From Acidobacteriota bacterium (lineage in GTDB: Bacteria > Acidobacteriota > Vicinamibacteria > Vicinamibacterales > UBA2999): 37,514 nt of DNA. This document shows positions 1 to 37,514 of the stretch, piece by piece; the stretch's first letter is position 1; each line of letters begins with the position of its first letter. Both the position numbers and the translations under genes were made by a program. The notes under the pieces are model-generated. The model was given only the letters and a program-made list of their open reading frames with translations. It was not told where the DNA came from and did no database searches. The stretch spans positions 1 to 37,514 of the forward strand of contig VFZN01000021.1 in assembly GCA_016871195.1 (NCBI GenBank), given 5' to 3'.

Positions 1-491
1 TCCTGACGTACAACCATGAGCGGCCCCACGACAGCCTCGGCGAGATGCCCCCGCTCACGTTTCTACCGAGGCCTTCATCACCAGGACAGTCTCCTTATCG
101 ACTGTCTACTTGACGGGGGAGCTTACGATTGCTCGAGACTTACGGCAACGCGCTGGCCGGCACGCGTGCTCATGCTGCCTTACGAAGTCCGTCCATCTGC
201 CTCAACCAAGCCGCCGTCTGGTTCCAACTGGTGAATATCGGGCTCACCACCTCACTCCCCTCTCATCTGCTCCCGGCTTGTGCTCGTGTCGGGTCGCACG
301 TCTCGTCGCCCAAGCCGCCCTCCGTCATCAGGGGGCGCACGCCCTGCCCCGTGTGCCGACTCCGGTCCTCAGCGAGGCACTTGCCCGCCCTTCGACAGCC
401 AGGGTCCGAGCGACACGATGATGGCTGGCCGACGGCCATCGGTCACCCTGCCCGGAATGGACTGACGGCACCGCTGCGGCGCCTCCCTCGG

Positions 492-518
492 GTGTTGGGG
501 ATGCCGGCATACCAACAC
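492..518. promoter_or_regulatory. Compound inverted repeat, possible operator or leader hairpin
   Basis: A perfect 10-base palindrome, ATGCCGGCAT (501-510), is flanked by 7-base perfect inverted arms, GTGTTGG (492-498) and CCAACAC (512-518). The two levels share one centre except for a one-base asymmetry (GG on one side, A on the other). Such nested symmetry suits a dimeric repressor site or an RNA hairpin. It lies about 150 bases upstream of the Lon-like start. The function is inferred; no known operator consensus was recognised. Confidence 0.4.
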
Positions 519-557
519 ACGCCGCCCTCATCCGCCCTGCCGCCGAATCCCCGCGTG

Positions 558-573
558 CGTGACTGGCGTCACG
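558..573. promoter_or_regulatory. Inverted repeat CGTGAC-TGGC-GTCACG
   Basis: Six-base perfect arms (558-563 and 568-573) surround a four-base spacer, about 92 bases before the Lon-like start and directly before an A/T-richer patch (acttaaagggaaaatac). The position is compatible with a promoter-proximal operator. No convincing -35/-10 pair was found. Confidence 0.3.
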
Positions 574-665
574 ACTTAAAGGGAAAATACGGCGGACCGC
601 ACAGGTCCCCGCGCCGAGGCCCGCGACTTTCCACGAGCATCGGCACATCCCGAAGGGAACACATC

Positions 666-3167
666 ATGCCGCGCGCACGCGTCACCCGGCCGAGGAAGAG
701 AACAGCCCCCGAGGCGCCAGTCCAGCGACGGCAGGCCGCCTCCCGTCCCCTCAGTCTGACGGCCGACCAGTGCCGGTGGGTGTGCGACCATCGCCAGTTT
801 GACTTTGCCTCGACGGCCGAACTTCGGCCGCTCGGCGGCATCGTGGGGCAGCATCGCGCCGTCGAAGCCATCGAGCTCGGTGCCGAAATCCTCTCGCGGG
901 GATTCAACATCTTCGTGATGAGTCTCCTCGGCACGGGTCGCCTGACCACCGTGCAGTCCGTCCTGACGCGGGTGATGACCAGGCATCGCCCCCTCGTCGA
1001 CTACGCCTACGTCCACAACTTCAAGCACCCCGACAGGCCGCGACTCCTCACCTTCACGCCGGGCGGCGGTGTCGCCTTCGCCCGAGCCATGGAGGCGAAC
1101 ATCCGCCAGTTGCGGCAGCACATGCAGCAGCACGTCGGGTCTCCCACCGCGCGTCGCAGCCGGAACCGGCTGCTGGCGCAATTCCAACGCCGGGAACAGC
1201 AGCTGACGCAGCGGTTTGACAGGGCCCTGCGCCGTCACGGGTTCGCGCTCGGTCGGTCGACACGCGAGGACGGTTCGGGCGAACCGGAAATCATGGTGCG
1301 GCATGCCGGCGAGATGCACCCCGTCACCGCACTTGAGGGCCTCGTGGCCTCGGGCACAATGACCGCACGTCAGGCTGACCTGCTGATGCGCAAGCACGCC
1401 GCGTTCCGGAGCGACCTGCAGGATCTGACCCGTCGCCAGCTGCTACTCGCCCAGGCATTCCGCGAGGATCTGCAGGCCCGCGACCGCATGCGCGCCGCGT
1501 CCATCGTCAGAGAGATCTTCGCGGATGAACGGCGTACGTTCACGAGCCCTGAGGTGCGCGAGTACCTCGCAGAGTGCGAAGCCGACCTGCTCGAGCACCT
1601 CGACATCTTCTCCGCCCTCCCCACCGCAGACCCGAAAGAACAGATGCTGCCGTCAGGCATCTCGGTCAGCGACAAGCTGCTGCAGTACACCGTGAACGTG
1701 GTGCTCGACAACGCCGACACCACCTCCCCGCCCGTCCTCATTGAAACCTATCCCACCTCTGTGAACCTCTTCGGCACGATCGAGCGGAAAGTCGATGCGC
1801 ACGGCTATGTGAAGACAGACTTCACCCAGATCAAGGCGGGGGCGTTGCTGCGGGCCGACGGCGGATATCTCATCGTGAACGCTGCCGACCTCATTCACGA
1901 CGAGACGGTCTGGCAGAACCTCAAGCGCCTGCTGCTCTACGGCCGCCTCGAGATTCAGTCGACGGATTCGGGGATGCTGGCGCATTCGGCGTTGAAGCCG
2001 CAGCATATCGACAGCACGGTGAAGGTCATCATGCTGGGCGACTACGACACGTACATGCAGCTGTACGAGCACGAGCCTGACTTCCGGAAGATGTTCAAGA
2101 TTCCCGCCGAGTTCGATTACGAGACCGACCGGGGACCGAAGATGATCCAGAACTATGCACGCTTTGTGGCCAGGGTGTGCAGCGAAGAGCGTCTCCCGCA
2201 TGCGAATCCCCAGGGCGTGGCCGCCATGGTCGAGTGGGCGGTGGCGCAGACGGAAGACAAGGACAAGATCACGATCAACTTCTCGGAAGTGGCGGATCTG
2301 ATCAGGGAAGCGGCATTCTTCGCATCGAAGGACGGCGCGCGTCGCATCAGCCGACGATCGGTGGCACGAGCGATCGAGCAGCGACAGCGCCGCACGGAGC
2401 TGCAGGACCACAAGATTCAGAGCCAGATCATCCGCGGCACCGTGCTCATCGACACATCAGGCTGCCGCGTCGGCCAGATCAACGGCCTCACGGTCTACAG
2501 CACCGGGCTTATCTCCTTCGGCAAGCCGGCGCGAATCAGCGCGACGACGGGCGCGGGCACGTCGGGGCTGGTGAACATCGAACGCGAGGCCGACTTCAGC
2601 GGAAATGTCCACACCAAGGGCGTGCACATCATCGGGGGTCTGCTGCGCGGGCTCTTCGCCCAGCGACGTCCGCTGGCGCTCACCGCCACCATCGCCTTCG
2701 AGCAGAACTACGGCGAGGTCGATGGCGACAGTGCCAGCGCCGCGGAGATGTATGCCCTGCTCTCCTCCCTGTCCGGAGTGCCGATCCGGCAGACGATCGC
2801 CTGCACCGGCAGCATCAACCAGATGGGCGATATTCAACCGGTCGGAGGTGTGAACGAAAAGATCAAGGGCTTCTTCGAGATCTGCGCCACACGCGGCCTG
2901 ACGGGCTCGCAGGGGGTCATCATTCCCGCGCAGAACGTCGTGGATCTGATGCTCGATGCACCGATCATCGCTGCCATCGCCGCGGGGACCTTCCACATCT
3001 ACCCCATCACCCGGCTGGAAGAGGGTGCTGAGATTCTGATGGCGCTGCCAGCGGGTTCGATGCGCAGCGACTACACCTATCCCCCAGGGACACTCTTCCA
3101 CAAGGTCGATCAGCGACTCGAGGAGCTATACGCCGTGGCGCTGCGGTGGGACATGCGGTCGGCCTGA
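666..3167 (+). CDS. Lon-like ATP-dependent protease (AAA_32/LonB-like, peptidase family S16)
   Basis: This is a cytoplasmic Lon-related protease that would unfold and degrade proteins. The start at 666 was chosen because a purine-rich AAGGGAA lies just upstream and the frame before it looks non-coding; the product is then 833 residues, in the range of Lon-like (YcbZ/LonB-type) proteins. The N-terminal part carries the AAA_32-type domain with a modified P-loop, SLLGTGRLTT (roughly residues 85-94), in which Arg replaces the usual Walker Lys. A helical insert follows (roughly 140-310). The C-terminal S16 domain has Ser689 in DGDSAS and Lys732 in GVNEKIKG; the 43-residue spacing equals that of the E. 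coli Lon Ser679/Lys722 dyad, so the peptidase site looks intact. Substrates are unknown. The gene stands alone and converges with the antitoxin-like gene. Confidence 0.9.
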   Translation: MPRARVTRPRKRTAPEAPVQRRQAASRPLSLTADQCRWVCDHRQFDFASTAELRPLGGIVGQHRAVEAIELGAEILSRGFNIFVMSLLGTGRLTTVQSVLTRVMTRHRPLVDYAYVHNFKHPDRPRLLTFTPGGGVAFARAMEANIRQLRQHMQQHVGSPTARRSRNRLLAQFQRREQQLTQRFDRALRRHGFALGRSTREDGSGEPEIMVRHAGEMHPVTALEGLVASGTMTARQADLLMRKHAAFRSDLQDLTRRQLLLAQAFREDLQARDRMRAASIVREIFADERRTFTSPEVREYLAECEADLLEHLDIFSALPTADPKEQMLPSGISVSDKLLQYTVNVVLDNADTTSPPVLIETYPTSVNLFGTIERKVDAHGYVKTDFTQIKAGALLRADGGYLIVNAADLIHDETVWQNLKRLLLYGRLEIQSTDSGMLAHSALKPQHIDSTVKVIMLGDYDTYMQLYEHEPDFRKMFKIPAEFDYETDRGPKMIQNYARFVARVCSEERLPHANPQGVAAMVEWAVAQTEDKDKITINFSEVADLIREAAFFASKDGARRISRRSVARAIEQRQRRTELQDHKIQSQIIRGTVLIDTSGCRVGQINGLTVYSTGLISFGKPARISATTGAGTSGLVNIEREADFSGNVHTKGVHIIGGLLRGLFAQRRPLALTATIAFEQNYGEVDGDSASAAEMYALLSSLSGVPIRQTIACTGSINQMGDIQPVGGVNEKIKGFFEICATRGLTGSQGVIIPAQNVVDLMLDAPIIAAIAAGTFHIYPITRLEEGAEILMALPAGSMRSDYTYPPGTLFHKVDQRLEELYAVALRWDMRSA

Positions 3168-3208
3168 GACGTCGCGCGGGCGGGACGCCCGGTCTGCGTC
3201 CCGACATC

Positions 3209-3460
3209 TCACGGCATGATCGTGTCTGTCGGAGGCACAGCCGCTGCCTTCATCGCGTGGGGCGTTCCGACCGGGAGCGACCGTGCCGAGCGTGCGACCG
3301 CTGCCGCGAGGCGCGCAGCGGTGTCGACCAGACCAGACGGCGCCACGCATGCTCCGCGCACGAGTTCCCCGAGGCTTGTGCCCCGGCGCTGAGCCAGCCG
3401 CGTCCACCGCCGACGGGCCTCAGGCGAGAACAGGATGGTGGTCACCGTTGACCGCTCCAT
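3209..3460 (-). CDS. Ribbon-helix-helix (CopG-like) antitoxin-type protein, no toxin gene beside it
   Basis: The product has 83 residues. The N-terminus (MERSTVTTILFSPEARRR, then a helix, a Gly-Thr-Ser turn and a second helix SLGELVRGAC) has the beta-helix-helix layout of RHH DNA-binding antitoxins. The tail (LPVGTPHAMKAAAVPP...) resembles the toxin-contact tail of RHH proteins paired with PIN toxins, as far as I recall that family. The ATG at 3460 is preferred to the one at 3472 because GAAGG lies five bases before it. No PIN or other toxin frame follows: only 41 bases separate the stop from the convergent Lon-like gene. It lies 78 bases downstream of the molybdopterin subunit gene and could be co-transcribed with it. 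The fold is likely; the role is uncertain. Confidence 0.55.
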   Translation of the reverse strand: MERSTVTTILFSPEARRRWTRLAQRRGTSLGELVRGACVAPSGLVDTAARLAAAVARSARSLPVGTPHAMKAAAVPPTDTIMP

Positions 3461-3538
3461 ATGGGCCTTCATACATGGACACTACCGGTGCGCGCGTCTG
3501 AGCGCACCTGCGTGTGACGGTGGTGTGCGCTCTGTCGC

Positions 3539-5983
3539 TCAGAGATGCGCCTGCAGCGGCTCGTGCATCCGGCGCCCGTGCGTCAGGGACATCAGCACCA
3601 CGTCGGAGGTGACCGGTGCCCGACGGAACGCATCGACGCCAATGGCATCGGCAATGGCGTTGAGCACCGCGCCGTAGCCCGCGCCGACGGGCGGCTCGCC
3701 CACGCCCTTGGCACCCACTGGCGTCTCGGGATCAGCCACGCCCACCGCGACCGCGGGCATCGTGTGCGGCACATCCAGAATGGTCAGGGGACGGTTCTGG
3801 TGGAACCGCCGCGCGACCGACAGCCCGTAGTGCGGGTCGTAAAACAGCCGCTGATAGAGCGCGTGCGCAATGCCGAGGCAGACGCCTCCGTTCAGCTGCG
3901 CCGTGAGACTGCGCGGGTTGATCACACGCCCCACATCCCCCACGCTGAGGAAATCGACGAGGCGCACCTCGCCTGTCTCCACATCCACCTCGACTTCCGC
4001 AAACCCCGCCACAAACGACCACGTATCGCCGTTTCTCGGATAGGTGTCCTTGGCGACCCCCATCAGCCCCTGGCCCGCCAGCAGTGTGGCGGCCGTGCGG
4101 GTGACGGCATGGATGTCGTCGGGCAGCTGATGCCCGTCATAGTGTCCGCCCAGTTCCAGGGCACGGGCGGCGGCCTGTGCGTATGTCAGCGCACGCTCAG
4201 ACCGTCCCTTGCGGGATACGCGCTGGTCGCGCAGTTCGTAATCGTCGGGACTCCCCCCGAGGTCACGCGCCGCAATCTCGCACAGCTTCTGCCGCGCATC
4301 CATCGCCGCCGCATGATTCGCCCGCGTCATTGCATGGGTCGTCTGTGAGCCCACCGACATACAGGTCCAGGGCAGCCCCTTCGAGGTGTCGCCCCACACC
4401 ACAGAGACCTGGTCCCACGGCATGGCCAGCACGTCGGCGGCCACGCGCGCCAGATCGATCACGGAATGCGTGCCGAGGTTGCCGACGCCCGACTGCACAT
4501 AGAGCCGACCATCAGGCCTGATGGTCATGAGCCCGTCGTATCCCACCGACCCCGCCCCGTGCGGCCCGACCGCAACGCCGACGCCCCGTACCGTGCTGCC
4601 CTTCCGCTGCCCCGCACGCGCCACACGCGACGACCAGTCGAAGAGCTCGGCACCGCGGTCCAGCGACGCCCGCACATTGGCGCCCGTGACACGCCGGCGC
4701 TGCCCGTCGGCACCCACCGGACCGTATTCGGCGCGGCCCTCGGGCGCATTCATCCGGCGCAGGGCCAGTTGATCAATGCCGAGCGCGCGTGCCGCCTTGG
4801 TCATCACCGGCTCGATGATGCCGTTGGCCTGCATGGGGCCCGGCGATCGCTGCTGTGTGCGCGGCGGCGTGTTGGTCAGCACATTCACCGCACGCCAGCG
4901 CATCGCCGCGGGCTGATAGACGAGCGAGGCCGCGGTGCCCGCCGACCGATGGTCCCCCATGGGGCCGTACGGACCGCCGTCCTGCACCAGGAAGAGATCG
5001 AGCGCCAGCAACCGGCCATCGCGCGCAAATCCCGCGCGCGCCCGTCCCACCATGCTGGTACGCGCACGGCCGAAGTAGCTTTCCTCTTCGCGGCTCACGC
5101 GCATCATCACCGGCGCACCCGCCTTGCGTGACAGCAGCGCGGGAATCGCCATCGTCACCGACCCGGCCCCCTTGCTGCCGAAACCGCCGCCGGTGTACTC
5201 GTTGATGAGCACCACCTGCGCCGGTTCTACACCCACCCACCGTGCCACGGTGTCTACCGTGCGCACGACGCTCTGGGTTGAACAGTGGAGATAGAGCTTG
5301 CCGTGCTGCCAGAAGGCCATGGCCGATCGCGTCTCGAGCGGGTGATGCCCCGTGGACGGGACCACGAAGGTTTCGTCGAGCGTGAGGTGGGCCTGGGCAA
5401 AGCCGGCCTCGAGGTCGCCGTGCACCCATTCCTCGGTGGCCCGTCCCATCGGCATCTGCCCATCGGTCGCGGCCGCGAAATCCTCGGCGGTCCACTTCAG
5501 ACGCTCGACGGCAGGGCGAGCCGGGGCCTGTCCCGGCGCGGGAGGGGGCGGCACCCCCCAGACGTTGCCCTCGGTGCGGGCATCGGGCCCACCTGGCCGC
5601 AGGCTCTCGATGGGATCGATGGCGAACGGCAGGGGTTCCAGATCGATATCGATCAGTTCGATGGCTTCCGCCGCCGTCAGTTCGTCGACCGCCGCCACGG
5701 CCAGAATGGGCTCGCCGCCGTAGAGTGGCTCGTTGGTCAGCGCACGCTCGGCCCCGCCGAGATCGGGCAGGTCATCGGCGGTCAGGATGGCCCGCACACC
5801 CGGCAGCGCCAGCGCCCGTCGTGTATCGAGCCGGCGCACGCGCGCGTGCGGCATCGGACTCAGCAGCAGCTTGGCGAACAGCATGCCCTCGGCCCGGAAG
5901 TCTTCCGCGTACTTGGCGCGCCCGGTTACCTTGGCCAGGATGTCTGGCGTGATGTAGTCGGAACCGACGAGAGTGTCTGCCAT
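3539..5983 (-). CDS. Xanthine dehydrogenase family protein, molybdopterin-binding subunit
   Basis: This is the large catalytic (molybdenum cofactor) subunit of a xanthine dehydrogenase/aldehyde oxidase/CO dehydrogenase-type hydroxylase (COG1529). These enzymes oxidise purines, other N-heterocycles or aldehydes using water. The start at 5983 is set by an AGGAGG five bases upstream; the product is 814 residues. The N-terminal a/b hammerhead domain (about 1-110, with GRAKYAEDFR and MPHARVRRLD) is followed by cofactor-binding domains with GGGFGSKG near residue 261 and the GVGEPPVGAG loop near 760, whose Glu is the expected base. No FAD subunit or 2Fe-2S subunit gene lies next to it, which is unusual for three-subunit members. 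The substrate cannot be read from the sequence. It is divergent from the amidohydrolase gene. Confidence 0.9.
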   Translation of the reverse strand: MADTLVGSDYITPDILAKVTGRAKYAEDFRAEGMLFAKLLLSPMPHARVRRLDTRRALALPGVRAILTADDLPDLGGAERALTNEPLYGGEPILAVAAVDELTAAEAIELIDIDLEPLPFAIDPIESLRPGGPDARTEGNVWGVPPPPAPGQAPARPAVERLKWTAEDFAAATDGQMPMGRATEEWVHGDLEAGFAQAHLTLDETFVVPSTGHHPLETRSAMAFWQHGKLYLHCSTQSVVRTVDTVARWVGVEPAQVVLINEYTGGGFGSKGAGSVTMAIPALLSRKAGAPVMMRVSREEESYFGRARTSMVGRARAGFARDGRLLALDLFLVQDGGPYGPMGDHRSAGTAASLVYQPAAMRWRAVNVLTNTPPRTQQRSPGPMQANGIIEPVMTKAARALGIDQLALRRMNAPEGRAEYGPVGADGQRRRVTGANVRASLDRGAELFDWSSRVARAGQRKGSTVRGVGVAVGPHGAGSVGYDGLMTIRPDGRLYVQSGVGNLGTHSVIDLARVAADVLAMPWDQVSVVWGDTSKGLPWTCMSVGSQTTHAMTRANHAAAMDARQKLCEIAARDLGGSPDDYELRDQRVSRKGRSERALTYAQAAARALELGGHYDGHQLPDDIHAVTRTAATLLAGQGLMGVAKDTYPRNGDTWSFVAGFAEVEVDVETGEVRLVDFLSVGDVGRVINPRSLTAQLNGGVCLGIAHALYQRLFYDPHYGLSVARRFHQNRPLTILDVPHTMPAVAVGVADPETPVGAKGVGEPPVGAGYGAVLNAIADAIGVDAFRRAPVTSDVVLMSLTHGRRMHEPLQAHL

Positions 5984-6042
5984 GCCGCCTCCTGCGGGGC
6001 ACTCTACCAGAATCTGCCGTCGGCGCAGCCGCCGCGACCCGG

Positions 6043-6048
6043 TATGAT
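6043..6048 (+). promoter_or_regulatory. Candidate -10 element TATGAT of the amidohydrolase gene
   Basis: TATGAT matches the sigma-70 -10 consensus in five of six positions and lies 38 bases before the amidohydrolase ATG, inside the 103-base divergent gap shared with the molybdopterin subunit gene. No clear -35 hexamer was found at 16-18 bases, so this is tentative. Confidence 0.3.
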
Positions 6049-6086
6049 GAGCGCGGCTGACCGGACCCGCCGCTGCGGCAGGCCGC

Positions 6087-7439
6087 ATGCCCCGAGGATT
6101 CCGCATCGTGACATCGCTCCGTCTCACTGCCATCCTGGCTGCCTTCGCCGCCTCTGCGGCCGCACTGCTCGCGCAGGCACCGGCCCCGACGACCGCCCCT
6201 GCGGTCACGGTCGTGCGCGCCGATCGCCTGCTGCTCGGCACCCTCGACGCTCCCATCCGGGGCGCCGCCGTCGTCGTGCGCGGCGACACCATCGTCGCCG
6301 CGGGCCGAGCCACCGACATTGCCGTGCCCCCGGGGGCCCGCGTCATCGACCTCGGGAACCGGACGCTGATGCCGGGCCTGATGGACATGCACGACCACAT
6401 CACGGGCGAACCGAGCGACGGGGGCGACAGCGCCGTTCTCAAGGAGACCGCCGGGCACGCTGCGATCTACGGCGTGCTCAACGCGAAAAAGACACTCGAG
6501 GCCGGCTTCACCACGGTGAGAAACGTCGGGGCCCTCGGCTATGCCGACGTCGCCCTCCGCGATGCCATCAATAAGGGCCTCGTGCCCGGTCCGCGGATGT
6601 ACATCGCCACACGAGGCCTCGGCATCACCGGCGGCCATGCGGACATCAACGGCTGGAGCCCCGAGATTCACCTGCCCGGCGTCGCACAGATCGTGGACGG
6701 CGTCGACGAGGTGCGTCGCGCCGTGCGCGAACAGATCAAGGCCGGGGCCGACCACATCAAGGTGACCGCCAGCGGCGGCATCCTGTCGGTGGGCGATTCA
6801 CCGGACGCGCAGCAGTACAGCTTCGAGGAAATGAAGGCGATTGTGGACGAGGCTGCGAGGCTCGGCCGTAAGGTCGCCGCCCACGCACACTCGGGTCGCG
6901 CCATCGCCGAGGCCGCCCGTGCCGGCGTGGCGTCAATCGAGCATGGCAGCCTCATCGACGAGGCCGGCATCGCGGCGATGAAGGAACACGGCACCGTCAT
7001 GGTGCCCACCGTGTTTGCCCTCGATTACATCATTCGCGGCGGCGACGCGGGCATTCCGGAATACGCGCGGGAGAAGGCCCGGAACATCCAGAAGCTGCAG
7101 CGGGCCAATCTGAAGCGCGCCTTCGAGGCCGGCGTGAAGTTCGCCTACGGCACCGACGCCGGTGTCTTCCCGCACGGGCTCAATGCGGGCGACTTCCCCA
7201 TCCTGGTCCGTGAGCTTGGCATTCCGCCCCTCGAGGCCATCCGGCAGGCGACGTCGGCATCCGCCGAACTGATCGGCATTCAGGACAAGGTCGGCACCGT
7301 CTCGGCCGGCAAGTGGGCCGACCTCGTGGCCGTCGACGGCAATCCCCTCGACGACATTGAACGCATGCTGAACGTCACATTCGTCATGAAGGCCGGGGTC
7401 GTCTACAAGTCGCCCGCCGCCACACCTGCTGCACGGTAG
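6087..7439 (+). CDS. Exported metal-dependent amidohydrolase (imidazolonepropionase-like family)
   Basis: This is a hydrolase of C-N bonds in cyclic amides, dipeptides or similar substrates, with a binuclear metal centre. A signal peptide is clear (about residues 1-31: basic start, hydrophobic LTAILAAFAASAAALL, ending LAQA), so it acts outside the cytoplasm. The full ligand set of the superfamily is visible: His102 and His104 in MHDH, Lys225 in HIKVTASGG (expected carbamylated bridge), His266 in AAHAH, His286 in IEHGS and Asp357 in YGTDAG. At 450 residues the length fits. The nearest relatives I recognise by pattern are Xaa-Pro dipeptidase/carnosinase-like and imidazolonepropionase-related amidohydrolases; the exact substrate is unknown. 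It converges with the dehydrogenase gene. A GTG at 6108 is an alternative start. Confidence 0.88.
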   Translation: MPRGFRIVTSLRLTAILAAFAASAAALLAQAPAPTTAPAVTVVRADRLLLGTLDAPIRGAAVVVRGDTIVAAGRATDIAVPPGARVIDLGNRTLMPGLMDMHDHITGEPSDGGDSAVLKETAGHAAIYGVLNAKKTLEAGFTTVRNVGALGYADVALRDAINKGLVPGPRMYIATRGLGITGGHADINGWSPEIHLPGVAQIVDGVDEVRRAVREQIKAGADHIKVTASGGILSVGDSPDAQQYSFEEMKAIVDEAARLGRKVAAHAHSGRAIAEAARAGVASIEHGSLIDEAGIAAMKEHGTVMVPTVFALDYIIRGGDAGIPEYAREKARNIQKLQRANLKRAFEAGVKFAYGTDAGVFPHGLNAGDFPILVRELGIPPLEAIRQATSASAELIGIQDKVGTVSAGKWADLVAVDGNPLDDIERMLNVTFVMKAGVVYKSPAATPAAR

Positions 7440-7476
7440 CCACGACGCGCGGCCGTCAGGGCACTGCGCTGCCCGG

Positions 7477-8562
7477 TCAGAGCGTGGGCTCCCGCCAGGG
7501 GCCCACGCGGTCGAGTGTGGCGTGCACGCCGAGCTCACGTCCCAGAGCTTCGAGATCGGCCAGCACCTCGTCATCGAGCGGCACACCGACCTCGGACTTG
7601 AGGGCGACGCGGCGTGCCTCGAGTTCGCCGGGAATGAAAATCTCGGTGACGCCAGGACGCGGTGCCCGCGTCTTCACCATGCGGGCGAAGTCATCCATGC
7701 GCTGCCGGAACTCGTCAAGCGGCATGAACCATGAGATGTCGATGGCCATCAGCGTGTGGCTCACATCGAGGCGGCCCTGATCGGCGTACGGCATGAGTCC
7801 ATAGCCGCCACCACCGATGACTCCCGTCAGCACATCGGTCATGAAGGCCAGCCCCGATCCTTTGTAGGCCCCAATGCCCAGCAGGGCGCCCGTCATGGCG
7901 GCCTGCGGGTCATCCGTTTCCTCTCCGTCGGGGGTGAGCGCCCAGTCGCGCGGCATGGGCTGCCCTTCGCGTGCGCGCCACTGCATCATGCCCTTGCCGG
8001 CGGTGGTGAGAGCGATGTCGAGCACGGCCGGAAAGCCGAGACCGGTCGGCGCCGCCAGCCCCCACGGATTGGTGCCGACGGCCCCTTCGCGGGCACCCCA
8101 CGGCGCCATTTCAGGTCCGGCATTGGTGAACGCCACCCCGAGGCACCCGGCCTCGGCCGCCTGACAGGCGTGCACCGCGCTCGACCCGAAGTGTGTCGAG
8201 TGCCGCACGATCACCGTGCCCATGCCTGAGGTGCGTGCCTTGTCGATGGCCATGCGCATCGCCTTCGCCGCCGCGACCGTGCCGAGCCCGTTGTGGGCAT
8301 CGAGCAGCGCGAGTGCCGGACTCTCTTTCACGACCTCGAGCGGCGCCGACGGATCGGTCAGCCCCTGCGCGATGCGGTGCTGATAGCGGCGTAACCGCTT
8401 GACCCCCTGCCCGTGACCCGGATGAAAACGCAATTCGGAGAAGACCAGTGCCCCGCCGAAGATAGCTGCATCCTCGGCAGACAGGCCCAGGGCCCGCAGC
8501 GTCGCCACCGCGAAATGTTCAAGGCTGGTGCGCGTCACCGCCGTCATTGGAATCATCGCCAT
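7477..8562 (-). CDS. Malate/L-lactate dehydrogenase family oxidoreductase (Ldh_2, ureidoglycolate-dehydrogenase-like)
   Basis: This is an NAD(P)-dependent 2-hydroxyacid dehydrogenase of the Ldh_2 family (COG2055), which includes malate, L-lactate, sulfolactate and ureidoglycolate (AllD) dehydrogenases. The product has 361 residues, the usual length. Visible family features are the N-terminal helical segment ending in RFHPGHGQGVKRL, the VRHSTHFGSSAVHACQAAE stretch near residues 110-130, the GTNPWGLAAPT segment, and GAYKGSGLAFMTDVLTG near 230. The first His region of AllD-type enzymes is usually followed by S-H-G; here it reads HPGHGQG. The gene is divergent from the operon that carries AllA- and PuuE-like genes, so a ureide or hydroxyacid substrate is plausible but not shown. 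Confidence 0.85.
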   Translation of the reverse strand: MAMIPMTAVTRTSLEHFAVATLRALGLSAEDAAIFGGALVFSELRFHPGHGQGVKRLRRYQHRIAQGLTDPSAPLEVVKESPALALLDAHNGLGTVAAAKAMRMAIDKARTSGMGTVIVRHSTHFGSSAVHACQAAEAGCLGVAFTNAGPEMAPWGAREGAVGTNPWGLAAPTGLGFPAVLDIALTTAGKGMMQWRAREGQPMPRDWALTPDGEETDDPQAAMTGALLGIGAYKGSGLAFMTDVLTGVIGGGGYGLMPYADQGRLDVSHTLMAIDISWFMPLDEFRQRMDDFARMVKTRAPRPGVTEIFIPGELEARRVALKSEVGVPLDDEVLADLEALGRELGVHATLDRVGPWREPTL

Positions 8563-8669
8563 CCATCCCTCTGTGCCGAGGCTCGGACACGGCCGCCGGT
8601 GCGGCCGCTGGCGCAGCGGCGACCGTCAATATACAGTAGGGAGGTTTTTCACATCTCCGGTAACCCTGC
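8563..8669 (+). promoter_or_regulatory. Divergent promoter region of the catabolic operon
   Basis: The region separates the dehydrogenase (minus) from the aminotransferase operon (plus). A -10-like TATACA/TACAGT lies at 8630-8637. A GGGAGG follows at 8639-8644 but is 25 bases from the first usable ATG at 8670, with in-frame stop TAA at 8661, so it cannot serve that start at normal spacing. GGAG and CTCC around 8641-8659 could pair as a small hairpin in the leader. The function is inferred. Confidence 0.3.
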
Positions 8670-9881
8670 ATGGCCCACTCCCTCCGACCTGCACGACGCG
8701 CGACGGTGCGCGATGCCCGCATCAACGCCCGGCTGCTCGAGATTGCCGACGGCCTCACGGATGTCATCCGCATGGGCCGGGGCGACCCCGACTTCGATAC
8801 GCCCGCGCACATCATCGCGGCTGGACAGGCGGCGCTGGCGAACGGCGCCACGCACTATACGCACACGCAGGGCATGCTGTCGCTGCGTCAGGCGATCGTG
8901 CGTGACATCGAGGCGCACGGCGGGGCGTCGTACACACCAGACCAGATTGTCGTTACCCCGGGTGCGCAGCAGGCACTTTTCACCACGGCCCTCGGGCTGC
9001 TGAATCCCGGTGAGCAGATGGTCGCCGCGTGTCCCGGCTACCATCCGTACCATCAGGCGGCCGAGCTCGCCGAGGCACAGGTCATCGACGTGCGCACGAC
9101 GCTCGCCACCAACTTCAGCGCCACGGCCGACATGATCGAGGCGCAGCTGACGCCCACCACTCGCATCATTGTCCTCGTGAACCCCTCGAATCCGACGGGA
9201 ACGGTGACCCCGCCCGACGAAGTCGAGCGCATTGCCGATGTCGCCCGCCGGCACGACCTGCTGGTGATTTCCGACGAAATCTACTCGCGGCTCGTGGTCG
9301 ACGGCGTGCGCGTGCAGCCTGTCGCGTCGCTGCCGGAGATGCAGGACCGCACCATCACGATTTCGGGCTTCTCGAAAACGTACGCCATGACGGGCTGGCG
9401 CATCGGCTATCTGGCCGCACCAGCCGCCCTCGTCCCTGCCCTGGCCGCCATCAACAACGGCCTCGCCATCAGCACGTCAGCGGTGGCACAGCATGCGGCA
9501 CTGGCCGCCCTGCAGGGACCGCAGGACTGCGTCGATGAGATGCGGAAGACCTACGAGGAACGTCGCCGCGCGCTCTGCGCCGGCCTCGACACCCTGGGCA
9601 TTCCCTACGCCACACCGCAGGGCGCTTTCTTCGTCTATGCCCGCGTCGCCGCACTGGGTCTCGGAGCCACCGACTTCTGCGAACGCCTCCTTCGCGAGGG
9701 ACGCGTGCTCGCCTTTCCAGGTGGCGTGTACGGCGACTACACGGACGACTTCATCCGTCTGTCACTGACGGTGCCGACCGCTCGCATCGAAGAGGCCTGC
9801 CGTCGCATGGCCCGGGTGGCGCAGGCACTGGCCAACGCCTCCGCCTCATCCATTCCAGCCGACACGGAGCCGTCCCGATGA
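8670..9881 (+). CDS. PLP-dependent aminotransferase, class I/II (aspartate aminotransferase-like)
   Basis: This cytoplasmic transaminase moves an amino group between an amino acid and a keto acid. The product has 403 residues. The fold type I signature is present: GAQQALFTTAL near 95, NPSNPTGTV near 173, DEIYSRL near 206, the PLP lysine Lys236 in SGFSKTYAMTGWRIGY, and the C-terminal RLSLTV segment with the substrate carboxylate-binding Arg. It is the first gene of a tight plus-strand operon and its stop overlaps the VOC gene start (ATGA). It is not the class V type used as ureidoglycine-glyoxylate aminotransferase. The amino donor is unknown. Confidence 0.9.
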   Translation: MAHSLRPARRATVRDARINARLLEIADGLTDVIRMGRGDPDFDTPAHIIAAGQAALANGATHYTHTQGMLSLRQAIVRDIEAHGGASYTPDQIVVTPGAQQALFTTALGLLNPGEQMVAACPGYHPYHQAAELAEAQVIDVRTTLATNFSATADMIEAQLTPTTRIIVLVNPSNPTGTVTPPDEVERIADVARRHDLLVISDEIYSRLVVDGVRVQPVASLPEMQDRTITISGFSKTYAMTGWRIGYLAAPAALVPALAAINNGLAISTSAVAQHAALAALQGPQDCVDEMRKTYEERRRALCAGLDTLGIPYATPQGAFFVYARVAALGLGATDFCERLLREGRVLAFPGGVYGDYTDDFIRLSLTVPTARIEEACRRMARVAQALANASASSIPADTEPSR

Positions 9882-10357
9882 TCTCCGACAACCCGAACGT
9901 CCGCAGCATCAAGCACATGGCCTTCGCCGTCCGCGACTCGGCGCAGGCGCTCGAGGCGTACACGCGTTTCCTGCATGTGCCGGCGTCGACTGAGCTGAAG
10001 ATCTATCCGAAGTCGCAGAACCGGGTGGCCCTGTTCACGCTGGGCGGCATCGAGTTCCAGTTGTGCGAGTCGCTGCAGCCCGACGGCCGCTTTGCCTCGT
10101 GGATTGCCGCCCGCGGCCACGAAGGTTTGCATCACATCTGTTACGAAGTCGATGACATCGAGGCCGCGCTGGCCCACGCCGTGTCGCAGGGCGCCTCGCT
10201 GCGCATCTGTCAGGCGTGCCAGAAGTATGGCGCGCATCCGCATCCGGAAGGCTGGGTGGCCTTCCTCGACAACGATGCCGGCGGCATCGAAATCGAATTC
10301 ATGCAGGTCTACACGCCCGCGCAACTCGACGAGTACCGGGCCTATCAGGGGATTTGA
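9878..10357 (+). CDS. VOC family protein (methylmalonyl-CoA epimerase/glyoxalase-like fold)
   Basis: This 159-residue single-polypeptide protein has two paired beta-alpha-beta-beta-beta modules, as in vicinal-oxygen-chelate metalloenzymes. Likely metal ligands are visible in family positions: His near residue 8 (IKHMAF), Gln near 65 (IEFQLCE), His in GLHHICYEVDD near 85, and Glu in GIEIEFMQ near 140. That pattern is closest to methylmalonyl-CoA epimerase, but the context gives no acyl-CoA pathway, so it may be an epimerase, isomerase or lyase acting on an operon intermediate. It overlaps the aminotransferase by four bases and precedes the next gene by three. Confidence 0.82.
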   Translation: MISDNPNVRSIKHMAFAVRDSAQALEAYTRFLHVPASTELKIYPKSQNRVALFTLGGIEFQLCESLQPDGRFASWIAARGHEGLHHICYEVDDIEAALAHAVSQGASLRICQACQKYGAHPHPEGWVAFLDNDAGGIEIEFMQVYTPAQLDEYRAYQGI

Positions 10358-10360
10358 CGC

Positions 10361-11353
10361 ATGTCTGCAGCGAAGACAGTCACCGTCGGCACGGCCACCG
10401 CCGCCCCGGGCTCGGTAGTGCGCGGCATCATTCCGGTCACGACACTCGCGGGCGATACGCCGCTCGGCATTCCCGTCGTGGTCATCAACGGTGCCCAAGA
10501 GGGGCCGTGCTTCTGGGTCGACGGGGCCATCCACGGCGATGAACCCGAAGGACCGCTGGCCTGCCAGATCGCGATGCGCGAGGTCGACCCGGCGCAGCTC
10601 GCGGGCACGCTGGTGCTGTGCCCGGTGCTCAACGTGGCGGCCTTCGAAGCCGCCCAGCGTGGCAATCCGCTCGACACGTTCAGCTACGACATGAACCGCA
10701 TCTATCCGGGGCGGGCCAATGGCTATCTGACCGAGCGCGTGGCCGCGGCCCACGCCGACGCCATGGGGACCGTCGCCGATTTCGAAATTTCGATTCATTC
10801 GGGCGGCGCGCACTCGTTCCTCGACAAGGCCATCTTCGTCGACGAGCGCCCGGCGTCGGTCGAACTCGCCACGGCCATGGGCCCCGGCTGGGGCTGCATC
10901 ATGTCGTCGATCAGCCCCAAGGGCAGTCCGATGGCCTACCTCAAGGACATCGGCAAAGTCGGCATCACGGTGGAACTGGGCGGACGATCGGCCACCTCGC
11001 CTGCGGCCTTTGCCGCTGTCGGTCGGGCGCTCGCCGATGCCATCCTCAACATCCTGCGGCACTACCGCATGTATCCCGGCGAGGCCGCCTATCCGTCGCC
11101 GCGCTACCGCGGACAGCAGGAGGCCCTGCTCGCGCCGGCATCGGGGCTGTTCCTGCCCCGCGAAGACATCCAGTTCCTGACGCCGATGCCGAAAGGCACG
11201 CCGATTGCCCGCATCACCAGCATCTTCGGTGACACCCTCGCCGACCTGTCCGCACCGGCTGACGGCATGATTTTCGGTCTGCGCGCCCTGCCGAACGTCA
11301 CCACAGGCGAGTGGTGCTGCTTCTTCTGCAAGATTGAAGGCACGCGCGAATGA
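10361..11353 (+). CDS. Succinylglutamate desuccinylase/aspartoacylase (AstE/AspA) family zinc hydrolase
   Basis: This is a zinc-dependent carboxypeptidase-fold amidohydrolase that removes N-acyl groups from amino acids or acts on related amides. The product has 330 residues. Zinc ligands and catalytic residues are readable: His58 and Glu61 in GAIHGDEPEG, His146 in SIHSGGAH, and Glu205 in TVELGG as the expected general base. NRIYPG near 110 corresponds to the substrate-binding Asn-Arg segment of the family. The family includes AstE, aspartoacylase and the ectoine-pathway deacetylase DoeB; the sequence alone does not choose between them. Its stop overlaps the PuuE-type gene start by four bases. 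Confidence 0.87.
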   Translation: MSAAKTVTVGTATAAPGSVVRGIIPVTTLAGDTPLGIPVVVINGAQEGPCFWVDGAIHGDEPEGPLACQIAMREVDPAQLAGTLVLCPVLNVAAFEAAQRGNPLDTFSYDMNRIYPGRANGYLTERVAAAHADAMGTVADFEISIHSGGAHSFLDKAIFVDERPASVELATAMGPGWGCIMSSISPKGSPMAYLKDIGKVGITVELGGRSATSPAAFAAVGRALADAILNILRHYRMYPGEAAYPSPRYRGQQEALLAPASGLFLPREDIQFLTPMPKGTPIARITSIFGDTLADLSAPADGMIFGLRALPNVTTGEWCCFFCKIEGTRE

Positions 11354-12258
11354 TGCACGACGGGTCACGTGACCTGATCGGATACGGGACGCAGCCCCCG
11401 TCCATCACGTGGCCCGGTGGGGCTCGTCTCGCCGTCAACCTCGTCATCAACTATGAGGAAGGCGCTGAGTACGCCTTCGAACACGGCGACGGACGCTCGG
11501 ACCTGGGCCTGCTCGATATCGCGCAGGCCCGCCTGCCGCAGAACGTGCGCGACCTGGCCGCTGAGAGCCTCTTTGAATACGGCAGCCGCGTCGGCATCTG
11601 GCGGCTCATCCGCCTGTGCGAGGCATACCGCGTGCCCGCGACGCTCTTCGCCGCAGCGCTCGCCCTCGAGCGAAACCCGGCCGTCGCTGAGGCCGTGGCA
11701 CGCAACGGCTGGGACGTCGTCGCGCACGGCTGGCGCTGGATCGCGCACACCGATCTCGACGAAGCCACCGAGCGCGAGCATATTGCCCGCGCCTACGAGA
11801 GCATCCAGCGCCTGACCGGGCACGCCCCCGAGGGCTGGTATTGCCGCTATGCACCCTCGGCGAACACGCGTCGACTGGTGGTGGAACACGGCGGCTTCAG
11901 CTACGACAGCGATGCCTACAACGACGAGCTGCCCTACTGGGTGCGCGTCGGGGAACGGGCGCATCTGGTGGTGCCCTATTCGCTGACGACCAACGATGCC
12001 AAGCTCGTGGGCGGTCCGCTGATCACCGGCCGCGCCTTCGGTGACCTGCTCATCGACACGGCCGACGAACTGCTGGGCGAGCACCGCACACGGATGATGT
12101 CGGTCGGCCTGCATGCCCGCATCGCCGGGCATCCGGGGCGTCTCGTCGGGCTGCGTCGCTTTCTCGATCACATCCAGGGGCATCCCGACATCTGGCTCTG
12201 CCGGCGTCGCGACCTCGCCCTGTACTGGCGCACGCACGTGCCGCCACCCGCATCGTAA
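11350..12258 (+). CDS. PuuE-type polysaccharide deacetylase-fold protein (allantoinase PuuE family)
   Basis: The product has 302 residues and is a member of the NodB/carbohydrate esterase 4 fold, in the branch that contains the cofactor-independent allantoinase PuuE. The N-terminal pattern is diagnostic: LIGYGTQPPSITWPGGARLA, then VINYEEGAEYAFEHGD. Further family segments are FEYGSRVGIWRL near 75, DVVAHGWRWI near 125, the WYCRYAPSANTRRL stretch near 160 and GLHARIAGHPGR near 255. In known members the substrate is allantoin (ring opening to allantoate) or related amide and N-acetyl compounds. It lies between the AstE-like and AllA-like genes with overlaps of four and one bases, so the products probably share a pathway. 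The exact substrate is inferred. Confidence 0.87.
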   Translation: MMHDGSRDLIGYGTQPPSITWPGGARLAVNLVINYEEGAEYAFEHGDGRSDLGLLDIAQARLPQNVRDLAAESLFEYGSRVGIWRLIRLCEAYRVPATLFAAALALERNPAVAEAVARNGWDVVAHGWRWIAHTDLDEATEREHIARAYESIQRLTGHAPEGWYCRYAPSANTRRLVVEHGGFSYDSDAYNDELPYWVRVGERAHLVVPYSLTTNDAKLVGGPLITGRAFGDLLIDTADELLGEHRTRMMSVGLHARIAGHPGRLVGLRRFLDHIQGHPDIWLCRRRDLALYWRTHVPPPAS

Positions 12259-12725
12259 TGCGCGCCGTCACGGCCCGTCCCATTGAGGCGGAGGCGTTCG
12301 CACCTTTCGGCACGCTGATTCATCCGCCGGCACACGCAGGCCAGCGGGAAATGTTCAGTGCATGGGCGTCACCTGTCACGGGACTTCGACCGCAGCTGCA
12401 CGTCAACCGTGTGGCACCGATCCGGCTGCCGCTGACCGTCTCTCAGGTGGAACGTCATCCACACGCCGCGCAGATCTTCCTCCCACTCGACGCCGGCACA
12501 TATCTCGTCGTCGTGATGCCGTCACTCGACAGTGGTGCACCCGATGTCGCCCAAGCCGGCGCCTGGCTGGTACCCCCCACGCTGGGCGTCGCCTATCGCC
12601 CGGGCGTGTGGCACACCAGCATCATGGCCCTCGATCGGGAATCGTGTTTCTCGGTGCTGATGTGGCGCGGCGCCACCAATGACGATGAGATGACGGCGGT
12701 GACGCCGATGACGGTGATCGTGTAA
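12258..12725 (+). CDS. Ureidoglycolate lyase (AllA) family protein
   Basis: This 155-residue cupin-like protein matches the ureidoglycolate lyase family, which splits ureidoglycolate into glyoxylate and urea. Family features include the start AVTARPIEAEAFAPFGTLI, a VERHPHAAQIFLPLD stretch (residues about 66-80) where AllA proteins carry the conserved H-x-x-S/A-Q, and GVAYRPGVWHTSIMAL near 115-130 with the conserved W-H. It overlaps the preceding gene by one base (TAATG). The context (PuuE-like upstream, Ldh_2 divergent) supports a ureide role, yet no urease or allantoicase is nearby. Confidence 0.85.
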   Translation: MRAVTARPIEAEAFAPFGTLIHPPAHAGQREMFSAWASPVTGLRPQLHVNRVAPIRLPLTVSQVERHPHAAQIFLPLDAGTYLVVVMPSLDSGAPDVAQAGAWLVPPTLGVAYRPGVWHTSIMALDRESCFSVLMWRGATNDDEMTAVTPMTVIV

Positions 12726-12759
12726 GCCGCGTAGCATGACGACGACGAAGGAGACATGC

Positions 12760-13839
12760 ATGAAGGTTGGAATCATCGGTGCCGGATTTGCCCGTGCGGC
12801 CTACCTGCCAGCCCTGCGTCACGTCCCCGGCGCAACCGTCGTCGCACTGGCCTCGGCCCGGCTCGACCGGGCGCGCGCGGTGGCTGACGAATTCGGCGTC
12901 CCGCATGCCTACGACGACTGGCAGGCGATGCTGCGGGCGCACACCTTCGATCTCGTGTGCATCGCGACGCCGACCGTCCTGCATGCTCCGCAGACTCTCG
13001 CCGCTCTGGCATCTGGCGCGCACGTGCTCTGCGAGAAGCCGGCGGCGATGGATGCCACAGAGGCGCGGACCATGCTTGAGGCCGCTGAGGCCGCCGGGCG
13101 CCTGCATATCATCGACCATGAACTGCGGTTCAATCCCAACCGGATGCGCATCGCCTCACTTATCGCCGACGGCACCCTGGGCGACATCAGGCACATAGTC
13201 ATCACCAACATCGGTGCCGCGTGGAATGCCCCCGGCAGTCGTGCGCGCAACGACTGGTGGAGCCTGGCCTCAGAGGGCGGCGGCCGCCTCGGCGCCAACG
13301 GCAGTCACCAAGTGGACTTGCTCCGGTGGTGGCTGGGCGAGGTGTCGTGGGTCACTGGTGCGGCACCGGTCATGGTGCGGCAGCGGCACGACCCGGCGAG
13401 CGGCGAGGCATGGACGGCGACGGCCGACGATGTGGCGTACTTCACGGCGGAGATGGCATCAGGGGCCGTCGCACAGGTGTTTATCTCGGCGGTGGCTGCG
13501 CGGACGATGTCGAACGTCACGCAGGTGTTCGGCTCGCGCGGCACGCTGCTGCTCGACAATCAGGATGAGCGGTTGTGGCTCGCGCGCGGCAGCAGTGCGT
13601 TCGAGGATATCTCGGTGGCCGATCCGAATGCGGGCCTGCCCGGCGTCGGTGCCGGCATCTGGAATGTCTCGGTGGTGGGCCTGCTGCAGGCGATGGGCGC
13701 GGCGATTCAGCAGGGGCATCCGCTGACGCAGGCGGCGACGTTTGCCGACGGCCTCGCCACGCAGTGCGTGCTCGATGCGGTACGGCTGTCGGGCACCGAG
13801 CGCCGTTGGGTGCGGCCCGGAGACATCGCGGCACGCTGA
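12760..13839 (+). CDS. Gfo/Idh/MocA family NAD(P)-dependent oxidoreductase
   Basis: The product is 359 residues when started at 12760, where AAGGAG lies at good spacing; an ATG at 12736 in the same frame lacks this. The N-terminal Rossmann fold begins with KVGIIGAGFARAAYLPAL. The EKP motif (GAHVLCEKPAA) places the likely catalytic Lys at residue 93. The C-terminal alpha/beta domain carries the GGGRLGANGSHQVDLLRWWLG segment (about 175-195), in the place of the usual G-x-x-x-D-x-G-x-H motif. Members oxidise or reduce sugars, inositols and other hydroxy compounds, and a few have other activities. It is the last gene of the operon. Confidence 0.88.
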   Translation: MKVGIIGAGFARAAYLPALRHVPGATVVALASARLDRARAVADEFGVPHAYDDWQAMLRAHTFDLVCIATPTVLHAPQTLAALASGAHVLCEKPAAMDATEARTMLEAAEAAGRLHIIDHELRFNPNRMRIASLIADGTLGDIRHIVITNIGAAWNAPGSRARNDWWSLASEGGGRLGANGSHQVDLLRWWLGEVSWVTGAAPVMVRQRHDPASGEAWTATADDVAYFTAEMASGAVAQVFISAVAARTMSNVTQVFGSRGTLLLDNQDERLWLARGSSAFEDISVADPNAGLPGVGAGIWNVSVVGLLQAMGAAIQQGHPLTQAATFADGLATQCVLDAVRLSGTERRWVRPGDIAAR

Positions 13840-13937
13840 CGTCGCACCGCACCAACCCGACACGCCTCGGTGTGCCGCGTGCCACTCGCCCGACACGTGC
13901 GGTCGACGGGGTCACGACAGATGGGAATCCCGACGCC

Positions 13938-14741
13938 TCAGGGCGCGCCGCGTTCCACGGTCTCGGCCAGGGCCATCAGTGCGTCGTCTGTCAGGCCGGT
14001 CTCTGACGCCGCGAGCCCCTGACAGACACGCCAGGCGTCGAAGCGGCAGCCTGTCGGTGAGCCCTGTGCCTGCGCGAGGCGCACGAACGCCGGCCCCAGC
14101 GCTTCGGGATCACGCAGGGCAGCGCGCCGGGCATCGGGCCACGCGTCGTAGTCGGCGGCCGTCACTCCGGTCGGCTTGATCCGTGCCCCCGGTGTAACGG
14201 TATTGAACGACACGCGAGTCCCGCGATATTCGAGAGCGGCGGCACGTGTCAGGCCTTCGACGCCGAACTTCGCGGCACAGTACGCGGTCTCGTCCGCGAA
14301 TCCATGTACCCCTGCTCTCGACGAGACATTGATGACCGACCCTCCCTGCACCGAGAGCCTCGCCGCGACCGCACGCATCAGCAGGAACGTGGCCGACAGA
14401 TTCACCGCAAGCACCTGGTCCCACACCACCTCGTCGGTCATGGCCATTGGCGAGATGGGCAGCACAGCGGCGTTGTTGACGAGGATGTCGGCGGGGTCCG
14501 ATCCTGCGGCCATCCACTGCCCGAGTGCATGCACCGACAGACGGTCTGCCAGGTCGACGCACCGCGCCTGCACCACGAGTCCCTCTGACGACAGCCGACT
14601 GGTGGCAGCCTCGAGTTCGTCGGCCACTTCGGCGACGAGCGTCACGCGTGCTCCGGCCCGGGCCAGTGCCGCAGCCGCTCCGAGGCCGAGGCCTCTCGAT
14701 GCCCCGGTCACCAGGGCATGTCGTCCCTGCAGCGAGGACAT
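13938..14741 (-). CDS. Short-chain dehydrogenase/reductase (SDR)
   Basis: This classical SDR has 267 residues. The cofactor motif TGASRGLGLG (about 13-22), the NNAAVLPIS segment, the catalytic Ser in NVSSRAGVHG, and Tyr154/Lys158 in AYCAAKFG are all present. The C-terminal third (SPTGCRFDAWRVCQGL) shows it ends with the usual substrate-covering part. It follows the DUF819-type membrane protein by four bases on the same strand and is most likely co-transcribed. The substrate is unknown. Confidence 0.9.
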   Translation of the reverse strand: MSSLQGRHALVTGASRGLGLGAAAALARAGARVTLVAEVADELEAATSRLSSEGLVVQARCVDLADRLSVHALGQWMAAGSDPADILVNNAAVLPISPMAMTDEVVWDQVLAVNLSATFLLMRAVAARLSVQGGSVINVSSRAGVHGFADETAYCAAKFGVEGLTRAAALEYRGTRVSFNTVTPGARIKPTGVTAADYDAWPDARRAALRDPEALGPAFVRLAQAQGSPTGCRFDAWRVCQGLAASETGLTDDALMALAETVERGAP

Positions 14742-14745
14742 CGTC

Positions 14746-15885
14746 TCAGTTCAGCAGCGCGCGCGTCACATACGCACACGCAAAGCCGATGTAATTGCCC
14801 ATCGCGTATCCGAAGATGCCGACGATGATGCCCGGCGTGACGAGCGAGGGCCACTTCATCGACATCGACAGGGCGAGTGCCGACCCGGGGCCGCCGACGG
14901 CCGCCTGGCTGGCGATGGTGATCGTCGCCAGATCACGCCGCAGCAGCCATCCCCCGACGTACACGATGACGGCGTGCACGGCGATGATGGTCAGCATGTA
15001 GGCGAAGAGCATGCGGCCCGACGTCGCCAGTTCGCTGATCACCGCCGATGTGCCAATCACGACGAAGAACAGGTGCAGGGCAAAGTACGACAGCACCGTG
15101 GCGCCCTTCAGCTGACGCACTGCTGGAATCTGCGCCACGACCAGCGCGAGCGTGGTCTGCCACAGGACGAGGGGAAACCCCGGCAGAAGCGGTGACAGCT
15201 GTGTAGAGAGCCAAAGAATGGCCAGGGGCAGTCCGGCGAGGATGGCCATCTCGGTGATACTGAGATCGGCATGCGACCAGGCGTCGCGAATGCGCGCGCT
15301 TTCGCGTTCAGCCGCGTCGGGGTCGGTGGTGACCTCACCACTGCGGTAGTAGCGGGCCAGCAGCCCGAAGAGCCCGACCTGCGCGAGCATCCACGGGACG
15401 GTCGACAGGTTGTCGGCCACTGACGCGGCCGCGAAGATCGACGGCTCGGTCTCAAGTCCACGGCCCACCGCGACGAAATTCATTCCGCCACCGACGAAGG
15501 CGCCGGCAAACTGGCCAGACAGCTTCCAGGTTTCCGGCCCGAGGGCATCGGCAAACAGCAGGCCACCCGCGAGGCCACCGACGAAGCTTCCGGTCATGGC
15601 GAGCAGGAAGCAGATCACAATCGAACGGCCCGCGCGCTTCAGGTCGCGCAGATCGGACGCCAGAATCACGAGCACGATGGCGTAGGGCACCGCATAGGTG
15701 TTGACGCCGTCATAGGCCGGCGAGGCGTGCGGCATGACGCCCACGTTCGACAGCGCGATGCCGAGCAGCGTGCACACGACCGCCGAGCTGATCTGCTGCA
15801 CGGCGGGCACGCGGCGCTCGAGCCACCGCGAGAAGGCGATCAGCCCGAACATGAACGCCATGAGCGCCACCGGATCGTGAATCAT
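14746..15885 (-). CDS. DUF819 family integral membrane protein
   Basis: This multi-pass inner-membrane protein has 379 residues when started at the ATG at 15885 (MIHDPVALMAFMFGL). About ten hydrophobic segments can be read. Conserved family-like stretches are GQFAGAFVGGGMNFVAV, ASVADNLSTVPWM and, near the end, ASQAAVGGPGSALALSMSMKW with LVTPGIIVGIFGYAMGNYIG. The internal similarity of the GG-rich segments suggests an inverted-repeat carrier. The transport function is inferred from the fold type and from its place beside catabolic genes; DUF819 proteins have no generally established substrate. No strong ribosome binding site was seen. Confidence 0.82.
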   Translation of the reverse strand: MIHDPVALMAFMFGLIAFSRWLERRVPAVQQISSAVVCTLLGIALSNVGVMPHASPAYDGVNTYAVPYAIVLVILASDLRDLKRAGRSIVICFLLAMTGSFVGGLAGGLLFADALGPETWKLSGQFAGAFVGGGMNFVAVGRGLETEPSIFAAASVADNLSTVPWMLAQVGLFGLLARYYRSGEVTTDPDAAERESARIRDAWSHADLSITEMAILAGLPLAILWLSTQLSPLLPGFPLVLWQTTLALVVAQIPAVRQLKGATVLSYFALHLFFVVIGTSAVISELATSGRMLFAYMLTIIAVHAVIVYVGGWLLRRDLATITIASQAAVGGPGSALALSMSMKWPSLVTPGIIVGIFGYAMGNYIGFACAYVTRALLN

Positions 15886-15917
15886 GCGCCGCCATGCTAC
15901 CGGAGTGACGATTCCAC

Positions 15918-15923
15918 TACAAT
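15918..15923 (+). promoter_or_regulatory. Candidate -10 element TACAAT before the Tat-signal gene
   Basis: TACAAT matches the -10 consensus in five of six positions and ends eight bases before the ATG at 15932, so the transcript could be leaderless. It lies in the 46-base divergent gap with the DUF819-type gene. No good -35 was found. Confidence 0.3.
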
Positions 15924-15931
15924 GCCGCGTT

Positions 15932-16213
15932 ATGGAGACATCCCGCCGCAGCTTTGCCGCCCTGCTCGGCGCTATGGCCACCGCCCCGCTCTGGGACCAG
16001 GCGGTTGCCGAGGCGCAGACACGGGGCACGGTGACCGCCGATACGCTCAGGGCGCTGCTCGATGCGCAGGGTGGAGCCGGCATCTTCGCCGACCCGGCGC
16101 GCTTCGCTGAACTGCAAAGCGCGGTCACGCGGTCGGCGATCACCGTGGCGGCGCTGCGCGCTTTTGATGTGCCGGCGGATGTCCCCCCGGCCGTCATGTT
16201 CAGCCGGAGTTGA
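15932..16213 (+). CDS. Small Tat-signal protein preceding the amidase
   Basis: The product has 93 residues. It begins METSRRSFAALLGAMATA, a twin-arginine motif (SRRSF) followed by a hydrophobic stretch and a likely cleavage site near QAVAEAQT. The mature part of about 60 residues is helical-looking and acidic (ALLDAQGGAGIFADPARFAELQ) with no known domain. It ends with TGA, and after one codon (GCC) the amidase ATG follows in the same reading frame. The layout suggests either a small exported partner of the amidase or the separated N-terminal export region of an ancestral longer protein. The mature amidase itself has no signal peptide. Confidence 0.7.
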   Translation: METSRRSFAALLGAMATAPLWDQAVAEAQTRGTVTADTLRALLDAQGGAGIFADPARFAELQSAVTRSAITVAALRAFDVPADVPPAVMFSRS

Positions 16214-16216
16214 GCC

Positions 16217-17674
16217 ATGGCCGACGAACTCTGGTTCCAGTCGATTACCGAACTCTCCCGACAGCTCGCCGCCCGTACCCTGTCGTCGGTGGCCCTGACC
16301 CGTGCCTATCTCGACCGGATCGATCGGCTCGACACGCCGCCGTTTCCGCTGCCGGCCGGTCCGCAGGATCGCCCGGGTGATCGGCTGGCGTCGGTCACTA
16401 CCGTCGTGCGCGAGCAGGCCCTCGCTGATGCTGCCGAGGCCGACCGGGCCCTCGCCTCCGGTCCGCCGAAGTCGCCGCTCCACGGCATTCCCTACGGCGT
16501 CAAGGATCTGCTCGATACCCGCGGGGTGCGCACGACGTGGGGCTCGCAGGTCTTCGCCTCGCGCGTCCCCGACCGCGACGCCGCTGTCGTCGAGCGGCTG
16601 CGCGCGACAGGCGCCGTCCTCATTGGCAAGATGACCACGGCTGAGTTTGCAGGCGGCAGCATCAGCACGGCCCTCAATCCCTGGAAGCTCGACCGCTCGA
16701 CGCAAGGGTCCTCGAGCGGCACCGTCGTCGGCGTGGTAGCGGGCCTCATCGGATTCGGTATCGGCACTGAAACGGGTGGGTCGATCGTGTTCCCCGCCTC
16801 TGCCGTGGGAGCCACCGGTCTGCGGCCGACGTTTGGCCGGGTGAGCCGCTTCGGCTGCATGTCACTGGCCTGGAGCCTCGACAAGATCGGGCCCGTCGGC
16901 CGTTCGGCCGAGGACTGCGGCATTGTTCTTCAGGCGATTGCCGGGCGGGATGTGCGCGACCCGGGCAGCGCGGATCGGCCGTTCCAGTTCAACGCCACAC
17001 CGGGTTCGCTCAAGGGCGTGCGCATTGGCGTGCATCGGCCCGAGATTGATGCCGAGGAAGCCGCGCCGAACCGTCGGGCCTTCAATGACGCGCTTGCCGT
17101 GTTCCGCCGACTCGGGGCGACCGTCGAGGATTTCATCCTGCCGATGCGGCCCTACTTCGAGGTGTTCATGCACCTCACGAGTGTGGAAAGCGCCGCGTCG
17201 TTCCGTCGCCTGTTCACGGATGGATCAGTGAACGGCCTGTTTCCCTACAACTGGTCCCGCCGGGCCGACTGGATGGCGGCCAGCATGGCCCCGGCCTACG
17301 ACTATCTGCAGGCCCAGCGCATCCGACAGATGATTGTGATGGACGGCGATGCGCTGCTGCAGCGCTTCGACCTGGTGGTGTGCCCGACGTTCCCCGGGGG
17401 CGCCCCCGATCGCTATGCCCCGACGTCGCCCCCCGTGCCGCCGCCGCCCGTGTCGCCGGCACCGCCGCAGTTGCCGCGCCTCAACTGGGTGGGCAACCTG
17501 TCGGGGTTGCCCGGCATGTCCTTCCCCTGCGGCTTCGACCCCGATGGCATGCCGCTCGCCCTGCACCTGATGGGGCGGCCGTGGGCCGAGCAGGCGGTGA
17601 TTGATGCGGTGCGTCACTTCCAGCGCGACACCAACTGGCACACGCGGCGTCCGCCGTACCCGTGGCGGGCCTGA
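16217..17674 (+). CDS. Amidase (amidase signature family)
   Basis: This 485-residue hydrolase of amides carries the Ser-cisSer-Lys triad of the amidase signature family. Lys96 lies in GIPYGVKDLLD, the cis-Ser in STQGSSSGT (about 165-167), and the nucleophile Ser189 in GTETGGSIVFPAS. The C-terminal part has a Pro-rich stretch (PPVPPPPVSPAPPQ, about 410-425) before the conserved NLSGLPGMSFPCGF segment. The family covers acylamides, amino acid amides, allophanate and Glu-tRNA(Gln); this one lies closest in style to stand-alone catabolic amidases. It sits three bases after, and in frame with, the Tat-signal gene, and it closes the catabolic block. Confidence 0.92.
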   Translation: MADELWFQSITELSRQLAARTLSSVALTRAYLDRIDRLDTPPFPLPAGPQDRPGDRLASVTTVVREQALADAAEADRALASGPPKSPLHGIPYGVKDLLDTRGVRTTWGSQVFASRVPDRDAAVVERLRATGAVLIGKMTTAEFAGGSISTALNPWKLDRSTQGSSSGTVVGVVAGLIGFGIGTETGGSIVFPASAVGATGLRPTFGRVSRFGCMSLAWSLDKIGPVGRSAEDCGIVLQAIAGRDVRDPGSADRPFQFNATPGSLKGVRIGVHRPEIDAEEAAPNRRAFNDALAVFRRLGATVEDFILPMRPYFEVFMHLTSVESAASFRRLFTDGSVNGLFPYNWSRRADWMAASMAPAYDYLQAQRIRQMIVMDGDALLQRFDLVVCPTFPGGAPDRYAPTSPPVPPPPVSPAPPQLPRLNWVGNLSGLPGMSFPCGFDPDGMPLALHLMGRPWAEQAVIDAVRHFQRDTNWHTRRPPYPWRA

Positions 17675-17714
17675 GGATTGCGGCATGGGGCCGGGCCGCC
17701 GCCGCACGCACGAC

Positions 17715-17738
17715 CGGAGATTGCCCGGGAAATCTCCG
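17715..17738. terminator. Inverted repeat between the amidase and secretin genes
   Basis: Eight-base perfect arms, CGGAGATT (17715-17722) and AATCTCCG (17731-17738), flank an eight-base loop. It starts 40 bases after the amidase stop and could end that transcript, but no T-run follows. It also lies about 30 bases before the -10-like TATACT at 17769 of the secretin gene, so an operator role for the pilus secretin is an equal possibility. Confidence 0.4.
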
Positions 17739-17768
17739 ATTGTCCTGAGCGTTGTCACAGGTCTTGTG

Positions 17769-17774
17769 TATACT
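17769..17774 (+). promoter_or_regulatory. Candidate -10 element TATACT of the secretin gene
   Basis: TATACT matches five of six -10 consensus positions. A TTGTCA lies at 17752-17757, but the spacer is only 11 bases, too short for a normal sigma-70 pair. If the -10 is right, the transcript would begin close to the GTG at 17784 and be nearly leaderless. Confidence 0.3.
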
Positions 17775-17783
17775 CCCGCCCGC

Positions 17784-19856
17784 GTGCTGCTGCCGTCCTC
17801 GCTCCTCCGTCGCCCGACTCACTCGCGCTGGCTGCTGACGCTCGCGCTGCTGGTCACGGTGCTGTTCCCCGTGCAGGCCGCACAGGGTCCGCGAGGCGGG
17901 CAAGCCGCGCCGCGCGGTCCCATCACGGTCATGCGTGCGGAACACCGCCGGCTGACCTTCACGAAGGAAATTGAACGGCTCGCTGTCGGTGATCCCTCCA
18001 TCCTCTCGGCGGAGCTCGTCAGCAGCCGCGAAGTGCTGGTGCTCGGCCGCGACACCGGTCGCACCTCGCTCATCCTGTGGTTCGACGATGGCACCATTGA
18101 CGAAAACACGGTGGCGGTGGTGCGCGATCTGGCGGTGCTCGAGCGCGCACTGCGGCTGCTGCACCCGTCGATTGCTGTCGAGGGCGCCCCGGACCGCGAC
18201 GCGCTCGTGCTGACGGGCCGTGTGCCCGATGCGGCCGTGTCACAGGCCGCCGAGGCCGTGGCCCGCGAGTATCTGGGCGCGGGTGCCGCACGCGGCACCA
18301 ACACCCAAGTGTATCTGGGCACCCCGGGACCACCAGCCGACGCTGGCGGCGCATCGGCACCTCAGGCGCAGGGACAGGGAGCGGCCGCACCACCTGCGGC
18401 CCAGGTGACCGGGCCTGTCGCGGGTTCGGCGGTCATCATCAACCTCATTCAGCTCGATCAGCTGCCGGCCACACCTGAAGCGAAGCTGCAGTCGGCCATT
18501 GCGCAGATGGGCGGCGAACACGTGCGCATCCGCCGCATCCAGCGGGGCGACGTCCGCGACGATGCGCGCGACACGCTGGTGCTTGAGGGGAAAGTACCGA
18601 CGCAGGTGGCGCTGACGCGCATCCTCACGGTGGCGGCGCAGCTCTTCGCCGGCCAGACGCTCAGCGAGGAAGACATCAGGGTCGTGGCCGACGAAGCCGG
18701 TGCGCTGGCGGGGCAGGGCATGAATCAGGGGCAGCAGCAGGGGGGCCAGAACCAGATGGGCGGTGGCGGTGCCACGGCCTCGATGTTCGGTGGCGGCCGG
18801 ACCACGCGCCTCACCAATCAGGTACGCACCAATCTGGGCCGCGCCAAGGCCGTTGAGGTGGCACGCGGCCGCATCCTCTCCTTCATTGAGGTGCAGGACC
18901 TGCCGCAGGTGCGCGTCGACATCCGCCTGCAGGAAATCAACCGGTCCCGGCTGCGGTCGTTCAGCCCCAGCACGGCCGTCCTGCTCTCGAGCTTCCGCCA
19001 GCCGTCGCTCAATCCGGCCCAGAGCGCCACCACGGTCCAGGGCGATCAGGCCGCACGCGTCGGCAGCTTCGGAGCCGCCGTGCAGAATGTGCTGTCGTTC
19101 CTCAACGGCACGTTCACCAATCAGATTCAGTACTCGGGCAACCGCTTTGCGATCGATGCGGCGCTGTCGCTGCTCGAGCGGGAAGGTATCGCACGCAGCC
19201 TGTCGTCGCCCTCGATCACGGTGCTGTCGGGTGAATCGGCGTCGGTGCAGGTAGGCGGCGAGGTACCGGTGCCGGTGGCCTTCGCCCCGGCGTTCGGGGG
19301 TGGGGCAGCAGCCGGTGGGGCCGGGGGCGGCGCCGGGGGCGCAGGAGCGGCGGCCACGCCCGGTGTCTTCAGCTCGGTCGAGTTCGTGCCCTTTGGCGTA
19401 CAACTGCAGGTGCGGCCCCTGGTCGGTGACGACAACAGCATCACGCTCGACCTGCAGCCCATCATCGTCACGCCAGATGCGGTGCTGACCGACACCATCC
19501 GACAGACGACCGGCGCGGCGGTGGCCACCACGGCCTTCCAGACGAGGGCCCTGCGCACCAGCTCGCGGCTGAGCGACGGCCAGGCGCTGCTGGTCGGCGG
19601 CCTCGTCTCGGGCAATACCTCGCGTAACGCCTCGGGCATTCCGTGGGTGAGAAACGTGCCGCTGCTCGGGTCGCTGGTGCAGGGGACCAACCGGAACGAA
19701 CAGCAGACCGAACTGCTGATTCTCGTCAATCCGGTGGTGGTACGGCCCCCGCTGCCCGGAGCCGGCCTCTGGGCCTATCCGGACGCCCGTGGTGCGCTGC
19801 CCGCCACGACCGCCAGTGACCGTTCGCCCACAACGGCTGTGACGCCGCCTCAGTGA
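17784..19856 (+). CDS. cpaC: Tad/Flp pilus outer-membrane secretin (CpaC/RcpA family)
   Basis: This outer-membrane channel lets the Flp pilus pass through. The GTG at 17784 is proposed as start (690 residues): it leads into RRPTHSRWLLTLALLVTVLFPVQAAQG, a signal peptide, whereas earlier in-frame ATGs overlap the amidase and add sequence that looks untranslated. The N-terminal pilus-formation domain (about 44-110) is followed by a BON-like domain (about 125-175), a Gly/Pro/Gln linker, and a second BON-like segment (about 220-290). A Gln/Gly-rich linker (about 306-335) precedes the secretin domain (about 370-660), which ends with NVPLLGSLVQGTNRNEQQTELLILVNPVVV. A Gly/Ala-rich insert lies near 505-525 in the gate region. 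It stands on the opposite strand from the other tad genes. Confidence 0.9.
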   Translation: MLLPSSLLRRPTHSRWLLTLALLVTVLFPVQAAQGPRGGQAAPRGPITVMRAEHRRLTFTKEIERLAVGDPSILSAELVSSREVLVLGRDTGRTSLILWFDDGTIDENTVAVVRDLAVLERALRLLHPSIAVEGAPDRDALVLTGRVPDAAVSQAAEAVAREYLGAGAARGTNTQVYLGTPGPPADAGGASAPQAQGQGAAAPPAAQVTGPVAGSAVIINLIQLDQLPATPEAKLQSAIAQMGGEHVRIRRIQRGDVRDDARDTLVLEGKVPTQVALTRILTVAAQLFAGQTLSEEDIRVVADEAGALAGQGMNQGQQQGGQNQMGGGGATASMFGGGRTTRLTNQVRTNLGRAKAVEVARGRILSFIEVQDLPQVRVDIRLQEINRSRLRSFSPSTAVLLSSFRQPSLNPAQSATTVQGDQAARVGSFGAAVQNVLSFLNGTFTNQIQYSGNRFAIDAALSLLEREGIARSLSSPSITVLSGESASVQVGGEVPVPVAFAPAFGGGAAAGGAGGGAGGAGAAATPGVFSSVEFVPFGVQLQVRPLVGDDNSITLDLQPIIVTPDAVLTDTIRQTTGAAVATTAFQTRALRTSSRLSDGQALLVGGLVSGNTSRNASGIPWVRNVPLLGSLVQGTNRNEQQTELLILVNPVVVRPPLPGAGLWAYPDARGALPATTASDRSPTTAVTPPQ

Positions 19857-19900
19857 CCCTGTCCACGTCTTCGCCCGTGATGAAGCCCCTGGGGGAGTCT

Positions 19901-21559
19901 ATGACCCGCACCCGCTTGAGCCTTGTGATGGTCGCCACCCTGTTCGCTGCTGGCGCTGGCTGCACCGGACAGTACGAATCGGACTTCGTCGTGGTTATCC
20001 AGAACCGCGTCGGCAACAGTCTGGCGATTTCCGCCAACGGGCAGGAAATCGGTCAGGTGGCCTCGAACCAGCAGGCGTCGTTCACGCTGCGCCTGACTGA
20101 AACGCAGCCGAATACCTTCGAGAACGGGGTGGCCCCGACACCGCAAAGCGCCACCGCCATCACGGCGCGCGATGTCCGCACCGGCACGGTCTCGACCGCG
20201 AAGGATGTCGCGGTCAGTCAGGGCACTCCGACCTACATTTCGTTTACGGCGGCCGACTTCCCCGCCGTGGCCCCCGCCGTGGCCCGGTTCACCTCATCGC
20301 CGACCAGCCCCGGTGTGGGCGTGGCCGTGCAGTTCAACGCCTCAGGCTCGACGCCAGCGGCCGGCAGCACCTACGCGTGGACATTCGGCGACGGCCGCAG
20401 CGGGACCGGTGCCACCGTCAGCAACAGCTACGCCCAGGCCGGCAGCTATCTCGTCACCCTGACGATGACCACGCAAGACGGTCGCACGGCCATAGCCACG
20501 GGCAACATCACCGTCACCACCACTATTACCGGCGGAGGCCAGTCCGCCAACTTCACGTTCTCGCCGTTGGCGCCGGCAGTGAATCAGACCATCTACTTCA
20601 ACGCGTCGACCTCCACCGTGAGCGGGGGCTCATTTGCATGGAATTTCGGTGACGGCGCCACCGCGACCGGACTCACCCCGACGCACGACTACGACGCGCC
20701 CGGCACGTACACGGTCACGCTGCGCGTGACCAATCCGCAGGGCCAGACGGCCTCGACGTCCCGCACGGTGACCGTCCTGGCCATGTCGCCCACGGTGGCG
20801 GCCAGCTTCACGTTCTCCCCGACCAATCCGGGGCCGCAGCAGGACATCCTCTTCGATGCATCCGCATCACGCCCGACGGATGGCACCTATCTGTGGACCT
20901 TCGGTGACGGCACCAGCGGCACCGGCCGCCAGGTCACCAAGCGCTTCGGGCAGACCGGCAACTTCACCGTCACGCTCGTGGTCAGCAATCAGTTCGGGCA
21001 ACAGGCGACGACCAGCCGCACCGTGAATGTGACGGCCACCTCCAACCAGGTGGTCGCCAGCTTCACGCTGTCGCCCACGAATCCGGGCACCAGTCAGCAG
21101 GTTTTCTTCAACGCCTCGGCGTCGATTCCGCTGACCTCGACGTTCTACTGGACCTTCGGTGACGGCAACAACGGGTCTGGCATGATGCCGACGCACACCT
21201 ACACGACGCCCGGCACCTACACGGTGACACTGACCCTGCTGGCGCCCACGGGTCAGCAGGCATCGACGACCCGATCCGTGACTGTGACATCCTCGACGGT
21301 GGTCGGGGCCGATTTCACCTACTCGCCTACCGATCCCAGCATCACGAGGTCCACCAATACCGTGCTGTTCGATGCCACGCCGTCGACCGGTAGCATCGCG
21401 ACCTACACCTGGGATTTCGGTGACGGGTCGCCGACGGCGACCGGTATCAGGGCCTCGCGCACATTCACGCGCGCCGGCACGTGGGTGGTGCGCCTGACCG
21501 TCGCCAATGCGGCCGGGATCACGTCCTCCACGACGAAGAACGTCACCGTCTCTCCGTAA
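19901..21559 (+). CDS. Lipoprotein with five PKD domains
   Basis: The product has 552 residues. The ATG at 19901 follows GGGGGAG and opens a lipoprotein signal peptide (MTRTRLSLVMVATLFAAGAG, then Cys21), so the protein should be anchored in the outer or inner membrane by lipid. An N-terminal domain of about 110 residues (VVVIQNRVGNSLAISANGQE...) is not recognised. Then come five PKD (polycystic kidney disease, Ig-like) domains of 85-87 residues, each with a (T/N/D)FGDG motif. PKD domains usually mediate protein or carbohydrate contacts at the cell surface. It starts 44 bases after the secretin stop and is likely co-transcribed, so a role in pilus anchoring or adhesion is a reasonable inference. 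It ends with the fifth PKD domain. Confidence 0.85.
   Translation: MTRTRLSLVMVATLFAAGAGCTGQYESDFVVVIQNRVGNSLAISANGQEIGQVASNQQASFTLRLTETQPNTFENGVAPTPQSATAITARDVRTGTVSTAKDVAVSQGTPTYISFTAADFPAVAPAVARFTSSPTSPGVGVAVQFNASGSTPAAGSTYAWTFGDGRSGTGATVSNSYAQAGSYLVTLTMTTQDGRTAIATGNITVTTTITGGGQSANFTFSPLAPAVNQTIYFNASTSTVSGGSFAWNFGDGATATGLTPTHDYDAPGTYTVTLRVTNPQGQTASTSRTVTVLAMSPTVAASFTFSPTNPGPQQDILFDASASRPTDGTYLWTFGDGTSGTGRQVTKRFGQTGNFTVTLVVSNQFGQQATTSRTVNVTATSNQVVASFTLSPTNPGTSQQVFFNASASIPLTSTFYWTFGDGNNGSGMMPTHTYTTPGTYTVTLTLLAPTGQQASTTRSVTVTSSTVVGADFTYSPTDPSITRSTNTVLFDATPSTGSIATYTWDFGDGSPTATGIRASRTFTRAGTWVVRLTVANAAGITSSTTKNVTVSP
20284..21556 (+). repeat. Five tandem PKD-coding units
   Basis: The TTCGG(T/C)GACGG core coding FGDG begins at 20384, 20645, 20900, 21155 and 21416, giving unit lengths of 261, 255, 255 and 261 bases. 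The third and fourth units are closest in sequence (ACCTTCGGTGACGGCA in both), which suggests the most recent duplication or conversion. Confidence 0.8.
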
Positions 21560-21568
21560 CCCCGGGAA

Positions 21569-21586
21569 CCCCGGGGCCGCCCGGGG
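21569..21586. terminator. GC-rich hairpin between convergent pilus units
   Basis: CCCCGGG (21569-21575), loop GCCG, CCCGGGG (21580-21586) form a seven-base G/C-only stem in the 49-base gap between the PKD lipoprotein and tadD-like stops. It is placed to stop transcription from both sides, although no T-run is present on either strand. Confidence 0.5.
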
Positions 21587-21608
21587 GCTGGCTGCATCGG
21601 ACGCTGGC

Positions 21609-22283
21609 CTAGCGCGAGGCCTTGAGGGCCGCCAGCCGATCACGGGCGGGCGCCCAGTCGGGCCGCCCCTCGAGAGCCTTCGCGTAGAGCGCCATGGCCT
21701 CGTCTCGACGCTGCTGGGCTTCTCGAATCAACCCGAGGTGATATGCGACGCGCCATGCGGGTGCCCCGAGCCGTTCCGCCGTGCGCAACGATGCCTCCGC
21801 TACGTCGAACTTCCGCTCGAAATACGCGACAGAACCGGCCACTTCATGCAGGTCGGCATGTGCCGGCGACAGTCTGAGCTGATCGCTGACCAGCTGTGCG
21901 GCATACGGCAGGTTGCCTTCGTCGAGCGCGATACGGGCGCGCAGCACGGCTGCACTGGCGTGGCTGCCCGGCTGTGCGAGCACCAGATCGAGCAGCTGCT
22001 GCGCCACCAGAGGCCGCCCGGCCTCGAACGCCACCACCGCATTGGCCTCCATCGTTGGCACGTGCGCGGGGCAGGCCAGCCCCAGCAGTTCGATGCCCTG
22101 TCGGACCTGTTCGCAGTCGCCGTCGCAGCCTGTGGCAGGCAGCGCACGATAGCGGTCGAGCAGACGCGCAAGCTGGGCATCGGGCGTGACGCACTCGGCC
22201 GACACCATCGGGGCCTGCTTGGCGCAGGCACCAGCCAGCAGGGTCATCATGACGGAAGCAAGGGGAAGGGCACGTCGTCTCAT
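21609..22283 (-). CDS. tadD: TPR-containing lipoprotein, TadD-like
   Basis: This 224-residue protein starts at the ATG at 22283, which overlaps the TadC stop (ATGA). A lipoprotein signal (LASVMMTLLAGAC, Cys20) is followed by a short Cys-containing segment and tetratricopeptide-like repeats from about residue 75 to the end (for example AYFERKFDVAEASLRTAERLG and RDEAMALYAKALEGRPDWAPA). TadD is the TPR pilotin-like lipoprotein of Tad systems and probably helps place the secretin. The position at the end of the tad operon fits. The four Cys in residues 31-72 (ECVTPD, TGCDGDCEQ, GLACP) are an unusual detail. Confidence 0.8.
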   Translation of the reverse strand: MRRRALPLASVMMTLLAGACAKQAPMVSAECVTPDAQLARLLDRYRALPATGCDGDCEQVRQGIELLGLACPAHVPTMEANAVVAFEAGRPLVAQQLLDLVLAQPGSHASAAVLRARIALDEGNLPYAAQLVSDQLRLSPAHADLHEVAGSVAYFERKFDVAEASLRTAERLGAPAWRVAYHLGLIREAQQRRDEAMALYAKALEGRPDWAPARDRLAALKASR

Positions 22284-23188
22284 TGGCCTGACCGAAGGAC
22301 ACTGCCAGCCACCTGCACCATCTGCAGCATGACCGGAGCGAGGGTTGAGAGAAAAATTCCAGGGAGGAAGCAGATCACGAGAGGAAACACGAGCTTGACC
22401 GGCAGCGCCTGGGCGCGCAGCAGCGCCTCTTCCTTCCGGCGCTGACGCATGTCCGATGCCTGGAGCTGCAGCGTCTCGGCGACGCTGGCTCCGAGCATCT
22501 CCGCCTGAATCAGCGCCGACGTAAAGCTCGTCATGGCGGGCAGCTTGATGCGGCGCGACAGCTGCCGCAGTGCCTGCGCCCGGGGCATGCCCGCCAGCAT
22601 GTCCCGCTGGAATTTGAGCAGTTCGCTGGCGAGCGGCCGATCGCCCCCGCGGGCCTTGACCAGCTGGGCCACCGCGGCGTCGAAACTGAGGCCGGCCTCG
22701 GCCATCATCGCCAGCATCTCGAGTGCCAGCGGCAGATCGCGCTCGATCGCCCGCATGCGCACCTGCCGTGCCGTACGCACGGTGACCCACGGCAGCGCTG
22801 CACCAATGCCCAGCAGGATCACCGAACCGCTCGCCAGCAGTTCCGTGAGCAGATCTCCCGTGCTGCCCGGCAAGCCCGACATCCGGTTGATGAGTCCGCT
22901 GCGAGCCGTGGCCCCGTAGACCTGCCCGGCCACAAATCCCAGCAGCGTACTGGCCAGCGTCGCCGCCACGAACAGCTGCGGGGCCCGGGGGTCGCGATAG
23001 CCTCCCTGGGCCAGCCACTCACCCAGCGCACGCTGCACGCCCGAAGATTCCTCCTGTGGTGCCGCCGCACCGCTGCCCAGCAGTTGCTCAAGGCGGCGCA
23101 GGGCCGTCTGCCGTTGTGCCGCCGCTCGTGCGAGTTGCACCACGACCACCAGCAGCACGCCGACGAGCACCAGCACCACGCCGCGCAT
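22280..23188 (-). CDS. tadC: Tad pilus inner-membrane platform protein TadC (type II secretion F family)
   Basis: This 302-residue membrane protein has an N-terminal transmembrane helix, two more around residues 70-130, the T2SSF domain (about 140-270, with RDLPLALEMLAMMAEAGLSFDAAVAQL), and a C-terminal helix pair (LVFPLVICFLPGIFLSTLAPVM, a typical TadC ending). It forms the inner-membrane platform with TadB and works with the CpaF ATPase. It is separated from tadB by three bases and overlaps tadD by four. Confidence 0.92.
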   Translation of the reverse strand: MRGVVLVLVGVLLVVVVQLARAAAQRQTALRRLEQLLGSGAAAPQEESSGVQRALGEWLAQGGYRDPRAPQLFVAATLASTLLGFVAGQVYGATARSGLINRMSGLPGSTGDLLTELLASGSVILLGIGAALPWVTVRTARQVRMRAIERDLPLALEMLAMMAEAGLSFDAAVAQLVKARGGDRPLASELLKFQRDMLAGMPRAQALRQLSRRIKLPAMTSFTSALIQAEMLGASVAETLQLQASDMRQRRKEEALLRAQALPVKLVFPLVICFLPGIFLSTLAPVMLQMVQVAGSVLRSGQ

Positions 23189-23191
23189 GGC

Positions 23192-24058
23192 CTAGAACTC
23201 GCTCCTGCTCAGGCGCGACATCCAGATGAGCCCCACCGCCTGCAGCATCACCGCTCCGCTGATCAGCAACACGCCGATCGGCATCACCGCAAACGCTTCC
23301 ATGCGGGCGGGATTGGTGCGCCACATCAGAAACGCCAGGCCGTAGGAAATCAGCAGCACCACGGCCACCGAGGCATTGGCTTCGACGCCCTGTGCACGCA
23401 CGCGTCGTCCCAGCTCCACGCGGTCGCGAATGGTGGTGCCGACTGTCGACAGCGTGGTGGCGAGACTGCCGCCCACGTCCCAGTGAATCGCCAGCGCGGT
23501 ACCGAACAGCCGGAACGACTCGATCGGCACACGAGTCTGCAGGTCGCTCACAGCCGCCCGCGGGTCGTCGCCCAGGCGGATGCGGCCGGCAACTTCGAGG
23601 AAGTACGGCCGCAGCGGCGCCCCTGTTTCCTGAATCGCCGACTCGAACGCCGCCAGCAGGCTCGACCCGGCCCTGAGCGCGCCGACCAGCAGCCCGATCG
23701 CCGTGGCCAGCTGCGCTTCGATCAGGGCTTCCTGCTCGGTCGCCTGCTGCTCCTCGAGCAGGTTGACCAGCACACCAATCAGCACTCCGGAAGCCGCGGC
23801 GATTGGCCCAGGCAAGCCCAGCCATGTCCACAGCCCGCCCGCGACGAGGACGGCCACGAGCGCAGGCAGCCAGCGATAGCGGGTGGGAAACGTCGGCACC
23901 TCGCGCACGGGAGCCCGCTGTCTGGCCGAGGTGCCGGTGGGTGGTTCGAGCAGGACGGCCAGCCGACCCGAAGCCATGCGTCGCGCCGAGGCTGACCACC
24001 ACACGGCCACCAGTCCGACCACCGACGACAGCAGCGCAATCAGCAGGAGCAGTCTCAC
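23192..24058 (-). CDS. tadB: Tad pilus inner-membrane platform protein TadB (type II secretion F family)
   Basis: This 288-residue membrane protein starts at a GTG (24058) that overlaps the CpaF stop (GTGA). Hydrophobic segments lie at about 1-20, 62-100 and 220-285; the T2SSF domain covers about 110-230 (LIEAQLATAIGLLVGALRAGSSLLAAFE). It is the partner of TadC in the platform. The length and order (CpaF, TadB, TadC) are those of standard tad operons. Confidence 0.92.
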   Translation of the reverse strand: MRLLLLIALLSSVVGLVAVWWSASARRMASGRLAVLLEPPTGTSARQRAPVREVPTFPTRYRWLPALVAVLVAGGLWTWLGLPGPIAAASGVLIGVLVNLLEEQQATEQEALIEAQLATAIGLLVGALRAGSSLLAAFESAIQETGAPLRPYFLEVAGRIRLGDDPRAAVSDLQTRVPIESFRLFGTALAIHWDVGGSLATTLSTVGTTIRDRVELGRRVRAQGVEANASVAVVLLISYGLAFLMWRTNPARMEAFAVMPIGVLLISGAVMLQAVGLIWMSRLSRSEF

Positions 24059-25494
24059 GAGGCTCCATCCGTGCGTTGAAAGAGTGCAGGCGCGACCGCG
24101 ACCCCCTGCTCACGCAGTTCCTCGGCCAGTCGCGGCACCACACCGGTGGCCGTAAAGACACCGGCGATGCGACGTCCCTGGCGTCCCTGACGCCTGAACA
24201 CAAACAGATCCTGCATGAGCGGCGCGGTGCCTTCCATGCCCGTGACTTCCGCCACCGATTCGATGCGGCGGACGCCATCGTCATAGCGCTGCACATGCAC
24301 CAGCAGATGAATCGCCGACACGATCTGTTCGCGGACGGCACGCGAGGGCAATTCTGTCCCGGCCAGCAGCACCATGGTTTCGAGACGCGAGAGGGCATCG
24401 CGTGCCGAATTCGCATGCACCGTGCACATGCCGCCGTCGTGTCCGGTGTTCATCGCCTGCAGCATGTCGAGGGCCTCGGCCCCGCGCACCTCGCCCACGA
24501 TGATGCGGTCGGGTCGCATGCGCAGCGCATTCACCACGAGATCACGCGCGACAATGCGGCCGCGACCTTCGATGTTGGCGGGGCGGGTCTCCATGCGGAC
24601 GACATGTTCCTGGTCGAGTTGCAGTTCTGCGGTGTCCTCGATGGTGACGATGCGTTCGCTGTGGGGAATCGCCTCGGCCAGCGCGCTCAGAAACGTCGAC
24701 TTCCCGGCGCCGGTACCGCCCGACACGAGAATGTTCTTGCGGGCCCGGACGGCCATGACAAGGAATTCGAGAATCTGTGGCGACATCGTGCCGATCTGCA
24801 GCAGATCGTCACGCCGGAGACGACGGCGACCGAAGCGCCGAATCGACAGCGTCGGGCCATCGACGGTCACCGGCGGCAGCGTCGCGTTCACGCGGCTGCC
24901 GTCAGGCAGGCGCAGGTCGGCCATGGGCCAGCTGGTGTCGATGCGGCGTCCCACGCGCGCGGCGATGCGTTCGATCACGCGAACGATATGGTCGGCGTCG
25001 CGAAACCGGACATCGGTGCGCTCGATGCGGCCGAAGCGCTCGACGTAAACCTTGTCGGGGCCATTGACGAGAATGTCACTGACGGCCGGATCGGCCAGCA
25101 GCGGGGCCAGTGGTCCCATGCCGATGGTTTCGTCCGTGAGTTCCTCGGCCAGCCGTTCCCGTTCGGCTTCGTTCAGGGGAATGTCTTCCGAAGCGATGGT
25201 CCGCGCCGCGAAATCCCTGACCGCCGCCACCACGTCGGCGCCGTCACTGTCGAGCAGGCGGCGTTCACCGAATTCCTCCAGCAGGCGCTCGTGCAGCTCG
25301 GCCTTGACGGTAAGGTAGTCAGCGCGCCCCGGGCGTGCGGCACGCGTCGACGGGTCCCCCTCGTCACCGGCCGCGCCTGGTCTCGCACTGCGGCCTGCGG
25401 CACTGCGCAGCCGGGCGGCCGCGTCGGCCGCGGGTGATCGCAGCAGCCGTCGACGGTCGGCCGGGTCCTGACTGCCCTGCCCCTGATCGCTCAT
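24055..25494 (-). CDS. cpaF: Tad pilus assembly ATPase CpaF/TadA
   Basis: This secretion ATPase of the VirB11/GspE superfamily drives pilus assembly from the cytoplasmic side. The ATG at 25494 overlaps the TadZ-like stop by four bases and gives 479 residues. A low-complexity basic N-terminus (about 1-60) precedes the N-terminal domain (ELTDETIGMGPLAPLLADPAVSDILVNGPDKV, about 115-150). Walker A is GGTGAGKST near 258, the Asp box and IEDTAEL follow, and Walker B is RIIVGEVRG near 330 with the His-box TGHDGGMCTVHANS. All catalytic motifs look intact. Confidence 0.93.
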   Translation of the reverse strand: MSDQGQGSQDPADRRRLLRSPAADAAARLRSAAGRSARPGAAGDEGDPSTRAARPGRADYLTVKAELHERLLEEFGERRLLDSDGADVVAAVRDFAARTIASEDIPLNEAERERLAEELTDETIGMGPLAPLLADPAVSDILVNGPDKVYVERFGRIERTDVRFRDADHIVRVIERIAARVGRRIDTSWPMADLRLPDGSRVNATLPPVTVDGPTLSIRRFGRRRLRRDDLLQIGTMSPQILEFLVMAVRARKNILVSGGTGAGKSTFLSALAEAIPHSERIVTIEDTAELQLDQEHVVRMETRPANIEGRGRIVARDLVVNALRMRPDRIIVGEVRGAEALDMLQAMNTGHDGGMCTVHANSARDALSRLETMVLLAGTELPSRAVREQIVSAIHLLVHVQRYDDGVRRIESVAEVTGMEGTAPLMQDLFVFRRQGRQGRRIAGVFTATGVVPRLAEELREQGVAVAPALFQRTDGAS

Positions 25495-26711
25495 CGGCGC
25501 CCCCGAGCCACGTCTGCCTCGATGGACGTGGTGCCTGCCGAGCTGATGCTCTCGCTGATGCCGGTGATGGCCCGCCCCAGACGTTGCCAGCGATGCGCAG
25601 AAAAAATCGGCGGGACGCCTGTGTTCATCGACACCCCCACGCGGCGATCGTAGGGCACCACATGATCGACGTCGCGCTGCAGCCGATCGGCCACGTCGAC
25701 AGGCCGCAGTTCGCCGGAGAAAGACGGCTGCGGGGCATTCACAATCACACGGGTGCGCGACGCGGGCAGGCCCAGGCCTTCCAGCGTCGGCAGCAGGCGC
25801 GCGCAGGCTCCGACGGCGGGCACCGTGCCCTGTGTCACCACCCACGCCGTGTCGGTCGCGTCGAGAATCGCCATCAGCACGTTGTCGAGCGACAGACCCG
25901 TATCGACGATCACATAGCGGAACGAACGGTGCGCCATCGTGACAATGCGCAGCATGGCTTCGTCGTCCACTTCGGCGGCTTCCAGCGGATCCGAGGGGGC
26001 GGCCAGCAACCGCAGGCCGCTGTCGTGTCGCAGCGCCAGATGGCGCAGCAGCGTGCGATCGAGGCGTTCGCGCTCGCGCACGGCATCGACGATGGTCGTG
26101 GGCGTGGCCAGGTCGAGCATCAGCGCGCAGGCCCCTGACTGCAGCGACGCATCGATCAGCAGCACTTCATCGGCGTGCCACTGGGCCAGACGACACGCGA
26201 CGTTGACCGCGAGTGCCGACCGGCCGACGCCGCCCTTGCTGCCGAGAAACGCGGCCACATGGCCATAGCGGGCGGCCGATTCCGGACGGGCGCTGACGAC
26301 CACGCGGTCGAGCACATCGCGCAGCTCGGTGCTGGCCAGCGGTCGGTTGACGAAGTCCCGCACCCCTGCGCGCATCAGCGAAATGACATCCGCCCCCGGC
26401 AGGCGGCCGATGGCCGTGACTTCCTGCGGCACAACCCCCACCACCACGGCCGACGAGGTGACCTCGCGCAGATCCTTCAGAAAGTCGAGCACCTCGGACG
26501 AGGCAGCCATCAGTTCCACGAACACAATGGCCGGTGTCCGCCGACGCGCGGCTTCAAGGGCACTGCGGAAGGCCGGGGCGCTCGCGACCAGACTGCGGTG
26601 CATCGAGACATCGGCCATCGCCCCGACAAACTCTTCTTCGAGGGCCGGGTCGGGACTCACGACCAGCACGTGCAGGCCGCGTTCGCTGTCGTCGTTCAGG
26701 GGAGGCGTCAT
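25491..26711 (-). CDS. tadZ: Tad pilus localisation ATPase TadZ/CpaE
   Basis: This 406-residue protein has an N-terminal receiver-like domain (about 10-135, HVLVVSPDPALEEEFV through VRDFVNRPL) and a C-terminal MinD/ParA-type ATPase domain (from about 145). TadZ/CpaE proteins place the pilus machine at the pole. The deviant Walker A reads SKGGVGRSALAVN: the signature Lys is present, but the second Lys of KGGxGK(S/T) is Arg. The following Asp of LLIDASLQSG and VIVDTG are kept. The receiver-like domain lacks a clear phospho-acceptor Asp context. The ATG overlaps nothing upstream; a ten-base gap separates it from the tadG-like stop. Confidence 0.88.
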   Translation of the reverse strand: MTPPLNDDSERGLHVLVVSPDPALEEEFVGAMADVSMHRSLVASAPAFRSALEAARRRTPAIVFVELMAASSEVLDFLKDLREVTSSAVVVGVVPQEVTAIGRLPGADVISLMRAGVRDFVNRPLASTELRDVLDRVVVSARPESAARYGHVAAFLGSKGGVGRSALAVNVACRLAQWHADEVLLIDASLQSGACALMLDLATPTTIVDAVRERERLDRTLLRHLALRHDSGLRLLAAPSDPLEAAEVDDEAMLRIVTMAHRSFRYVIVDTGLSLDNVLMAILDATDTAWVVTQGTVPAVGACARLLPTLEGLGLPASRTRVIVNAPQPSFSGELRPVDVADRLQRDVDHVVPYDRRVGVSMNTGVPPIFSAHRWQRLGRAITGISESISSAGTTSIEADVARGRR

Positions 26712-26721
26712 GCGGGGGATC

Positions 26722-28140
26722 TCATCGGGCGAGGACGGGAGCCAGCACCGGCTGATACGCCGGCCGGCCCGCGGCCTGAAAGTGGCGGTCCATCAGTTCG
26801 CGCAACGACGTCGCCGATGTCGTGACCGGCAGCTGCCAGTCAACGGGCAGCAGCGCGGTCGCGTTCGACGCGGCCACACGCGACGGGGCCCGCAGCAGCA
26901 GTCCTGCACACAGGTCGGCAGGGCGTGCCGGATCGCGAATGAGCTGCACGGTCGTGAATCCGACGACGCGCGGTCCCAGCCCCGCGACGGTGGCCACGAC
27001 GGGCGCATACCCGGCCGCCTGAGGCAAGGCGGTGGCGCAGGCGCGTGGCACGGCGGGAGTGGCCACACGACCGACCGTGGCCGTCGCCAGCCATGCCGGT
27101 GTCGGCGCGATCGTGGCCACGACGAAGCGTCCGGCAATCGCCGGGGCCGTGGGCCCTGCGCACGTCGCACCGGGGCACAGCGTGCCCGAGGCCGGGTCGA
27201 GCGTGACGGGCACGCCGGCCGCTGGCGCCGGCCCGGCGGCGAAGGTGTCGAGCAGCACGAACGGGGTGACCCCCGGCTGGATCGGTGCCACGGTTCTCGG
27301 CAAGCCCACCTGCATGGCCGGCTGGGCGCGCGCAATGGCCGTCGCCCGCACCGTGAAGCCGTCGCGTCTCACGGAATACGCACTGTCCGGCGAATCACCG
27401 TGAATGGGGGCGCCCTGTCCGAACAGCAGCGGCAGCGAGGGCCCGCTCGAGGCGACGCCCGGTTCGAGCTGCCCGTCGACATCGCCCCACTCGTTTGAGC
27501 GGCGCAATCTCACGAGGAACGCCTCGTGGTCGGCGCTGGTGAGCGGCGCGGCCGTCGAGGACGCTGGCCATGTCGACGGCAGCGGTGCGTCGGGGTCGGG
27601 GCATTCGGGCAAGGCCGCCGGGGCCAACGGACTCAACTCGCTCGGCACGAAATCGGTGCGGGCGTAGGTGCTGTCTTCGGCCGGGGCGGGATCGACGCTG
27701 TAGGTGAATCGGCCGCTGACCATGTCCCCGTAAACGGCGTTCTGCTGATTCAGCTGCAGCCGGGGATCGTAGGGGTCGGCGGCGGTGATGGTCTGTCCGG
27801 CGTGCAGCGTGGTGTAGCCCGCCGTGCGCCCAATGACAGGCCCGGCGCCGAACCGGTAGCCCGGGTCTCCGTCGACGGCATAGATGGTGTCGTCGAACTG
27901 CGCGGCGGCGAGGCGTGTTGCCACCGTGCGCCTGACGCAGTCGCTCGCAAACGCATTCGGCACCGGCACACCGCCGGGCCCTCCCTGCAGAATCGCATCG
28001 CGGTTCCTGATGCCCTCGATCGCGGCACCGTCGACGGCTGTCTGCATCTGCCCCTGCGTGAGATGCAGCATCCCCGCATCGACCACGAGCCCCAGCAGAG
28101 CGAGCATCGCAAACGCCACGAGCGCCACCTGTACCAGCAT
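26722..28140 (-). CDS. tadG: TadG-like pilus assembly protein (TadE/G N-terminal helix)
   Basis: The product has 472 residues and starts MLVQVALVAFAMLALLGLVVDAGML, the single N-terminal membrane helix of the Tad_N (TadE/TadG-like) family, followed by HLTQGQMQTAVDGAAIEG, the usual next segment. The remaining about 430 residues are rich in Ala, Pro and Gly and would lie in the periplasm; no von Willebrand A domain was recognised there. The ATG at 28140 has AGGA a few bases upstream and lies nine bases after the cpaB stop. It is probably a minor pilin or pilus-tip or anchoring component; the C-terminal part is unassigned. Confidence 0.78.
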   Translation of the reverse strand: MLVQVALVAFAMLALLGLVVDAGMLHLTQGQMQTAVDGAAIEGIRNRDAILQGGPGGVPVPNAFASDCVRRTVATRLAAAQFDDTIYAVDGDPGYRFGAGPVIGRTAGYTTLHAGQTITAADPYDPRLQLNQQNAVYGDMVSGRFTYSVDPAPAEDSTYARTDFVPSELSPLAPAALPECPDPDAPLPSTWPASSTAAPLTSADHEAFLVRLRRSNEWGDVDGQLEPGVASSGPSLPLLFGQGAPIHGDSPDSAYSVRRDGFTVRATAIARAQPAMQVGLPRTVAPIQPGVTPFVLLDTFAAGPAPAAGVPVTLDPASGTLCPGATCAGPTAPAIAGRFVVATIAPTPAWLATATVGRVATPAVPRACATALPQAAGYAPVVATVAGLGPRVVGFTTVQLIRDPARPADLCAGLLLRAPSRVAASNATALLPVDWQLPVTTSATSLRELMDRHFQAAGRPAYQPVLAPVLAR

Positions 28141-28149
28141 GTGGGCGTC

Positions 28150-29133
28150 CTAGCGGCGCGGCACCGCGGCCATCTCCCGCGTGCGGCCCATGATGGTCTC
28201 AACCGTGCGGAACGCCCCATCGTCTGCCGGTCCGCCGAGAGTACTGAACGGGCTCAAGGGCTGGAGATCGGGTGTGTCCACCACGTCCTCTTCGGGCTGC
28301 CCCGAGCGCGGAACCGCCGTGATGAGGGCCTGCACCACCATGGCCTCGGTGAGGCGCGCAACTTCCTCGGGCGCCACGGCGATGACCGCTTCCTGTATGG
28401 CCCGCGTCCGCACAGACGCCCCCTGCCCCAGCGAGTTCTGCACCTGCTCTTCGACGCGGGGCCCCATGGGCTGCACGATCAGGCCGTTCTGCACCAGCAC
28501 GCGGACTGTCGCCTGCTTCTGCCAGTTCGACAGGCGCGCCTCGAGCGCCATCTGCTGACCGTAGGGTCCCGAGAAGCCCATCGACGGTGATGCGCCGTTG
28601 CGGCCCGCGTCGATCGGCAGCGTCGCCACCAGATCGAACCGATCGCCCAGGTGCAGTCCGTGCAGCCCCTGCACCCGTTCGGCGGGAATGCGCATGGCGC
28701 GCTGTCCGGGAGGAATGCCTCCCACGAGACCGTCGCGCGACCCCTTGGGCAGGAAGTCAGCCTCGGTGAAGACGTATCCGGGTTGTTTGTCGTGAGACAG
28801 CACCCGACCGACGACATCCTGCACACGCGTCAGCATTTCAGGGGTGACCGATTCGGGCGGCAGATACACCACCGCCAGTCGACCGTTCCGCGTGTCCCAG
28901 ATATCGTCACGCGTCACCCGCGCGTAGGCCATGACGCGGCGTCCCACGGTGGGCACCGGCACGAGTCCGTCAGTCGAAGGGGGTGGCGGCGGGGGCGAGA
29001 ACCACGGCACGGCTCCGGTGACCACAGCGATGGCCAGCCCCATGAGCACGGCCGCCACAACCAGGAGCGGCACCTGACTGCCGGTCAGGCCCGACAGCCC
29101 ACCACCCGTTCGACGGGGAGCCACTGCACTCAC
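28150..29133 (-). CDS. cpaB: Flp pilus assembly protein CpaB/RcpC
   Basis: This 327-residue periplasmic protein of the Tad system starts at a GTG (29133) that overlaps the tadE-like stop. One membrane helix (about 21-45, VPLLVVAAVLMGLAIAVVTG) and a run of eight residues of proline and serine (PPPPPPS) precede a SAF-like domain (about 60-135, VMAYARVTRDDIW ... GYVFTEADFLP) and the CpaB domain with PPGQRAMRIPAERVQGLHGLHLGDRFDLVAT (about 140-170). CpaB acts between platform and secretin. It keeps the usual order next to the pilin genes. Confidence 0.9.
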   Translation of the reverse strand: MSAVAPRRTGGGLSGLTGSQVPLLVVAAVLMGLAIAVVTGAVPWFSPPPPPPSTDGLVPVPTVGRRVMAYARVTRDDIWDTRNGRLAVVYLPPESVTPEMLTRVQDVVGRVLSHDKQPGYVFTEADFLPKGSRDGLVGGIPPGQRAMRIPAERVQGLHGLHLGDRFDLVATLPIDAGRNGASPSMGFSGPYGQQMALEARLSNWQKQATVRVLVQNGLIVQPMGPRVEEQVQNSLGQGASVRTRAIQEAVIAVAPEEVARLTEAMVVQALITAVPRSGQPEEDVVDTPDLQPLSPFSTLGGPADDGAFRTVETIMGRTREMAAVPRR

Positions 29134-30155
29134 TGAACCACCTCCCGACGGAAAATTGCCTGGGCCGACACCACCCGCCGGAACGGCCGCAGTTCGCGAC
29201 CGCCCAGCGCCAGTTGCCGCCCGAGTCCATAGCGGCCCGCGTACGGCCCGACTGGTGACGGAGAATCAATGGGGGCACCCGGTGCGGCATTGAGCTCGAT
29301 GACGGCATCATCGCTGGCCACGACAGGCGTATTCAGCGTCGGTGGCAGCGGATCGTCCACCGTGGGCACGGACCGCCGATAACCGCTCAGCAGAGCGGCC
29401 TGAAACGGATAGTTGATGCGCACGGCCGCGATGCCACGCGTGTCGACCGGATCGGCCGTCAGGGGCCCGCACTCGTCAAGGGCCGGCTGATACAGCAGGC
29501 TGAAGGCGCCGCGCGCCGGGCAGTTGCGATTGGCGGCCGATCGGATCTCCTCAAGCACCGGCACCCACTCAATGGTTTCGGCGCCGACCGCGTCCCGAGA
29601 CACCACGAAGGGTATGCCCACGGTCAGGCCGGTGGGGGCGGCATCACCGCAGGCCAGGCCAGCCGGATCACTCATCAGCGCGCCCGGATAGCGCAGCAGG
29701 CCCCGATCGGGTTCGTTGATCAGCAGCGGCCGTAGCGCGCGGTTCACCAGCGGCATTGCGGCGAAGAATCCGTCGAGATCGGCGGAGACCACCGCGTCGC
29801 TGAGGTCCACGACGAGACACGCAGGGTTGAACACACGCTGCCTGACATCCGCAAGACACCCGGCATCGTCGGCGGGTCGGCAGTTAAGGGCGTAATCGAA
29901 GGTGGCGTCCGCGCGGAGAGGGGCGAGAGACAGTTCGCGGGCCGCCAGCCGGGCGACGTCCTGCAGGGCATTGGCGGCAAACATCAGGCGCCCGAACTCA
30001 ATCCCGCCAGCCACCATCAGGTAGAGGACGAGGGACGCGAGAGCAAACTCCACCAGCGCAGCCCCACGGCGGGCGTGATTCGGACGGGGAGCGCTGGCGT
30101 GGGCGTAAGGAGGCACGGACGGCACGCGGCTTCTGCTCAGGAACGCGTGCGTCAA
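29130..30155 (-). CDS. tadE: TadE-like minor pseudopilin, extended form
   Basis: The product has 341 residues. The start is proposed at a TTG (30155), three bases after the pilin stop, with no good ribosome binding site; translational coupling is likely. A 31-residue basic leader ends RRG, followed by AALVEFALASLVLYLMVAGGIEFGRLMFAANALQ, the TadE signature. Gly31 and Glu36 (+5) form a prepilin-peptidase site. The rest is a periplasmic domain of about 290 residues with several Cys (for example LNCRPADDAGCLADV), much longer than usual TadE. The body beyond the helix is not recognised. Confidence 0.82.
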   Translation of the reverse strand: MTHAFLSRSRVPSVPPYAHASAPRPNHARRGAALVEFALASLVLYLMVAGGIEFGRLMFAANALQDVARLAARELSLAPLRADATFDYALNCRPADDAGCLADVRQRVFNPACLVVDLSDAVVSADLDGFFAAMPLVNRALRPLLINEPDRGLLRYPGALMSDPAGLACGDAAPTGLTVGIPFVVSRDAVGAETIEWVPVLEEIRSAANRNCPARGAFSLLYQPALDECGPLTADPVDTRGIAAVRINYPFQAALLSGYRRSVPTVDDPLPPTLNTPVVASDDAVIELNAAPGAPIDSPSPVGPYAGRYGLGRQLALGGRELRPFRRVVSAQAIFRREVVQ

Positions 30156-30158
30156 CCG

Positions 30159-30536
30159 TCAGCGGTTGGGGTCGAGTACCAGCGAGGATACCGAACCGTC
30201 GCCGCCGATGTTCTCTCCCAGGCGCGACTGGCCCTGCCGCTGGGTGATGCTATTAACGTCAAGACCGATGCCCTGCTGGTTGTTGCCGCCGGCATCGGTG
30301 CCCTGCGCGTTCGGCGACGTCTCGATAATGCGACCGGTCACCACCGGGGCATTGTCGTCAGGATGGGCCCCGGGCAGGACCGCCGCCACGGTGGCCAGCA
30401 TGTCACTGACCTTGTTGCCGAACACGGAGATGGCCACGGCGCCCACGAGCGCGACGCCGGCAATGATGAGGGCATACTCAACGAGGGCAGCTCCCCGCTG
30501 GTTCTTCCGCCGACGCTGCACGAGAGTCTCGTTCAC
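30159..30536 (-). CDS. flp: Flp-type IVb pilin, long form
   Basis: This is the pilus subunit precursor. The GTG at 30536 is chosen because GGAGG lies five bases upstream; the product is then 125 residues. The 15-residue leader ends QRG, followed by AALVEYALIIAGVALVGAVAISVFG, the class IVb pilin helix with Glu20 at +5 and Tyr at +6. The C-terminal part (about 70 residues, rich in Gly, Asn, Gln and Asp, e.g. AGGNNQQGIGLDV) is far longer than in Flp pilins of 50-80 residues. It is the first gene of the minus-strand tad operon. Confidence 0.87.
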   Translation of the reverse strand: MNETLVQRRRKNQRGAALVEYALIIAGVALVGAVAISVFGNKVSDMLATVAAVLPGAHPDDNAPVVTGRIIETSPNAQGTDAGGNNQQGIGLDVNSITQRQGQSRLGENIGGDGSVSSLVLDPNR

Positions 30537-30607
30537 CGGTGCCTCCTGCCAGTCACAAACCTGAGTGGATATCTGCGGCATCAGCGTTCTGCGAACGCCG
30601 CGCAGAG

Positions 30608-30637
30608 AGCATAGTAGAAGTGCCAACCCCTTAACAA
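30608..30637 (-). promoter_or_regulatory. Candidate sigma-70 promoter of the flp/tad operon
   Basis: On the minus strand TTGTTA (30637-30632) and TATGCT (30613-30608) match the -35 and -10 consensus in four of six positions each, with an 18-base spacer, in the only A/T-rich patch of the neighbourhood. The leader to the GTG at 30536 would be about 65 bases. Confidence 0.45.
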
Positions 30638-30828
30638 TATCTTCACCAAAATGTCACAGATGGCCGGGGGCGTCGGGTCGTCTCCCTTCTGCCCGGCCTC
30701 GGTCAGACCACCGGCGCGACGGCGCGCTTTCCCACCCACGCTCGGCCCACAGCCGAAGCCATCACGCGTCAGGGCCAGTCCCCTCCCTCGGCGGTCCCTC
30801 ACGTGCCGTCCCATGACCGCCGTCCCGC

Positions 30829-30858
30829 TTGACTTCCGCCGCGTCTCGCCTGTCAGAT
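30829..30858 (+). promoter_or_regulatory. Candidate promoter of the secreted protein gene
   Basis: TTGACT (30829-30834, five of six -35 positions) is followed after 18 bases by TCAGAT (30853-30858, a poor -10). The predicted start point lies just before GGAGG at 30867. Weak. Confidence 0.25.
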
Positions 30859-30877
30859 GAGGACCTGGAGGTTCGAC

Positions 30878-31249
30878 ATGCGACTGATGACTGCACTGCT
30901 GCTGACGGTCTCGCTGTGGGCACTCGGGTCGGCGGCGGTGGCCGCGCAGCACCCCGCCGTCGGGGCCTGGGACTTCACCACCAATTCACCGGAAGGCACC
31001 TTCACCACCCAGCTGGAAATCCGCCAGGAGGCCGGGGCCTTGGTCGCCATCGGCAAGAGCCCGCAGGGCGAGCGGCCGTACGACAGCATCGCGATCGACG
31101 GTAACCGCATCAAGCTGGTGGTCACCATCAACTACAACGGCACCGGGCTGACCATCACCTACACCGGCAACATCGACGGCAAGGAGATGAGCGGCGACGC
31201 CGACTTCGGCGGCATGGCGTCGGGCTCGTGGTCGGCCAGCCGGAAGTAG
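30878..31249 (+). CDS. Small secreted protein of unknown function
   Basis: The product has 123 residues when started at 30878, where GGAGG lies six bases upstream; the in-frame ATG at 30857 lacks this. A signal peptide (MRLMTALLLTVSLWALGSAAVAAQ, about 1-24) precedes a compact beta-rich domain of about 100 residues (VGAWDFTTNSPEGTF, then alternating strands, ending GSWSASRK). The pattern 'G-x-W-D/N-F ... P-x-G ... M-x-G-x-x-x-F/G-x-G-S-W' resembles lipocalin-like or small beta-barrel secreted proteins seen in several acidobacterial genomes, from memory. No catalytic residues are evident. It converges with the CocE gene nine bases away. Confidence 0.75.
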   Translation: MRLMTALLLTVSLWALGSAAVAAQHPAVGAWDFTTNSPEGTFTTQLEIRQEAGALVAIGKSPQGERPYDSIAIDGNRIKLVVTINYNGTGLTITYTGNIDGKEMSGDADFGGMASGSWSASRK

Positions 31250-31258
31250 GCGCGCACC

Positions 31259-33139
31259 CTACTTGCCGACAGGCAGCGTAATCGACGAGGGCCGCGCAGC
31301 GCTGCGATACACGCGCTGCGTGGCTGTCACAAAGTCTTCCGGCCGCGCTTTCGGAATATCGACGAACGTCTGCGGGTTGCGGTCGGTCAGCGGGAACCAC
31401 GAACTCTGCACCTGCACCATCACGCGGTGCCCGCGCCGGAACGTGTGCGCCACATCGGGCAACTCGAACCGGATGCGATCGGGCTGATTCGGCACGAACG
31501 GTGTCGGCGTCTCGAAGCTCTTCCGGAACTTCCCGCGGAACGGCTCACCGCGCACCAACTGCTGGTAGCCGCCCATCCGCACGCGGTTCGCCGGCTCAGG
31601 CTGCGGCCCCTTCCACTCGGGCGTCGGATAGTCGGACGGAAACACGTCAATCACTTTCACCACGAAATCGGCATCTGTGCCGCTCGTCGACACATGCAGG
31701 TCGACGCCGATCGGGCCCAGCACCGTGAGGTCTTCGTCGAGCGGCGGCGTCTGATACACCAGCACGTCGGGGCGCGTCGCGGCAAACCGCTGGTCTTCCG
31801 TCATGTAATCGCGCTGCATGCCCATCTGGACGTGGCCCACATAGGGCACCGGCCGGTTGGGGTCGCTCACATACTGATCGTAGGCATCGGCCTCTTTCGG
31901 TGCCACGGCGGCCAGCGCTCCGGCGGCCCCGAAGTAGAGCGTCTGCGGTGCGCCCTGCGGGGGCCACACATCGAAGCGGCGCCACCGGTTCGTCCCCGTC
32001 TCGAACATCGTCGCTGCCGGCAACGCGGGCATGTCGGCATCGGTCAGGTGCTGCATGAAGAACGGATACTCGACATACTCGCGGTACCAGGCCGAGACCT
32101 CCTGCCCGAAGTCGAGGTTGCCCACCGTGCGTCCGTCGCCACGCGCCCAGCTGCCGTGCGTCCACGGCCCCATCACCAGGTGATTGCGCGTCTGCGGACT
32201 CTCGGTGCGGATGGTGCGATAGGTCTTGAGCGGCCCGGCGAGATCTTCCGCGTCAAACCAGCCTCCGACGGTCAGGACCGCTGGCACGATGCCCTTGAAG
32301 TGCTTCCAGATCGATCGCGCTTGCCAGAACGCATCGTACGAGGTGTGGTCGAGGTTGATGCGGTAGTAGGGATTCTCGGCCACGCCGTACTGCGCCGCGC
32401 CAGCCAGCAGCGGCCCCATCTTCAGATAGAACTCGTAGCCGTTCGGCGTGCCGTAGTCGAACGGTGCCGAGGGCATCGGGCGCGTCGGCACGGGTTGCAG
32501 GCGAAAGCTCGTATAGAAGCCGAAGTTGGCCGCAAGCATGAAGGCGCCGTTGTGGAATGAGTCGTCGCCGAGAAAATAATCGGTGACCGGTGCCTGCGGT
32601 GACACAGCCTTCAGCGCAGGGTGCGCGTCAAGCATTCCCGCCGACACATAGAAGCCGGGATACGAAATGCCCCACATGCCCACGCGTCCGTTGTTGCAGG
32701 GCACGTGCTTGACCAGCCAGTCAATCGTGTCCCAGGTATCCGTACTCTCGTCGATGGCCGTGCCCGTCTTGCGCGGATTGTGTGGACGCACTTCCACCCA
32801 CTGCCCTTCCGACAGATACCGGCCACGCACGTCCTGGTAAACCGCGATGATGCCGGCCTTGAGGAAATGGTCCGACGGGCCGACGTTCGTCCGGTAGTTG
32901 TCGATGCCGTACGGCGCCACCGAATATGGCGTCCGCTGCATGATGATGGGCCGTGGCGAACTGCACTCTTTCGGCACATAGACCGACGTGAACAGCTTCA
33001 CGCCGTCGCGCATCGGGATCATGTGCTCGTACTTGGTGTAGGCCTCACGCACCGGATTGGGCGGAGTGACAGCCGGGGCCTGCGCCGACAGTGACACCGC
33101 GCCGAGCGCGGCCGTGATGAAGGCAAGAAGCGTGCGCAT
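31259..33139 (-). CDS. Exported CocE/NonD family hydrolase (S15-type, alpha-amino acid ester hydrolase-like)
   Basis: This 626-residue serine hydrolase (start ATG at 33139) has a signal peptide (MRTLLAFITAALGAVSLSAQ). It carries the alpha/beta-hydrolase domain of the X-Pro dipeptidyl-peptidase S15/CocE group, with Ser in GISYPGF near residue 158, Asp in GGWFDAED near 295 and His in GPWTHGSW near 327. The C-terminal jelly-roll domain (about 415-626, ending VQSSWFPLTDRNPQTFVDI) is typical. Family members cleave acyl esters or amides of alpha-amino acids (AEH), cocaine-type esters or X-Pro peptides. The Trp-Phe-Asp and Asn-rich loops suggest AEH-like activity; the substrate is inferred. It lies 104 bases downstream of the fused spermidine-synthase-like gene on the same strand. 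Confidence 0.92.
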   Translation of the reverse strand: MRTLLAFITAALGAVSLSAQAPAVTPPNPVREAYTKYEHMIPMRDGVKLFTSVYVPKECSSPRPIIMQRTPYSVAPYGIDNYRTNVGPSDHFLKAGIIAVYQDVRGRYLSEGQWVEVRPHNPRKTGTAIDESTDTWDTIDWLVKHVPCNNGRVGMWGISYPGFYVSAGMLDAHPALKAVSPQAPVTDYFLGDDSFHNGAFMLAANFGFYTSFRLQPVPTRPMPSAPFDYGTPNGYEFYLKMGPLLAGAAQYGVAENPYYRINLDHTSYDAFWQARSIWKHFKGIVPAVLTVGGWFDAEDLAGPLKTYRTIRTESPQTRNHLVMGPWTHGSWARGDGRTVGNLDFGQEVSAWYREYVEYPFFMQHLTDADMPALPAATMFETGTNRWRRFDVWPPQGAPQTLYFGAAGALAAVAPKEADAYDQYVSDPNRPVPYVGHVQMGMQRDYMTEDQRFAATRPDVLVYQTPPLDEDLTVLGPIGVDLHVSTSGTDADFVVKVIDVFPSDYPTPEWKGPQPEPANRVRMGGYQQLVRGEPFRGKFRKSFETPTPFVPNQPDRIRFELPDVAHTFRRGHRVMVQVQSSWFPLTDRNPQTFVDIPKARPEDFVTATQRVYRSAARPSSITLPVGK

Positions 33140-33243
33140 GCGCACCAGTGTAGCGCGAACACGCGCGCCACATCCTCGGGTCGGGTATGGTCGTCTCTTC
33201 GAACGACAGGCCCGACGCTCACGGCGGCACACCGCCGCGCCGG

Positions 33244-35619
33244 TCAGCGCCGCTCGCTCAGCGTCGCGCCCGCCCCATCGACGACGAACTGACGCACATC
33301 GCCTCGGGGAATCTGATTGAAATCGACCTGACGATCGCGTGGCAGGCTCAGGAAGTACTCGGCCATGGGCCGATCGTCGGTCAACAGCGGCCCGTCGCCC
33401 AGATAGGCACGCAGTTGGTCGGGCCCCGCCACAAACGTCTTGAGGAGGGCATCGAAGGACTCGATGCCCGTGTCGGCCATCGCCTGCCGGCGGCCCGTGT
33501 AAAACGCGCGACCCTCGAAGTTCTCGCGCGACAGGCGCAGCGGCTGTTTCGAACCGATGAACAGATTGCCTTCGGCCCACGCGGTGGTGTGCGGAAACAC
33601 ACTGAGGAACGTGCGGCCAATCAGCTTGAACTCGGCCTCGGTGCCAGGAATCCACTGCATCACCAGCCCATCGTCCTTCAGGACGTTCCGCACCAGTTCG
33701 AAGTACTCGCGCGAGTAGATGTTCCCGGCGCCGGCAAAGACGGGCTGGATGACGTCCGCCGTCACCACATCGAACCGACCACGCGTCAGCAGGAGGAAGT
33801 TGCGACCATCGTCGACCCGAATCCTCACGTTCGGCCGCGTGGCGACGTCGTAGTTGATGCTCGAGAACCAGGGGGCCGCGTTGACGACACCCTCGGCCAG
33901 TTCGACGACGTCGACGTCGACCCCGTCGTGAATGCTGACGGCACCGGGCGTGGCGCCGCCGCCCATACCGATCACGAGGGCGCGTCGTGCATCGGGATGC
34001 ACCAGCATCGGCAGGTGACCAATGCGCCGGTGGATGAGCGTCGTCGGTCCGTCCGTGCCCGCCTGATGATTGCCGTTGATCGTCATCATGCGGATGCGCC
34101 GCTGCGGCGTGCCGAACTCGTGCACGCCCACCGTGGCCTCGGTGCCCTCTTCCTTCCAGACCGGATCCATTTGCGGATAGCGCTGCGCGATGAATTCGTC
34201 GTACGGATCGGGCATGGTCTGCGCTGCCACCCCGAAGACGGCCACGGCCGCTGCGGCCACCGCCATCCGCTGCCGCGAGTTCCAGCCGCTCACCACCACC
34301 AGTGCCAGGGCCGCCGCGAGCGTCACCGACGCGCTGGCGATGAGCGTCGTGCGGCTGCCGAGCCATGGCAACATCACAAAGCCCGCCAGCAGCGACCCGA
34401 CAATCGACCCGCCCACGTTGAGCGAGTAGAACACCCCGACCCGCGTCGCGGCCTGCGCGGAATCACCACCCACCGTCCAGAGCCGCAGCCCGATGGGAAA
34501 TGCCACGCCCATCACGATCGCTGCTGGAAGGATCGTCAGCAGGCTCGCCGCGAGCGGATGAATGAGGTAGGCCGGCATGATCGCCGACATCCAGCCGAGC
34601 GACTCGGTGGCCTGCGGCAGCCACTGCAAGGGCCGGAACGACGAGACCAGCAGCACCGACAGCAGCACTTCGAGCAGGGCCAGCACGCCGATCCACGAGA
34701 GGCGCCGTGCCAGCAGGGGCGCAATGGCATAGCTGCCGATGGCGATGCCCGCCAGCAGCGTTGCCAGCATCATGGCGAAGCTGTAGACCGTCGGGCGCAC
34801 GATCATCGTGATCACCCTGAACCACACCACTTCCATCGCCATGGAAATCGCGCCTGACAGCGCAAACACCCACAGGATGGTGCGCAGCGTCGACGATGAC
34901 AACGGCATCGGGTCGTCTGAGGCAGTCGCCTCGGATGTCCGTACGTCCGCCATGACCGTGCCGACCTGCTGGACGCGCGAGTTCAGGGCCAGCGCAGCCA
35001 GCGCCACCCCCAGATTGCACGCCGCGGCGACCCAGAAAGTGCGTCGCAGTCCCAGTTGGCTAATCAGTGCGAGCCCCGACACCACGGTGCCGATGATGGC
35101 ACCGGCGGCATTACTGCCGTAGAGAACACCGACCTGTGCGGCCAATGATCCGCGTTGGAAGATCGAGGCCTTGAGCACGAACGGCAGCGTGGCCCCCATC
35201 AGGGCGGTGGGCACGATCAGCACCACGACACCGATGCACAGCCGCGCGACGGTCAGCATGACCGGCGAGTGCGGCAGGTGCGGATAGATCGCCACATAGG
35301 CCTGCTGCAGCGCGGCGAGCATGACGGGCGTGGCGAGTGCCGTGACGGCGATGAGTGACTCGGCGGCGGCGAACCACTTGAGCGGCTGACGGATGCGGTC
35401 GGCCAGGCGTCCCGAGACGACACTGCCGACCGCCAGCCCGCCCATGAAGGTGGCCCACACTGCGCTGGCGGCGTAGACGGTCACGCCGAAGACCCAGCCC
35501 AGCATCCGCAGCCACAGCACCTGATAGATCAGGGCGCTGAGTCCGGAAAAGAAGAAGAGCACCGACAGCGCGAAGAGTGCGTTCCTGGAGGTGAAACGTG
35601 GATCCACGCGCGGGAGCAT
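33244..35619 (-). CDS. Fused membrane transporter-like/spermidine synthase-like protein
   Basis: This 791-residue protein starts at ATG 35619 (MLPRVDPRFTSRN). About a dozen hydrophobic segments (residues about 14-480) begin with LSVLFFFSGLSALIYQVLWLRML, the hallmark of the fused-MFS/spermidine synthase family. The C-terminal domain (about 500-770) has the Rossmann-type methyltransferase fold of spermidine synthases: VIGMGGGATPG near 548, VDVVELAEGV with the acidic residue, VDDGRNFLL, and DVVTADVIQP where the synthase has its catalytic D-x-x-D/S-x-D. Here the segment reads TADVIQP, lacking the second Asp of the polyamine site, so aminopropyl transfer is doubtful. The role is generally unknown. 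The start lies directly beside the IS30 end, without a clear ribosome binding site. Confidence 0.87.
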   Translation of the reverse strand: MLPRVDPRFTSRNALFALSVLFFFSGLSALIYQVLWLRMLGWVFGVTVYAASAVWATFMGGLAVGSVVSGRLADRIRQPLKWFAAAESLIAVTALATPVMLAALQQAYVAIYPHLPHSPVMLTVARLCIGVVVLIVPTALMGATLPFVLKASIFQRGSLAAQVGVLYGSNAAGAIIGTVVSGLALISQLGLRRTFWVAAACNLGVALAALALNSRVQQVGTVMADVRTSEATASDDPMPLSSSTLRTILWVFALSGAISMAMEVVWFRVITMIVRPTVYSFAMMLATLLAGIAIGSYAIAPLLARRLSWIGVLALLEVLLSVLLVSSFRPLQWLPQATESLGWMSAIMPAYLIHPLAASLLTILPAAIVMGVAFPIGLRLWTVGGDSAQAATRVGVFYSLNVGGSIVGSLLAGFVMLPWLGSRTTLIASASVTLAAALALVVVSGWNSRQRMAVAAAAVAVFGVAAQTMPDPYDEFIAQRYPQMDPVWKEEGTEATVGVHEFGTPQRRIRMMTINGNHQAGTDGPTTLIHRRIGHLPMLVHPDARRALVIGMGGGATPGAVSIHDGVDVDVVELAEGVVNAAPWFSSINYDVATRPNVRIRVDDGRNFLLLTRGRFDVVTADVIQPVFAGAGNIYSREYFELVRNVLKDDGLVMQWIPGTEAEFKLIGRTFLSVFPHTTAWAEGNLFIGSKQPLRLSRENFEGRAFYTGRRQAMADTGIESFDALLKTFVAGPDQLRAYLGDGPLLTDDRPMAEYFLSLPRDRQVDFNQIPRGDVRQFVVDGAGATLSERR

Positions 35620-35625
35620 ATCAAT

Positions 35626-35650
35626 GGTGGGTTCAACCGGTCGATGCAAC
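35626..35650. repeat. Terminal inverted repeat-like end of the IS30 element
   Basis: The 25 bases begin GGTGGGTTCAACCGGTC and end ATGCAAC. They resemble the end sequences of IS30 elements as I remember them (GGTGG-TTCAA... -TGCAA). The transposase TGA lies inside it (35633-35635). Confidence 0.5.
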
Positions 35651-36586
35651 GATGGCGTCCAGTCTATCAGCGGGGGTCTGGTAGCCAAGCGTCTTGCACG
35701 GCCGGCCATTGAGCTGTCGTGCGATGCCGTCGAGCTGCGTCTGACTCAGCAGGGCGAGGTCGGTGCCCTTCGGCAAGTACTGCCGCAGGAGGCCGTTGGT
35801 GTTCTCGTTGGAGCCGCGCTGCCACGGGCTCTGCGGATCGCAGAAGTACACCTGGACATCGGGCGCGATGGTGAAGGTCCGATGGGCGGCCAGCTCCAGC
35901 CCACGGTCCCGCGTGAGCGAGGCCATCACCCCACGCGGCAGCGCCTGGACGCGCCGCGCGAGGGCGTGCACGACCGTGGCGGTATCTTTGCCGCGCAGGC
36001 GGACGAGCAGCACGAAGCGGGACTGGCGCTCCACGAGCGTGGCGACATACGAACGGCGTGCGCCGGCCAGGAGATCGCCTTCCCAATGCCCCGGGACGGC
36101 GCGGTCCTCGACCGCCGCGGGGCGGTCGCGAATCGACACGGCATCGACGATCTGGCCGCGGCCCTGGCCGCGGATCGTGGCGTGGCGGGACCGACGCGTC
36201 GCCCGCGGACGCCGCAACTGTCGGAGCAGCGACCGCTTCAAGACGCCACGACTTTGCACAACCAGGCTGCGGTAGATCGTTTCATGGGAGACCTGCATCG
36301 TGGGATCGCCCGCGTAGGTTACCTTGAGCCAGCCGACGATTTGCTCCGGCGACCACTGGCTGGCGAGTTGGCGGGCGACGACCTGCCGCAACCTGGCGTG
36401 GGTGGCCAGCCGGCAGGGTTTGGGCCGACGGGCGGCGTGCCACGCAGCCGCATCCGCCGTCGTGGCGCGGTAGGCCGCGCCTCCGCCATAGTGACACGTG
36501 AGCACCTGCGCGAGGGCCGTGATGCGTTCGACGTCGATCGTGATCTGGCCGTTGGCGCTGTTGCCGGTGAGGCACGCCGGCGCCAT
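35633..36586 (-). CDS. IS30-family transposase
   Basis: The product has 317 residues. The DDE core is intact: Asp in GHWEGDLLAG near residue 170, Asp in LTRDRGLELAAH near 225, and Glu in RGSNENTNGLLRQYLPKG near 260; exactly 33 residues separate the second Asp from the Glu, as in IS30. Further family stretches are WSPEQIVGWLK, MQVSHETIYRSL and LNGRPCKTLGYQTPAD. The first about 30 residues do not look like the usual N-terminal helix-turn-helix (the segment that normally precedes GGxAxYRA), so the gene may be truncated or shifted at its 5' end. DNA binding by the product is doubtful. Confidence 0.85.
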   Translation of the reverse strand: MAPACLTGNSANGQITIDVERITALAQVLTCHYGGGAAYRATTADAAAWHAARRPKPCRLATHARLRQVVARQLASQWSPEQIVGWLKVTYAGDPTMQVSHETIYRSLVVQSRGVLKRSLLRQLRRPRATRRSRHATIRGQGRGQIVDAVSIRDRPAAVEDRAVPGHWEGDLLAGARRSYVATLVERQSRFVLLVRLRGKDTATVVHALARRVQALPRGVMASLTRDRGLELAAHRTFTIAPDVQVYFCDPQSPWQRGSNENTNGLLRQYLPKGTDLALLSQTQLDGIARQLNGRPCKTLGYQTPADRLDAIVASTG

Positions 36587-36675
36587 GCGGCAGAGTGTGC
36601 GTCGCTGGTCACTCAGGCGACGTAAACGCCGCCCGACCAGCCTGAAACGTACTGGGACGGATTACCAAATGGAAG

Positions 36676-36752
36676 TGGTGCGCCCTGCACGATTCGAACG
36701 TGCGACCTCCTGGTTCGTAGCCAGACGCTCTATCCAGCTGAGCTAAGGGCGC
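36676..36752 (-). tRNA. tRNA-Arg (anticodon ACG)
   Basis: The minus strand folds into a full cloverleaf: acceptor arms GCGCCCT/AGGGCGC, D-arm GCTC...GAGC, anticodon stem TCTGG/CCAGG with loop CTACGAA (anticodon ACG), T-arm GCACG-TTCGAAT-CGTGC, discriminator A and an encoded CCA (36678-36676). ACG is the inosine-modified anticodon for CGU/CGC/CGA. The IS30 element begins within about 100 bases of its 3' end. Confidence 0.97.
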
Positions 36753-36858
36753 GGGGGTAGGGTCTTCCGCGGTGAGGCCCCGTCACCCGTGCAGGTGAGG
36801 CGCATCGACGCGCTAACGTCTGGACAGAATACCGAAATGAGACGGGAAAGGCAACGAT

Positions 36859-37514
36859 TCAGCGCGGCGCCGGGCCCCGGTTGCCGGGGCCAGACGCGGG
36901 CGACTCGCCGAGGGAGACGGGCAGCACACCCTGGGCAGCACGCTCGCCCGCCAGCACCTCGACGGCGTGCTGCTCGGCGAGGTCCGAGAAGTCATAGGTC
37001 AGCAGCACGGTCGGCACCTCGCTCAGGGCCGAGGCCGTGTATGGATTGCCGAAGACCAGCGCCGCCACGGGCTGCGACCGTGCCCCCGAGGCGCGGGTCA
37101 GCTGCTGCACCAGCCGCAGCAGGCCCGGGGCGAGGTCCATGCGCCCGCTGCCGGACGAGGCCCGCACGAACACGCCCAGCACCACCGCATCGGCCTGCGA
37201 GGCCAGCGTCCGCACGAGGTCGAGTTCGGCCGCGGTCGAGCGATCAGAGAGTTCGACAGACTCGAGCCGGGGCCAGCGCGCGCGCAGCGCGGGAATCAGC
37301 GTGCGGGCCGGGGCGGCAATGCGCCAGCCCGAGGGATAGTCGAGCAGCGACAGATAGAGCACACGCCGCGTCGATGACGGTTGCCACGCGCTGCCACTGG
37401 TGTCTCCGCGCACCCGCGTAATCGCCCGCGCCGAAATGCGTTGCGCCACCTCGGCACCCGCCCGGCCGCCCACCTGATCGGCGACCGCGTCCATCGAGAC
37501 CATCCGCCCCCGAT
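36859..37514 (-). CDS. Glycoside hydrolase family 3 protein, C-terminal part (cut by window edge)
   Basis: The frame is open to the window edge, so the N-terminus lies outside. The segment RGRMVSMDAVADQVGG near the edge followed by AEVAQRISARAITRVRGD matches the link between the GH3 catalytic domain and the C-terminal alpha/beta domain of bacterial beta-N-acetylhexosaminidase/beta-glucosidase proteins. The C-terminal domain continues with RRVLYLSLLDYPSGWRIAAP and ADAVVLGVFVRASSGSG, and ends in ALVFGNPYTASALSEVPTVLLTYDFSDLAEQHAVEVLAGERAAQGVLPVSL, the well-conserved GH3 ending before a short Pro/Gly tail. The catalytic Asp and general acid are upstream and not visible. The likely role is cleavage of exo-beta-linked sugars, possibly cell-wall amino sugars. 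Confidence 0.85.
   Translation of the reverse strand, partial: RGRMVSMDAVADQVGGRAGAEVAQRISARAITRVRGDTSGSAWQPSSTRRVLYLSLLDYPSGWRIAAPARTLIPALRARWPRLESVELSDRSTAAELDLVRTLASQADAVVLGVFVRASSGSGRMDLAPGLLRLVQQLTRASGARSQPVAALVFGNPYTASALSEVPTVLLTYDFSDLAEQHAVEVLAGERAAQGVLPVSLGESPASGPGNRGPAPR

Follow-up and report, generated by a model that had tools for sequence, protein, structure and literature searches.

A PuuE–AllA–AstE gene cluster common to unrelated water and soil bacteria, probably for the breakdown of a ring-shaped nitrogen compound other than urate or allantoin

The purine ureide pathway, represented here by a Pseudomonas record with PuuE, UraD, Alc and AllA (L151), shares the PuuE and AllA families with the gene cluster that we describe. 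The pairing of a hydantoinase with an N-carbamoylase (HydA, HyuC) resembles the cluster in inferred logic, with ring opening followed by removal of a carbamoyl group. The ectoine enzymes DoeA and DoeB are also similar in part: DoeB is the best solved match (6twl) of the profile of the AstE-like protein, and M24 proteins are encoded in related loci. The ergothioneine enzymes ErtD and ErtE, known here as NCBIfam model names, are matched by an AllB-like protein (L126) and an M20 protein (L125) from related loci. Finally, plasmid AllA–PuuE modules of Bosea, Thioclava, Neorhizobium and others have the cluster-type PuuE loop, fall on the same side of the trees and, like the cluster, show no UraH, UraD or Alc in the fetched stretches. 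Unlike the cluster, they have no AstE homologue in the stretch and most adjoin ABC transporter genes.

The window, a stretch of 37,514 nucleotides from an Acidobacteriota genome of 98.24% completeness, carries the following genes (families from 7477 onwards by Pfam).

6087–7439, plus strand: amidohydrolase (Amidohydro_1), probably secreted, with a signal-like N-terminus as judged by eye
7477–8562, minus strand: Ldh_2 family dehydrogenase, divergent from the operon
8670–9881, plus strand: class I aminotransferase (Aminotran_1_2) with the motifs SKTYAMTGWR and FIRL, to whose Lys and Arg functional roles are ascribed
9878–10357, plus strand: VOC protein (Glyoxalase_4/VOC), best solved matches methylmalonyl-CoA epimerases
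10361–11353, plus strand: AstE/DoeB-like hydrolase (AstE_AspA_cat) with the motifs GAIHGDE, DMNR and HSGG, to which a zinc role is ascribed
11350–12258, plus strand: PuuE-like hydrolase (Polysacc_deac_1) with the loop GWYCRYAPS
12258–12725, plus strand: AllA-like protein (Ureidogly_lyase) with A115 and M138
12760–13839, plus strand: Gfo/Idh oxidoreductase (GFO_IDH_MocA), start placed by alignment with a homologue (G032), alternative start 12736
13938–14741, minus strand: SDR oxidoreductase
14746 to about 16062, minus strand: DUF819 membrane protein, start uncertain, a possible transporter
16217–17674, plus strand: amidase-signature hydrolase

Open reading frames and Pfam matches bear out the compact arrangement of six plus-strand genes beside a divergent Ldh_2 gene that had been proposed in the preliminary description, together with its family names. 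From the aminotransferase to the Gfo/Idh gene the spacing is −4, +3, −4, −1 and +10 or +34 bases, so that neighbours overlap or lie at most 34 bases apart, and the top Pfam match of each product exceeds the gathering score. Spacing and conserved order suggest that the six genes form a single operon-like unit.

Related loci were fetched with the AstE-like protein as marker, in a scan from which the window's own record and very near records may be absent, and the best 80 of 113 confirmed loci were surveyed; a gene was counted as present when tblastn gave E 1e-10 over 40% of the query. The order aminotransferase, VOC, AstE, PuuE, AllA on one strand recurs in 32 of these 80 loci, in Pseudomonadota, Gemmatimonadota and Acidobacteriota, and the set is therefore not found only once. 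Individually, VOC is present in 61 loci, any aminotransferase in 57, Ldh_2 in 49 and AllA in 38; the loose membership of the core, from which Ldh_2, AllA and the aminotransferase are often missing, is partly due to contig ends. Among the 31 loci that hold all five genes (L068 and L130 left out), the divergences of the five core proteins correlate with Spearman coefficients of 0.57–0.83, some of which shared ancestry alone accounts for. Twelve AstE rows were omitted from the AstE sequence comparison.

The conserved unit exceeds six genes and differs by lineage. Of the six-gene unit envisaged earlier, the order of a five-gene core has held, while its boundaries have widened to take in the SDR, DUF819, amidase and amidohydrolase genes. 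Homologues of the SDR occur in 43 of the 80 loci and of the amidohydrolase in 22, counts that take in distant members of large families; those of DUF819 occur in nine and of the amidase in five. Within their AstE stretches, two distant genomes (G099, G111) encode copies of the amidohydrolase about 63% identical to that of the window. The window itself combines a type-I core with type-II flanking genes. Family names in the related loci come from NCBIfam and Pfam matches of one representative per family, and the gene caller used there fails at low GC. The labels Dpp-type, M14, D-2-hydroxyacid dehydrogenase and type-II amidohydrolase were assigned on visual inspection or from resemblance to proteins of the window.

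A cyclic-amide ring opener (PuuE, an AllB/ErtD-like protein or a D-hydantoinase) was found in 74 of the 80 fetched stretches and not in the other six. It lies within 5 kb of AstE in 72 of 80 loci and, where full 1.5 kb flanks are available, inside that distance in 59 of 69. None of 24 distant AstE homologues has such a neighbour; these controls (L041–L064) were the weaker AstE matches, two of them (L052 and L057) with shorter flanks. In this comparison of 69 loci with 24 controls, presence was scored over 30% of the query instead of 40%. PuuE and D-hydantoinase never occur together (0 of 80 loci). PuuE and an AllB/ErtD-like protein coexist in four loci (L111, L112, L124 and L125), so these two need not catalyse the same step. 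In the 12 loci with the carbamoylase-like M20 gene typified by L125, PuuE is present in all and AllA in none. The hydantoinase and carbamoylase family cut-offs are passed by the one type-II hydantoinase tested (L134; 533 bits, cut-off 393) and by the one marine M20 tested (L125; 236 bits, cut-off 204). The window, by comparison, uses PuuE- and AllA-like proteins, and its genome has no HyuC/AllC-type carbamoylase (TIGR01879) over the cut-off, the best hit being 35.2 against 204 bits.

From gene content, order and conservation, together with the clades, motifs and missing purine matches given below, we infer, with a confidence just short of even, that this operon forms the centre of a catabolic route, distinct from purine breakdown, whose substrate would be a cyclic amide or ureide of the hydantoin type; substrate and reactions alike are read from gene families and their neighbours. 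The amidohydrolase and amidase, or the peptidases of relatives, would release or trim the compound. Its ring would be opened by the PuuE-like enzyme to give an N-carbamoyl or N-acyl acid, a step which D-hydantoinase or AllB/ErtD-like enzymes may perform in relatives. The AllA-like protein and the AstE-like hydrolase would then strip the nitrogen-borne group, with an M20 carbamoylase-like enzyme in place of the AllA-like protein in marine alphaproteobacteria. The aminotransferase and Ldh_2 might convert the amino, 2-oxo and 2-hydroxy acids so formed into one another, with the amino or keto acid passing into general metabolism, and the VOC, Gfo/Idh and SDR proteins could complete the carbon skeleton; an isomerase role for the VOC protein is a guess. 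In a simple version, a 5-hydroxy-5-R-hydantoin would be opened to an α-hydroxy-ureido acid, which AllA would split into R-CO-COOH and urea.

That last step bears on the earlier suggestion that the pathway releases usable nitrogen. The best urease hit in the genome scores 21.7 of 23 bits, below the cut-off, and without urease a urea-forming AllA step would bring no gain of nitrogen. With no carbamoylase over the cut-off either, the suggestion is doubtful if AllA yields urea.

A more general proposal is that bacteria of several phyla in lakes, oceans and soils share a dedicated pathway for hydantoin- or ureido-linked peptides in dissolved organic nitrogen, in which PuuE and AllA, taken over from the purine pathway, act on a new substrate and ring openers of unrelated families replace each other. 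Cyanobacterial and sponge peptides with ureido or hydantoin groups (PMC10381486) are examples of such compounds. We regard the proposal in this full form as improbable.

Peptidases and a dipeptide-type transporter in many related loci do make a peptide-like substrate possible. M32 is found in 36 of the 80 loci, DUF4438 in 31, M24 in 28, M20F in 22 and an M14-like gene in 14, with a DppA-like gene in 37; M32, M24 and M20 were checked by Pfam and DUF4438 in separate analyses, while M14 and Dpp were judged by eye from sequence. These families would suit a route that scavenges peptides of cyclic or modified form, for example diketopiperazines: the PuuE- or hydantoinase-like enzyme would open a cyclic dipeptide, with peptidases and the aminotransferase finishing the work. 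The type-I locus peptidases also fit a peptide substrate. Such a route has no need, however, for AllA, VOC, Gfo/Idh or Ldh_2, and the listed peptidase families and DppA are unmatched in the 12 D-hydantoinase loci and in the window. We consider it unlikely, though the strongest of the alternatives.

Somewhat less probable is a divergent allantoin pathway, in which the PuuE-like protein would open allantoin, the AstE-like protein would replace allantoicase or allantoate amidohydrolase, and the AllA-like protein would split ureidoglycolate. The PuuE, AllA and Ldh_2/AllD families are common to the ureide pathway, and the PuuE-like protein is the sole Polysacc_deac_1 match in its genome. The operon proteins nevertheless reach the curated cut-off of none of the NCBIfam purine models: the PuuE-like protein scores 337.7 against 424.6 bits with TIGR03212 (allantoinase PuuE), and the AllA-like protein at best 88.2 against 160 bits with the ureidoglycolate lyase models, having passed Pfam PF04115 with 95.8 bits (gathering score 23). 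In quick trees, with SH-aLRT support only, neither protein groups with the purine-context sequences included. A branch of support 100 and length 0.64 parts cluster-type from purine-context PuuE (eight near-identical marine rows omitted), and in the AllA tree the purine clade has support 98 and the cluster clade 85. Seven genomes hold a separate purine-context PuuE besides the cluster PuuE.

With identical proteins and L030 (the same gene as L034) omitted, the loop Y[CS]RY is present in 53 of 53 cluster and 10 of 10 AllA-paired PuuE-like proteins (63 of 63), against [TL]GR, one residue shorter, in all 13 purine-context PuuE. AllA proteins share the core E68, H70, Q75, F77 and P79 (58 of 58 rows), and W121 and H122 are absent from just one row, a gapped one; N115 together with D138 occurs in 9 of 9 purine-context AllA and in 0 of 39 cluster rows. 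In one further record (L153) a CRY-like loop (CCRY) adjoins a gene annotated PuuD; loop and context are thus imperfectly linked.

Uricase, HIU hydrolase, OHCU decarboxylase and allantoicase gave no match in the window genome, in a search that covered these four families. The earlier judgement that the gene set is not a purine pathway is supported on both counts, the placement of PuuE and AllA and the purine genes sought elsewhere in the genome. An allantoin route would also leave the additional aminotransferase, VOC, AstE and Gfo genes of the operon unexplained.

A role in making or modifying a small metabolite, to which the top NCBIfam match of the aminotransferase might point (GntC of guanitoxin biosynthesis, 299 bits, below the cut-off of 415), is very improbable, since type-I loci hold mostly hydrolases with transporter-like and GntR-type genes and no assembly-line genes are among the families identified, some genes being without a family.

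Several specific substrates were considered and dropped. Creatinine or creatine (M24 with a ring opener) would leave most genes unexplained. For ergothioneine or hydantoin propionate, models fell below cut-off (AllB-like protein 332 against 650 bits, M20 protein 218 against 520) and no related paper was found in the open-access PMC literature. Ectoine degradation likewise fell below cut-off: the AstE-like protein scores 93.1 against 402.7 bits with the DoeB model TIGR02994, and for the single M24 protein examined the top match is prolidase PepQ, also below cut-off. Mycosporines, arginine glycation products and t6A nucleosides were substrate ideas only.

The preferred reading, a non-purine pathway for a hydantoin-type compound, would mean that a ureide module has been reused for a new compound; the cluster, common to unrelated water and soil bacteria, probably breaks down a ring-shaped nitrogen compound other than urate or allantoin. 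We found no description of the gene set in the open-access PMC literature. Public plasmid records give the names 'allantoinase PuuE' and 'ureidoglycolate lyase' to relatives that have the cluster-type PuuE loop and AllA, and surveys of allantoin use may therefore count genes of another pathway; the short loop signature could separate cluster from purine PuuE. The cluster is present in records of Pseudooceanicola antarcticus CGMCC 1.12662, Microvirga arvi BT689 (AllA not seen) and Meiothermus hypogaeus DSM 23238 (AllA and PuuE not seen), and its presence in named strains opens the substrate to direct search.

Two accessory proteins of relatives may be mentioned. For DUF4438, no paper was found in the open-access PMC literature, and its solved relative TM1086 carries no listed function. 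A related-locus protein (L126, 14229–15653) matches Glycosyl hydrolase-like 10 just below cut-off (25.2 against 27.9 bits) and no solved structure by sequence; a sugar-bound substrate, considered on its account, was among the ideas set aside. The predicted model of the protein is weak (pLDDT 61.2, pTM 0.68). Among the 50 Foldseek matches listed for that model, most are of glycosidase type, with query TM below 0.5.

The aminotransferase-VOC-AstE-PuuE-AllA-Gfo/Idh operon, with its divergent Ldh_2 gene, is a real and conserved cluster that lies outside the purine groups tested. All seven genes named in the preliminary description were recovered from open reading frames and Pfam where it had located them, and the best match of each exceeds its Pfam cut-off:

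7477-8562, divergent from the operon, Ldh_2 (Pfam)
8670-9881, + strand, aminotransferase (Pfam)
9878-10357, + strand, VOC protein (Pfam)
10361-11353, + strand, AstE-like protein (Pfam)
11350-12258, + strand, PuuE-like protein (Pfam)
12258-12725, + strand, AllA-like protein (Pfam)
12736 or 12760 to 13839, + strand, Gfo/Idh protein (Pfam)

Successive intergenic gaps from the aminotransferase to the Gfo/Idh gene are -4, 3, -4, -1 and 10 or 34 bases. Against NCBIfam models the PuuE-like protein reached 337.7 of 424.6 bits (PuuE), the AllA-like protein at most 88.2 of 160 bits and the AstE-like protein 93.1 of 402.7 bits (DoeB); as sequence scores, these indicate that the family assignments are right and support the named function for none. 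The aminotransferase and the AstE-like protein carry the motifs of their families, the residues of which we presume to play their usual roles.

The gene set recurs in three relatives (G032, G031 and G337). Genome contigs scanned with an AstE alignment (A1) yielded 113 relatives, and the analysis went on with the best 80. Among these best 80 of 113 loci, tblastn placed PuuE in 52, AllA in 38, VOC in 61, Ldh_2 in 49, any aminotransferase in 57, an AllB-like protein in 14 and a D-hydantoinase in 12. A ring opener of whatever kind (PuuE, AllB/ErtD-like or D-hydantoinase) is present in 74 of the 80, within 5 kb of AstE in 72. Five of the six operon genes keep the order aminotransferase-VOC-AstE-PuuE-AllA, on one strand, in 32 of the same 80 loci; counting only loci with PuuE and 2 kb of sequence to either side, the figure is 32 of 47. 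The control set comprised 24 far AstE homologues, 27-32% identical, with flanks of about 1.5 kb: VOC, PuuE, hydantoinase, aminotransferase and Ldh_2 were found near none, and a weak Gfo match beside one. Within 1.5 kb, 59 of the 69 cluster loci with full flanks (among the best 80 of 113) have a ring opener and 64 have some core gene. Across 31 loci, pairwise divergence in any one of the five proteins tracks that in the others (Spearman 0.57 to 0.83), as expected for genes that travel together, although common descent of the hosts alone yields some correlation anyway.

By record title the 32 ordered loci belong to Pseudomonadota, Gemmatimonadota and Acidobacteriota, with two doubted Actinomycetota (L068 and L102). 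L102 and L161 come from a record titled Enemella evansiae, in which both the cluster and a purine PuuE-UraD gene nest among Rhodobacteraceae in trees; the record may be mislabelled, and Actinomycetota were therefore left out of the phyla counted. L068, titled Acidimicrobiia, matches at a place identical to that of contig C18 of G032, a genome assigned to the window's family, and the two seem to be one contig.

Sorted by neighbours, the PuuE proteins comprise 53 from AstE loci, 13 beside UraH, UraD or Alc (purine context), ten paired with AllA without these genes nearby, and five others. All 53 AstE-locus and all ten AllA-paired proteins have a Y[CS]RY loop; the 13 purine-context proteins all have [TL]GR, one residue shorter. 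Two of the five others carry the purine loop (L170, L172), one YCRY (L169), one a similar CCRY (L153) and one neither (L174). The CCRY protein (L153:8974-9909) adjoins a gene annotated as urate hydroxylase PuuD, so the split between loop and context is not perfectly clean. In a quick tree of 73 proteins the cluster and paired proteins, with three others, stand behind a branch of length 0.64 (support 100); the cluster proteins thus fall outside the purine-context group, and by themselves do not form a single clade.

For AllA (39 cluster, ten paired and nine purine rows) the tree likewise sets the cluster clade (support 85) apart from the purine clade (98), with long branches and an unsure deep order. 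Glu68, His70, Gln75, Phe77 and Pro79 are kept in 58 of 58 rows, whereas Asn115 and Asp138 occur in all nine purine rows and are absent from all 39 of the cluster group; Asn115 also persists in one paired row. In L034 and the plasmid loci L148, L149, L150, L164, L165, L166, L168, L175 and L176, AllA and PuuE are paired with no UraH, UraD or Alc; most of these pairs adjoin ABC transporter genes, and they are a second, separate non-purine context of these families.

The window's genome (3.08 Mb, 98.24% complete) gave no match to uricase, HIU hydrolase, OHCU decarboxylase or allantoicase, a single urease match below cut-off, and no carbamoylase above cut-off. G031 and G337, which have the operon genes, also lack the four purine genes; G032 has both, on different contigs. 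Among 15 genomes tested, HIU hydrolase and OHCU decarboxylase occur in ten and allantoicase in two, on another contig than the cluster or more than 270 kb away. Both kinds of PuuE, purine-context and cluster, reside together in seven genomes.

Type I clusters, from Rhodobacteraceae, Gemmatimonadota and Acidobacteriota, in many cases add to the operon a second aminotransferase, a prolidase-like amidohydrolase, M24, M32, M20 and M14-like peptidases, two DUF4438 proteins, DapA-like, GntR, epimerase and second Gfo/Idh genes, and dipeptide-type ABC genes. Type II comprises the 12 D-hydantoinase loci among the best 80 of 113, 11 of them titled Gemmatimonadota or Longimicrobiales, with amidohydrolase, Ldh_2 and aminotransferase (10/12 each), SDR, DUF819 and D-2-hydroxyacid dehydrogenase (8/12 each) and amidase (4/12); PuuE, AllA, M32, M24, DUF4438 and DppA are found in none of the 12. 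The one hydantoinase tested (L134) scored 533.2 bits (cut-off 393.25). The window is of mixed type, with the core of type I and the flanks of type II. Thirteen marine alphaproteobacterial loci (L111-L125 minus L113 and L118) have VOC, AstE and PuuE, 12 of them with a HyuC/AllC-type M20 enzyme (L125, 235.9 bits, cut-off 204) and none of the 13 with AllA. Meiothermus L108 and L109 and Chloroflexota L113 and L118 pair an AllB/ErtD-like protein with an ArgE/DapE-like M20 enzyme. Five loci titled Chloroflexota or Neomarinimicrobiota (L127, L129, L132, L137, L138) all have AstE, four with DUF4438 and an AllB-like protein. Eleven of the best 80 of 113 loci share a conserved protein some 470 residues long with weak resemblance to glycosyl hydrolases (L126:14229-15653 and relatives), with a second aminotransferase in all 11 and a prolidase-like amidohydrolase in seven.

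Since PuuE and D-hydantoinase never share a locus among the best 80 of 113, the data suggest that they carry out one chemical step, the opening of a cyclic amide. PuuE and an AllB-like protein do occur together in four marine loci, so at least these two may catalyse separate steps. The natural substrate of PuuE is reported to be a small cyclic imide, and a relative is reported to bind a metal, which PuuE does not (PMC3084791); this fits ring opening as the putative reaction of the PuuE-like protein. The simplest chemistry that we infer would open a ring to an N-carbamoyl or N-acyl acid, from which AllA, AstE or an M20 enzyme would take off the nitrogen-borne group, leaving an amino or 2-oxo acid to be handled by the aminotransferase and Ldh_2. 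Were the ring to bear a 5-hydroxyl, PuuE and AllA alone could yield urea together with a 2-oxo acid, and PuuE-AllA pairs without allantoicase would then be accounted for. Given the peptidases of type I loci, the ring may be part of a peptide-like compound; anabaenopeptins bearing hydantoin are on record in the available part of one source (PMC10381486), and the present data do not connect them with the cluster.

The open-access literature searched held nothing relevant on these enzyme families in combination and no paper on DUF4438. SAR11 purine and allantoin genes have been mapped, PuuE, allantoicase and an NCS1 allantoin permease among them, and the available part of that map does not describe the present cluster (PMC11698098). 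None of the open-access papers searched describes the cluster, which is built from known enzyme families.

Elsewhere in the window, 3539-6157 encodes the molybdopterin-binding large subunit of a xanthine/aldehyde dehydrogenase, which was not recognized among recurrent neighbours in the best 80 of 113 loci. The region adjoining the cluster (17601-30152) holds a secretin, a PKD-domain protein and Tad/Flp pilus-type genes (T2SSE, T2SSF, TadE, RcpC and AAA), and an X-Pro dipeptidyl-peptidase (S15) gene lies at 31259-34366, about 14 kb from the cluster.
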